DNA from: Gyrodactylus bullatarudis
Lineage: Eukaryota; Platyhelminthes; Monogenea; Gyrodactylidea; Gyrodactylidae
Length of the DNA: 64,000 nucleotides
Direction: 5' to 3'
Assembly: GCA_012064415.1 (NCBI GenBank)
Contig: SSNU01000024.1
Location: 122,396 to 186,395, forward strand
Part shown: piece by piece, positions 1 through 64,000 of the stretch
Layout of the letters: each line of letters opens with the position of its first letter
Position numbering within the stretch: the stretch's first letter is position 1
The notes under the pieces: model-generated
What the model saw: the letters and a program-made list of their open reading frames with translations, nothing else
The model's database searches: none
What the model was told of the DNA's origin: nothing
Made by a program: the position numbers and the translations under genes

Positions 1-96
1 TAAATCTGAGAATAAATGATAAACATAGGAGACATTTGGAGGTAAACATGTGCAAAGAAAGAGGAGAGAACAGCATTTTTTCATGTAAATACTCAC

Positions 97-2957
97 CAAA
101 AGCTCAGAGGACTTCCTGAAACTGAGTTCATCTGGCTTGGTAGAATTAAAGTCGTATAGCGCTGTAGCTTCCATTTTATATCGGCAATGTAATGGGTGAT
201 TTGATTACATGCGGAAGAGGAGAAAAATAACTATTCAATTTATGGATGCAAATGAGATGTATTATTATTTATTGAAATTGATTTGTTTAAACAAAATTTA
301 TTCTAAATATTTGAGATTCCTGCGTGTTTAAGTGATGACTTGGCATTATTTGAAAAATGAATACCAAGTATTCAAATTATTTGAATATTTCCCCTCAAAT
401 TATGAGTCTAAATTATGTTGAGTCGATATTTTCAAGAGTTTTCTGATTCATGAATCATTTTCTAAAGCATAAAATTGACTTGGAGAATTTTTATCATTAG
501 TTTTACATGTTTACTTCCGAGTAAAAACATAAAAATAAGTAATTTAAAATAAAATAGCCCACAAATAAATAATTATTATTTAAAATTTTTTTTCGACTCT
601 GAAATGAAAAAGTTTCTTATTAAAGCGAAATTTTTTTTTATCTTTGACTTTTTGCTCAAATCTCTACTCAAATCTCACTCTTTCTCCTTATGATTAAATA
701 GAGGGAAATTAAATGACTCTCTTTCAATACCACCCCCGCTAGACGTACTTTGAACTGGACCTTAAGAAAAATGGAAATGTATTATCAAGCATCGAGAGCT
801 CTACTGGGAGATTACAAACTTTTTTGATTTTTTTGCCTTCTTCTTTTTTGCTGCTTTCTTTTTCCTCTGACTAAATTAAGGATCAAGATTAAACACCAGA
901 CTGATGAGAGAGGAAAACTCACCGAACAGTAACATTTACTCTTTAATTTATTGGAATGTTAACGTAACTTGAGTCTTACCTTGCCCTCTGCTGTCTATAG
1001 AAGAAAGATTTCACTCGATTTTGGTCAAGATTTCAGTCTACTCACAGGCTCCTGTAACCAAAATTAATTCTCCATGAGACCAAGAGTCATTTTCTTCAGA
1101 GTTAATTCGATAAGCTACTGTATGATAAATATCTCACTTGAGTACATGTTCGGGAATCCTGAAACAAGACAAAAAACCAATCAATCTTAAATATGACTAA
1201 GCTGCTAAAGCAATAAGCATTTGGATCAGTGAATAGAAGACTCACACTGGCTTTGTCGGTCTTGGCAATATCAAAGGAATCTCAAGTAACATCAGATTCT
1301 GATGGGAGTTAGCCTAGTCATAGTTAAAAAAGAGTACTCACACCACCTTGGTTGGTCTAATTTTGTTTATAAAATGGATTGACTTGAACCCGTTTGTATC
1401 CATCTTGGAGACATTTTATTAAAAATCAACTTACACTGGTTCCCCGCCCCTGAAGATTAGAGAAAACTTGATCAATGAAATTCAATTTTCAATTACTATT
1501 ACTATTGGAAGAAGGCAAACTACTCAATAGTACTTACGCATCATCCCTAATCAGAATGAATGTCTAAATTACATTTTCAAATCTTACTCACTCCAGTTGA
1601 ATAGCACTGTCCAATGGATATAATTATTGGCCAATCAGAATGAAGCGAGTAAATATGATCAATAATTTCATTGAATATTTGTAAAATTTACACTGTCCTG
1701 AATTTCTGATTGGTTCATCTTGGGTTATAATTTATAACCTTTAAATAATAAATATTTAGTTTACTTTGACTGCAATCCAAACTCACGGTAGTGCTGGGGC
1801 TGTCTTTTCTTCATATTCAATTCTTTAAAAATCGAGTATTATCCAGAAATCATGTTACAGTCGTTTTTATCATTTTCGATGTAAACTTGCATTAATTTTT
1901 GTCTGATTTTATAAAAGATTTAATACATGAGATAATTCTCACTGGTCCATATATATAGAACGTACTCTTCAAGTTGAATTAGCCAACTATGAAACAAAGG
2001 GGTAATTTGTAAAGTTAGTATTCATCAGGCAGGCTTAGATTGATCAAAACAGAGTGGGCTCAACTGACTTACTCGACAAGATTGGTCTCTTTACTGCACG
2101 GAGGAAAGATTTTAGTTGAAAAGAAAGTAGTTTTTTATTTTATCACATGAAACCTACGCTGTCAATGCATCTAGTCTATTTTGATTAGGAAACAAAGTTG
2201 ATATCATTACTCTTTGAATTTATTCCTGTCAACAAGGTTATATCATACTTCATTCGAATGAGTTCTTTCTTACATCATTTGAATCTCGAAACTGAACAAG
2301 ACAATAAAGTACACATGTGGAGTATTTTACGTACTTTTTCTGCTGATCTCTTTCGGCCAGTAATAAGAAAGGGTCCAAACTTACTGCATCACTTTAAGTA
2401 TGCCGCTAACATTTTGAGTCAAGCTGAATCAAAGGGATGGCCTCACTTCAGGGTTTCAATTCTAATTTTCAAAAGGATAACATCCATAGGTCGTGTTTCT
2501 TACCTGGCATCACGTTCCTTCCTGTCCGGGGAAGAGAAGGAAATGAAGATAGGCTATTTTGAAATCGGAAACTTGCACGTTGGCTGCCTTTCTCCTAATT
2601 GAAGAAAAGAGAACTGATCAGAATCTTTCTCACTTCAACACCCCGCCAACATGAAGAAATAATCCAGGCCTGCATGAGATCTCTTTTCGATTCTGATTGT
2701 TCATTTTAGGCCTTTCTTAAATTCTTATTGGCTTAGTGAATACTCAATGATGATTGGTTGTTATTTTGGAGTAACAATTTCTGATGTCTAAGTTACTCTG
2801 CAAGCGATTGACTGGAAGAATGAGAAAGTTTTATGAAAATATGATTCTAACGATTTCAGTGTTGGGTAAACTAACGCTCTATCAACCTTGCTCCTACAAA
2901 ATAGAATAAGGGAAGAAGAAAAAGAAGGGTCCAACTCACTTGGACTTGAATTCCCGG
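97..2957 (-). CDS. Micro-exon block 6 (3' part of the gene, runs towards the left window edge)
   Basis: Exons in order: 2940-2957, 2876-2890, 2797-2811, 2634-2669, 2504-2521, 2447-2461, 2385-2405, 2331-2342 (doubtful), 2158-2175, 2073-2093, 1943-1966, 1787-1822, 1692-1697, 1592-1606, 1538-1546, 1435-1449, 1342-1356, 1246-1260, 1138-1158, 1046-1051, 980-994, 923-940, 679-720 and 97-135. All are multiples of three and open in phase 2. Exons 1342-1356 (PTKV) and 1246-1260 (PTKP) are near copies, both ending in a split Val codon. The two 36-nt exons read PGLFLHVGGVL and IEYEEKTAPAL. No stop codon was reached, so the 3' end probably lies beyond position 1. The last two exons depend on acceptor choice. 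Confidence 0.7.
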
Positions 2958-5900
2958 CTAATTCAGGCACTCTGCTAAACATCATCTTTCACTTGCCTAG
3001 TTACGTATCTTTGTATTTGTAAGGGGCAGGTGCAAACTATAGACTACTCACTTATTGAGCACTTTACTATATATTTTATGATAGGTTATCATATCAATTC
3101 ATCCTGTTTGATGTCTCTTACAGGTGTCTCTCTCTCAGACTTTATGATGAATTTGAATTACTCAAATGCTCTTTTACTCTTCCAGGATTTTCTTTTGTCT
3201 GGATGGATTAAAAATTTATAGGGTAAGTTAACGAACGCCATCTTTTCCTTCTTAATACTGACCCAGCCAAAAACAGGGGATTACAGAAATGGAAAAATTG
3301 TTTAATTACGCATCGGCTACTTTGCTATATTCAGAAATGCCTCGTCAGGGATCATGTTTCAAAAGACATACTTGATATCCTCTTGGAGGTTTTCACTAGG
3401 CGAGTTATGGAAAAGATGTACAACTTACATTTCCTCTTCTACTTTTCTGCATTTGAAAGTGAATTTGATTGGCTGTCTATTTTGAGTTCGGACTTACTCC
3501 ATTTCCTCATATAATCTAGAGAGGAAATCGATTAGTCTACTCTGCAAAAGTAGTCAAGGTTTACTAACAATTCGAGTTCCCTTTCAACCCTAAGGAACGG
3601 AGGTGAGAAGAGGTCAAGATTCAAGCGTTACTTTTCAATTCGTGCATTGCTGTTCGGAATTAAATTCACATGGGGCATAGTGAGAAATACGTTAGAATCT
3701 TCGGTTTTCGTCTGATTTTGAAGAAAAACTTTGAGATAAAATTCAAATTACTTTTTACGCTTTTTCCTGCAAAAAACCAATGATTTGTGACAATATCAAT
3801 CTTATCGATAGCTCACTTTAAGGGTTGCAGCATCTGGAACTCTCTGGAAGTAGTAAGTTGGAAATTACAAATCTATTTTGAATAAGCTGCCCTGATAAGC
3901 TTACGCAAAGTTGATTGTAGAAGACCTAAATGTAAGAAAAAAGGGGCAAGGCAATATAGTAGTTGATAATACTCTTCATCACAAAAGGAATTTGTCCTGG
4001 AACATCAGGGACCTGACAAGGCAAACTTACAATTGAGGAATTCGAAAAAAAGTTCTATCGGATTAGAGCTCAATATTGAAACTTTACACTGTCGCTATTT
4101 CTGGATAGCTGTAGGATTGTTTCGAGGAGATTTTGGTCCTTTTTTAATTGGTTTTCTTACATTTTACCATGGGTAAACTCACTGAAAAAAGGAAAAGAAT
4201 TTAGAATGCTGATGATGGTTATCCCTAGGGTAGTCTAGAAGGCTATTTTTGATGTGTTGCTAGAATTTTTACGAGAATTATGAAATGAACATCATGGATA
4301 TTTCCTCTTGAAAATAATACTTGTCTGAGAGCTTATTTTCTACCCGCTCTAGTCAAGAATACTCAAGCATACAGTAAGTGGATTATGTTGAAATATAAAT
4401 TCTTAATCGGTTTTGTAAATTATATAGAATCATAAAGTTAAAAACAAATGTAACAGCTTACAATTCACTTTAGATGGAAAGAGGTACAATTCGACAGAGA
4501 AGTAGTTGTTTTCTTTGGCTAGCTTACTCATCCCTTAAGAAGGCAAAGGGTTAAAGATGCCCTACTCAAAAATTGAACTCACATCAGTCTAGAGGAGAAG
4601 AGGGAGGGGAGAGAGAGAAATACAATGTGCTCAGTTTCCATGGCCAATTAACTCACAGTCTTGATTAACCGACAAGAATAATGATTTTACTTGTCTAATA
4701 AAATTTCATTCAGATCTTAAATATTGTCACAAATTTTCGAAGCAGATTCATTAATTTCAGTTATTTTGGCACATCTTCAGTTTAAGAAAAGCTTCAGAAA
4801 GAGATTTAAAAGATTTATGGGAATATTAAAATCTTAGCGATACTATCAAGTTTCTAACCCAAAAGAGGTACCTCAAAAGTCTTAACAGCTGATTTCCATC
4901 TTTTTAATGCAATGCAAGCCTTTATATCAAAAATAAGACCTAAGATTCGATAAACACAATATTTCTCCAAATCTAAAGCTAGTTAAATATGAAGATGAGA
5001 ATGATGAAAAATTTCAAATGTTCAGTATCTTTTTAATTCGATCATATGAACACACACTGTCAAAATTATATATAGAGTACACACAGTGTATAATATACAG
5101 GAGAAAAGTATTATGATTTGTTGGAATCCTACTCATGTTGCCCACTTTTACCAGTTGAAGAATTACATTCCTTCTTGTCTAATTCTAATGCTGAAAAATC
5201 ATCTTTAGATCACACTCTCACTATCAAAAATCAACCAACTTAACTAAAACTGATCAAGGAACCCCATTTTTTTGCAAATCGATTCCCATTGGTAGATTGA
5301 GTTCAGGTTCTATAGTTAGTCAAAAAGAGTTTGAAAGGACACTTACACTTCTCCATCGTACTTTTCGCCGTCAAGCCTAGAAGATTAGTATAAATGAATC
5401 GTTTGGCTTTATTTGAAAGAGGAACTCACAGTTCAACTTCAGTTTGATTGAAGATCCTAACATTTTGGAGTAATGAAGTCCTCATGACCTTTGACTTACG
5501 CGATTTGTTGTAAAGGTCTCAAAAAGAAGAAAGAGGGGTGATCAAGAGAGATCAAAGTCTTCCTTACAACTCTTTAAGAAATGTTCTTCAACTCGGTCAG
5601 ATGTTCAGATGTCTAGAATGGACACTTACATTTTTTTGCTAATATATGATGAATAGAATAAACCCTTAGAGGTTGAATAAATCTCTGACAAACTTGTTGA
5701 CGAGAATCATGAAGCTTCGAAGACTATTTTGAAAATTACACTATCTAGAAGATGTTTCTCACGAATGAGCATGTCCAGGAGGTCTAACCGATCGATCAAA
5801 GGGTCAACCATGGGTCACTCACATGTGGAAGATATCCCTGTATTAAAGATAAAATTAGCAGTGGGGGAACTTGTGGGTTTAACTTGCCTCTTTCCAGTTC

Positions 5901-8900
5901 TAGTTAATTCAAAGTGAGGCCTAATTCAAGCAGTGACATACGGCAGTTTCTCGACAGAGTAGGCTCTGTGAAAAAGTCAACTCTTGATAAGGGCGATGGT
6001 TACAGAAAGTTACACGTTAAGAAGGGTACTGAAAAGATGGAAAAAAGATGAAAATTTGCCCAATGAGAAAGAATTGTACTCACCATAGGGCAGCCAGACT
6101 AGCAAGGAATGGTTCGTAAGCGACCAAGTCTTCCAAAACTACTCACGTTCCATCACTTATCCTAGGCGTATGATTTGAGTGATTTGATCAAAACTAACCA
6201 TTCATCATACCTTTGGGGGTTGTAACGGATTCAGTGTGTTTGTGAAGGAAAATTGATCAAATATGATTGGTTATGAATCATTGGACCAATCAGATTTGAG
6301 GTATTTGGAATAATAGGATAGACTTACTTATTCCCATAATTACTATAAAATTGAGTTATGAAATTCCATTTTCTATCAACTAACCATCCATCCGAAGATC
6401 TAAGTCGTACAAGGTGAGAGCATGGCACAAGATTAACCTCACGATATAAAATCAAGCACTCCACTATCATACCACATGGGGTTAACAATGAGATGGAAAG
6501 TTAACTAACTCGGCATCTATGCTACATCGTTGTTATTTGTTTAGATTATAATCAACTTGAAGTTCATCTTACACATAACAAACATCCCTTTTATAGTAGG
6601 TGTTGAATAGCATAGAGCCATAGTCATACTTTTCATTGACATGTCTGAAAGGAAATTCCCAAATTTATAACAACAAAGTATTCTATTCTTCTTAACACAT
6701 CAAATGTATCGAGTTTATTGACTTACACGCAGACTATCCAGCTAGATTAATAAGGATTAGGCGCATGTATTGGATCATTTACTCAATCCCGTCAAAACTG
6801 TATTGGGGATGAACCATGATCAGTTCACAAGAGGGGTTTACTCGAAGAAGAATCTACATTAGTTTTTATCAGATTTCATCTAGATAGCACCATACACTGA
6901 GATGTTGTAGCTAGAAATGCAATTTGATAAAAAATATAAAACGTACACTTCACAGTCACTATTTCATTAAATGAATTAGCCATTTTGTACCTGTGTTTAT
7001 TCCTTCAATGGCAAAAATCTAACAGAACTCACGTGTGAAGAAGTATGCTTAGATTAGTTAGATGATATCATTGTAAAGTCTTCCCTCACAGTTCATATGT
7101 GAGCAGGCTGTAGTGTTTCAAGACATTGAGCATACTCTCTTTGCTCACTTGAGACAGTAGAAAGGGAATCTAAGTGAGGAATTAATCGAGGAATTACATC
7201 AATCACTCACTTTTTACCCTCTCTGAGACGAATATTTGGATATTGATCAACTCATCCTTACCTTTTAATTGAGCTATGGAATTAATCATAGAGGGTGGGG
7301 GAATGAACCATGCTTACTAAAGTCTGCCTTCCCTTCATGAGAGGAGTTTAGTTTTCTGCATTCTGCATTTTAATACTCACGGAAATTCGTGAACCCTGAT
7401 CAGGTTGTTGGTTGTATCTCAGAGATATTCCTTACTCAAACTCATTTCCACTATTTTAATAGACTGATTAAATCCCGTGTCCCCTTTTTAGTTGATCTAC
7501 TCACGAATAGTTTATTTCAACTCTGAATTACAATTTCCTTAACCACCTTGGTGAAATGACAAACTTCTCATTGGAGTAGCTTGAGAAGAAAAGAGAAAGA
7601 GTAAACTTTGGTTTATAGCACTGAGATTCGAAGGTAGCTTACATCAGGTCGATCCTAAGGACAAAAATTCAAAAGGAGTCCACGCAGAACTCACATGTAA
7701 TTCTCAGGGAAGGCTTTTTCCTCCACTAAAAGTCTATAGTTTCAATTTAATAGTTAATCTAATTAATGGAGGGGGGTTGCTCAAACTTTTGAATTTCCGG
7801 ATCCCTTTAAGAAATGGGTGAGAAATGAATGTTTAACTCTTACCCAACAGCCAGTTCTCTGTAAATTGTTGTAAGTCAAGGGAATGGTCACTTACAAGAA
7901 TCTTTTGGCTCTAGAATTAGAGAATAATCGGATAGACATTGGACATACTCTGAAGGTAACTCGGTCAGACTGACAGGGAATCATGAAAAACCCAGAAAAA
8001 AGATTCCTCTAAACATACTCCCGGCCACTAAAGTTTCATTATAAATTCCTTAGTGTTTAATTCCTATTTGAGACTCACTCGGTCCTTAGGGTTTCACTTG
8101 AAGCATCAATTGTTATTATTCTAGTGGTTCAGAGTAGACATTTTACTTTGTGTAAACAACCTCTCTACAAGCGGGATTAGATTGATGATTGGACAAGTCT
8201 CACGGCAATACAAGATCTCTTCTACAATCTTGATAACTTTATAATCTTCGGAAATAGCTTGCATGTCGTTGACAAAATCCACATAGCAATAACTGGAAAA
8301 TAATTGAAAGAAATTCAAATACAGTGTCATGTCTTACGCCTCTAGTTGAATATCGTCAATGCTGGAATGGAAAAATTCGTTGATTAGTGTTGTTTATCGT
8401 TAGCTACATAGAAGAAATTGAAGGCTCACTGCTTAACTATGAACCTGTGTGTGTTGGGATGATTGTCATGATTTCCAAGGCTCAGTTGTACTACTCACAA
8501 ATTCAGATATCTAAATTAACAGCCAATCCTGAGTTGAGGAGAGGCGAGAACTCACCCTTGGTAGACACAGCTTGATAGGATTTTTCTAGTCAAATGAATA
8601 GTTTTCAACAATACATGTCTAGACGGCTAGAGGTTGTCAGTTCTGAGTCCAAAAGGCAACTTACAAGGACTCTCCCTCTCTAATGTTTGCATTATGTTTG
8701 TAACAGGTTCTTTTTTTCTCTTACGATTTGCGGAAGAATCTGTAATCAATGTTTGCTTTTAGGTTAGATAAGCCAATCAATTATAATTATTATCATGTTT
8801 CAGATTTCAAAATCAAGATTATTATTGGATGAGTAGGAAACTCACACATTCGATTTGTTTAAAAAGAATCTGAGAGTTAAAACAAATGACAGGCATCACA

Positions 8901-9821
8901 ACTCACGGAAGGTTAGCGGCCAGGCCATCTCTGAAAAGCGATATCCAAAATGATATTTCACATTGTACAATTGAGAGAGAATGTAACATGTAATCCTTAT
9001 TATGACAGGGAAAGTCAATCCTCAGGGGGGGGGGAATAAAAAAAAAACAACTCACGTTAGGTTAGCTGCCTGATTATCCCTGAAAGAAGACATCCATTTA
9101 TCAGAGCTATAGGTCTCGAATATTTTGGAAACCAGATTCGACACCAAAGGCACACTGATTTTTATTTTTCAGCATCATTAATAGACAAATAAAGGGAAAA
9201 TGCTTTTTCACTGCTTGAAAATTTGATTATCCGAGATCAGTTGAATTTGACTGTTCTTTTAAAAATTGAATAGTTTTTTTGTCTATTCTGGTCCCACCTA
9301 CACCTTGAAAAATGGAATTTTCTCTAAAGTGTGCCTTTTTATTAATCCTGAATATCTTTAGAAAATTAACAGACTTCAATGAAAAAATACACATTTTTTG
9401 TGAGTATTATTAATCCCCAAATTCATCGATACAGTAGCTTAGTTGTAAGGAATAAAATGGCTAGATATTTAAGCCAATTTACTGGTGATTTTAAATTTAC
9501 TTTGAGAAGTGGTGATAGATTGGATAAAACTCACGGAAGTTTGGCTTCCACGTTATCTCTTTCAAAGGGCATATTCAATTAGTGGTTTTAAGAAATATAT
9601 AAGAAGTGATATTTTAGTCATCGATGACATTGAACGAGACAGATAAATGGGCTGATTTTAGCCACAAGAAATTCCCCTCGAAATCCATTGGATATACTGC
9701 AAGTAGAACATGATTTAGTCCAGTGATGTGTGTTTGTGTTAGAAGATAAAAACTGCAGACTCAAATTTCCCTTTGAAAAGTGAGAAAAACAACTCACTGA
9801 AGGCATTCTTCTAGATTATCC
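97..9821 (-). CDS. Giant micro-exon gene (about 90 exons of 6-42 nt), 5' and 3' ends not found
   Basis: Read on the minus strand, this stretch repeats one pattern: acceptor AG, a tiny exon, then a GTAAG/GTGAGT donor (seen on the plus strand as ACTCAC or ACTTAC, exon, CT). I place about 92 such exons, totalling about 1.6 kb (about 545 codons). Nearly all lengths are multiples of three, about a third are exactly 15 nt, and introns are mostly 36-110 nt. Each exon reads as 1 nt, whole codons, then 2 nt, so every intron is phase 2; the other frames hit stops in many exons, this one in none. No exon is longer than 42 nt. The protein matches nothing I recognise. By architecture it resembles schistosome MEGs and aphid bicycle genes, whose internal exons are mostly phase 2; homology is not shown. 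Where several CTs were possible I chose the one that kept length and frame, so single boundaries can be wrong. Confidence 0.85.
3052..4588 (-). CDS. Micro-exon block 5, including three successive 6-nt exons
   Basis: Exons in order: 4583-4588, 4528-4533, 4462-4467, 4161-4181, 4088-4108, 4031-4054, 3905-3925, 3817-3843, 3752-3766, 3632-3649, 3569-3589, 3497-3514, 3429-3446, 3372-3395, 3310-3324, a doubtful 3233-3247, a doubtful 3162-3176, 3122-3139 and 3052-3066. The first three are 6 nt each with GTGAGT or GTAAGC donors and pyrimidine-rich acceptors. The product becomes charged here: ENLQEDI, KVEEE, LYEEM, VERELE and LRERH suggest a Glu/Lys/Arg-rich, possibly helical region. Exon 3162-3176 would leave an intron of only 22 nt and is probably wrong. 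A 3-nt exon at 4657-4659 is also possible. Confidence 0.72.
5167..6463 (-). CDS. Micro-exon block 4 (15 exons)
   Basis: Exons in order: 6443-6463, 6385-6399, 6328-6342, 6147-6161, 6084-6098, 6014-6028, 5942-5965, 5823-5837, 5763-5783, 5630-5638, 5568-5585, 5500-5517, 5430-5456, 5347-5376 and a doubtful 5167-5178. All are multiples of three and open in phase 2. The largest, 5347-5376 (30 nt), reads LDGEKYDGE; 5430-5456 reads IFNQTEVE. For 5568-5585 a 24-nt alternative gave an immediate stop while the 18-nt form stays open, so the frame test separates the options. Exon 6385-6399 uses a GTTAGT donor. Confidence 0.75.
6510..7522 (-). CDS. Micro-exon block 3 (17 exons, very regular spacing)
   Basis: Exons in order: 7505-7522, 7436-7450, 7381-7395, 7318-7332, 7262-7273, 7211-7222, 7149-7169, 7090-7107, 7033-7047, 6947-6958, 6896-6910, 6842-6853, 6783-6797, 6727-6741, 6630-6644, 6573-6587 and 6510-6521. 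Nearly all are 12, 15 or 18 nt with introns of about 36-85 nt, so the unit repeats about every 57-60 nt. Phase-2 reading gives short peptides rich in Phe, Tyr and Cys, such as FPFYCL, DCE, YNIS, FFF, WIVC and DVCY. The last exon uses a less usual GTTAGT donor. This Cys/Tyr-rich middle part is the segment most worth comparing with the Cys-Tyr-Cys motifs of bicycle proteins. Confidence 0.78.
7643..8679 (-). CDS. Micro-exon block 2 (14 exons)
   Basis: Exons in transcription order: 8665-8679, 8556-8570, 8499-8510, 8430-8444, 8338-8361, 8204-8218, 8079-8084, 8019-8027, 7949-7969, 7896-7910, 7844-7858, 7695-7733 and 7643-7654. Lengths run from 6 to 39 nt, all multiples of three and open in phase 2. 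Exon 8338-8361 reads IDDIQLE, 7949-7969 reads LTELPS and 7695-7733 reads LLVEEKAFPENY. The 39-nt exon was preferred over an 8-nt alternative because only it keeps length and frame. Introns of 37, 38, 49 and 51 nt lie between 7844 and 8084. The 6-nt exon 8079-8084 has a GTGAGT donor. Confidence 0.78.
8846..9821 (-). CDS. Micro-exon block 1: five 24-nt exons, four of them duplicates
   Basis: In transcription order the exons are 9798-9821, 9535-9558, 9056-9079, 8907-8930 and 8846-8869, all exactly 24 nt. In phase 2 the first four read DNLEECL, DNVEAKL, DNQAANL and DGLAANL, each followed by a split codon. They are plainly copies of one exon, each with a strong GTGAGTT or GTGAGT donor and an AG acceptor. 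The fifth (FFLNKSN) has the same size but a different sequence. This block is the strongest proof of the micro-exon reading, because length, frame and both splice sites agree without any choice. Introns here are longer (about 37-455 nt) than in the rest of the gene. Confidence 0.88.
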
Positions 9822-9896
9822 CTAAAGAAGCGATTGAAGTAGATGAATGAGGGAATGTACCAAACAGGCGGTCAGAGCATACTGAACCAAACTTAC

Positions 9897-10035
9897 AAGG
9901 TTTCCTATAGGAAAGAGGTGAGATAAAGGCTGTCTCATTGTTTCAATGGGTGTCCACTAACCATGAATTTGATGAGTGATTGATCAACTGATTCACACCA
10001 ATCTGAGCACTCAAAAAAGAGAAATTGATTTGCAT
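9897..10035 (-). other. Tentative 5' start of the micro-exon gene
   Basis: An ATG at 10033-10035 opens a 39-nt segment (9997-10035) coding for 13 residues that begin MQINFSFL and ending at a GTGAAT donor in phase 0. It could join an 8-nt exon (9897-9904; acceptor AG, donor GTAAGT), which would shift the phase from 0 to 2 and lead straight into the first 24-nt exon. The phases fit, but the donor is weak and the N-terminus is short for a signal peptide. An alternative first exon is the hydrophobic MKSVLTTLNIIVIRL segment near 12614-12660, which has a GTAAGC donor but ends in phase 1. Neither is proven. Confidence 0.25.
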
Positions 10036-13000
10036 TAATTAATATTTTGAGCTTAGATATTATTATTCCGTATTTTAAATTTAATTTTAATGATTATACT
10101 AATTAATTAAATCATTTCCCCCACCCCTATGATATCTGACAATTTGTACGTTTTTCAACTATAGATCACATGATTGCCTCAAATAGGCATACAGACTGCA
10201 GTGACCGGACATCATAAACAAAAGAACCATGCATGAAAGCAGAGGGGGGTGTGTGAATAAAAATGAGAAATTCTTTGAACAACTCTGGGCTTTCTTTTCA
10301 CTATTTTACTAAAGAGTTCTTTGATGTTTATTATATTCTTGTTTTCTCTTAGGGTTAATTCCAAAAATCACCCCAAAGGAAAATTTCAACGCTTCCTCAA
10401 ATCAATTGTTCTTATTTCAAAATTCCCCTCTCTAACATATTTATTGTCAGCTAAATTTTTTTAACGCTTAAACTTCTATTCGAAGATTAAAAGTGAACTT
10501 TCTCCTTATATAGAGCCTTAGATGGAAAAAAACCTCTGGAAAGGATTAATTTTATGTTTCTCAAAATAGTGAAATAAGAAGAGTTCTTGAATCCAATGTT
10601 CTTGAAGTTTTGAAAAAATTAATGAATATCCCTGTAAACATCTGAGTACCGTGGCTAATAAGTTGGAAGTTTCCCTTGAAAATTATTATCCAAAGTAACC
10701 TCTTTGGAAGCAGCTAACTCGGAGATTATCATTCTCTGTGACGCCGAAAATCTGAAGGAGTGAGAACTTGAAGGTTACGAATTAAATAAAAAACTTGGAT
10801 GACCATACACAAGCCGTAAAAAATCAAGAGTTGAAATAAAGTTTAATGAAATTTAGTTTTAAATAATATTGTTTTTAAGAATTTTTAAAATTTTTGAGGT
10901 GATTATTGGAATTAACTCTTTCTTTGCTAATTTGAATAATTTATTAAAATTTCAGCAAGCTACTTGCAAGTAAAAACGTGAAACTATTTATTTATAAATA
11001 CTTAGTTGTCTCAGAATGAAGATTCTATTGTGGTGGACAATTAAAATGTTAATTCCTCTCAGTTGGCTTACTTTTTAATTGAGTTTACCCATGAATGAGA
11101 AGGAATAGACTTTTTCATGCATGTACACTGGATTTCTCTCTCTCTGCATTTCTCTTTCGTGCAGTTTCAAGAATAGGATAAGACAACTTGCAAGGGAAAA
11201 TAAGATTTCCCTAGTTGATAAAAAGAATTGTAGAAAATTTACATTCCAACTAGCATGCCTTCCTGGCTACATTTAGAAAAATAAAGAAATTATTCAATCA
11301 TACGTAATGCATAGAATTGGCCATAGATTATGTCGTTTAGATAAGAATCAAAGGTACTCCGTACACAATTGACCTCTGTTGCTCTCTGTTTTGCCCCTTT
11401 CAGCTGGCCAAGAACGATAAGCTCTACTTGATGCATTGCAGATTTTCTGGGAAAGGTTTGATCAATACTCTACTCATCTTATCATAGTAATGTAAAAAGA
11501 CCTACAAATTACTTTTACCATTTCAATTGGGGATTTTAGTCATTCGTATCTTATCATGATGCATCGCAATTTCTAGTGTACAGTAAAAGTTTGCTAAAAT
11601 CATCAAAGGTCTAAATGAGATACAAGGTACAAGATGGTGAATGTAGACATAGAGAGATGGATTCTCTATTTTATCTTCGCCTATAAAATATGATGATGAT
11701 GATTGCCTTGAGGTGTGAATTGAATTGGCCTTCCTTTTTTCCTCTTATCAATAAGGACTCCCTCTTGTAGTGACATTCAATTTCCCCTATTTACACTCAA
11801 TTCATAGTAGTGAGATATCCATTTATCATTTTGTGTTTTTTTCTGCATTCGAGGTCCACTCTCCATTCAAGAGAGATTTTTCATGTAATTTTCATTCTCT
11901 TTTCCTTACATATTGGGTAGTCTTTTCGAAGGATAATGTGTAGTACGATTGAGAACAATTTGTCAACATATGATATAGATATACTTTAGAAAGGGAAAGG
12001 AAACCAAAGTGACATCTGGACGAAAGAAATACATTCCACAAATAGAAATAACAACTACAATGAGATATTTATTAGTATCATTATTATAATTATTACGTGT
12101 CGGAATTGTCCATTGTCACTTTAGAACAAGTCCACAAATTAGTACAATGTAATGTACAACAAGTAGGTGTTGTCATTACTCTGAAATACCATCACTAGCT
12201 GTAGTAAAGGAGGGTTTATTTTGCCTTCACTCGCTTCAAGATCAGTTTAAACTTTATAAAAACCTCACATCTGGTTTTCTCAAATGTCTCATCTAAAGTT
12301 ATTCTCTTTTCATTCTTTTTTCAAAAAAATGAATGATCCTGAAAAATAACGTTTGATCCCTCTCAGACCTTGAAATCAACAAAAGTTTTCAACTCTAAGT
12401 TTAAAAACATTGAAAAATCGCGCCATCTCGAATTTTAAAATGTCTCTGAAACTTTCCAAAAGAACTTTTTTTCTAAAATCAGTAAAAGTGTACATTTTGA
12501 ATCAGTTACCAAAAAATCTTTCAAATATTTCGATACCTTGATGAAAAAATGAGATTCTTGTAATATAAATAATGAATTCCCAAATTCATCGAGAATAGCT
12601 GTAATTGGCTTACATAGCCGAATGACTATGATGTTTAGGGTTGTTAATACACTCTTCATAAAGCATTTGGAAATCTTCAATTTCAAATAACAAGATAACT
12701 CATCATTATCATTTGCCCTGTGTCTATAGTACTCATAAATAACTTATGTTGTTAATGACAGGTCTATCTATCGTCGTCATCCTTCGTCCTTGGGGGATTG
12801 AATAATATGAAAATTATGAAATATAAAAATGAGTATGAATATGAGCACAGGGGGCATACATATATATGTATAATATACATAGATTGTATATATATATATG
12901 CAGCGGGGAGTTAAGATTTCTCGAATACACTTTATTTATTCGCGTACTATCCATCTATTAATGATAATAATGTTAATTTACTTGGGATTATGTGGATGCA

Positions 13001-15480
13001 AAAGTCTCTTGAGGAGATGGTGAGAACACAGAAAGTGTAAGCTAGCAAAAACTAAGAGGGATGAAAGAAGTCGTCTCTTAAACTGAATTATTCATGATCA
13101 AAATGCCAAGACTTGAGTGAATTTCATTCGAAATTGTGTGTGTGTATCTCTCTAATTCTCTTCTATATTTAGTATTTAGTAACCAAGGTGGACTCTACAA
13201 TTCCAAAGTGTAGAAGAAATCAAGAGTCCAATGCCATGATCAGGGCTAGGACAAGCCATTCAAAATTGTGTACACGAACATTTACTTCCTGGGCCTACTG
13301 TTGAATAAAAGACTGTTTTACTCATACAGTAAACATTCCTATTTCGTAGCACAATCAAAGATTTAGTCTCAGATGCTCTATGGTGCTCTGAGCTTAGAAG
13401 TTGAAAAAGGAACATGTGAAAAACCTCTGCCCACTACTGAAAGATTGTGTAATGTTTGTATTTGAAACAACATTTATAACAACATGAATTGTCAATGAAT
13501 CTTAGTCTCATGGGTCGTAATTTTGTTTTAAAGAAACTGAAAATAACACGGGAGGAAATAAAAAGATAACTTTTAGGGTATATAGATAAAATTTTCAGGG
13601 TTTGTCCAGAATTTTCCACAGATTTGCAAAAATCCCAAATTAGATATCTCTTCAGATTACACATTTACACAATTAAACTAAGTAGCTGATTAAAAAGAAC
13701 GGAAAATTCTGCGTCTGATAAGCTATTTTGATGCGAAAAATTCTTTTTTTAAAAACCGGGAGTTAAACTTGGGGTAGCTGTAAAAAAACTCTTAAAATTT
13801 GTCATGAATTTCTCCTTTTATAGCTCGCTAGAGCTCACATTTTCCATAAATCTTGAAGTGTTAAGACTCAAAATTATGCAAAATTGTGTGCTCTTTCTAA
13901 TGGTCATTGTTTTATTTCGATATCTTGTAAAATTCAAATAGATATTCACGGTTTAAGTCAATGACTTCATTCAGAAGAATAAAATCAACCAATCAGAATC
14001 AAGCATTTCTTTCTTCACTAATTATAATCAAGTGACCACTTAGGATTACTTATCAAGTTACAATAGTTTATTTAGAAGTTATGACAATATAAAAATTACT
14101 CATTTTTCGAATAATATAAAAATATACAGAACGTTCTTTTGAAAAACCACTTACTGAGATCGAAGAGAAAAAAAGAAAGAAACCATACCCGTAGAATTCG
14201 AAACCATAGAAAATTAATAGTTGGTAAAAGTAAATTCGTAATTGGAATATATGAGCAACCCATTTTTCCAAAGCCTCTTCCAGACGTTTCTTCGGTACTC
14301 AGATACTCAAGTGCCTTCTTCTTCAGTGGATGAGACACATGTAACCTGAACTCTCTCTTCAGTTTTTTTTTGAAATCGAAAATTTTTATTTACAGAATTA
14401 TAAAGATTAATAATTGTACAAATAAGAGAACAGAGAAAGAGTGCTTAATGTGCCCGGTGTGGGAGGGTCCGAATGAGCGGTGAGAGAGATACCACAACGC
14501 CACATCTAGAAACCCTTAGAGAGCTGAAAATGCAATAAGTAGAGTAAAGACGAGATTCATCTATAAAAATCTCAACTTTTTAAAAGTTTTGTGTAAAATA
14601 TTTGTACCAGACCCTAAGCAAGGAAATCGTATAAAGTGACTATAACGTTATTCATTTGTCTTACCCTGGTGTCTATTGTAGGAAAAGAGAGAGGAACAAA
14701 ATCTTGAAGAACTTCTTTTGGTTCAAGATTATAATTCGAATGAATTTCTTTCAAAAAATATTAGAATGGAATGAAATAAGCTTTAAAAAAAACGAGTCAG
14801 ATTAATTATTCATCACTATCCAAGAGAGAGACACACAGGTATATTTTAGCAATCCTGAGATGACAAGCGTAAATTGCTCGAATAAAGTAAATATGTGAGC
14901 ACATCAGAGAGGACAACCAGTTGTAAGGAAACAAGAAGGAGTAATAATAAGTAGGTATTATCAAATTTCAACCATATCCATAACGAAACATTGGGAAATT
15001 GTTGGAAAATTGGGGTTGGGTGATGGATAGATTCAATTACATCATCAGAGGGAGTAGGATTTCTTGTGGGGAAAGTCTGAATGTGGTAGGAATCGTTTCA
15101 TAATACTTTCATAGAATACTTTAACATACTTTGATGAAACAACATACACACTGTGTATTAAACAGCCATCCGAACGTATGAATGAAGGGAAGAAATTGTA
15201 ACCAGTTTTCACTCTGAAATATGAACAGTTGGTGAAATGAGAATGAGGGAATTTTCAGATGAAAAGGGGAAAAATTGTAACATGTTATTCGACAAAGAAT
15301 GACATTTACTCCTTGAGCAACATAGTGTACACTGGGGTAACAATGTAGATGAGAGAATTCATCATGAGAAATATATGACTAGTTCATTAAATGGGTTATC
15401 TATCTGAAGAAAGTAGATATGAATTCTTTTTATGAAAAGAAGATTAATTACAAAAATGGTACTCTATGTGTTGAGCTCAA
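10036..15480. other. AT-rich stretch without a convincing gene
   Basis: No ORF here resembles a known family, and no regular micro-exon pattern continues. Isolated exon-like signals exist (for example 10713-10727) but lack partners. There are short TA-rich runs near 12860-12900. It may hold the promoter and 5' untranslated exons of the micro-exon gene. Confidence 0.5.
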
Positions 15481-15483
15481 AAA

Positions 15484-15549
15484 GGTGGCACTCGAACCCA
15501 CAATCTTCTACTCAGGAGGCAGACGCCTTAACCATTAGGCCACGTAAGC
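15484..15549 (-). pseudogene. Decayed tRNA-Arg(CCU) copy
   Basis: On the minus strand the D arm, the anticodon arm (loop CTCCTGA, anticodon CCT) and the T loop TTCGAGT match the intact tRNA-Arg at 18335-18407. One T-stem pair is broken (GTGGG against GCCAC) and the 3' acceptor strand is missing: the copy runs straight into the flank TTTTTGAGCTC, which also flanks the intact gene. Loss of about nine bases from a duplicated locus explains this. Confidence 0.75.
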
Positions 15550-18334
15550 GATATGTTTTATTTGACTTAAAATATTAATTTTGGAATATTATTCAGGGAT
15601 AATTACAAAAGTAGAAACTTCTAGACGAAATCTTCAAAAATTAGAAGATAGATCATCAATAAGTAGAAGGTCTATTCAGTGTATTTAGTAGAAGATTACT
15701 AAAGCTATTCTGGAAATAGTCTTCGCATATGCCGAAACCAAGAGACTATTCATTTTTCAACAGAATTGAAGGCAAAAACGTAAAAATAAGGAATTAAATT
15801 AAAGAAATTATGAGATCTGAAGATCCATTGTTAAAGATTTTAGAGACCTTCAAACTTGTGAGAGATAAGAAATCAATAGAAGTAATTATGATAAACTATA
15901 CACTTCTTAATAAAACTTTGTCGAACGCACTTTTAATTTAGGACAAGTATTATTTTTTAATCTTACAAATAATTCTTCAAAATTAATTTTTTTTAATTCT
16001 TCAGAACCGATTATGGATTATTTCACCAAACTGAACAGTTATCATATCAGTGTGAAGAAGTAAGCGTGAATAGTGTAAAGTTTGTATTGAATGAAAATTT
16101 CCAATCTTTTACACAAATTTTGGTAAATACACTGGATAGACCTCTTACTTATTAATGATCTATATCTTCTAATTTTCGATTTAAGATTTCGTCTAGAACC
16201 TTCTACTTTTTGTAAATATCCCTAATAAACTTTGATAATTATGAATGAATTTCCGGTCTGTGATCTCTGATCATTAGGGCCTCAAAAAGTACTATTTGGT
16301 CTATTTTTACTCTTGACAAAAAGGACTGGCTGAGTGTTAATAATCTGAAGGAAAAATCTGCTTATCTAATCTTATTTAAAAGATAGCTGGTACTATTTCT
16401 GTACTAAATTGTTTGTTTCAAATTCAATCTCAGAATATAGCATTCCTCAACTAGTTAGCAATCACATTTTTTGATGAATTGATGAAAATTGTTGTGTATT
16501 TCGCACTCCTCGCCCCGGAATCAAATGTTCATTGAGTTTTGGAACCGGCTGTATATTCCTGATATCGAGCTTTCATCATCTAAGAAAATATCATCTATAG
16601 ATCGTAGCTTTTTATTGGATAATAATATTCCTCCATGAATTTCAAATTTCATCTAAAAAGATATACAATGTATGTATTTTGTAAAATATGCACAAGAACA
16701 GTTGAAGGGTCATTTTCTATTATGTAAAAAACTTTGGACAAAAATCAGAAATTTTATTGACACAAGATTGACTAAAAATTCTACAACAATTTACGGTAGA
16801 GGACTATTTTTTAACTCAAAATCCTTTTCTTGAAAGTACTTTTTTTCATCTTTTTTCGTACTATTTCTGAGGCCTTACTAATCACACGTTAAGACGTAAT
16901 ATCGCGCCCTAAGTAACCGTATAAATTATTTCTTATCCACTACTTTCAATATAAATATATTTTACATTTGCTAATGCTACCTTTTTCTGACAAAAAAAAC
17001 TGCCATCTAGTCTAAATGTTTAAATTGACTTTTCACACAAGCTGGCTTATTCATATTCAGGTGAATAGAGTCCAAGACTCTCTCTTCCCCCCGGAGGTGT
17101 TGAAAATTTTAAAAATTTTATTATCTACGAATTACAAAAGATGGCGAATAACTCAAGAAATAAAACAACTTGCTCATACCACTCCCACCCCATACTCCCA
17201 TCTATTCTTTATCTACTCCAAACTAACTACTTTCTTTTCTCCACTCACTCCGTTCTACATCTGCTCACTGGTGTTGAGTAATTGAGACAGCAAGTTGTTC
17301 ACTTCCTTGCTGGCTTATCAACTCTATACAGTATATATTGCCTCTTTCATCTTCCAAAATACAAAAAGGAACAGCCACTAGTTAACGTTTGGCAGTGAAG
17401 TTAATTAAAATATTTCTCTCCTACGATTAAATTGCTTTTCAAGCCAAGAACTATCCTTTTGGGAATAGGTTGTTTTTCTTGTATTTTCTTTTACATATTA
17501 CTACATATCCAAAGATGTTCTCGTTTAGTTTCCTATTTACATTCCTCATTTTCTCGTGGAGAAACAAAAGTTGAGTTTATTTTCGATTCTAAATTACCCC
17601 CACCGGATCGTGATCTAAAATCAATCATTTTTACTCTACTCTTTAGACCAACTGCAAAGTAATGGTTCCTGGCTCTGCTTGGACAAGATCGAAACAGGTG
17701 CCAATCATGGTAGACTCTGACGCTTGAGAATGATTCTCGGAGACTTGCCAAATGTTGAAATAGAGTAGAAGAAAGCATTTTTTGTAATTTTTTTTCAAGG
17801 TTTCCCCAATGCTCCGAGGGTAAATTTCTAAAGACAATGGCTGTCTTCCTCCTCTTTCTAGAGCACCTCTTTCATTTCTGAATACAGTGGGGTAATGTTC
17901 GTTTCTATTGTTTGTTTTAAATTTTTCTGAAAATAAAATAAATTTACCCACATACAGTCAGTCTCCAAGGGATGTATGATGATGATGATGTAGCTGAATA
18001 ATTATTATTATTTCTATAGAGATTAGTGGTTTTCTTTTGTTGTTTTTAATACATGTAAGGAGGGATGGCTTAAAAGTAAAAGTAAAAAAGAACATAACCT
18101 CGATTATGTTTTATACGAGGATTAATTAATTTTCTATTCCATATCTCACGGCTGATCTAAAGGCTGAATGGTAACATGATAAAATATATTTTCGTGGGAT
18201 GATAAAAGAACAGGATATTTATTAATCAAATTTGAGATCTAATTTTGGAATTTAACTCATCTTAGCATAAGATAAAAAACTATTTACGACACGATTGAAT
18301 CTGATACTGAAGGACCATACTGAGCTCAAAAAGT
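15550..18334. other. Non-coding or unrecognised DNA
   Basis: Several ORFs of 60-100 codons exist (the longest are 17016-17285 on plus and 17643-17951 on minus), but none shows a recognisable domain, and overlapping ORFs on both strands suggest chance. A short GAT-triplet run lies near 17975-17990. Confidence 0.45.
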
Positions 18335-18407
18335 AACCCACGGTGGGACTCGAACCCACAATCTTCTGCTTAGGAGGCAGACGCCTTAACCATTAGGCCA
18401 CGCAGGC
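18335..18407 (-). tRNA. tRNA-Arg(CCU)
   Basis: The 73-nt minus-strand sequence folds as a normal cloverleaf: a 7-bp acceptor stem with several G-U pairs, a D arm GCC/GGC, an anticodon stem TCTGC/GCAGA with loop CTCCTAA (anticodon CCT, reading AGG), a 5-nt variable loop, and a T arm GTGGG/CCCAC with loop TTCGAGT. A internal-promoter-like A box (TGGCCTAATGG) and B box (GGTTCGAGTCC) are present. The wobble-rich acceptor stem leaves a small chance that it is a decayed copy too. Confidence 0.88.
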
Positions 18408-18951
18408 GAGAGAATGTAAATTAATGCAATTACAACCAAATAAATCCACATTTGTTCGTCTGTTTTTGTTTTTGTAACAATTTCTCAATCCTAGAACTAA
18501 GACTAAAGGTCAGATGAATTACATGTATGAATAAATAATTTTTATTTATCTACAACTCTTTGAATTGACTCCAATCACAACTATCTACATGTGCTCCACC
18601 AAACACCTTGCCCAGATCGCTAAACTGAATCTATCAGAATCACTAAAGTATCAGATAATATAAGACCAGTCCTGGTGTGGTATCCAATTTCACATGAGAA
18701 TGTTCTCTGTGGAAATGTCTAAGCCTGTTACTCTCCTGGGAGATGCCAAGGTATCTTCTATTCCCACATTGTTTGTTTAGCTTGAATCTCTCTTTTTTTT
18801 ACCCAAGATCTTGTTTTTATTCTTGCAATTTTGAAATTAAAAAAACAAATAATAATTCCCTCTAACAAAAGGAACATCATTCTCAAACCAACCAGTTATT
18901 ATTATAAGAGGATACTTATTTTGGTTGATATAATCCAAATAGTATATAAAA

Positions 18952-19000
18952 CAAGCTGGTGTAAGAGATTTTGATGAGATCTAGCGAAATAAAAGCTTTA
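18952..19000 (+). ncRNA. Degenerate hammerhead-ribozyme-like motif (family B)
   Basis: The segment carries TTGATGAG, six bases and CGAAAT followed by AAAAGCTTTATCACT. It matches the layout of the better hammerhead copies at 56508-56560 and 56843-56895, including the upstream GGTGTAAGAG and the downstream tail. The conserved C3 of the core is T here, so it is probably inactive. It marks an old Penelope-type terminal repeat. Confidence 0.5.
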
Positions 19001-21057
19001 TCACTAATTACTCGTCTGGTCGTTAAAACAAGTAGACCATCCGAATTTCCCTGGAAGCAAGTAATAATAACGAAAACAATATAAACGAAGAAGGAAAATA
19101 TTGACTTTTTTGTGTCACCAAAAAGATCTAATTATTCTAATCTTGAATTTGACTGAACAACTCCTCTGAATAATGAGACCCTTGATGTTTAATATAAAGT
19201 TGAACCTGATGTCTGTATGAGAGGAACATTTGAGCCAAACTGAACTAACTGATTTCTCCCCATGCTAACTCTTCATGTCTCAAATTATTATTTTTTCATC
19301 ACACAAATTAGGGAATTTGCAAAATAATTACACTGATTCCGAATTTGAATTCCTTTTTGAAAGCCGTCTTTCCCTTTTAAAGATAATAGAGGTTCTTGTG
19401 TTAGCATCAGGGAAAAGCCATTTCTATGAATAATTCGTTCTTCAGTTATCGATAATTTGCATTTTTTCAGTCTTTGAGAAATGTACACCCTACTTCCCCT
19501 GTCTCTCTCTCTCTCTTTCTGTCTTATCTCCTTGGAAATTAAGGGGGATAAAATAAGAAACAGGCATGATTAAAAGAAGATGATGAGTGAATTTCCTGAG
19601 AATGTTTCTCTTACACATATTTCACTGTCCAATGTCTTGTATTATTCGTAGAGGAGACCACCAACTCCATTACTTATTTCCCTTTTATACTCCCTAATAT
19701 ACTCTTCCTATGTATATCTGTATTTATTATTTCTACATAGTATTTGGGGAAATGATGATTCTCCCTTGAAAAAGGATATCTGGACTACATTAATAGAAAT
19801 TCCAATAGAAAATACAACAACTACAATGTATTATTATTACTCTCTTTACTTTATAGAGAACATTCTTTCCAGATGAACTTAATTAGTTAGTAGTATTGTG
19901 CCTACTGTATTAAGATACATGCATGCTATTACACACACAAACAAACAAACATATTACTGATGTTGAATGTAGAGAGAAAGAGATGAAGAGCAGGACAAAA
20001 TTTTTCCCTGTCTATTTAGTTTATTTTGTTTTTTTTTAATTTCTTTCCCTCTTCCACTAGTGGTGGTAGGCATTTCATTATTTTATTCCATCCATTGCTG
20101 ATGGGATTAATTTTATTTTTATACAATGAATTACCTTATCCCTCATGTCCTTCATGTTGTGTGGTGGAAATAAACTGATTTTCTCCCTCAGAGAAGCCAT
20201 CATTATACATCTCATGATCATATTGCTTATTATCGTGGTGAATAGACCAATAGTAAACCGACAAGGATTTCTATTGGTTCATCCTGAGAATCCATACTGA
20301 TTTTTCAATGAATGATTGTACAAATCCTAAAATTCAAATTCACAACTATAATTTTTCATTCATATTTAAATGGGGTAGATTTGACACAGTATTATCATTA
20401 ACAGCAAATCTTGTTATAAAAAATAAGTGTTTCTAGTTTAACGCTTCTAACAGAATATGAAATCACAAGAGTCTTTTGATGTAAAACAAATTATAACTTT
20501 CACATCATAAAGACATAAAAATCAATGTTCAAATTGCTTTTGCAGGCTAGTGGGGGTATCCATGGCATTTCTCAATAAAAAATTTTTTCAATAAAATCTT
20601 TTCCCATGATAATAAATGACACCCTTTGATTTAATTCAAATAAAAAATTTCTTGATAGAGATTCTAGCTATCAGAGCATTTTAAGGGTGAATCTTTCATA
20701 GGCCTACAAATTAAGAAATTTTTTAAAATCTGTAGGTTGGAATATGAACATCTTGTATCTGATAAAAAGGCGTTATATAATGAATCTGAGAAATTCTAAA
20801 GAAAATCAATCTGGTTTCTGTTATTAGTGAGGATCAAGATAGAGAAGAGAGTTTGAGCAATCAATTTTTGATCTTTTATGTTCCATAATAATAGTTTTGA
20901 TGGAATAAAGATGATCAAAATTACAAGACAAGTCATACTTTTCATGAAGAATGTTATAAGTGGAGAGTAGGAAATTATTTTGACAAGAAATTTTTTAATT
21001 GATATATAAAATAATAAATTTTAAAATAAATATAAAGACTCTGTACATAATATCCTT
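19001..21057. other. Non-coding AT-rich DNA
   Basis: No supported gene. It holds a CT-rich run near 19501-19518 and a short (ACAA)n run near 19935-19950. Confidence 0.5.
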
Positions 21058-21339
21058 GTGAATGACAAAATATGTCACCTTAATCGAAATTCCTCTATAA
21101 GTAATTTCTCTGAGCTCAATGATAAAGCTTTTTGTGAAGCTCTCACTGATCACTTTGTATCACTCTTCAATCCCTCTTTCTCCAATCACCCTCTTCTCGC
21201 TCATTTTCGTTTTCTTGATTCCGTTTTTAAACTATCAGAATGTGAAAATCTTTATGATCTTAAATGTATTATAAAATTTATCAGATCCAAAATAGATTAT
21301 TCGAAAACTCTTCTTCATTCGAATAATCATTTAGCTTAA
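21058..21339 (+). pseudogene. Orphan ORF fragment, copy 1
   Basis: This 93-codon ORF is not a family I recognise. Its C-terminal part (SFSNHPLLAHF, then IIKFIRSKIDYSKTLL) matches the fragment at 22983-23329 (SFSNHYLLSAY, then IMSHIRSKLDYSKSLL), so the two are diverged copies of one coding sequence. Both lie in otherwise gene-free DNA and lack neighbours, which suggests relics of a transposon ORF or of a decayed local gene family. Confidence 0.45.
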
Positions 21340-21590
21340 TAAGATCCCCTTTTTTTACAGAGACCTTCTTCTTTAAAATTTAACCTTGTATTCTAATTCC
21401 TTAGATTTTGATCCGGAGCTATAATTTTTTCAGTGATCTGAAGCTCTGATTCTATATGTTAAATTGAATCTCTTTAATAAATGTTATGATTTCAAAGAAA
21501 ATCAAAAAATAGTCAGTTGTTACTACATTTTGTATTCATATTTATTTCTAACAAGAAAAATTTCATCATGGGATCTATACTAAATTTTCG

Positions 21591-21609
21591 ATAGATAGAT
21601 AGATAGATA
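21591..21609. repeat. GATA microsatellite
   Basis: Nearly five tandem ATAG units; simple-sequence repeat. Confidence 0.9.
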
Positions 21610-22982
21610 AAAAGCTTAAATGTTTCCATTTCAATAATTATAATCACAGGTGCAAAAGGAAACCTTTGACTCAAAAACACTGTAACCACATGACCCGGGT
21701 TACCGGGAAAATAAAATGAGTTGGATACCTGTAAAAGTTGTCCCCTTTTATTACAATAACAGACACTATTTTCTCCATTTTGATTTCATAGCAATAAAAA
21801 TCTTGGCGCCTGTTTATCTCATATCCCAGAGGAAGTCTGACATGTCTGACCCCTTTTTGTGGAAGAATAGGAATGGCTCTCTAATCTGTCAGAGATTAAA
21901 TTTTGATCCGAGAGAGAGGAGAAATAAAAATATCGAGAGGGGTCTCTCAAATAAACATAACAATTTTTATGTGCATTCGAATCAAGAAAGGGGCTGGGGG
22001 CATTTTTCAAGTGGCCCTCTCTGTTCACATGACCTACATGCGTAATAAATGCGTGGACCTCTTGAGATTTTTAGTTATGCATATTACGTTGGTTTTTTTT
22101 ATTATTTCAAGATTGCCCCTCTTTTGACATGACAAGTCTTGTAAGGAAGAAATGAGACATCTTGCAATACATGTTAAGCACTTAATGATCATTTCAGTTT
22201 GACTGGAAGGATAACAAAACTTTGAAATTCGTAAGGAACACACAGTTTTTCAAGTACTATTTCGCCCAACAAAAATACCATTTTTGGGATCGATAGACCC
22301 CATATTTGAGAAGTAAACTCGATTCAAATGACAAAGTCCTCGTCATGCTTTTTTGTTGGGAGAAGATAATCTAATAGACCCGGACCTCTTTTTGGTTATT
22401 TATTAGCCTAGGAGAGGTACAAAGTGAATTTCTTCCTGAACATAAATTTGTATAGGTTTTCTTGAATGTGATAAATTAAATCGAGAACATTCAACTGTAA
22501 TACTAAAGAAATTTGAATTCAAAATCTATGGGCAGTGTAACTTTTGATTTTTTATCATTTTATTTATTTCAAGAAGATTTGTATTAATTTGTATTAATTT
22601 TATTTTCATTTATATTTTTATTCTAAACCATTTATCAACTATAGAGTTAGACGAAAGGATTAATTCCAGAATGTTTTAATTAGTTCTCTTGAACGGTTCA
22701 TTTATCCAATGTTTTATTCTTTATTTCGATTACTAAACTATTTAAATATAGAATCTGTGTACAGCCAACTTATCTAGGGAATTATAAATTTACTATATTG
22801 TATAGCATTGGATAAACCCTTGTATATTTTCTATACTTATTTTGAATAAATATTTCTTAACAAAAGAAAGGATTCAAATTCCCCCTTGTACAGCAGTTTT
22901 GTTAGAAAAACCATTTTCCAAGAGATTTCTCCACAGATTTCCACAAATTTTTCATATTTTCTCTAACAGAACATAAAATATC

Positions 22983-23329
22983 ATGGAATTTCAACAACAG
23001 ACTAATTTGACTGTCTTCAACATGAGTAGAAGAAGAAATAGTGAAATTAGACTCAATCTCCGGGCTCCTAACCCTAACCCTCTTTGGGTTAGAAGATATG
23101 CCATCATTGTAAAAACTTTTGTTAAAACTGCTAACTTATTCGAGAATTCTTATAACCTTAGAAACTCCTCATTCTCTAATCATTATCTACTATCTGCTTA
23201 CAATATGATTGAGAAAAATATAAAATAACTGATTGCGATGACCTTACTAATATTAAAACCATAATGTCTCACATTAGGTCAAAACTTGATTATTCAAAAA
23301 GTCTTCTCTATGTTAATTTACACTGATCC
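22983..23329 (+). pseudogene. Orphan ORF fragment, copy 2 (frameshifted)
   Basis: The ORF from 22983 to 23228 (81 codons, starting MEFQQQTNL) breaks, but another frame continues the similarity to copy 1 through DLTNIKTIMSHIRSKLDYSKSLL up to about 23329. A frameshift therefore separates two halves of one former coding sequence. The function is unknown. Confidence 0.45.
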
Positions 23330-25507
23330 CAGAATGTTAATGAAAATTCTTGAAAGGCTATTGCTGGTTTATTCACTGAAAATCTTAAATTTCCTCCATC
23401 AATTATAATTATCAGAGACAGATTTACTTATTCTATCTACTATCTAATGAAACTCAAAAATGTTATTTTTCTATTTACTATTTCATTCTGTATATATTTT
23501 AACCATCATATAATATAAATTTTCTAACAAAAAAAGACTATTTTGAGCCTACAGTGTCCAAGAACCTAGTCTAAACTCTCATCTTTTACCTGCTCATATG
23601 TTCAATTTCCTCAATCCAACTGTACTAGTATTGTTATCAACTGTTTCTACCTTAATTTCTACAGAAAATATGAATTACATCTGATTGTCATCTCTTAAAT
23701 AGCTCATAACAATCAGATTTCTTTAATAATTTTTCATTTTATCCTTCCTTATTTGTACCATCACACTGTGTGTGTGAAAAAAAAATTTCAAAAAAGTAAT
23801 TGGGTAAGACCCATGTGTTTTTTTGATCCAAAATTTCACGCTGATTCCAAATCTGGTCTTAGAATTAGAAAATTGGGTATAGTTCGGGAGATATGGGCAA
23901 AATTTGAAAAATGAGAATTTTGGGAAAATTGAGAGAAGTTTTTCAATCAAAAAAATTAATTATAAGATTTATGTATTATTTCTCGATGATTTTTAACCAA
24001 TTTTTATGTACTCATTATAATTCATTTTAAATACAGATTTATTTTCTAACAAGAAAAGTAAGACTCCGAAAATTTCTTGACTAAAAGTGTACATCTCCGG
24101 ACCTAGTTAGGGTTAAGACCTGAGACCGAGATTAGGGCATTATACACGAGTGGATATGAGGAAATAGAGAGTGTAAAAATCTATACTGAACACTTTCAAT
24201 ACTTAGGCACTGGGAGCTATATTTAAATTGGGTAAAATAACTTAATTTGGATCTTGTATGTATTAGTAGGGCAGTAGAATTTATAAGATGATTATTTATT
24301 GGGTAAAAATTATTTCACACTTGTATTTCACTGTATTAATTAATTACTCTATATATCTAATTAGAATTATTTCTATCATAAAAATACATCTTGTACTTTT
24401 AATGTAATTCTGGAAGCCTGAATAAATATTCAATTTTAAAATGAATGAATAAATCTAGTTTGTATGATGAATGAATATGAAAAACCGCTCACTATCTGGC
24501 AAGAAGAAAGAAGAGTTTTTCAAATACTTTTTTTTTGTTAGAATGATCTAGGATCAGAGAGTTTTGTTAATTAATTTTACGAATTAGTTTTTCCAAAGAC
24601 AATAATGGTTGATGTTCTCAATTCTGATAATTTGAATTACTAATAACAGTCTTCCTCTAAAAAGTGGAGATAATTTATTCGAATCACTTTCCTAATCGCC
24701 CCTCGAGATAATTCAATACAGGAATGTGTGTCAGGAGAGAAGAAGAGTCCCCCACATCTGAAAATAAAAATCACAGATTACGCTTCCTGTTGCATACATT
24801 AAAAATGGAATTGATGACACGTGTTTTCAATTCGGAAGAGAAAAATAATATTTTTTTAAATAAACAAAAATAAATACAATCGAGAGACAGATTAGATTAC
24901 GCCATCTTTGGGGAATGGGAAATAAAACTTTCCGACCAATCAGATTAGATGCGTGGGGATAAAGCCGAATTTTTCTTTTCTCCTTCTATATATCCAAGTT
25001 AACTTTTTTCCTACTTGATTAACAATAATAAAAATATTATTTCAATGCATAATACCACTAGGCAGAAAACATATACAGGGTGGGGAGTACAACATCTTTT
25101 TCCCATTGGCTACACACAAACATATACCACAATAGGAATAGACCAGGATAGATTGCCCAACTTTCTGTCTGCCACAAGCTAAGATACACATAGAAAAGTA
25201 TACATACTCTCTCTTGTATGCATGGCGAAAGTTGGAATGGTCCAATGAGGGAAACTCTACAAAAAACTATACTTTTCAAGGGAACTCTATAATTTGTAGT
25301 TCAATAATAATAATGATTATTATTATTCTAAAGAGAGAGAGAGAGAGAGAGAGAATAAATACACACATATACAAACACAGAAGTGTACACACCAGAACAA
25401 TAAGAACATCTTCAAAAGTGTATATCTTGATACTTTTCTTTCCCTTTTCCCAGAGAATAAAATAGGAAACTTTGAAATCTTTAGCGAGAAAGAAGGAAAT
25501 CTCTCTC
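23330..25507. other. Intergenic DNA upstream of the MYT1-like gene
   Basis: No coding signal is seen. A TATA-like TATATAT lies near 24985-24993 and a (GA)n microsatellite at 25332-25354, about 150 nt before the start codon of the zinc-finger gene. Either may belong to its promoter or leader, but nothing here fixes the transcription start. Confidence 0.4.
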
Positions 25508-27587
25508 ATGTCATCTGATACTTCGCCTGCCTCGTCATCTTCACCATCCAACCAGATTATTAGCCAGCATAGGAGAGAAAATCAGACCACCACAACAATG
25601 CCAAGGTCAAGTTTTGTAAACATCCTATCCCTTTTGAATTATGCAAGTTCTACGACACCATCAACAGTTACGTGTAAGTTTCATATTTCTCTCCATATTC
25701 ATCATCATCTTCTTCTTCTTCTTCTTGGCTTATTCGAGATGTTGGGGAGTTGTTTGTTTATAAAGTGGAACGATAATAATATAATAACTCTAGTCCCGAG
25801 ATAAGGATCTCCCTTTTCTTGAAGATGTTGCTAGGCTTTTCGTGCCTCTTTTATTCCTTCTCTGCTTCTTCTTCTCCTTCTTATGAGAAAAAAATACACG
25901 AGGGACTCGTTCAACTGTGAAATCAACTGTTTACTCTCTCATAACTGAACTAACATTTGAATTTGTATCTGTAACATGTTTTATCATCATCATTCTTGAT
26001 TATTTCCCTTTTTTTCAGTTGACGAGTCAAAGAAACAAATCAGAGACGGCTACGAGCCAGATGATTCAAGCATCACAACCAGTCATGATGTTAGGTGTCA
26101 AGATGAATTGTAAGTCATTGAAATATTACAAGACTTGTTCCTATCTCGTATGTGTATGAGTGTTGTTCAGCCTTGATCTCATATCAAAGAAGGGTTTCTT
26201 CTGTTTTAAAAAATGAATGAATTTTACTACAAGAAATGACTAAATAAAGATAGTAGTTGAATGAATTTTACTACAAGAAATGAATTGATAAAAATGTGGA
26301 TAGAATAAGTAGAAAATAGTTTGATTAAAACAATTACATAATGGATAATTGACATTTCAGAAGTACCAACATCCAGATGGCCAATAAATCCCTAGGTGAG
26401 TTAATTGGATTAGCTAGAGGAAAACTATTTAACCTAACTAAATTTACTAAACAATAGAAAATACTCCCTCGTCTCCATGTTCATCGACGCCCTCATTCTC
26501 ATCGCCCAGTGAATTGGAATCAAGTGGACGCATTAAGGATGCCAGTAAAGACATTTTCATTGATAGATTAAAAAAGTTCTCAGAGACATGGAATGTCCAC
26601 CAAGAGTTGACGTGCGATGTCAAAATGTTAAATAACTCAACGTCGATTCCCTCGGCCAGTCTTCCAATGGAGAATATGAATCATCATGACAACTCTGACG
26701 AGGGCTCTTCTGAAGACAACAAAATGAGTGAGTCCATCTTACTCAAGTTGTAAAGTTTGTGTTTATAATTGTCCCTTTGTTTAGGTGGTCGTTTAAATAG
26801 GAAACTCTTACAATGTCCAGTGCCAGGCTGTAATGGGACAGGCCATGTCTCAGGGAATTATGCTACCCATCGAAGCTTATCCGGCTGTCCCAAGGCAGAC
26901 AAAGCCATGGTCCAGGCTTTCCATGTTGAACAGAAATGCCCCACTCCAGGCTGTGATGGTTCAGGACATATAACGAGGAATTACACTAGCCATAGGAGTC
27001 TCTCTGGGTGTCCGAGGGCTGGCAAGAATGGCCTGAAAAGACAAAACTCCATTGACTCTATCCAGGAACCACAGAATAAGAAATTCCATTCAAAATCCCC
27101 ACCCTCTTCACTACTGCTCAAACCTGAGGAGAGTAGACTCAATGAAAACCGAGGGGACATGGTCAGTCTGACAGATAACTCTGCGAGAATTCTCTCCATG
27201 ATGAACTTTCGTGAGAACATCCTTAGGAGTCTCAATCAAATCGGCCCAGATGCCCTCAACAACATTTTCAATAGAATGTAAGTTGACCCTTTTTATGAGT
27301 AGTAATACTACTCATTATGTACTGTATAGAACTCAGTCTATATATTATGATTTAGACTTACAGAGAGTCATGATAAACTACCGGGTTTGGGTAGCCCTTG
27401 TGCATTTCCACAGGCCCATCCAGTCAATGGCCAGACCAATTTCATGTTGAACATGTTCAATACAATCCAGAATCCAATGCTCCCCTTTCCCTCGATAAGT
27501 ACAACAAACAATTTTTTCCAACTCCTCCAGAATAAGACAGTTCCAACCTCACAGACGACCAATTTCATGAACTCATCACAAAAGTGA
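25508..27587 (+). CDS. MYT1-family C2HC zinc-finger transcription factor, six exons
   Basis: Exons 25508-25673, 26019-26109, 26361-26395, 26458-26727, 26785-27277 and 27395-27587 join in frame through GT-AG introns to a protein of about 415 residues. Two C2HC fingers lie near residues 197-265: [11 protein letters not shown]...HRSLSGCP and [11 protein letters not shown]...HRSLSGCP. This CPxPGCxGxGH...HRSLSGCP pattern is diagnostic of the MYT1/ST18 family, nuclear DNA-binding proteins known to repress non-neuronal programmes. Upstream are Ser/Thr-rich and acidic stretches; the tail is Asn/Gln-rich. The start is the first ATG in a clean exon ([12 protein letters not shown]). Vertebrate members have more fingers; this one has two. 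The last acceptor (27394) was chosen because it kee ps the frame open to the stop; it is the least certain junction. Confidence 0.88.
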
Positions 27588-30187
27588 ACATAAAAACACA
27601 CTTTGAACTCTCTGCTTATTTATTAATTCATTTGTGATCAAATAATTTATTTAATATATAAAAAAGAAAATCTTTTATTTCTTGATTGAAGGCTTTTACT
27701 ATCGACAGTTTTTATACCTAAACCTAATTGACACGAAAGATGGGAAGTTTTCTCTTTTTACAAAAAACTCAATATTTTTCAAAGATTTCATAAAGATTTC
27801 GAATTTGGCTGGGAAATCGAAAAATTTGAATTTATTGAAGGGGAATGATCCAAAATTTAACTTTTTCTTGAAAGCAGTGGATTCTTCCCTACCTCCACGG
27901 CTCAATTAAGATTCTGATCTCGAATATCTGCATTTAATTGCTTCAAATCTTTGAAAACGATAAATTCGAAAAACGGCCAGGTCAGAATTTTTTCAAATTT
28001 CCACAACTTATCAGCTTATTTCATAAATGAATTTTATATAAGCTTTATTACTAAATATCCACTTGACTTCCAAATCCTCTAAATGAGTCTTTCATTTGAA
28101 ACTGAAAATGAATTTTCCCTGACTTTCCGAAAAATAATATTGAGTATTTTGTAAAAGTAAATTCTCATCTTCATGTTAGTCTTAGATTTAGTATTTTCCT
28201 AAACTAAACTCGATATCAAGTTTAGAAGCTTCTTTCATCTTCTCACCAAACATTCGATTTCTTGAACTAATCAATAGCCTATTTACAACTGAATTTAAAC
28301 CTAAACTTGAAAAATTAGAAATTCTTACATTTCGAAAAGAGTTGAAAACTATCTGATCTTCCTGGTTGATATAAACACTAAAATAGCTAGTGTAATAGTT
28401 AGAAAACTGTACATTGATGAGTCCGATGGTAACATTCAGTGACCGAATAAGACTAAACACAAGTGGCTGTCAAAGATAATTACTCTCTATGAGGCGTCTC
28501 TAAACGAGGCAAATGTATTTTGTGTTACCAATAGAGAATTAAGTAAATATTTCCAAAGACTGATCTATTTCTGGTAAGTTCTATTTTCAAAAGAAACAAA
28601 TGATTTATATTTAAAATCAAAATACATTATTATTTTATTATCATTTTTACTTATAAGTAGTTACATATAAACTTTTTTGGAAATTAAATTTAAAAGACAA
28701 CAATGTATCTGATTCTCTAAAATCAGCTATTTTAGTAACTTTGCATAGTTTGAAAATCGTAATAATATTTAGCAAAAATAAATTCGTCAAAAATGAAAAA
28801 CTTTCTTGGAAATTTTCCTTTTTGCAGCTTCGTATATCTTATTAAAGTTGTGCCTGGCAGACTTTTCTTGACACATTCGAATTATTCCATTTTCAGATGA
28901 TATTACACTAGGTTGGGGAAATCTCAAGAACAAAAATCCGATCAGAACTTATCCTTATACATTCCAGAATGGAATAATCAAAAATGGTTATAGTAATCTG
29001 TGACCGAAATTAGCAAAAAGTAGCTATTCTGCTTAAATGAAATAGCACTCGATAACCAATAGCAAATAGTAGTCAAAATTATCTTCGATGTACACCTGAG
29101 GATTTAAAAGTTGTATTTTTAATCAAACGATACATTTTCAAGCTTATAACTATAGTGGTTGTATATAAAATAGGCTAAAATAGCATTTTTTCATACCCTA
29201 ATTATCACTTATAATTATAAATTATGATTTATCAGTACTATGGATAAAGGTTAATATTAAACCAAAACGAAAATTAATTTCATAACAATATTCATTCTTT
29301 TAAGCCTCGCCCTGGAAGTGGTGTCCGTACGTTGAGACTTGTAATTGCCCCTTTCATGACTTGTAATTGCCTATTGTCGGTATATAGCGTTAATCGGTTT
29401 GAATAGAATAATTACTAGTTAAGAAAATTGCTAAACATAATCAACTGCGGATGCATTTGATAACAAATATCAGCATTGAGTTTTGAAGGAAAATGGACTC
29501 CTCACAGAGATTATCGTGATTTCAACCTGATTAAAATTAAATTTCAATAACATTTAATTTCTCTACATTGCATTGGTTCGAAAGCATATCCAGGGTAAAA
29601 GATGAAGTTGGTAATTATCTCAAAGATTAAATAATGATTTAATTGTATTTTTCCATCACAACCTCGATTGCAATGCTAACTAGAGCTAAAAACTCTTTTG
29701 GTAGACCAAAAGGTGGCAGTGATAATAGTTTCTCTGTACATTTGGTAGATTTTCGGAAATATTTACTAATATCAGTCTTATTAAAAATTTGCATATCAAA
29801 ATAGTGTTCAATTCGAATACAATAAGATTGAATTTCATGTTTGTATCGTACTTCATTGATCAATGCATCGTGTTTGTAAATTTGCTGATTTGTCTTGGTG
29901 GAGCCTTGCTTATTACTCTCGGTCTGCTGCGCTGCATGCCTCGCCAGCCAACTTCTATCCCCAGACATAAGAAACGTGATGCGATTTAAATTATATATTT
30001 ATTCACATATTAAAAAAATCTTTATGGACAATGTTTGAATAGTTGGTTATATGTGCTTTCATCACTATTGATAACTTATTCTATCAACATGTTAAATTAA
30101 ATAAGATTAGTAACAGCTTTATCGAATGATGACCGTTTACCAATTAGTATGTCGATTAAAAGTAGTATGTGTATTTAATAAAAAAAT
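27588..30187. other. Intergenic DNA with a shared repeat tail
   Basis: No supported gene; a 90-codon minus ORF at 28188-28460 has no recognisable domain. Positions 28036-28115 match 56888-56966 almost base for base. That is the tail downstream of a family B hammerhead motif, but the ribozyme part itself is missing here. Confidence 0.5.
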
Positions 30188-31512
30188 TTATTGATCTTCA
30201 AGATTATTATAGTAAAGCATGAAATACATTTTAAGGTTTCCAGCTTTGAATGTCTTATTCTTAGTTAAGAAATGCTTTAGCATTGAGAATGATCTCTCCA
30301 CTGATACTGACGTCGGATTGCATTTTGAAAGCTTACTGTACATTTCAGGGCTAACGCTATTATTTTCCATTGTCAAAACGATTCTCGAATCGTTCTTAGC
30401 TAGTCTTTCTTGAATATATCTTGAAATTTGATAACGATCTTCCTTGAAGTCCAAACTAAGTATTTTTCTATGAGCTTCTTGAAGAGATATATTAGTGGTC
30501 TCAATTATTGATATAGCATCTGCCAAACATAAGTACTGATCTTTTACCTCGACCAACTCATTGTTCAAATTAGTGTAAGATAAAGCTGATTTGACATTTT
30601 CAATTATTATCCCTTTTTCATCAACCTCGTTGAAGATAGCTCTAACGCTAGGTAAATTTTTAACGTAATAGTTGACAGCATTTAGCCAAGTTCCCCAACG
30701 TGTAACAACTGGCATGCCTATCTCATGGAAGAGTTCTTTTCTTGATCTATTCTTGACAACAGAAGCCTTCACTGATGAAATTAAATCATTAATACGTGAA
30801 TAATTTGCCTTCAATATCATGGCACAATTATGCAACAAATATGAAATAGATTTTTGTGAAGAACTTTCAAAAATGTGGCGCTTTTAGTCATATAACTTGC
30901 CGCATCTGATAGAAGAAGAACAAAATTATCATTAGATATATTGTAGTCCTTTAATACATTGTTAATACTTTGAACAATGATTTCATATCCAAGTTTATCC
31001 TTGATTTCAATTAGCTCGCACAGATAATTTTTATAAGACTGATCTATGAGGCCAATTAGAATCGACAAGTATCTTTCACCGTTTATTTGACTTTCATCTA
31101 TTACAAGAAAGATTTCTTCTTGACTGACAATCTCCTTAATTCTTTCGAATTCCTCGGTGTATAATCGCGACAAATTACTTCTATAAGTTTGACTACAGGA
31201 GAGATTGACATTGAATAGCATGAATAGCTCCTTTATATACTTGTTATCAAGTTTACTGAGACTAATTCCAGATTTGAGAAAAGCCTTTGCAACCACATAC
31301 GATAAATCTCCTTTGGTAGGATTAAGTCTTGGAAGAGGTTTAGTTATCGACTGCATTTGAATATGTTTACGCGTCGAACGATGCTTGTCAACATTGTCTG
31401 TCTTAGTTCCTTTAAATGACACCTTACAGAGTTTACAAAATATATATCCTTGTTTACTGTCGATTTTTAACTCATCAGAGTGCTGAGTGACTAACCTCTT
31501 GAGTGTGGTCAT
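30188..31512 (-). pseudogene. hAT-superfamily transposase with one frameshift
   Basis: Two minus-strand ORFs (30817-31512, then 30188-30838) overlap out of frame and together form one hAT transposase of about 440 residues. The first half has a BED-like finger (FCKLCKVSFKG, then HRSTRKH) and a catalytic-core region (LVIDESQINGERYL). The second has HNCAMILKANY, a RWGTWLNAV motif typical of the hAT core, and the C-terminal dimerisation signature (PTSVSVERSFSMLKHFLTKN). One frameshift near 30835 breaks it. It is shorter than autonomous hAT proteins. Terminal inverted repeats were not identified with confidence. Confidence 0.85.
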
Positions 31513-32076
31513 GATTAATGTATCATATCTGTTCAGTAAAATGACTAGGAAGGTTTCTAAATTCTCATTGGACAGTTTTTATCTTGGGATTGTCTAAAAC
31601 TATTCTATTGATACCATCATTATTATTAGGTGTTAAGGGATTGAGAAATTTCGACTTTTATCGACAATCAGGGGATTATCGACTTTTATCGACATTTTAT
31701 CTCGCTTATTGAATAAAATCATTAAAAAATCTTAACATCATTAGAGTTATAATACAAAATCTAATCTTTAACTAAAATTAGCAAATTTCGACTTTTAACC
31801 GGCCTAGTAATGACAAGAGCATCAAAATTGTTAAAGGTAGCTAGAAAGTAGCAAACTCAAATTTTCAAAAGAGATAATCAAATTAAATTGATAAAACCTC
31901 TAGTATGAAGAGCATTTTATTTATTAAGGATTATTGACTGACAATCAATGTAATGCTAGTTTTTTCAGTACACTCGTGAACAGTATTGAAATTGTGTCGT
32001 GCAACCCATCTCTGCATATATTTTCATATTTGGACATTCGAAATATTCACTTCTTATAGACGGTGTATTGACCAAT
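31513..32076. other. Flank of the hAT gene
   Basis: No gene. The motif TCGACTTTTATCGAC occurs at about 31650 and 31680; it may belong to the hAT 5' end. Confidence 0.35.
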
Positions 32077-33095
32077 GGACAAAAAATCCTGGGGGTAGAG
32101 ATGGTATAGACTGGTATATATAGATATAAGCGGGTTACGGACTTTATTCATTACGAAGTAATTAATTGTGTCTTGAAACTTATTGTTGTATATGTCTTAT
32201 TCTAAAATTGATAATCAAGAAATTAAAAAAGCTATTAGATTTAAAATTTATTGCTCTACACGATGGTATAATTTTTGTTTTTCTAATTAAGAAAATGCAA
32301 AAGTTACAGCTGTCAACCGTATTGGTATGAGCCCCAGTCACTGGATCAACAAAGTTTCTACTGTGATTCACAACTAAATGTTCGTATCTTAGGTTATTCA
32401 AGCCGTTATACTCTCTCCATTTGTCAGATATGATTGTTGTACCAGGAGATAAATTATCCAGGATGAAGGCGTAAAGGTTTTCTTTAGTTCCATTTTAATT
32501 TCAAGATCCTATAAATCTCAGGGTGTTTTTTCTCTTAAGGCTCAGCTGGTTTTTTATGACACCAAAGTATGGATATTGTTTTTATTTACGTGGAATAAGC
32601 TTATTATTAAGGGATTGATCATTTACAAGTTGGACTCCAAAGTGTATAACAATGAGAAAAATAAGGGGCCTAATAGACCCAAAAACACCCATTATAAATA
32701 GAGGCTTGTGATTTCAGTGATGAATTCTTGTTCATTTGTTCTGAATAAACAAGAAATATCTTGAGAAATATAAAAACAAACAGAAAGCCTAGATTACTGA
32801 GAAAGTATCCCGTGGTTTAACAAAAATTTCTGATCATTGCCAAATTCTATTTTCTACATTTTTTTAATTAGAAAAATAAAATTATACCATCGTGTCGAGC
32901 ATAAATAAAATAAAATAAATCTAATAGCATTTTAATTTTCTTGATTTTCAATTTAAGAACCAGAGATATTCAACAATAAGTTTCAAGGCACAATTAATTA
33001 CTTGGTAATGAATAAAGTCCGTAACCCCCTTATATTAAATATATATATCTGCATATATCAGTCTATACCATCTCCACCCCCGGGATTTTTTGTCC
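32077..33095. mobile_element. Merlin-type DNA transposon with long terminal inverted repeats
   Basis: The ends GGACAAAAAATCC at 32077 and its complement at 33095 begin inverted repeats of about 200 bp (32077-32280 and 32870-33095) that share GGTATAGACTG and the TTACGGACTTTATTCATTAC segment. Between them, on the minus strand, a transposase fragment reads DKWREYNGLNNLRYEHL, VNHSRNFVDP and TGAHTNT, the typical block of ISXO2-like/Merlin transposases. The element is about 1 kb, with only part of the gene left. Confidence 0.8.
32290..32470 (-). pseudogene. Merlin (ISXO2-like) transposase fragment
   Basis: The fragment carries the DDE-domain block around YEHLVVNHS, FVDP and TGAHTNT. The N-terminal and C-terminal parts are missing or scrambled by frameshifts, so it should be inactive. 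Confidence 0.75.
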
Positions 33096-33564
33096 AGTGG
33101 TGTGAACCTCTACCGACCAATGAACTCATAGTTAACACATGAAGACATTAGCCAATCAGAAGGCGACTAATACATTTTTCAAAAGAATCTTTCTTTCTTT
33201 TTCTTAAATCGACTTAAATCTGATCAATTTTTTTCAACAGAGTAGCGAATCAGGTCTCAAAAAGTAGCAAATTTGGTTCTCTAGTAATGCATTTTGGCTC
33301 GTTATTAGTAATGTTCCTCTAAATCCATCTAATTGGATAAATTTTTCAGATTCTCTCTAATCTATTAATAACGGAACGTATAACTTGAAATTAAAATATA
33401 AATTGATTAAATAATTGTTCTTTATTTTTGTTATTCAAAAAATTTGAAATCTAAATTGTTACCCCAATACTTTTGGAATATCTAATTGTTTTCTTTTCCT
33501 TGTCAGGATCGTTTTGGGTATTACAACTCAGGGCTCTATTATGGAATAGAAAATAATTGTATAC

Positions 33565-35439
33565 CTACTGAGTTAACTTATTCTTCAAATTTTTATCCAT
33601 TATAGGCTTCTTCAATGATTTATGATTGAGGATTTCTAATGGATTTTCATATCCGAGACGTGAACTTGGCTCTTCCAGTAGGAGCTTTTTGATTAATTCT
33701 CTGAAACTTGCATTCATTATTCCTAGATTGTCTTCTTTAAGTGTCTGGGTAGATGATTAGATTTCTAGAAAAGAGAAACTTACCAATTTTTTATTCAACT
33801 TTGCATCCTTACCAGCTATTATCCTCATTAGCATCATTCCTAGATGATAAATATCGAGTCCATAAGTAATTGTCTGAAATTAAAATTAATCTGATCAATT
33901 TCAAATTTATTCTTGAAGCCGAAATCAGTAAATAGAAATTAGTTAATACACTTACACTGTTATATTTTATTTCAGGAGCACTCAATTCTTTTGGGTAGTC
34001 CATTTTGAAACAAAGTTCCCCATCAAAGCAGGCGAAGTCGAAATTGCATAACTGGAAAAGGAAGTGAGTTAGTAATTTTAATATTCTGTGAGTATTGAGA
34101 ATGAAAAACTTATATATGCATATAATATAATGTGAAATTTTGGATTAATTTTAGCCAAACGGTGAAAAAAAATTGAGAAAATTCAGTATACTAAAAACTT
34201 AAATATTAACGTTTTCAAATTTCCCAGAATTTACTGAATTCTGATTTACTAAAATCAATTTATTAATTTGAAATGAGATTTTGATTTACAAAGAGTTTCT
34301 AACAATTCAAAATTTATGAATCTTTTAAATAAAATTCATTAGTGTTGATGATGACGAACAAATTACAAACCTTGATTAAAATCAAGAGTTATGTTGTATG
34401 TTTTTTCTTATTAAAGATTTTTTGACTTCCAATACTCACGGCCCTGGTTGGAATCTTTGCTGTGGTGAAGAGTCTCGATAAAGACGAAACTCTTATTTTT
34501 ACCTGCTAGACACGTTTGGAATGAGCTCTAGTAGCTTATGAATTATATACACATTGATTCTTATCTCTGAGAAAAGATGTGTAACTTCTCCACATCGAAT
34601 TAGAGATAATTAAAAACATAGATTGACCATAACGTTCTTCGCTTGCTACCAGACTATTTTGTCTTCTGGCTTGTATTGGTCTATCTGTAGAAAAAGAGAG
34701 GGGAGAGAAAGGTGTAGTGTTCTTAAAGAATAAGGATTATAAAAATTTCAGTGATTGTTATAGTGATCAGAATTATCAGAGTAATAACTCTGATAATATA
34801 ATTCCTCACACAATATTTCGAATACATCGTGCGAGTCCTAACTATTTTTATCAGGGTAATCTAAATTTTTTTTATTCTAATCTTAATTTTAATTCTCTTT
34901 CAAGTGATAAATTATATTATCGGAGTTATTACTCTAATAATTCTGATTACTATAACAATCACTGTAATTCTTATAATCCTTATTCTTTAAGAACACTACA
35001 CCTTTCTCTCCCCTTTCTTTTTCTACAGATAGACTAATACAACATAGTCAAGTATCAAGCGAAAAACGTTATAGTTAATATATGCCGAACAGCTTCCTGA
35101 AGAACTACTTGGTTCAAAATTATAATTAAAGACATAATTAAGCACATAAACACATTGATTTAGAATTCTTGAATATTTATAGATAGTTGACAATTTCATA
35201 TGTTTAGAATTAAACCAGGAAGAATAAAATTTTAAACTCACTACAAATGTTAAGGTTTCTGCTCTCAGTCCAATGCTGCTTATTCTTATGTTGCCATGAA
35301 TAATTCTAGCTACTCTCAGCAGGTTAAGTATGATAACCATTTGATAGACTATGTAACTAAACGTATTATCGCCCATGTCATCAATTCCTGATAGGAAACC
35401 TTCAAAGCATGAGTGTGTACATATGATGAATATCGGCCT
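33565..35439 (-). CDS. Pseudokinase C-lobe exons, with stop codon
   Basis: Exons 35242-35439, 33956-34051, 33784-33873 and 33565-33744 (stop TAG at 33565-33567) join in phase 0. They carry the kinase landmarks in order: IIHGNIRISSIGL where HRDIKxxN is expected (35290-35298), NFDFACF where DFG is expected (34031-34039), SAPEI matching the APE motif, DIYHLGMML matching subdomain IX, and LIKKLLLEEPSSRL matching subdomain XI. The catalytic Asp is Asn and the DFG Gly is Ala, so phosphotransfer is unlikely. Introns of 39 and 82 nt separate the last three exons. The 1.2-kb intron 34052-35241 holds a foldback element. Confidence 0.88.
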
Positions 35440-38400
35440 CTACAATCTGTGTTAAAATGAGTAGGACCAACTGTATAATAAAAATAGCATACAAAATCAG
35501 CAACAAATTTGGAATGTTTTAGCATAATTAATATGCCGAGTGATTTTATTATTCTATTCTGAAAGTTGACAGGTATAAAAATTTTGATCTTACAACTGTT
35601 TCGTCAGGATCGTCATAAACAGAGAGAGAATAGGTACCTGTGCTATTGGTTCCGACATAATAAGACAAATTTGAGCATCCCTCCATGAGTGTGTAATACA
35701 TATCATCCAATTTGATAATGGGCTTTTTTAATTAGAATCTATAAGTTACTTCCATAAGGATAAACATCATTAGCTAAATCAAATTATTAAAAAATAAAAA
35801 TTTACTGAATCACTCATCGGAATTCTCTGTGAAAATAAAACTGGATTTATATATTCATATCAATGGTGTATTTTAGCGTATTGAACGAGCAATTTAGAAA
35901 TTTTCAAATAAATTTATATACAGTCAATTCAATACATGGTGACCAGAGATAGTATTTAATGCCAAACCTTAAACTATCACATTGATTAGCCAATAGAATT
36001 CGACTAGTTGAAATGAATATTTTTTTTCGAGAGAGAAACTCTTTGATCTCTGTTTTTAGTTGAGCTACAGATAATTCCATGAGTAAAAAGGGGTTGATGC
36101 CAGTTATAAGAATATAGCGCTTTTATTTCGTGGCATAATCATCAGCTTTTACATGCCAGATTTATATAAAGAAAATTGTGTACAAAATCTTGGTTTTAGC
36201 TCTCATTGGTTGTTCTCTGGTGCGTGTGCACAATAATAACATAGACTCTTTGGGGTGTAAGAGTGATATATATCACTATAAACCAAGATTTTGTACACAA
36301 TTTTCTTTATATAAATCTGGCATGTAAAAGCTGATGAGTATGCCACGAAATAAAAGCGCTATATTCTTATAACTGGCATCAACCCCTTTTTACTCATGGA
36401 ATTTTTTTTTCTTCCTCTGCCCTGAGAAGGAATTTAAAATTTCCACGATTCACTTTTGATTCGTACGAATCCCTGCTTTCACACGATTCACGGTAACATA
36501 AACACTCGAAAAGAGGGGTCGTCCATAGTATGAACCCATTGATTTGGACTCTAGTGTCAATTTTCACAACGTGAAATAGGAAAAAAGGGGGTCTGATATA
36601 CGATGACTCAGTTAGAAAGAGTATAACGTAGTTGTTTGGCTTGGTAAATAGAGGGGGTCTCTCAATTGTGAAAACACTATTCTTATTTTGTTTAATCTTA
36701 GGACAGAGGAAGAAAAAATATCCATTTCATCTACTCGAATTCTATTGGCTAATCAATGTGATAGCTTAAGGTTTGGCATTAAATACTATCTCTGGTTACC
36801 ATGTATTGAATTGACTGTATATAAATAAACATTTATGAACACAATTAGAGGGCAGAAAGAGGAAAAGTTAAAACTATTCGCTTATTCATGGATCATAACA
36901 AAATCATTAAAAAACACAATGGTTGCCAAAAAGTCACTACAGTGTGCTTTTGGAAAAAGAATTCTCATAATAAGTTTTATCGTTTCTCTCAACATAGGGA
37001 TTGTCTTCGTGGACTCACATCCTTAATGTCCCTTTTCGTTTTTCTTATCAACTTAAGAATACAAATAAAATGATAAGTTTCTTCTCGAATTTTGTTACTT
37101 ACTGTAGAACAATCTGACAAGAAATTTTCATATTCTTTATATGAGAAAAGAGCTGAATATCCAATTCAACGATAAAGATCATGCTTCTGTGTACACTTAC
37201 CGTTTAATCCATAAATTTTATTTTTCAAGATGTGATTCAAATTTCTCTCTAAAAGTTAATCTTATTATTGATTGAATATTATAGAAAATCAAGTCTAATG
37301 AATATATAATGCCCTATAAGGTTGATGAGAAATCTAGCAATACATTGTCCTTACATGGACTTCTGATGCTTAATTTTTCATTCATTGTTGCGTCGACCAA
37401 GCAGCAAAAGTTAAAGTTTTTCCAATTAATTCTAGATTCGAAAATCGTAAAATATATATCATTTCATTCATTTCATTGTGCTAATCTCGGACCTAAGTTT
37501 CATATTGTCAAAAGCTATGGGATTTCTCATTATTGTAAACAATAAACGAGTTTTAGCTTACTTTTGGATGAATGGCCTTTTATTCAAGAGCTTGTTACAA
37601 TGAAATTGAATTCTTACTAGTTTTTTCTAACGCACCAATTTTTAGATGAAAATATAATCTTACTTGCAAGATTAGATAATTCCTCTAACTTTGCTAAAAG
37701 GATAACCCCTTTAAAAACGAATAAAACCATATCATAGGGATATCTGAAAATTTTAATTTCTCTTTAGAGAAAAGCTTTGCTTAAGAATTATCAATTTTTA
37801 TCATTTAAACGGGATAGCAGGGAATTCGACCACACTTTAAAATAATGGTAAAGTTCTCGCTGGCTAAAGGAACAAAAGTACTGATAGAAAAATTCGCTTT
37901 CGTAGTTAGATCAACCATTTATTTATCATTTTACGTAATAAGTTGAAATAACATCGATATCTTATCTTCTGGATTACTTGTTATTGATTATTTTTGTCGA
38001 TGCAAAGAGACGAATATTCGTGATTTATAATAAGCTAGTTCAAATTATAATATATTAATCTTAGGTTCAAATTATTGAGGAAGCGGTGCAGAGCTTTTTT
38101 TCCTAGTGGCTAATAAAATTTTGTCCAATAAGATTAGAGAATAGCATAGTATTGAACAAATCTGATGGGGATGAGATCATAAAAGTTTATAAATATTATT
38201 TGGTGTTTAATGATCTCATTGTATCATACAAGAAGGTGTGTGAAGACAATCATCGTCGAAGCGTTTAAAAGAGGTCGTTTAGCTAAAACCTATTTAGAAA
38301 TAGGAAAACACTTTTTTGAATAAACAATTACAAACTAAAATTAAGACACTCACAAGTGATTACATTTTGAAACATAGACTTCTGTACAGGAAACCAATCT

Positions 38401-41400
38401 TCCTCTTTCTCATCTTTTTTCGGCACAACTGAAATAGTTTTTACAATAATATAAATTTTTTATGATTTCATGAATAAAATGAATATTATAGTTTAATAAT
38501 TAATTCGAATTCAATCTCTTTTTTGTGTTGACTTGTTCTTACTGTAACTTTTACAGACGAAAATAAGACAAAACTAAGTACAAAAAGTGACGGACATAGA
38601 TTAAAAATGGGACAGTAAAAAAGGGGGTAGTATTTACATCTTACAAGGTTTTTTTAGGTCAAATACTAATTGAAATATGATTAGTTGAAAATTAGGGGGC
38701 TTGCATAATGTGTAGAATATATTTTGTTTGTCTATTCTCAACACGTGTTTTCTTATGTTTACAGTCAGTATTATTTGTAATCAATACCTAAGCATGACTA
38801 ATATATCAGAAAGAGAGACTGGAATTAGATCGGGACGATGGTGATTGGCAAGAATTTGGAAAACTCTCAAATATTCCAAATTCAACAGTCTATCGTTGGA
38901 TCAGTAGTAATCGAGAGACCAATCTCCCTAGAGCTGGAAGAAACAATGTCAAAAAACAAAAGGACAAACTCAAAACTATGGTTGACTTTGTTGAAGAATA
39001 TCCTAGAGTAACACAGAAAAATTTCAGTGATCATTAACAAAAAATTTATAATGACTCCAGCTCTGCTTCAACAATTCAAAACTGGCTGAATGAACTGTGT
39101 TTCTTTCTAAAAATTTTACAACAAATTCCAATGAATGTCAATTCAGTTGAAAATAAAGAAAAAGGTTTCGAGTACTTAACCAAATTCTTTGAACATAGAG
39201 CAGAAGGAAGAAGCATGCTATTTTTGTTTGAGACAATCTTCAATCCATACTGTTCAAGGTTAAAAGGAAGAGCTAAAGTCGGTGAAAGATATCACCAATA
39301 TTAATTCAAAAGGGAAAAATTTGCATTGCATTGGAGTAATTTCATCTCAGAGATTGTTTAATTTTGAGATGCAAAGAAAGAGTTTTACAAAGGAATGCTT
39401 CCATGAATACCTTCTACGGTTAAAGGAAATATGTTAAAACGATGGTCCATGTACTTTAGTGATTGATAATGCCCCATGCCATTCAATCTGTGAGGAGGGC
39501 ATTAAAGATGACATTTTTAAAACTCGAAGGCCGGCTCCATATTCTTACCTAATAAATCCAATAGAAAAAATTCGGAGCATATATAAAAGTAAAGACAAAA
39601 GTTACCCTGATATGAGAAAACAAGAAATTCTTGAATACTCAAGAACAGGAGGAGACATCCCAGAATGTGAATTTAATATAAGAATGCTAGAACTAGCAGC
39701 TCCAGATTCAATAAACAAAGTACAAGACATACAGAAAAATATTTCCCAGTTATAATATTCAGACAAGATTTAATTGAATAAATATTCTCATTTTGAAATT
39801 ATATTGGACATTTAAAAATTAAATAATATTATATTGAGTAAGAGGTTCATTAAAAGGAAAGTGTATTATGTTAAAAATTAATTACAATCAAGGCTTGATT
39901 CGTTTTAACGGTCAAAACATTACAAGTAATTGGTCAGAAATGCATATACCCCATTCCATCTTAACATATCTATCTTTAAAATTTTATTCGGACTATAAGA
40001 ATAACAACTTACTTTCTTCAACTTCTCTCTCTACACTTTCGTCATGGCCTATTAAAGTGAAATTATTAATAAATTAGATATACACAGCTTTTATCAAGGC
40101 TCACTCCCCAAAACTAGGAATATTAGAAATGTACGAGTTTCAAAACATACGTACTAATTTTGCTAAAGTCCATAACTTTACCTAAAAAGGAACTGATTAA
40201 TAAATTCCTTATATAAAAATACTCACTGTTAAAGTTCTTAGGCAGCCCCAGATCTGAAACTCCTTCCAATATTGAAGCTGATAAAAAATAAATAATTCAA
40301 TATAGGTTCTTAACACTCTTCATTCTTGGTCTCACTTTTTCTCTCAGGCTTTTGACCGGAAGCTATAAAATAATTTTCATAATCGATTTTTATTCTGGAC
40401 AAATTAGTTAGTTTACTCGATTCATCTGTATAAATCGGTATACTTGTTAATGCTGCGTTAATGAGTTTTTTTCCTATCTACTTATCAATTTTTACTGTTT
40501 TTATTCCCAAGTGCTAGTTTTAATACCCTCAACTGTTATATTATTGGTTCTTAGTTAAACATGAGTTTCATAATTTCAAAAGAAAAACACATACTCTTTT
40601 TTGCATCTAGAAAAACAAATTATTTTTCAACTTAATACAGTGAACTTCCTAAAAAAAGTATATAAAGAAGAGGATCTGACTAAAATATTTTAACCTCTTT
40701 ACTAATGAGTAATGAGATAAATTTAAGATTTTTTCTCCCTATGTCTATCCACTTTGAGTGCTTCTATCTCTCTCATTTCAAGTTCAAATGTGTTGAAAAT
40801 TTGAACATGTCACCTATGTCTATCCTTCTATTACCAGAATAATTTTCTAATTCATATCTCTTAAAACAACAGAGTTCACTATTTTTGATCTTACCTCATT
40901 GAATTGAACACCATTCGATGCAGAATCAAAAGTTGAGCCAGCTGCCTAATTTCCATTCCAAAATATTGCCCGGTGACAGTTTAAACCGAGCTTATACCCC
41001 ACTTCTTATTTTTTAAACTCATTTCAATATTTTTGGAAAATCTATACGAAAAGTCGTTTTCACAATTGAGAGAGACCCCTCTATTTACCAAGCCAAACAA
41101 CTACGTCATCTAACTGAGTCATCGTATATCAGACCCCCTTTTTTCCTATTTCACGTTGTGAGGATTAACACTAAAGCCCCAATCGATCGGTTCATTTTAT
41201 AGAGAGTTATGAAGATTTGAAAATCATCGATATAAGATAGAAATTCAAATTTAAATGGATGTTACCTACATTTGATAGGAGCCATTTTTTAGCCATTGGT
41301 GAATCTGAAATCTTCAATAAATAGTACAGTAAATTAAGATTTAATTGAAATACAACCTTGTATACAATATACAGCCTTATTCAGAAGTTTCGATACTGAG

Positions 41401-44400
41401 ATAGTCGAGTATCGATGATGTTATCGATATAAATCTTATAAACTCATAAAATCCCTTACTAATGATCTGTTAACTCTGAGGCTTAGCATAAATGAAAGTA
41501 AAACATAATACACGACTCCTTTCACAACAACTCCTATCAACAATAATATATGTATTAATTATTAATAATAAACCCCAAATTCACGGTTCGTGATTTAGGT
41601 GTTAAATACAATAATTTTCTTGATTTTACAGAGCATTATAAAGAAATCTACAGGTCTTTTATCACCAGATGTGTACAAATACACAAATGTATCAAAAATA
41701 GCTCTCATTAGTTGTTCTCTGGTGCGTGTGTATAGTAATAACATAGACTCTTCGGAATATACATGTAAGAGTGATATATATCCCTATCACATTTGACTCT
41801 GTAATATGACTAATAGTAATAACAATAGAAATTATGTACAAGGGGGTGGGTAGTGTTACTGTAATTGAAAGCACAAAGTAATGTGAAAATATGAGGTATG
41901 AATATAATGGTTACATCTGGGAAAAATATTTGGTGATCTTATTTTGTCCTATGTCATCGTCTGATCTGTTCCTTTTCCTTGGAGTTGATACAAGTGTTGG
42001 TTGCGAATTGGTCAGTGTTGGTCTTGGTAGTAACAGTGGTTTCACGAATTTCTTTTGGATACATAGATTTGGCTTTTGTTTCTCTATGTATAATGCTTCA
42101 GCGGTTTGAGAGCTGCCACGTTTTTCCCTGGTTGTTTGTATATTATTTAAAGTTTAATGGGGAAACTTTTTCTGGACAGGTTCTCGTATGTTCCCTTATG
42201 GCTGTTGTGCCTGTATAGAGATGTTCGTTGATTCTCTCTTCTAGTCTCCTATAAGTGTGTCCGATATATTCAGCTTGACAGAAACATCTGAATTTGTAGA
42301 CAACATGAGTTTGTTTCAGTGGGTCTAATTTGTCTTTTAACTGATTAGGGAATATTTTGTTGGTTTTGAAGAATATTTTCGCTTCTTCGTTCGGAAAAGT
42401 AGATTTGAAAACTTCTTGGAGTCTTTTCTTGTATATTTGGAATTTTTGGTCTCTCCTAAATGGTAGATACAAACACGTTTTGGCCTTTTCTTCTTCTTGT
42501 TCTCTGTTGTGTTCGATCTCGAAGACTCTACAAAAATGTGTAGAAACGGTCGAGATACCTCATATATATATATATCAACCCCAAGAAAAAGAAACAGATC
42601 AGATGATGACATAGGACAAAATAAGATCACCAAATATTTTTCCCAGATGTAACCATTATATTCATACCTCATATTTTCACATTACTTTGTGCTTTCAATT
42701 ACAGTAACACTACCCACCCCCTTGTACATAATTTCTATTGTTATTACTATTAGTCATATTACAGAGTCAAATGTGATAGGGATATATATCACTCTTACAT
42801 GTATATTCCGAAGAGTCTATGTTATTACTATACACACGCACCAGAGAACAACTAATGAGAGCTAAAACCAATATTGTGTACACAATTTTCTTTATATAAA
42901 TCTGGCATGTAAAAGCTGATGAGTATGCCACGAAATAAAAGCGCTATATTCTTATAACTGGCATCAAACCCTTTTTACTCATGGAAATATATATATGTTG
43001 TAGCTAATTCGTACTTAAGTATGAATTAGCAGGGATAGCTCTGCTAATGCGTACTGAAAGGGCAGAGGGGAATACATCGCATAGACCAAATGTATGCTAA
43101 ATAATTTTACAAATTTCTCTGCTAATTCGTACTGAAAAGACTGAGACACCTTTTTAGAATGTTTTGAGAGGGTATCTGTTTTGTATGACATGAAAGAATC
43201 AAGTAATAATCTTAAATAAAAAATTTCATTTACTAAGAAACATTGTTTATTTAAAAAATTTGTTACATTATGATACAACAGACCCAGTCATTTTCTATAA
43301 ACAGATAAATTGAAACCTCATCTCTTATTGGTGAATGATAAAGTAAACTGTGTAGAGGCTTGGCACTTTTTCATTATTTTTATTATGACTGAACAGAAAA
43401 GACGTCAATTTTATGAGAAAATCGCTCTTCAAAATGTTAACAACCCAAGATTTTTGACTGATCAAAGATACGATAAAATAATTTACAAACTCAAATCCGA
43501 GAAGTCAGACTATTCGAATGACTCAAATATTTATAAACTTAAAAAGGAAATGGAAGTCCAATTTCATGAAGGCCAAGAGAAGATATACTCGATTTGTGAG
43601 CCAGATGGTGTACGACATCTTTATGTAAGAGAATCCGAGATTTTCGATGTAATAAGCAAATGCCATGAGAGAGTTGGACACGCTGGTCGTGTTTTAACCA
43701 AAAAAGAAGTTGATAGTTTCTACAAAAACATCACTCAAGCACAGATATCATTGTTCAAATCTCTTTGTCCTCAATGTATCAAGAATCAAAGTTCAAAAAG
43801 AAAAGGAATAGTTACACGTCCAATGGTGAGCAACTCATATAACTCCCGGGTACAAGTAGACCTTATTGACTATCAGTCATCTCCCGATGAAGAATTCAAA
43901 TTTTTAATGGTCTATCAAGATCATTTCACGAAATATGTCCTACTTAGACCTCTGAAGAATAAATTGGCTGAAACAATATCGGAAGAAATCAAAATTATTT
44001 TTAGAGATTTTGGCAACCCGAAAATTCTTCATACTGATAACGGAAGAGAATTTAAAAATTCTACCCTTCTCAAGATATTGGAGAGTTTTCCTGGAACTAA
44101 AATGGTACATCCCAGACCGAGACATAGTCAAAGTCAAGGATCGGTTGAGAGAGCGAATCATGATGTTGAAAACATGATTCTAAAATGGATGGCTGATCAT
44201 AATTCAACTCATTGGGCTGAAGCGACTCCATTTGTTCAGATGCAAAAAATAGGAGATACCATCGTAAAATAGGAATGTCTCCTTATAGGGCTTTGTTTGG
44301 CGTGGAGTTTACCTCAGAGGAAGATAAAGTTCAAGGTAAGCTTGAAATGTTAAATTTGAATTAGTTTATTGAATGATAAATGTATTTATTTTTAGACGAT

Positions 44401-47400
44401 TTTAGGGATCTTGATACAAGCTTTTTGGTTTTACCAGAAGAAGATATGTCTGAAAGGTTGAAGCAAATGTCTGAATTGAAGAAGAATATTTTATTTTCTA
44501 CAACAAAATGTGCTCAGAAAATGCTCGCTGATAAAGCTCCAGTAATTACAGAAGTAGGAGATAACGTCATTGCTCCAATTCCTTAGATTGATAGGTCAAT
44601 GGTAGATGATCGTTGTCTTCTAGGTATCAGAAGTTGGCGACGGAAAATGTAAGGTGGAAACAGAAAACGGAATTTTGAAAGGTCGTCTGAATTCTGGCCA
44701 ATTTAAAATCGACCAAAAAGTTCTTGATCCACAGCCGATGGTTCAAGACGAAGAGCTCAGTATCCGAGCTGCAAGTGCGAAGCAATCGAGATCCGGAGGT
44801 CATATGACTGTTATTCGTTTGAATGTTCGAGGGGACTGGCTATTTTTATTTCGTAGAAAGTAGTGCCGGATTTCTTTTTTCTACCAAGTCGACCGAAGTT
44901 TATCTTGTCATGCGAGGGAAAAAGATTTATCAAGTGCAGAAGATCATTTCATATCGAAGCTCAAACCTGATCTTGGTGTAATCGCATCGAACCTTGGCAT
45001 AGCAGGCAGAGATATGTTCAAGGGAAACAACTGGCAAAAATCGAGAATTCCCAAGCCCCTACCCCACCAAAGTTTAGTTCAACTCAAAACACAGCCAATA
45101 ATCACCATACACAAGTGCAGAGTTCAGACCTAGTAACTAGCGTAGAGTTGGCAAAATGTGAAAAACCCGACAAGTACAGTAAATTACACACATGATGGCT
45201 CACTGGATGAATATATTTCCTACCAAAATTATATTTATACACCTCTGCTCCTCTTCAGGTGACCAATAATATGTATGAAAACCAACAACCAATAGAGTTT
45301 TAGTATTTTCCTAAGCAATTTTTCCTCGACTTCTCAGCAACTCTAAGGCTAAGCTAGGCAGGAACGATTTTTTATGTAACATGAATTTTATTCATTCATT
45401 AAAATCTTTTCTTTCTAAATTTTTTAACCAAGTATTTCCATGTATGGATACAGGATGGCCAGTGGAAGTCCCCCTCCCGTCCTAAATTGAGGGATTTCTT
45501 CAACCACTGGAAGAGCAGAAAATGTTGCATTGTAAGAGTATAAAACTCAAACCCGGGGTTAAGTTTGAAGAGACCCGGCGAAACAAAACGTTTATCACTT
45601 ATTATTCGCTTGTTTTATAATCTTCCTTATGAATCAAAATCAGAATAGTAATAAAAATTAATGATAATTAATCCTTCATACCATATTTAAGAATAGACTT
45701 TTGTACTTATGCCTATTTAGTATAACTCTCATTTAGTATATTCTTCTTGCGATGAAAGTGGTATACTGTTTGTTCGACTATTTCTTTCACAAAACATTGA
45801 AAAAGTATAGTCTATGCTGTGGAAGCAATAAAGATTAATGTAACACTTAAAATTTAATCAGTTATGATAGTTTGAATGAAAAACTTCCCATAAAAATATC
45901 CGAAGATTGATGTGGGCCATCTAAAAATAATGTTAATAGGTGTTTCAGGATATAATTCTAAGTATAATTTGTTATTGGTGATATTTTATGTGCTTACTTC
46001 GTGAACTATCGCCAGCTGGAACATATGAGAATGAATAAAAACCATTTTACGGAAAACTTTATGGTTAATTGAAAATAAGGCTAAGTATTTTCATGGAAAA
46101 ATTATTGACAAAAGTGAAAGCAGAATTATTGCCGAACTTCGTCAAGTAGTTTATTACTCGATTTTAGACTCATGTGGAAGGTTTGAGAACAAGTAAATAA
46201 TAAGTGATAAACTTTTTATTTCGCCGGGTCTCATCAGACTTAATCCTGGACTACATTTATATAGAGCTCTATTGCATAATTTTTTCCCTTCCATTGGTTC
46301 AAAGATTAGCTGATTAGCGAATGGGACGAGTTGAAAATCCTTTTTCCAGGCGGCTTCACTCCCGTTTCTTTCCCAGGCTTGGGCCCTCTTTGCACTTTAA
46401 GAATCCATCCATTTTCATGCGGAGATTATAGACAAAAGTGAAAAAATTAAATCTCACATGAATGAGCAATTCTATCTGGTCCTCTGGCTATAAAAACGAA
46501 TATTTGTTACAAATCAATTATCTCCAGCTAATATTAGAATTATCTTGAACACATAAAGGATATATAACTAACCTGAGATTTACATAATTAGTACATATTA
46601 ATCATTGATATGGAATATGTCTCACAGTCAACAGAACCCTTAACTTGTTATTTTTTGATTACTCGAAGCAGTAAATAGTGTGCCCTACATCTGGTTGATG
46701 CTGCAAAATGTTAAGTCTTTGAAATTAAAAACTAACGTGGTTTTGACACTTAATATGAAAAGTATGATGAATGAAATGACATTTCAATTCTTAAATTTAA
46801 CTTCAAAAGATAATCGTAGTATCAGTTATCCTTGTAAAGCAGAAAATTTTTAAAATTCCACTCACTTGCCCCATGATGTTTTGAGTTAACTTTAAAATGA
46901 AAAAAATTTGCAAAAAGAAAATTAAAAAATTTGTTTTTTTCAAATAAAGATTTGTAATATTTGATTTTTTATTTATTTTGAGAACGTATTTCTAAAGATT
47001 AAATAATGCTTTGTTTAAAACTGCGAATCTTGTAAGGAATTATTACAATGCATATTATATGGGAACAATATACAACCAAGAAGAAAATGAAAATGAAAAC
47101 GTTACCCAAATAGCCAAAGAAGTTCAATCTAAAATTGACCCCAATTCATCAAATAACATAATCAAAGCATTTAGAATGGGGGAAAATTCCACTAAAAATA
47201 GACCGATCAAAGTTATCACTGACAATAGAATTCATAAAAACTTTTTTATCAATAAAAAAGAAACATTCCAAAGAATGAAATTGCGAATTAGCAGAGATAA
47301 AACCATACTTCAACAAACCATCTCAACAGCTATCTACATTGACAAAAAGAACAATCTCAAATTATCTTCTATAATTCAAAATTCAACCAACAATAAAAAC

Positions 47401-50400
47401 AACATGGATAACCCAATTGACCCCCATCAAAACAATTTTTTATTATAGAAACATCAGACCACATCAGATTCTTAATTGCTATTTTTATTATTATTTTTGT
47501 TATTACCAACACTGAATCAGTAATTAATACTCCTATCACTCAATGTACTCCTCAATTAACCACCTGTGACACAAAATGCACCATATCAACCAATTTACTC
47601 ACAAATCATGACAATAAGTGCCAATTAACCACATTGCATGCCAAAATTAATTTTTCATTCTTTCTTCAAAATATTCGCTCACTATTCTCCTGCTTTCATC
47701 AACTAAGAATACATATTATCAACACCCAATACGATTTCTACTGCTTAGCTGAAACCTGGCTTTCAGACAAAAACTTATCTAACAGTCTTCATATCAGCGG
47801 TTACAAACTAACTCGTTCAGACAGAATTGATGATCCTCATGGAGGTGTGCTCATATACTATCATAATAATATCACTATATCATCAGAAATGAGATTCAGT
47901 TTTCACGGAAATGAATTTCTAATCTTAAAAGCAACTAAACTTGGAAATTCTAAACGTATCAATATTGCCCTCCTGTACAGAAAGCCAAACACAAATTCCC
48001 TCACCGACACTGCACTAGCCAATCTTATCGATGATCTTATACGAGCCGACGATGATTTAATATTTCTCGGTGATATCAATATGCCCTATGAAAACTGGAA
48101 TAATCCAGTATCAGATATTGGCACTCTCCTACAAGCTCACAATCCCAAACAAATTTTATCTTCACCCACTAGAGGTCAAAACATTCTTGACTGCATTTTC
48201 ATGAACACTACAGTACTATCCTATTATTTAGAAATTCAAGAAATATATCCAACCAAAGATCATCTAGGAGTTTTCTGTATGATCGAAACCAATTCCGATG
48301 ATAATACGACGATTTTAAATACAAACGAATCAATCTACTACGATTTCACTGACTTCAATGTTTGGAGAACAATTACTGTTATGCCTCAAATTTCCTTGAT
48401 ACACGCAATATAATTGACTATTACAATCAAATGTACACCATTGCTACCACAAAAAAACGTAAAAGAAACTTAGATCATCTAGAATAAAAACTTAATAATC
48501 GTCTAGAAAATAAACTAAAAAATTCCTGCTCAATTACTCACGGGAGGAGAATTCTTGATGAAACACATGCCCAAATATCAACACTCACATCATTAACCTA
48601 TGCTCGGATTGAGAAAAACCTTAAGAATGAAATTAAACACAAACCTAAAATAAAGCCCGGCAATATTTTTCTCTGAAATCTAAAATAGGCTATTTTCAAC
48701 TAAACAAATATTTCAAGTTCTCTCAAAAGAACTGTGCCATCACTAATACAGATCCAAATATTATTCAACAAAATTTCATAAGAATTTTCAATTCATCAAC
48801 CCCAATTAACATCAATAACCTCACCCACAGCTCTTCATGTAACAAGTATAACAACTGTAACTTTATCTCATACTCTGAGTTCTTCAACATGATCTCCAAA
48901 CTGAAATTCAAAAACCGACGAGACATATTTAATATAAGTATAAACATACTACTAAACGGACACAAAACCTTCTTGAGTAACATATATAATTTATTTAAAG
49001 AGTCATTTAATAATAACTCAATCCCTGATGAATTTCTAACCACCAAAGTCATACCACTTCCGAAAAAAGAATCCACTGAATTCAGACCAATATCACTACA
49101 ATCTACATTCATGAGAATCATTGACTCTTTTCTATTTCTCCAGATAAGAAAAACAATTGATATTGCAGTGATTGACCCAAATCAACATGGCTTCTGCAAA
49201 GGAAGATCATGCGAAACCAACCTTTATCAATTTCTAAGTTACATTTCATATTTAAAAAGCAAGAATCATAAAATTGTTGTTGTATATATTGATCTTAGCA
49301 AAGCATTCGATAAAGTCTACTTTTCCACAATTCTTGAAGCCTGCCATAGACATGGAGTTTGCTCAAAACTACTTATGTACCTTGAGAACTATCTCACTAA
49401 CAGACAACAATTTGTGGAATGTAATAAGCAAAGGTCAGACTACCAGAAAATCTGCTCCGGAGTTCCTCAAGGATCAAGAGTTGGACCACTACTTTTTAAT
49501 ATAGTCTTTGCTGAAATCCAATCTTCAACATACAAAATCTTTAAATATGCCGACGACTTCAAAATAGTTTTTCATTTCAATAACACCTACGACTGCAACA
49601 TCATTAACTCTGAGTTATCAACTATAATGAATAAACTTAAGATGTTTGGATTAACTCCTAATATAGATAAATCATTCTACACAATACCAAATGAAACAGC
49701 AATTTTTGATTTGAACATATACATCAATGACCATAAAATCCTACCAACAGAACTTGTCAAAGACCTTGGAGTTACTTATTCATGGAAATTTGACTTTACT
49801 GATCACTACAATAATATAATTAATCAATTCATTAGAAGACTGATTCATATTCATAAATGTATCAAAATTGACGGTATGAAGGTTCTTCTCTTCAAAATAT
49901 ATGCTCGGCCAATAATTGAATATTGCTCTGCATTATGGAATCCCGAATGTGATAAATGGTCAAAGAAAATTCAGACTACATTTAGAAGATTCATACGCCG
50001 ACTCTCAAACCCATTCCAAACCGACCTAAAATTACCTAAAAACTGTTTAAGACAAAGAAGAGAACTGAAGACGCTCACCCTTATTAAATCTTCGCCACTA
50101 GTCTACTCCAATCGACAGGGACTACGCAATAATACCCCAGAATTTGGTCAAATGAAAAAGCTTGCCATATTTAATAGATGCAAAAATATTTTTAAAAAAC
50201 TAAATCGCTCAATTAAAAACTTGAACATATTAGAATTCAAAAAAGAAATTAGAAACGCTATAATATTATAAGAAGAATTATTTAATGTTTATAAAGATAA
50301 CATATGAATTGTTAAATAAATATATTATTATTATTATATTGTCACATTTTATTTAATCTTTATTTTCAGGTTCATATTCCTGAAAAATCATTATTTATAA

Positions 50401-53400
50401 AAACCTAATATATCATTTCAGTAAGGATAAAGGCAGTAGTAATAATTTTTAAATTTGAATAATGAATATTTTTCTCTAATTCTCATTAGTAACTTCAACT
50501 TACTAATAAAAACATCTGAAGTTCTCTGTGGTCCATCTTAAAAATAATATCGATAATTCCCTGCATATGATACTGATTATTGTTTTCATTAATTTACATT
50601 CATAATAAAAATTCTGAGGCTGACTAGCTAGAGAATATAAGAAAAAAATGAAAACCAATAATTTCGAGAGAGAAACTCTTTGATCTCTTTTTAGTTGAGC
50701 TACAGATAATTCCATGAGTAAAAAGGGGTTTGATGCCAGTTATAAGAATATAGCGCTTTTATTTCATGGCATACTCATCAGCTTTTACATGCCAGATTTA
50801 TATAAAGAAAATTGTGTACACAATATTGGTTTTAGCTCTCATTAGTTGTTCTCTGGTGCGTGTGTATAGTAATAACATAGACTCTTCGGAATATACATGT
50901 AAGAGTGATATATATCCCTATCACATTTGACTCTGTAATATGACTAATAGTAATAACAATAGAAATTATGTAAAAAGGGGTGGGTAGTGTTACTGTAATT
51001 GAAAGCACAAAGTAATGTGAAAATATGAGGTATGAATATAATGGTTACATCTGGGAAAAATATTTGGTGATCTTATTTTGTCCTATGTCATCGTCTGATC
51101 TGTTCCTTTTTCTTGGGGTTGATACAAGTGTTGGTTGCGAATTGGTCAGTGTTGGTCTTGGTAGTACCAGTGGTTTCACGAATTTCTTTTGGATACATAG
51201 ATTTGGCTTTTGTTTCTCTATGTATAATGCTTCAGCGGTTTGAGAGCTGCCACGTTTTTCCCTGCTCAAAATAAGAACCTCTAGAGATAAAACTATCCTT
51301 CAGCAAACTATATCTACCTCTGAATATATTGCTAAAAAGAATAGTTTAAATCAAAATAAATATATATCCACCTTGTAATGTTGAATCTTAGACAATAAGT
51401 CATAATAATAATTTTCTACCTCGATCAAGAAACTCTGTCATTTCTTCTAGTCAAAACCCACCCCCAGATATCACTGCGAGTACAAGCAACTAGAACTGGC
51501 ACTATAAATAATAAGTTTCCTTCTTTCTTGTTATCTAAAAATACTATTATCTCTCTTTCTCTACAAAATATAAGATCCTTATTTTCTGTCTATTTTCTTT
51601 CAAAATCAAGGTGAACAAATTGATCGCGTTAGACTTAAATCTATTGTCATTGATTCAGCTCTCGCGCTTAATCTCAAAAAGTTTAAGGCTTGCGATGATT
51701 ATTAACGGAAACTTCGAAAATCTGAAAATCTTCCGTATAGAAATGTAAGTTTTAATTCTAATGATAATTTTAATGATGTGAAAGACATTGTATTTAAAGT
51801 TGCTGCATTGTTAGAGCTAATTGACTATAAAGCTTCTTAGAACCACCTTATGAAAATATGCGAGAAGAACGGGTGGAAGTTTAGAAAGGTAAATTTATTC
51901 TAATAATATTTTTAGTCTTCTGGTGAGAAGAAAAGTGTTCCAATGCATTTAGTTGAAGACTTTTATATGAAACTACCAGAAAACATATATAACTTGGATG
52001 AAGATTGATCTGAGGTATTGTCTTTTCACAGCAAAGAGAGAATGGGAAGAGGTTACTGAAGGGACGATCATTAATTGTTTCGAAACAACAAAGTTTATTG
52101 TAAAAGATAGGAATGTTGTGAACTATCAAGCAATATTAGAGAAGATAAAATATATTATTTGATGATAATAACTTGGGCAGAACGCAATTTTTTAGGTTTA
52201 ACCCTAGATTGAAATCTCCCATTTGTACCAAAACCTCCATTAGCACGAATGAATTTCTCATTGAGGGGTTAAGCCTATGCTTATTCATTTCATATGAGAG
52301 GAGATTGAACTAGCCTTGGACTATTCTAAAAAATACTTAAACGTATTTAGAAAATTAAGAAAACGTATAATTATGCTCATGAAGGAACTATAAAAAGAGA
52401 TAAAAAAGTTTTCAGCAATCATAACTAAGCAATATTAGAGAAGATAAAATATATTAGAAACTTCTTAGAGCTTGAGAAAAGATATGGCTCTTTAGAAGTT
52501 CTCGAACATTAAAATACGAACTGGACAGTCAGACGAAACGCGTCTACATCTGCCAACGTGAGTTGAATATTATTTGACTCTCTTATGGAATTGACACTTG
52601 TTTATCCGAATTTCTAACATCTAGGTGTGAGAAGACAATCTCCATCAAGTTAGATTCACATGGATATAATAATAACCAATTACCACACTTTGCTAGTAGG
52701 TTTAATGTCTAAAAACACTGTAAGGAATCTAATTTTTTCCAAGCTTGTATAGGATTGGACTTGATATCAGCTAGAATACTAGTATCAAAGAGCGATTAGG
52801 AGCTTAGGAGTTGTAGATTGGTGCTGTTTTTAGATGGTCTAGAGGAGTGAAGAATTAAATCACTAAAAATTTAAAGTCGAAACCATTCCGAAAAAGAAAC
52901 GAAATAGCTGGAATAACCAAGGAGACGAATTTTGAGATGTCTGTTGTAGAGTAGATGAGAATGAGATGATCTGATGAGGGGACTTGATATACTCTGTCGA
53001 GATATAGGTCTGGAATGTCGGTAAATAGAAGGTCCAAATAAGAGCATGATGGTAGTCGAGTTGGTAAATTAGATAATTGTTTAAGGCTGAGAGAATTAAC
53101 AAAATCATATAATTGGCTTAGATAATCATATTGTTCTGGAGTGTAATTTGAGTAGTTGAAATTTCCACAAATTATAAGTGAGTTTCTACAAGGATTTAAA
53201 TTGGTTTTAAGTCAATTATGTCAGATTCAGATCGGGCGGTTACTGGAGGTGGATTGTAGACTGCAAATAATTGAATAAAGAGATCATTGATTCGGAGAGA
53301 AAAAGAGATCACGTTTGAAATGTCAGAGAAGCTTGAGAAATGAGAGACTGTTATATTGCTATGAATATATATGGCTACACCTTCTCCAGTACGAACTAGT

Positions 53401-56400
53401 CTATCGGATCTATAAAAGTTGAAATTGTCAATTTTAATTTAGAATCTGGAGTATTTGGTTTGAGCCATGATTCCGTGATGATTACAATCATTGGAGAGTA
53501 TTTGATAATGCTAGATTTAAGAATGAACATAGAGGTTAATATTGATCTAGCATTCCAAAGAAGAATCTTATTGAAAAAATTGAATACTCTTCGATTGATT
53601 AGAGATAGCCTGATCATCCAAGTAAGGTCGTTTGGAGTTTGGTTGATTTACCAATGTGGTTGGTGGTAATGTAGGTGGCGAAAGGATGTCCATAATCTCG
53701 GAGGAAGGTCCTGGAATGTTTGTTGGAGCAGGTTCTGAGATTGTGAGAGGAATTGGGACATCAGATTACACAATTGGTGCATGTTGAGATTCTTTACGTA
53801 CAAGCTGAGGTCGATGTCTAGAAACAATAATTCCCAGTGCATTGTGAATTTGGTTTAGCATTGGGGCAGTAATGAAAAAGTTCCCAGTGATTTTTGTGGT
53901 GAAGTTACCTTTATGATTCTTATGAGATTTTTAACAGAGTTGAAGAATCCGGGAGCATTCTTGACCAATACTTCGTCAATTTTAGTGGAAGTGATTTCAT
54001 CTATGCTATCGCTGTGAATAATTATGTGATGAGATTTTTTGATAATTTCTTTTGGACGAGTGATGTTATTAAACGGCTTGTGTTCACTGGCTACATCCCT
54101 ATATGTAGGTTTTTGAGAGATAACAGAAGGTGGTTTAACTTTGTTGATTGGAGCATTGGTAATGATACTTTGAAGAGATAGAGTATAATTAATATATTTC
54201 CTCATAAGTTCTTCACGTGACAGTTTAAGAAGCGCGCTGTAGGTTAGCATGATGAAAAAACCAAAAAATAACTTCTAAATATGTTAATACAATACCTTAC
54301 TAACCGTAGACAATTTGTTGCTTATGAAAACAATGATTCATTGCCTAAATTAATCACTTCAGGAGTTCCACAAGGTTTTAGAGTAGGCCCTCTACTATTA
54401 ATATTGCATTTTCAAAAATAAATGTTGAAGGAGCTAAGATTTTTAAGTATGCTGATGATATGATAATAGTCTTCAGTTTTGATGATGTTATCGATATAAA
54501 TCTTATAAACTCATAAAATCCCTTACTAATGATCTGTTAACTCTGAGGCTTAGCATAAATGAAAGTAAAACATAATACACGACTCCTTTCACAACAACTC
54601 CTATCAACAATAATATATGTATTAATTATTAATAATAAACCCCAAATTCACGGTTCGTGATTTAGGTGTTAAATACAATAATTTTCTTGATTTTACAGAG
54701 CATTATAAAGAAATCTACAGGTCTTTTATCACCAGATGTGTACAAATACACAAATGAAGGTGTTCTTATACAAAATGATGGCCCAAACTGTTGTCGAATT
54801 CTGCTCAGGATGTTGGAACCCGGAAAAAACTGAATGGTCCAAGAAGTTTCAGAAAGTTGCTTTTCAAAATAAACTATCTGCCCAGTACAGAAAACAACTT
54901 GGTCAACCTTCAGAATCAATCAGAATTCGAAGAGATATTAAAAGTCTTATACTAATTAGAAAATCCCTGAAGCCCCAAAGAATTCCCAGACTTAGAGAAC
55001 GCTACAGAATCGAGGGGCAATTAAAAAATCTAGCTATATTTAATCGATGTAAAAAGAACTTTGAAAAACTACCTAACTCTTTAAAAAGAAAAAACCTGAA
55101 AGAATTCATTGAAGGAATTAAGACCCGATTTATAAACTAAATAACAAAAAAAGACATACCTATTTATCTATCAACCCTTGCATGGAAAATGGGGGCAACT
55201 TTGAATTGGTATAACTTTAGTGTTTCACAATTTTTCTGTATGAATTTTAATATAGCTCCGAGATAAGAATAAAAAACAGTTTTTACTTAGTTTGAAGTTA
55301 TATCACATTTGGTCGTCGAGTTAGTGGCTATTTTTTGATTGGTAACACATTGGATAAATGAGGTCTAAAAGACCCCATACTGTTTCTTATTAAAAAAACA
55401 GGATTGTTTGGATAAAAAAACCAAATTTTTTGTATAGAATCATTATTTCATTTATGGAGAGAGGTAACTGACCTATTACTTTAGCTCTCGCTCTACAAGA
55501 ATAGCTTTTTCAAAATATTGTAACTGATGAAGAATTTCATGATAGCTTGGAAGAAGATCATCTAGAGTTTGAAAGTGATTCAGCAGACGATGAACAGGCA
55601 AATATTATCCCACCCAATTCAGCATATCTCTCTAAGTGTGGTGGAATTGTTTATTCGACCATATCAAGGTCAAACCCCTATTCACAATGTGGTCGATTTT
55701 ACCAGTGGACTTACTAAGATCTCAAAAAGATGCGTGAACCAAGCGGATTTCTTCTTTCTATTCATAAGTGATTATATCATTGAAAATGTTACCAAGTATA
55801 CAAATTTATACATGAGGAGCATGAATTGCAAAAACTCAGAATTTCAAAATGACGAAATTCGTAGGTGGATTGGAATATCTCTCTATTTTGGAGTTTGTAA
55901 GCAAAAGAATATGGAGCTGGAAGAACTGTGGGGAGATGAATTTGGAGCACAGATTGTCAAAGATTCAATGAGCTATTCAAGGTTTAAAATTATCAAAAAA
56001 TACATAAGATTTGATAATAAATCATTACGAAACATTGGTCAAAATAGAGATAAGCTTGCTCCAATAATGATGATATTCCAAGAGTTTATTTCAAATTGCA
56101 AGAAAGCATATATTCCCTCAGAGCAAATAACTACAGATGAGACCAATCCAAGACAAGTCAACTGAAGTTGATAATCCAATTAGTTCTCAATCTGCAATTA
56201 GTCTTGAAATTGTACCCGCTTCATGCCCAGTAACAACTACAGCTAAGGATGAAAATGCAAATCAAGAAAAGTCAACGGAAGTTGATAATCAAATTGATAC
56301 CCAACCTGTGATTATCACTGAATCCAAAAAGTGTGCAATTAAAAAACGAGGAGTCAAAAGAAAAAGATGTAGCGGGCAGTTACAACTAGATCCCTTTCTC

Positions 56401-59400
56401 AAGAAAAGACAATGAGCCCAGTGAAACCTTACCCCTCCTCCTTGTGATATTCTTTCAATTCCCATTTGTCCAATCAGAGGATTTTTAATTTTTCATTATT
56501 GTATGCATAAATATCTAGCCGGTGTAAGAGTCTGATGAGAACCGGTGAAATAAAAGCTTTATTACTCATTATTCCCTTGTCTTCGGTCCTCATAATGAAT
56601 TTCTCATTAAATTCAGAATTAAAGAAAGAAGAATTTCGGCAATATTTCAAAACAAAATAAGACGAATTGATCTGAAGTTGATTAATTTTTATTTGTTGGG
56701 ATTGAAAGTACAATTGAGATTGAAAGTGAAAATTCAGACAAGTCAACGGTAGTTGATAATCTAATTAAATCTCAACCTGTAATTAGCAGTATTCAAAGCA
56801 AAAAGAAGGCTGCACCTGTGATTATCAAAAGAATTATTTATTATATATATCTAGCCGGTGTAATAGTCTGACGAGATCCGGTGAAATATAAGCTTTATTA
56901 CTAAATATCCACTTGACTTCCAAATCCTCTAAATGAGTCTCTCATTTGAAACTAAAAATTAATTTTTAGATATTATTTATTATAATTAGATTAATTCTGG
57001 ATTAAGATGTTAAAAAATTTATACATCACTTCTACGAGGAATTTGTTTTTTGGTCATCTTATGGTAACGATTTTAGTTCGTTCGATAGATCAAGAAAAAT
57101 TACATTAGTATTCAATTTTTCATCATGATTGAATTTTTTATTATGAACTAAGAGGAAATTTTAAAAATTTCACAAGTGGAATTAATTTCAAAATCACGAA
57201 TCATCCTACCACGTCACAATGGAAAGCGCAACAAAAGAGTTGAGGAGGTTCACTAAATGTCTAAACGATTGTGTAATTCTTTTTCGATATTTTATTGAGA
57301 CCCCTCTTTCATTATTCACACTAAGGAATTTCTTTGCATAAAATAACAAATGATTTGTATAAAAATATTTATATCTTAGTATTCTTATTCAACTTACAAT
57401 GCTGACGATCAGAGGATCTAACTGGAGTATCTAAAAATGTTTATTAGTCGATTTTCATGCTCTATCACAGTTCTATTGATATTTGCTTCTATTTATTTCT
57501 CTGCATATTATCCATTTTCAAGTTATATAAAAAGAATACGATTATATGCAAGATTCAGTTATTCAGGTCTGTCAGCCCAATAGTTCTATTTGGGATTTAT
57601 GTGGAGGAGAAAACATTCATTTACTGATGAAAGTTCTGGTACTTACTGCGATTAAACGGTTGATCATCTAAAGTAAAAAACAATGACTAGTAATCACTTA
57701 AAAGTGAGAACGCTGAGGTTTTTATATAAAAATACATATTGTTAGTATTTAACTTACGATAGTTAAAGTTGCGGTCAGAAGATCTACCTGGTGTATCTAG
57801 AAATGTTGGTTATGCGAATTTCTAGTTCTATACCAGATCTCAAGAGCAGAGCATCACTTTTTTTGAATTAAAATCTCAAAAATATTCCTTTCTAATCCGA
57901 ATTCAGTTGAGATAATTAGTAATAATCAATTTAATGGGTAAATGTATCAATTATTTGCATAAATTACAAAGTACTTTCTAATTTTATTTTCGAGAAATCC
58001 TCTGTTTTAAGTTCATATCTATTCTAATTTCGAAAGAACCTCTTCCATTATCAGAGCTAGTTAAATAATCATAATGAAAAATAGTCATTCTTATCCCATT
58101 TGATCGAAATAATCAAAATCATGCTGCTCTGCTCATGATTAAGAATAGACGTCAATTTAAATTCATCCAAATTATTACTCACTGCGCGTGAACGCGTTTT
58201 CGTTTGAACGTACTGAAAATTTTTGAGAAGAAGTTTAAAAGATTTGAATTCATTGATCAAATTATTATTTATCCAAAATATGCATAAGAAAGAGTGATTG
58301 ATTTAACTAACTATAAGTAAAATTTCGATCCATAGTCAGTAGCGGTGCATCTGAAATTATAATATGTAAGCTGGATGTTTCCATAGAGAGGAATCATTTC
58401 TTATGTCTCAAAGTAAAACTTTATTAACTTACGGGGATTGATGAAACCAACTTGTTCCTCTGGATGAAATTCTCATGAATTTAAATAGTATCATTATTGC
58501 TCATGTCGTTATGAGTTAGTCTGAAAAAGGTTAACTGGAGATTGAGTTATCTTTTCAATATAAGAGATAATTTTTAATATAAGCAGGAAATCATATTTTA
58601 TTTTGCTATAGGTTTTGAAACTTATTATCTTTAATTCATTTTTTCATATTAAAAGAAGGAAATTTATATTCTGTTACCAATTCAATACACGGTGCAACAA
58701 AAAAAATCAGCCAGGCTGAATTTTAAGAATAGTTAACATTTCTTCACGATCCTGCTATTCCTCCTTTCACACAAAAAAACAATATTCAAGAGGGGTCACG
58801 TTCAAGGTTTTCAACCCTTTACTTTTTTCTTTGATTTTATCACTAAATTAATGGGGCCTCGATATTTAGATTAATGTATGATTTTTACTAATATTAAAAT
58901 CTCGTACAATGAGTAATACTCATTTAGTATTCAATTAAGCGAGCAGAGTAGACCTTTTCTTTTATTTTTTACCATGATCATATTACCTCTCTATATTTTT
59001 GATTACCGTCATAAAAAGCATCTTACTCCTGAAGAAAGATATTATCAATAACTTTGCCAGAGAAGCCTGAAGTACTTGATTATAAAATTGAGAAAGAAAA
59101 GATCAATTCTAATGAATGAATAAATTTCATGTTACCTAAAAAATACTTTACTACATAGCCTAGACTTGATGAGGATGAAAAGTTGGATATAACAATACTC
59201 AAATTCTATTGGTTGTTGGTTTTCCTGCGCATTATTGGTCAACCTGAAGAGGAGCAGAGAGGTATAAATATAAATTTAGTAGGAAAGAAAATAATCCAGT
59301 GAGCCGACATGTGTAATACACATTGTGTATGCCTGAAAGTACTTATTTCTCCAATTATCAGGCATCCCATAGATTAATATGATCCAGCATTAAAGAGGAA

Positions 59401-62163
59401 ATTAATAATCATTTCAAAGAATAATATTTCTTATAAATGAATTTCTGGTCAATTCGTTAAATTTCATTTCAATTCGAATTATGTCAATTTATTTACTCGT
59501 TTGTAGCAATTTGTCGTATGCTAAGAAAAGGGACATTGATTTTTTCAAATAATCACAATTTTAAGGTTTAAGTGTTCAAAAGAAACCTAAAAATGCTCCC
59601 AAATGAAAAAGTCTTTACTGCAAGAGACACTTTGAATTCCATCTGAGTTATTAATAATTTGAATTTCATTGATTAACACTCACTAAAAGATAAAATTTAT
59701 TGAAACTTAGGTCAATAGAATGCTCAGTCATTTTTCACTGAATCCGAAATTATTAAAAGTTTTCGATTGTGTTTAAAATATTGTTAAGGTATTTATTAAA
59801 ATATTTAGGAATTGGAAAACAGAAATTTAAAAAATTCATGAAGGAGCAGACTCTTGCATAGGAGATTTTTTCATAAAATAGCGAGGAATAAGAATTTTCT
59901 GATTGATCAGAATCTTCACTACTCAGTATTTTCAATTTGGCTTAATTACTTTTCTTTATACTGAATAGAAATTAATACGTCAACTATTTCAGAATAATGG
60001 TTGAATTTAGTTTTTTTCATAAGACATACTCGGATCGACCCTTATAGCTTAAACGTAAATGGTGCTCAATATTTTAATTATAAATCATCATAAAAAATAA
60101 ATACGGATAAAGTCATTACATACCTAAATCAACTGGAATAATTATTAAATATTTATAAAGCTAAGTCAGAAATTTCTCACGTGATTCACGTTTATCCGAG
60201 GGATCTTGAAAAATTTGAACGATAGGAATAAAAAAGTAAGTCTGAATCAAAAAATACACAACTAACTAGATGTCGAAAATTGAAAAAAAAACTAAGAACT
60301 TTTACTATCAGTCTGCGTTTGAAATTTATGAGGTTTAATGCATAATATGGTTGTTATTAAGAGTGTTTCAACAACCCAATACACAATTAAAGCAGCATTT
60401 TTTATTTCCTATCAAAGATTCTTTTTATTGTAAAGTTTCTCATGCCTTTTTACTATCAGCTAGTTTATTAACTTTGAAAAGGATAAAAGGTAAGTTGTTG
60501 AGGTATTTTTATCAAAGTCTTGATAATAGATTATTATTAATAATATAGTTATTTTAATGAAACGATATTTTCTTACAAGCCAAACTATTTCTCTTCTGTG
60601 CTGAAAAAATCAAAATGACAAAGAAATTTAAATAGACTTTGATCAATTACATTGCACTGAAGCTAAAATAAAGAATTTTAGAATATTATGTTTCATAATT
60701 ATGAATTATTATTATAATAATGATGATTTTTCATGTTACCGTGAATAGAGGGAAATCACTAATGAAAATGGGAATTATCTAATACAATGAGATTTTATTT
60801 ACTCAAACCTTACTGATTATTAAAGAACAAGGCTTATGATGGTATATTTCATGGTTATGTGATACTTTGTCAAATATCTTTACTTCTTTACACCAGATTG
60901 TTCATTGACGATACCATAGACTTTCAGGAAATACATGCATTGTTTACTAGTTAAGATTGGTCCAGTTCAATTCTCTGAGTAGGAATCGTCCTCGAGAGAC
61001 GAACATGTTATATAAAAAAATATCATAAGTCTTGTGCATTAATTATTGGTAGATAAAAAAGTATGTGTGAAAAGTAAGACAACATGACCAAAGAAACAAC
61101 AAGCACTTTGAATAAAATTAAATTTCATTATTTCAGATAATTGTCATTTTACTAGGAATTACCGTCCATTCACTGATTTCCCATTTTCACTGTAACATAC
61201 AAATATTCCTCATTCATTAAGACTCACAAGATTGTGATATTCTTTCGCCTTGAGCTAAATGAATTGTTTCAAACAAAACTAACAGTATGACATTCTAGAA
61301 TCTAAATAGTAAGAAAACCATTCATTTCAACTCCAACAGCAAGCATAGAAAACTGACTCGGTTGAGCATATAAGTTCTCATCTAAGTAAATAATATGAAA
61401 GTTTAATATGAAATTTGATTATGAAAATTTATTTTGATATCTAAGACGAGAAATAGCAACCATTCCAAAAATAATAAGTGATGCATATAAGCGAGTTGTT
61501 AGGAGATAAACAATTTCTTTAGTACGGCTCATTTAAACAGTGTACGCTAACCTTAGTTTGGTTATTTTATAGCGTGATTCTTTTAACACTGGATGGCTCT
61601 GAAATTGTCTATCATTTGGAAAATCACTTACTGAAATCATCGTTATCATTCAAATCTATATCTGAATTTAGAAATTAAGAATTTAGTAAATTATTTTTAA
61701 ACATATATTTTTACTTACATGAAGGCGGACCTAATTTAAACTCAATAAACTGTTATTTTAAGAGTCAACTTACAATATGATGACCGCATTCTTGGAGCTG
61801 TTTGAGAAAAACCTTGTATCAAATAGCAGCCTAGCCTCTAATTAACGCAATTCGTAATTTTTCAAAACGAACTTTGAAGTGCCATATCTAAAAGAAGTAA
61901 CAGTGCAAAGAATGTAAAAGTGATAACTTCTAAAGTAAACACTCACCAGGATTCATTGCATAAGATTTCCGATAATCTCCAACGTTTGCTTAGATAAATA
62001 TTAAAATTTGGAAATAATGGAAAAAACTTACAAAGTTTTCTTTGTACTTAGTTTTATGTTGTGATTAGAAATTATTAACTAACCCCCTGAATCTTAAGTG
62101 ATTAAGGTAAAAATGTCCGTGTCTTGAAAAGAAGCTTACCTCTAGTTGGATAGCCATTGTGAT
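33565..62163 (-). CDS. Micro-exon gene ending in a degenerate kinase domain (pseudokinase)
   Basis: The minus strand carries a gene whose 3' half (33565-38428) is a spliced kinase-like domain and whose upstream part (40227-40362 and 57398-62163) consists of small exons of 9-42 nt. The upstream exons are all multiples of three and open in phase 1, and phase 1 also links 40336-40362, 40227-40253 and 38354-38428 to the kinase part. About 17 kb of transposons fill the gap between 40.4 and 57.4 kb. I infer one gene from strand, order, matching phase and similar short peptides (NFN, NFT near exon ends); the two halves could still be separate genes. The 5' end lies right of 62163. The role is unknown; a secreted or scaffold pseudokinase is only a guess. 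Confidence 0.55.
34628..35078. mobile_element. Foldback/MITE-like element in a pseudokinase intron
   Basis: Ends ATAACGTTCTTCGCTTG (left) and the complement of ATAACGTTTTTCGCTTG (right) are inverted. Inside, long arms pair, for example AAAAAGAGAGGGGAGAGAAA near 34690 with its complement near 35010, and CAGAGTAATAACTC near 34780 with its complement near 34930. No transposase is present. A plus ORF through it (34717-35037) follows from the palindrome and is not a gene. Confidence 0.7.
35594..38428 (-). CDS. Pseudokinase N-lobe exons
   Basis: Exons in order: 38354-38428, 37935-37960, 37664-37684, 37562-37626, 37201-37244, 37103-37134, 35806-35826 and 35594-35722; split codons join without a stop. 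The first is charged (VPKKDEKEEDW). Exon 37562-37626 gives KKLVRIQFHCNK, which I align with beta-3 VAIK, the Lys being Gln (37606-37608). EYENFL (37103-37134) fits helix C with its Glu, and MYYTLMEGC (35594-35722) fits the hinge region. Exons 37664-37684 and 35806-35826 are 21-nt micro-exons and 37935-37960 is 26 nt. One intron is only 37 nt (37627-37663). For 37201-37244 a 48-nt form is possible but gives a stop or a wrong phase. The intron 35827-37102 holds a transposon. Confidence 0.72.
35911..36826. mobile_element. Transposon-like element with about 95-bp terminal inverted repeats
   Basis: The arms 35911-36010 and 36730-36826 are near-perfect inverted copies (CAGTCAATTCAATACATGGT, then GAGATAGTATTTAATGCC). 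No transposase is readable. Inside it sits a second inverted pair with hammerhead motifs (36076-36402). Part of its interior (36558-36676) recurs reversed at 41055-41163, so this is a repeat family. It lies within the pseudokinase intron 35827-37102. Confidence 0.75.
36076..36402. repeat. Inverted pair of Penelope-type terminal repeats, each with a hammerhead motif
   Basis: The two arms, about 36076-36200 and 36280-36402, are inverted copies. Each contains CTGATGA, a short loop and CGAAATAAAAGCGC: on plus near 36331-36350, and on minus near 36128-36150 with CTGATGATTATGCC. The loop before the core (GGCAT) and the loop after it (ATGCC) are complementary and kept in all copies. The same sequence ends the Penelope-like elements at 42889-42985 and 50690-50830. 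Confidence 0.75.
38818..39755 (+). pseudogene. Tc1/mariner (IS630)-type transposase relic
   Basis: The first part reads a helix-turn-helix (DWQEFGKLSNIPNSTVYRWI), then LPRAGRNN and MVDFVEEYPRVT, and stops. After a gap, STIQNWLNELCFSLK follows in another frame. The end (39459-39755) has IDNAPCHS, the second catalytic Asp region of the DDE core, and NPIEKI, the region of the third acidic residue. Several stops and frameshifts make it inactive. Confidence 0.75.
40227..40362 (-). CDS. Two 27-nt micro-exons upstream of the pseudokinase
   Basis: Exons 40336-40362 (SGQKPERK) and 40227-40253 (LGLPKNFN) are both 27 nt and open in phase 1, with GTGAGA and GTGAGTA donors and good acceptors. The junctions give Asn and then Ile into the exon 38354-38428 (VPKK...). 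A further exon candidate, 40895-40945 (51 nt, donor GTAAGA), is open only in phases 0 or 2 and does not fit the chain. Confidence 0.55.
41055..41163. repeat. Reversed copy of part of the 36-kb element
   Basis: This matches the complement of 36558-36676: TTTCACAATTGAGAGAGACC at one end and TTTCACGTTGTGA at the other. Confidence 0.8.
41404..41690 (+). repeat. LINE fragment identical to 54473-54759
   Basis: About 280 bp agree with 54473-54759 with no difference I could see, including the same frame breaks. It corresponds to the part of a LINE reverse-transcriptase ORF after the catalytic YADD region. It ends exactly where the Penelope-like element begins. Confidence 0.85.
42143..42472 (-). pseudogene. 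Penelope GIY-YIG endonuclease fragment
   Basis: The ORF of 109 codons has VVYKFRCFCQAEYIGHTYRR followed by LEERINEH, the GIY-YIG nuclease core with its Arg and Glu. The part before it (NKIFPNQLKDKLDPLKQ) is the usual linker after the reverse transcriptase. It stops at NFK; the continuation, TAEALYIEKQKPNLCIQ, is in another frame, so at least one frameshift is present. Confidence 0.85.
42600..42653 (+). pseudogene. Family A ORF C-terminus: PIP-box-like QNKITKYF
   Basis: The last residues before the stop (42651-42653) are SDDDIGQNKITKYFSQM. QNKITKYF (42617-42640) matches the PCNA-binding PIP box Q-x-x-[ILM]-x-x-[YF]-[YF] exactly. A fuller copy on the minus strand at 51045-51130 has the basic stretch PRKRNR just before it. 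Two further copies agree. That the motif binds PCNA is inference. Confidence 0.6.
42889..42944 (+). ncRNA. Hammerhead ribozyme motif, family A
   Basis: CTTTATATAAAT, GGCATG, CTGATGA (near 42916), GTATGCC and CGAAATAAAAG occur in order. The core CUGAUGA...GAAA is intact. The strand before (TTTAT) can pair with ATAAA after GAAA as helix III, and the loops GGCAU and AUGCC are complementary. Helix I looks weak. Such motifs are known in Penelope-like terminal repeats. Confidence 0.65.
43310..44863 (+). pseudogene. KRBA2/GIN-like integrase gene, lightly broken
   Basis: An H2C2 zinc-binding region (CHERVGHAG ... CPQC) comes before an integrase core with the three acidic residues: VQVDLID, HTDNGREF and GSVERAN. 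A better start than the first ATG is 43385 (MTEQKRRQF). Near 44250 a frameshift moves the frame to MSPYRALFG; then a GT-AG intron (about 44337-44395) joins DFRDLDTSF. After an in-frame TAG at 44584-44586 the reading continues to 44863. The order matches the host-like integrases of the GIN/KRBA2 group, which derive from transposons. It is recently inactivated or mis-sequenced. Confidence 0.8.
45178..45300. repeat. Integrase-element end, with a reversed copy at 59190-59306
   Basis: GGCTCACTGGAT, TTATACACCTCTGC and TCTTCAGGTGACC recur as complement around 59245-59300 with a few differences. The position just after the integrase gene suggests the terminal sequence of that element or of a related short non-autonomous one. 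Confidence 0.7.
45440..45600 (+). mobile_element. Penelope-type 3' end, family C: PIP-like ORF end and degenerate hammerhead
   Basis: An open frame ends SPSRPKLRDFFNHWKSRK and stops near 45528. KLRDFF resembles a PIP box without its Gln (45478-45501). Then CCCGGGGTTAAG, TTTGAAGAG, ACCCGG and CGAAAC (45551-45585) copy the hammerhead layout of 46210-46260, with the CUGAUGA core mutated. The loop sequences CCGGG and CCCGG remain complementary. Confidence 0.5.
46210..46260 (-). ncRNA. Hammerhead ribozyme motif, family C
   Basis: The minus strand reads CCAGGATTAAGT, CTGATGA (46231-46237), GACCCGGC and GAAA (46219-46222), then TAAAAAGTTTATCACTTA. The core is intact. It lies inverted relative to the degenerate copy at 45551-45585, about 650 bp away, as inverted Penelope terminal repeats would. 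Confidence 0.6.
47011..47448 (+). pseudogene. LINE ORF1 (Jockey/CR1-like element)
   Basis: This ORF of 145 codons before the endonuclease has an acidic N-part and KLRISRDKTILQQTISTAIY, which recurs in the fragment at 51265. No clear start ATG is seen near 47011, so the 5' end is truncated. It is the likely nucleic-acid-binding ORF1 product. Confidence 0.7.
47634..50271 (+). pseudogene. LINE ORF2: AP endonuclease and reverse transcriptase, frameshifted
   Basis: 47634-48413 is an AP-like endonuclease (NIRSL, LAETWLS, LLYRKPN, LGDINMPYENW, KDHLGVF). 48414-48888 is broken by several stops. 48889-50271 is a reverse transcriptase with FRPISLQS, VVYIDLSKAFDKV, GVPQGSRVGPLLFN and the catalytic YADD. 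A typical Jockey/CR1 C-terminus (ARPIIEYCSALWNP) follows. Overall length fits a non-LTR element of about 3.3 kb. It shares the family with 51265-51840 and 54260-55140. Confidence 0.9.
50690..51262 (-). mobile_element. Penelope-like element fragment, family A, second copy
   Basis: 50690-51262 repeats the sequence of 41697-42118 plus the hammerhead end of 42880-42985 with few changes. The ORF end is better kept here: minus 51045-51269 reads TAEALYIEKQKPNLC ... PRKRNRSDDDIGQNKITKYF. A hammerhead motif lies on minus at 50755-50813, with ATGAAA in place of CGAAA. The copy stops at a LINE fragment. Confidence 0.82.
51265..51860 (+). pseudogene. LINE ORF1/ORF2 relic
   Basis: LKIRTSRDKTILQQTISTSEY matches ORF1 of the LINE at 47011 (LRISRDKTILQQTISTAIY). 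Scattered stops follow. It is joined directly to the Penelope fragment. Confidence 0.7.
51861..52500 (+). pseudogene. pogo/Tigger-like transposase scrap
   Basis: HLVEDFYMKLPENIYNLDED near 51945-52005 and AKREWEEVTEGTIINCFETT near 52030-52090 resemble the end of the DDE domain of pogo/Tigger or CENP-B-type transposases (W-x-x-V-T-x-x-T-I-x-N-C-F). Both are short and in different frames. Confidence 0.4.
52860..54250 (-). pseudogene. Second LINE, minus strand: ORF1 and endonuclease
   Basis: Minus 53855-54250 begins MLTYSALLKLSREELM, an ORF1-like protein; the frame continues in pieces to about 53590 (LPPTTLVNQPNSKRP). Then come endonuclease parts: ILLWNARSIL and ITESWLKPN (53396-53617), GEGVAIYIH, ICGNFNYSN, and SSDHLILI near 52970. 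The reverse transcriptase is missing. It differs in sequence from the LINE at 47-50 kb, so it is another family. Confidence 0.75.
54260..55140 (+). pseudogene. LINE reverse-transcriptase fragment, same family as 47-50 kb
   Basis: GVPQGFRVGPLL and FKYADDMIIVF mark the RT core, in frames broken by small shifts. The end (54736-55140) is open: VVEFCSGCWNPEKTEWSKK corresponds to IIEYCSALWNPECDKWSKK of the other copy, and LKNLAIFNRCKKNF to MKKLAIFNRCKNIF. The middle (54473-54759) is duplicated at 41404-41690. Confidence 0.85.
55470..56150 (+). pseudogene. piggyBac-type transposase N-terminal half
   Basis: An acidic lead (DEEFHDSLEEDHLEFESD) is followed by the DDE_Tnp_1_7 pattern: QADFFFLFISDYII, RRWIGISLYFGV, ELWGDEFG, SYSRFKIIKKYIRFD and QITTDE, the first catalytic Asp region. 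A frameshift lies near 55640. At 56150 the sequence passes into a Penelope-type family B end, so the second half was lost or displaced. Confidence 0.82.
56137..56415 (+). pseudogene. Family B ORF C-terminus with repeats, basic patch and PIP-like motif
   Basis: The open frame has the repeat KSTEVDNPISSQ / KSTEVDNQIDTQPVI, then KKRGVKRKRCSG (basic, NLS-like) and GQLQLDPFLKKRQ before the stop at 56413. QLQLDPFL (56377-56400) is one residue from a PIP box. The minus copy at 62524-62700 keeps STIVDNQIISQPVI and DGQLQIDSFLTKP although much else has changed. A shorter copy, STVVDNLIKSQPVI, is at 56740-56800. The parent protein is unknown; the hammerhead downstream points to a Penelope-like element. 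Confidence 0.6.
56508..56560 (+). ncRNA. Hammerhead ribozyme motif, family B copy 1
   Basis: ATATCTAGCCGGTGTAAGAG, CTGATGA (56532-56538), GAACCGGT and GAAA (56547-56550), then TAAAAGCTTTATTACT. The core is complete. CCGG stands in both loops and can pair with itself, which fits a loop-loop contact. Confidence 0.65.
56843..56895 (+). ncRNA. Hammerhead ribozyme motif, family B copy 2
   Basis: This has the same layout as the copy 330 bp upstream, in direct orientation, with CTGACGA (position 7 is C, tolerated in natural hammerheads), GATCCGGT and GAAATATAAG. The strand TATAT before ATC pairs with ATATA after GAA as helix III, better than in copy 1. Confidence 0.65.
57398..58459 (-). CDS. Phase-1 micro-exons with a repeated TP-R-SSDR module
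   Basis: Exons in order: 58433-58459 (EQVGFINP), 58312-58350 (APLLTMDRNFTY), 58183-58212 (RSNENAFTR), 57758-57796 (TPGRSSDRNFNY), 57647-57667 (DQPFNR) and 57398-57430 (TPVRSSDRQH). Lengths of 27, 39, 30, 39, 21 and 33 nt are all multiples of three, and all are open with 2 nt at the start and 1 nt at the end. Donors are GTAAGT, GTGAGT or GTTAGT. Three exons are copies of one module, with similar flanking intron sequence as well (CTAGAAATGTT after the exon). This supports tandem exon duplication. Confidence 0.72.
59136..62163 (-). CDS. Phase-1 micro-exons, 5' part of the second micro-exon gene
   Basis: Exons in order: 62140-62163 (HNGYPTR), 62084-62092, 62032-62046 (QRKL), 61947-61988 (NVGDYRKSYAMNP), 61774-61797 (PRMRSSY), 61719-61730 (PPS), 61632-61661 (IDLNDNDDF), 60124-60132, 60030-60047 (IRVDP) and 59136-59159 (YVVKYFL). 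All are 9-42 nt, multiples of three and open in phase 1. The group 61632-62163 is the firmest; 59136 and 60124 are less sure. The first exon with the start codon was not found; a family B repeat lies just upstream (62375-62760). Confidence 0.65.
59190..59306. repeat. Reversed copy of the integrase-element end
   Basis: This is the counterpart of 45178-45300 in inverse orientation, lying in an intron-like region of the second micro-exon gene. Confidence 0.65.
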
Positions 62164-62374
62164 CTGGAATGAATTTTATTTTATTTTCTACATAATCATG
62201 AATATACTGTATTATTTGATAGAATTTAGCTGAATTTAACCAAAAACATATTTAGTTAGTTAGGAAGATGAGCGGATACTAATGATTTTGGACGGAAGTA
62301 TTGTCGGGCTTCTTCGAATATATTTATTGAACTCTTTAATGAGGAATTCATTAAGAGAATTAGAAGACTAGTGA

Positions 62375-62760
62375 ATATGTAGTTATAAAGCTTTTATTTC
62401 ACCGGATCTCGTCAGACTCTTACACTGGCTTGATATTTATACAGAAATTTAGTGGAATCCTCTGATTGGATAATCAGGTTCACCTTTTGAGTTTATGTTG
62501 GCGAAGAGAGGTAGGAACTGCAATTATGGTTTTGTAAGGAAAGAGTCTATTTGTAACTGCCCATCGCATTATTACCTTTTCGTTCCCTTTTTTTCTAATT
62601 GGAAACTTTTCATTGATTGGCTTGAAACTGATAATTACTGGTTGAGAAATAATTTGATTATCAACTATTGTTGACTTCTCTGAGTGTGCATTTTAATCAA
62701 CTATAATTTTTTCTGGGGATGACATCTGAAGTTACATAGAGACGTAGTTTCAACTACTTG
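62375..62760 (-). mobile_element. Penelope-type family B end with hammerhead
   Basis: The minus strand has the ORF tail STIVDNQIISQPVI and DGQLQIDSFLTKP (stop at 62524-62526), then GCCAGTGTAAGAGT, CTGACGA (62409-62415), GATCCGGT and GAAA (62397-62400), then TAAAAGC. It is the same order as at 56150-56560, so ORF end and ribozyme belong together. Confidence 0.7.
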
Positions 62761-62929
62761 CACATTTGGTTCAACAACTTTTTTCTCAGCGTTTGGGTGG
62801 AGCTGCTTGTTTTTTTGTTTAATGATCTTAACCTAACTTAATTTTTTGATTTTTAATTTATTTTAATCATTACGATAAAAATATTCACGTAAATTTTTAA
62901 AATACATCCGAAAATCCACATAAATTCAT

Positions 62930-63068
62930 AATTGAAAAAGTAGAAAAAGGATATATTAACACCAAATGTACATTTCTCAAAGGTTCATCAGTATCAAAGA
63001 GACACTATTGATGAACCTTTGAGAAATATACATTTGGTGTTAATATATCCTTTTTCTACTTTTCCAAT
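62930..63068. repeat. Near-perfect long hairpin
   Basis: Arms of about 60 nt (62930-62990 and 63009-63068) are inverted copies with one or two mismatches, around a loop of about 18 nt. The right flank drifts into unrelated AT-rich DNA. It could be a very young foldback insertion, a hairpin small-RNA source or an assembly artefact. Confidence 0.85.
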
Positions 63069-63736
63069 TATTTTAATCAGAAAAATTTGTTGGAAAATTT
63101 ATCAGAATATACTTTTCTATTCTCGATTCCTATGAAAACCTTTTAATTTTAATAATCTGTGACTTACTGATGAATTGGTTCCTTGATCCACTGAGATGTG
63201 CTATATGAAGAAACGTTTGAATATAGGAAAAAAAGAGCTAGTAAGGATTCTCTTACATTTGCTTCTAACCACTTGAATAATTTCTATATTCCTCGTACAT
63301 TAACTATAATATTGAGAGTCTATTATGAATCAGCTAATATTTTAGATACTTTTCAATATTAACATGATCTAGACTCTAACCAAACTATTATTTATATAAC
63401 TAAGTATATATTGTATAGAAACGAACCTGGATTTCTCGCTAAAAGGAATATCGACCGTAACCATTAATTTCTAAAGATATAATTTATGTTCAGACTAGAT
63501 GAAAATTTTATTAACTGATTCTACGATGAAATAAAGTTCAGAATAATTCTAATCATATATATTAGTATAAATATAGGTATGACGTAAAGGAACTAAATTC
63601 TTGTCTTATTGTTGTTATCCCTTTGTGTAAACGATAGTTATTTTAATTGTTCTGATAATGCACATCGGTTTTGAGCTGGGCAACCGTAGTCATGATTGAT
63701 GAAGGAAGAAGATGATGCCAATTATTTCACAAATAA

Positions 63737-63786
63737 GGCCTTTATTTCGGGCATACTCATCAGTGTGATACATGCCATATAAAGAA
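63737..63786 (-). ncRNA. Hammerhead ribozyme motif, family D (best helix III)
   Basis: The minus strand reads CTTTATATGGCATGTATCACA, CTGATGA, GTATGCCC and GAAATAAAGG. CUUUAU pairs with AUAAAG over six bases as helix III. Cleavage would fall after AUA; helix I has U-A and G-C. The loop GGCAU is complementary to AUGCC, as in family A. The element upstream on minus runs off the window. Confidence 0.7.
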
Positions 63787-64000
63787 AATATACATTCATT
63801 GGTTCAATGTTATTACATTTTTGATTGGTCCATCCCTGTTACCAGGGTTAACTTGACGTTTTGGTTCATTATAATAGTTTGAATATTTAGTTAATTACAG
63901 ATACGATTACAATTAATACATTGAATAGTTAATTAATATTAATAGTAGAAAGTTCGTTTGAATAGACATATCGAAATTGGAATTAACACCTCATTGTGAG

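Follow-up and report, generated by a model that had tools for sequence, protein, structure and literature searches.

A probable gyrodactylid gene of some 80-90 symmetric micro-exons in one phase

On the minus strand of Gyrodactylus bullatarudis DNA we find what is probably a functional protein-coding gene whose coding sequence is spread over ~80-90 symmetric micro-exons of a single phase. Structurally it ranks as an extreme case among the flatworm micro-exon genes (MEGs), and it lies at 801-9821 of the window, the whole 64,000-nt stretch. Judged by its COX1, the genome falls within Gyrodactylus (Monogenea) or right beside it. The sequence itself shows paired splice sites far above chance expectation, exon lengths divisible by three, a single phase that stays open, a codon periodicity typical of coding DNA, a last exon that carries the stop, and one exon duplicated fourfold.

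In about the first 10 kb, GTRAGT donors number 44 on the minus versus 5 on the plus strand. Exons were called with a frame-blind decoder that scores splice sites only, using generic consensus matrices not trained on this sequence, and admits exons of up to 60 nt. For positions 1-10500 it returned a minus-strand chain of 96 exons with a score of 459.3, as opposed to 31 exons and 103.5 on the plus strand; 20 dinucleotide shuffles decoded in the same way gave a mean of 131 and a maximum of 180. Under a stricter penalty the observed score was 279.9 versus a mean of 56 and a maximum of 122 in 200 shuffles. Exon lengths of 0, 1 and 2 modulo 3 were distributed 63/19/14 on the minus and 9/12/10 on the plus strand, and the symmetric fraction in 100 shuffles averaged 0.34 (maximum 0.54). 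The 33 of 96 exons that are not multiples of three are presumably mostly false picks. Within 801-9821, divisibility by three holds for 61 of 86 frame-blind exons, the longest such run being 12.

Defining phase as the number of split-codon bases contributed by the upstream exon, we counted stops in the symmetric frame-blind exons at 37/380 codons in phase 0, 19/317 in phase 1 and 1/317 in phase 2, in agreement with the earlier note, which had seen one frame survive. Codon-position composition of these exons is strongly biased (p 2.7e-16, or 2.3e-14 with interior bases only; plus-strand control 0.41), with GC contents of 0.56/0.27/0.40 at the three codon positions. When the chain was constrained by phase, the minus strand scored 332.7 in phase 2, 213.4 in phase 1 and 185.3 in phase 0, the latter two being able to draw on many of the splice sites used in phase 2; controls reached at most 21.0 on the plus strand and 53 in 100 shuffles. 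The existence of a gene made almost wholly of symmetric one-phase micro-exons, as the earlier note had claimed, is thus upheld by the frame-blind decode, the stops and the periodicity. Some sites had originally been picked by frame, and short exons are easily fitted, which would favour splice-like motifs having lined up by chance, or sites having been selected to fit the frame. Such an explanation is practically ruled out by the frame-blind decode, and neither the shuffles, nor the opposite strand, nor 16 of 17 other stretches reproduced the chain; the 17th holds another such gene. The null test proposed earlier, on shuffled and opposite-strand sequence, hence yielded no equal chains and left the gene standing.

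Details of the exon list are uncertain: of two models built in phase 2, one contains 84 exons (83 of them within 9821-801) and the other 95 (89 of them in that interval); they share 71, of which the frame-blind decode also picks 54. In the trained model 59 of 95 exons have frame-blind support, leaving about one third of the modelled exons without it. The trained chain has 89 of 90 exons divisible by three and a longest run of 49, but divisibility is imposed in this chain. In the exon list of the earlier note, too, uniform phase and divisibility follow in part from choosing sites by frame; the frame-blind figure is the 61 of 86 exons given above. The features are as follows.

801..9821, minus strand: probable micro-exon gene, ~80-90 symmetric exons of one phase (decodes, chain models, shuffles, periodicity)
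9798..9821, minus strand: 24-nt micro-exon, copy 1 of the duplicated exon, peptide DNLEECL
9535..9558, minus strand: 24-nt micro-exon, copy 2, peptide DNVEAKL
9056..9079, minus strand: 24-nt micro-exon, copy 3, peptide DNQAANL
8907..8930, minus strand: 24-nt micro-exon, copy 4, peptide DGLAANL
7033..7522, minus strand: consecutive micro-exons 7522-7505, 7450-7436, 7395-7381, 7332-7318, 7273-7262, 7222-7211, 7169-7149, 7107-7090 and 7047-7033, with introns of 39-54 nt
5007..5228, no strand assigned: dispersed repeat, MITE-like, in an enlarged intron, detected in pieces
4218..4318, no strand assigned: second dispersed repeat, in the gap past exon 4467-4462 (query 5883-5983 recurs)
3372..3589, minus strand: micro-exons 3589-3569, 3515-3498, 3446-3429 and 3395-3372, encoding the coiled-coil-like VERELELLYEEMEKVEEEIENLQEDI
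801..870, minus strand: terminal coding exon, 70 nt, lysine-rich C-terminus QRKKKAAKKKKAKKSKKFVISQ, stop codon TAG at 803-801
97..174, minus strand: first exon of an adjacent gene of SH3-SH2 type (GRB2-like), outside the micro-exon gene

Every exon of the chain opens at codon position 3. Most exons measure 6 to 30 nt, on average ~20 nt (~85 exons in 9 kb), and 15 nt is the commonest length (20 of 96 exons in the frame-blind decode); modelled exons reach 72 nt, above the maximum of 42 nt given earlier. Most introns are 40-100 nt long, with a median of 55 nt. All exons of the 7033-7522 run except 7450-7436 belong to the three-way core, and the four related 24-nt exons are identical at 12-17 of 24 positions pairwise. 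The low end had to be moved up from 97, since the last coding exon is 870-801 and 174-97 belongs to the SH3 gene. No 5' first exon was found, and the gene may reach up to ~10230. We do not claim an upstream extension past 9821, because 9851-20000 has stops in all phases (15/241, 11/219 and 12/219); 22 of 42 exons in the frame-blind decode of that region were symmetric, more than one third.

Two gaps in the chain contain dispersed repeats. The first gap is due to the repeat at 5007-5228, which occupies an enlarged intron; pieces of the query 4973-5194 recur at many sites genome-wide, with copies in both orientations. These insertions, together with a few exons that carry weak splice sites in the chain models, would suit a decaying gene that has merely retained its structure. 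We consider a pseudogene very unlikely, given a single stop in 317 codons of the coding phase, the coding periodicity and the clean terminal exon.

The predicted protein of the gene comprises ~590 aa, with a coiled-coil-like middle (judged by eye in the VERELELLYEEMEKVEEEIENLQEDI region) and a lysine-rich tail; leucine accounts for 12.7%, glutamate for 10.4% and cysteine for 1.6% of its residues. A protein search with a hand-merged 512-aa model, from which exons judged weak were omitted, found no homologue at E<=10 within a list limited to 8000 candidates. As lysine-rich and coiled-coil words were suspected of filling that candidate list, the N-terminal 286-aa part was searched separately, again with none at E<=10 (537 candidates). 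The 595-aa whole model had no Pfam match above the curated cut-offs, and its best PDB match reached only E 0.24. Two Pfam hits under the cut-off, Apc4 WD40 (E 0.048) and, covering the coiled coil, ABC_tran_CTD (E 0.0053), were set aside.

Which kind of protein this is can be answered only tentatively. It is possible, though we would not favour it outright, that an ordinary older intracellular protein, e.g. nuclear or cytoskeletal, had its gene split by many intron gains in one phase, without any variable or secreted MEG product. Composition, coiled-coil-like stretch and lysine-rich C-terminus are in line with this, as are a codon-position bias stronger than that of the two further micro-exon stretches examined (p 1.5e-7 and 7.6e-4) and our failure to locate a convincing signal peptide. 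On the other hand, an older protein sits poorly with the lack of homologues at E<=10, in Pfam and in PDB; the exon duplication agrees with MEG-like growth, and a comparison of 89 introns, all against all on the plus strand, revealed no two that resemble each other at E<1e-3. For this last reason no recent intron-carrying element is seen, and introner-like intron gain was rejected.

Likewise possible, and viewed with similar reserve, is a protein of the MEG/bicycle type that is secreted, evolves fast and acts at the host interface, its variation being made by splicing. The symmetric exons with their 15-nt mode, as outlined for schistosome MEGs in PMC10526429, would fit, and so would the absence of relatives in the protein searches and the parasitic life of Gyrodactylus. 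However, the best signal-peptide candidate, MVLLFMMSGHCS at 10230, has a weak donor, fails the hydrophobicity filter and is unconvincing. The suggestion of the earlier note that the product is secreted and effector-like therefore finds no support, for the same reason and because of the few cysteines, the coiled coil and the lysine-rich tail. Neither the CYC tripeptide nor C-Y-C with gaps within 8 residues occurs in the 639-aa predicted model, and the exon phase is unlike that of bicycle genes. On our main reading as a micro-exon gene, the product would be a lineage-specific protein that may or may not be secreted.

The kind of gene is already known, and the 'undescribed system' of the earlier note does not hold in that sense: PMC7653826 gives a working definition for MEGs, a class well recognised in flatworms, and among aphids the megacycle gene has 118 exons, albeit over ~100 kb (PMC9168663). 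In the accounts of PMC7653826 and PMC10526429, those of Schistosoma, Echinococcus and Hymenolepis have runs of consecutive exons <70 nt divisible by three, most exons of S. mansoni MEGs are 15 bp long, H. microstoma has a tandem family, and MEGs are difficult for gene finders. Our predicted structure fits the working definition in PMC7653826, which is applied there to annotated exons and here to predicted ones, with 83 and 89 exons (phase-2 models) or 86 (frame-blind) within 9821-801 versus at least 7. Very short exons, mainly multiples of three with a 15-bp mode, are shared with the schistosome MEGs. These are described in PMC10526429 with 10-20 exons, introns of 0.1-5 kb and an N-terminal signal peptide, whereas the present gene has several-fold more exons, a median intron of 55 nt and only the weak candidate at 10230; its host is a monogenean. 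Schistosome MEGs are further described as alternatively spliced through exon skipping and as expressed in glands or the tegument. Exon number and intron shortness thus exceed the schistosome descriptions. Gyrodactylus MEGs may already have been published (Hahn et al. 2014), and no first occurrence in a monogenean is claimed.

The exon number, as the earlier note had anticipated, also exceeds that of aphid bicycle genes, which have ~17 exons on average according to PMC9168663. The megacycle gene described there has 118 exons in ~100 kb encoding 2092 aa and grew by internal duplication; by division this gives ~53 nt per exon, versus ~20 here. Bicycle genes and the present gene use a single phase for (almost) all internal exons, although the animals are unrelated. 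A likeness in phase itself was dropped, as bicycle exons are said in PMC9168663 to begin at codon position 2 ('exon phase 2'), not position 3. The CYC motif of bicycle and megacycle genes is missing from our model, but certain bicycle homologues lack it too. Uniform but different phases raise the question if micro-exon duplication needs uniformity rather than a given phase.

Further micro-exon genes came to light through one of 17 other sampled stretches, which lies on this same contig at a distance of 270 kb; the other 16 had none, and our prevalence estimate is this 1 in 17 arbitrary stretches. At C252:400-420 kb they use the same phase as the gene described here, with stops in 0/196 and 0/163 codons, and two of them are paralogous. 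The Cys-rich genes A and B (C252:410-426 kb) share its strand, phase and exons of mainly 6-30 nt, but differ in many 9-nt exons and in CC motifs; alignment scores of 39 and 31 with A and B fall among those that 200 shuffles apiece produced and indicate no similarity. Whether gyrodactylids carry a large, mostly unannotated hyper-micro-exon class including tandem families (dozens to ~90 exons of 6-30 nt, uniform phase, near-minimal introns) seems to us evenly balanced.

Since exons and introns are both tiny, we infer that the spliceosome would recognise the introns rather than the exons. Because each exon starts and ends in the same phase, single exons could be duplicated, lost or skipped with the frame intact, so that over evolution, and perhaps also in expression, the gene might yield one protein in many different lengths. 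If transcripts confirm the gene, a coding sequence cut into exons of ~17-20 nt by introns of ~50 nt would still be spliced in frame, far past the schistosome MEGs. The genome paper of G. kobayashii reports 10,427 and 10,943 genes for two haplotypes at a BUSCO of ~60%, and its main text contains none of the terms micro-exon, microexon, small exons or short exons. If the present gene is confirmed, gene catalogues of gyrodactylids, which are important fish parasites, may miss many such genes. Should the hyper-micro-exon class be real, it would form a coding layer invisible to standard gene prediction and a test bed for pure intron definition.

Because letting the frame choose between rival splice sites, as the earlier note had done, might be circular, we decoded short exons from splice sites only, ignoring the reading frame and using generic consensus splice matrices. 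Applied to window 1-10500, this frame-blind decode gave 96 exons on the minus strand, with a score of 459. The null test named beforehand yielded no comparable chain, neither on the plus strand (31 exons, score 103.5) nor in 20 dinucleotide shuffles (mean score 131, maximum 180). Exon lengths on the minus strand were distributed 63/19/14 over 0, 1 and 2 modulo three (binomial p 1e-10), so that the symmetric micro-exon chain read earlier reappeared with the frame ignored, 63 of its 96 exons being divisible by three; the symmetric fraction averaged 0.34 in 100 shuffles (maximum 0.54) and was 9/31 on the plus strand. Stops within the 63 symmetric exons amounted to 37/380 and 19/317 codons in two phases, but to 1/317 in phase 2, which upholds the claim of a single surviving frame. 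Phase 2 here means that two bases of a split codon come from the preceding exon, i.e. each exon begins at codon position 3. Base composition is unequal among codon positions (p 2.7e-16; 2.3e-14 if restricted to interior bases; plus-strand control 0.41). A decoder confined to one phase scored 332.7 for phase 2 on the minus strand versus 213.4 and 185.3 for the remaining phases, whose chains are free to share many splice sites with the phase-2 chain; its controls did not exceed 21.0 for the plus strand and 53 for 100 shuffles. At the level of sequence, the reality of the predicted micro-exon chain can be regarded as settled.

Over 11 kb, the two models held to phase 2, one generic and one locally trained, place 84 and 95 exons, with 71 common to both. 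Among the 95 trained-model exons, 59 were also picked frame-blind, and 54 (mean length 17.4 nt) were agreed by all three decodes, although one of these, an exon of 3 nt at 10195, falls beyond the limits drawn for the gene. Within 9821-801, the models give 83 and 89 exons with 1717 and 1774 coding bases, and the trained one predicts a protein of ~590 residues. In the trained chain, median intron length is 55 nt, with quartiles of 44 and 103, a minimum of 33 (decoder floor 32 nt) and a maximum of 438. The following features delimit or interrupt the gene.

Features in and next to the window gene
Window 870-801, minus: terminal coding exon, an acceptor followed by QRKKKAAKKKKAKKSKKFVISQ and then TAG
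Window 97-174, minus: exon 1 of a GRB2-like gene, MEATALYDFNSTKPDELSFRKSSELL, the start of an SH3 domain (Pfam SH3_1, E 5.5e-6)
Window 5007-5228: dispersed MITE-like repeat in an enlarged gap of the gene, many genomic copies in both orientations
Window 4218-4318: second dispersed repeat in a gap of the gene, recurring across the genome

The low end of the gene, set at 97 in the earlier note, has to be moved to 801, as the donor at 97 is that of the neighbouring gene's first exon. Both phase-2 models shorten the 870-801 exon and continue into another one at 738-679, which is less well supported than the TAG-ending exon. The neighbour, which adjoins immediately downstream, is called GRB2-like because its SH3 start is accompanied by an SH2 and a further SH3 piece within the 6 kb of contig C252 that follow (L006). 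At the opposite end, the dense micro-exon array ceases near 9.8 kb; beyond this point no phase is open, the frame-blind exons there carrying stops in every phase, and none of the candidate first exons at 10230, 10035 and 9938 is convincing. Repeats aside, the gene had no genomic match elsewhere among the 40 candidates that were scored out of 1215.

For comparison, we scanned 17 arbitrary 10-kb stretches (L011-L027, three on C252) and five neighbouring ones (L006-L010). The only match was L013 (C252:400-410 kb), with 44/56 frame-blind exons symmetric, 0/196 phase-2 stops and a one-phase score of 229.5 versus 57.0 for the runner-up of the 22 stretches. C252:410-420 kb gave 50/70 symmetric exons and 0/163 phase-2 stops; C252:380-390 kb, 390-400 kb (L029) and 420-430 kb also had an excess of symmetric exons (33/52, 33/53 and 38/60, respectively), though with more noise, their phase-2 stops being 8/167, 5/179 and 7/164.

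Micro-exon genes elsewhere on C252
C252:380000-429999 (L031, L029, L013, L028, L030), minus: micro-exon gene tract, phase as in the window gene, at least two of its genes tandem paralogues
C252 ~426-420 kb, minus: gene A, micro-exon gene, paralogue of B
C252 ~419.6-410 kb, minus: gene B, micro-exon gene, paralogue of A

The predicted genes A and B are tandem paralogues, with a local score of 104 (maximum of 200 shuffles, 69) and a BLASTP E of ~1e-8 in a four-protein database with composition correction off. CC motifs and 9-nt exons abound in this pair, and a 39-nt exon of the tract at C252:419536 encodes the hydrophobic LIIVSLIMLVMV. No similarity was seen between the window gene and genes A and B. 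In L029, splice-like chains score high not only on the minus strand (410.8) but also on the plus strand (186.0), where multiples of three are not favoured (12/12/14). A second gene of small symmetric exons is probable from the sequence at window 57398-62163 on the minus strand, with exons of 9-42 nt and introns of up to ~1.7 kb; its start and end were not found. Frame-blind, 23/29 minus-strand exons of window 57-64 kb are symmetric; phases 1 and 0 are near-equal (stops 7/196 and 8/219, chain scores 65.7 and 61.2), and an apparent duplicated exon gives the phase-1 peptides TPGRSSDRNFNY and TPVRSSDRQH. Micro-exon genes are thus a class within this genome, with a sampled frequency of 1/17 stretches, too few for a count.

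The remainder of the window carries, on the plus strand, two C2HC zinc fingers at 26769-27281 (Pfam zf-C2HC, E 2.6e-31), which we take to resemble the MYT1 family, and two transposable-element ORFs, one with an integrase core at 43301-44272 (Pfam rve, E 1.6e-8) and one, judged by eye, with a putative LINE reverse transcriptase at 48649-50271. The window occupies C252:122396-186395 of an assembly that comprises 77.3 Mb in 471 contigs. In its mitochondrial COX1 (on contig C13), AAA stands at conserved Asn positions, matching the flatworm code. Among the 120 matches listed (8000 candidates scored; names per sources), the COX1 protein shares 89% identity with a Gyrodactylus albolacustris cluster, 84% with Macrogyrodactylus karibae, 83% with Cichlidarus nyanzae and with Paragyrodactylus variegatus, and <=71% with the others listed. 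These identities place the genome in Gyrodactylus or in a closely allied gyrodactylid, hence among the monogenean parasites of fish.

Micro-exon gene (MEG) is the name for flatworm genes with exon runs divisible by three; the working definition in PMC7653826 takes as micro an exon of <70 nt whose length is a multiple of three and asks for a minimum of seven exons, half of them micro, and runs of four, and the counts in that paper are 109 in S. mansoni, 35 in E. multilocularis and 52 in H. microstoma, including a one-region family of ten. The window gene as predicted falls within this definition, frame-blind too (61/86 divisible, longest run 12). In S. mansoni, MEGs consist of 10-20 exons, most of them 15 bp long, separated by introns that measure 0.1-5 kb, and they encode signal peptides (PMC10526429). 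The window gene likewise has a 15-nt mode, but several-fold more exons and much shorter introns, in agreement with the density above MEG and bicycle genes suggested earlier. Aphid bicycle genes average ~17 exons, nearly all beginning at codon position 2 (PMC9168663), whereas those of the window gene begin at position 3. The aphid megacycle gene has 118 exons over ~100 kb (PMC9168663) and is therefore a precedent for exon number by itself; for the exon density, the portions of the MEG, bicycle and megacycle literature compared hold none. The MEG mentioned in PMC7923790 comes from T. bryosalmonae, which is an endoparasite and no monogenean. Neither the G. kobayashii genome paper nor the one on Eudiplozoon uses micro-exon terms in its main text. 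Hahn 2014 ('Comparative genomics of flatworms ... ecto- and endoparasitic neodermata') is reportedly the Gyrodactylus salaris genome paper. Micro-exon gene organization is listed among proposed gains of parasitic flatworms, with Tsai 2013 and Hahn 2014 cited (PMC4398949). Since MEGs in Gyrodactylus may thus have been reported already, we claim no priority.

Over 9821-900, the trained model predicts 567 residues (Leu 12.7%, Glu 10.4%, Cys 1.6%), with a heptad-like stretch, noted by eye, from 18-24-nt exons near 3.4-3.6 kb and a lysine-rich C-terminal tail. The protein had no match at E<=10 in two protein-collection searches and no significant match in Pfam or PDB. It may be an intracellular protein or, with about equal likelihood, a secreted MEG-type product, each of the two readings being less likely than not. 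Four copies of a 24-nt exon lie near the N-terminus (DNLEECL, DNVEAKL, DNQAANL and DGLAANL), with pairwise identities of 12-17/24; past the donor GT, 6-10/10 bases agree, the first four being donor consensus, and upstream 6-11/23. These related exons are evidence for gene growth by micro-exon duplication. No similar pair was found among 89 introns compared with each other, which disfavours a recent wave of a single intron-making element.

Recognition across the exon needs exons longer than ~17-20 nt, and an intron size of ~50 nt is typical of recognition across the intron. Given exons and introns of these sizes, the spliceosome would recognise the introns of the window gene, not its exons (intron definition). 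With one phase throughout, every exon would be a module whose copying or skipping leaves the frame intact; exon copying is supported in this gene, and in-frame skipping is a predicted possibility.
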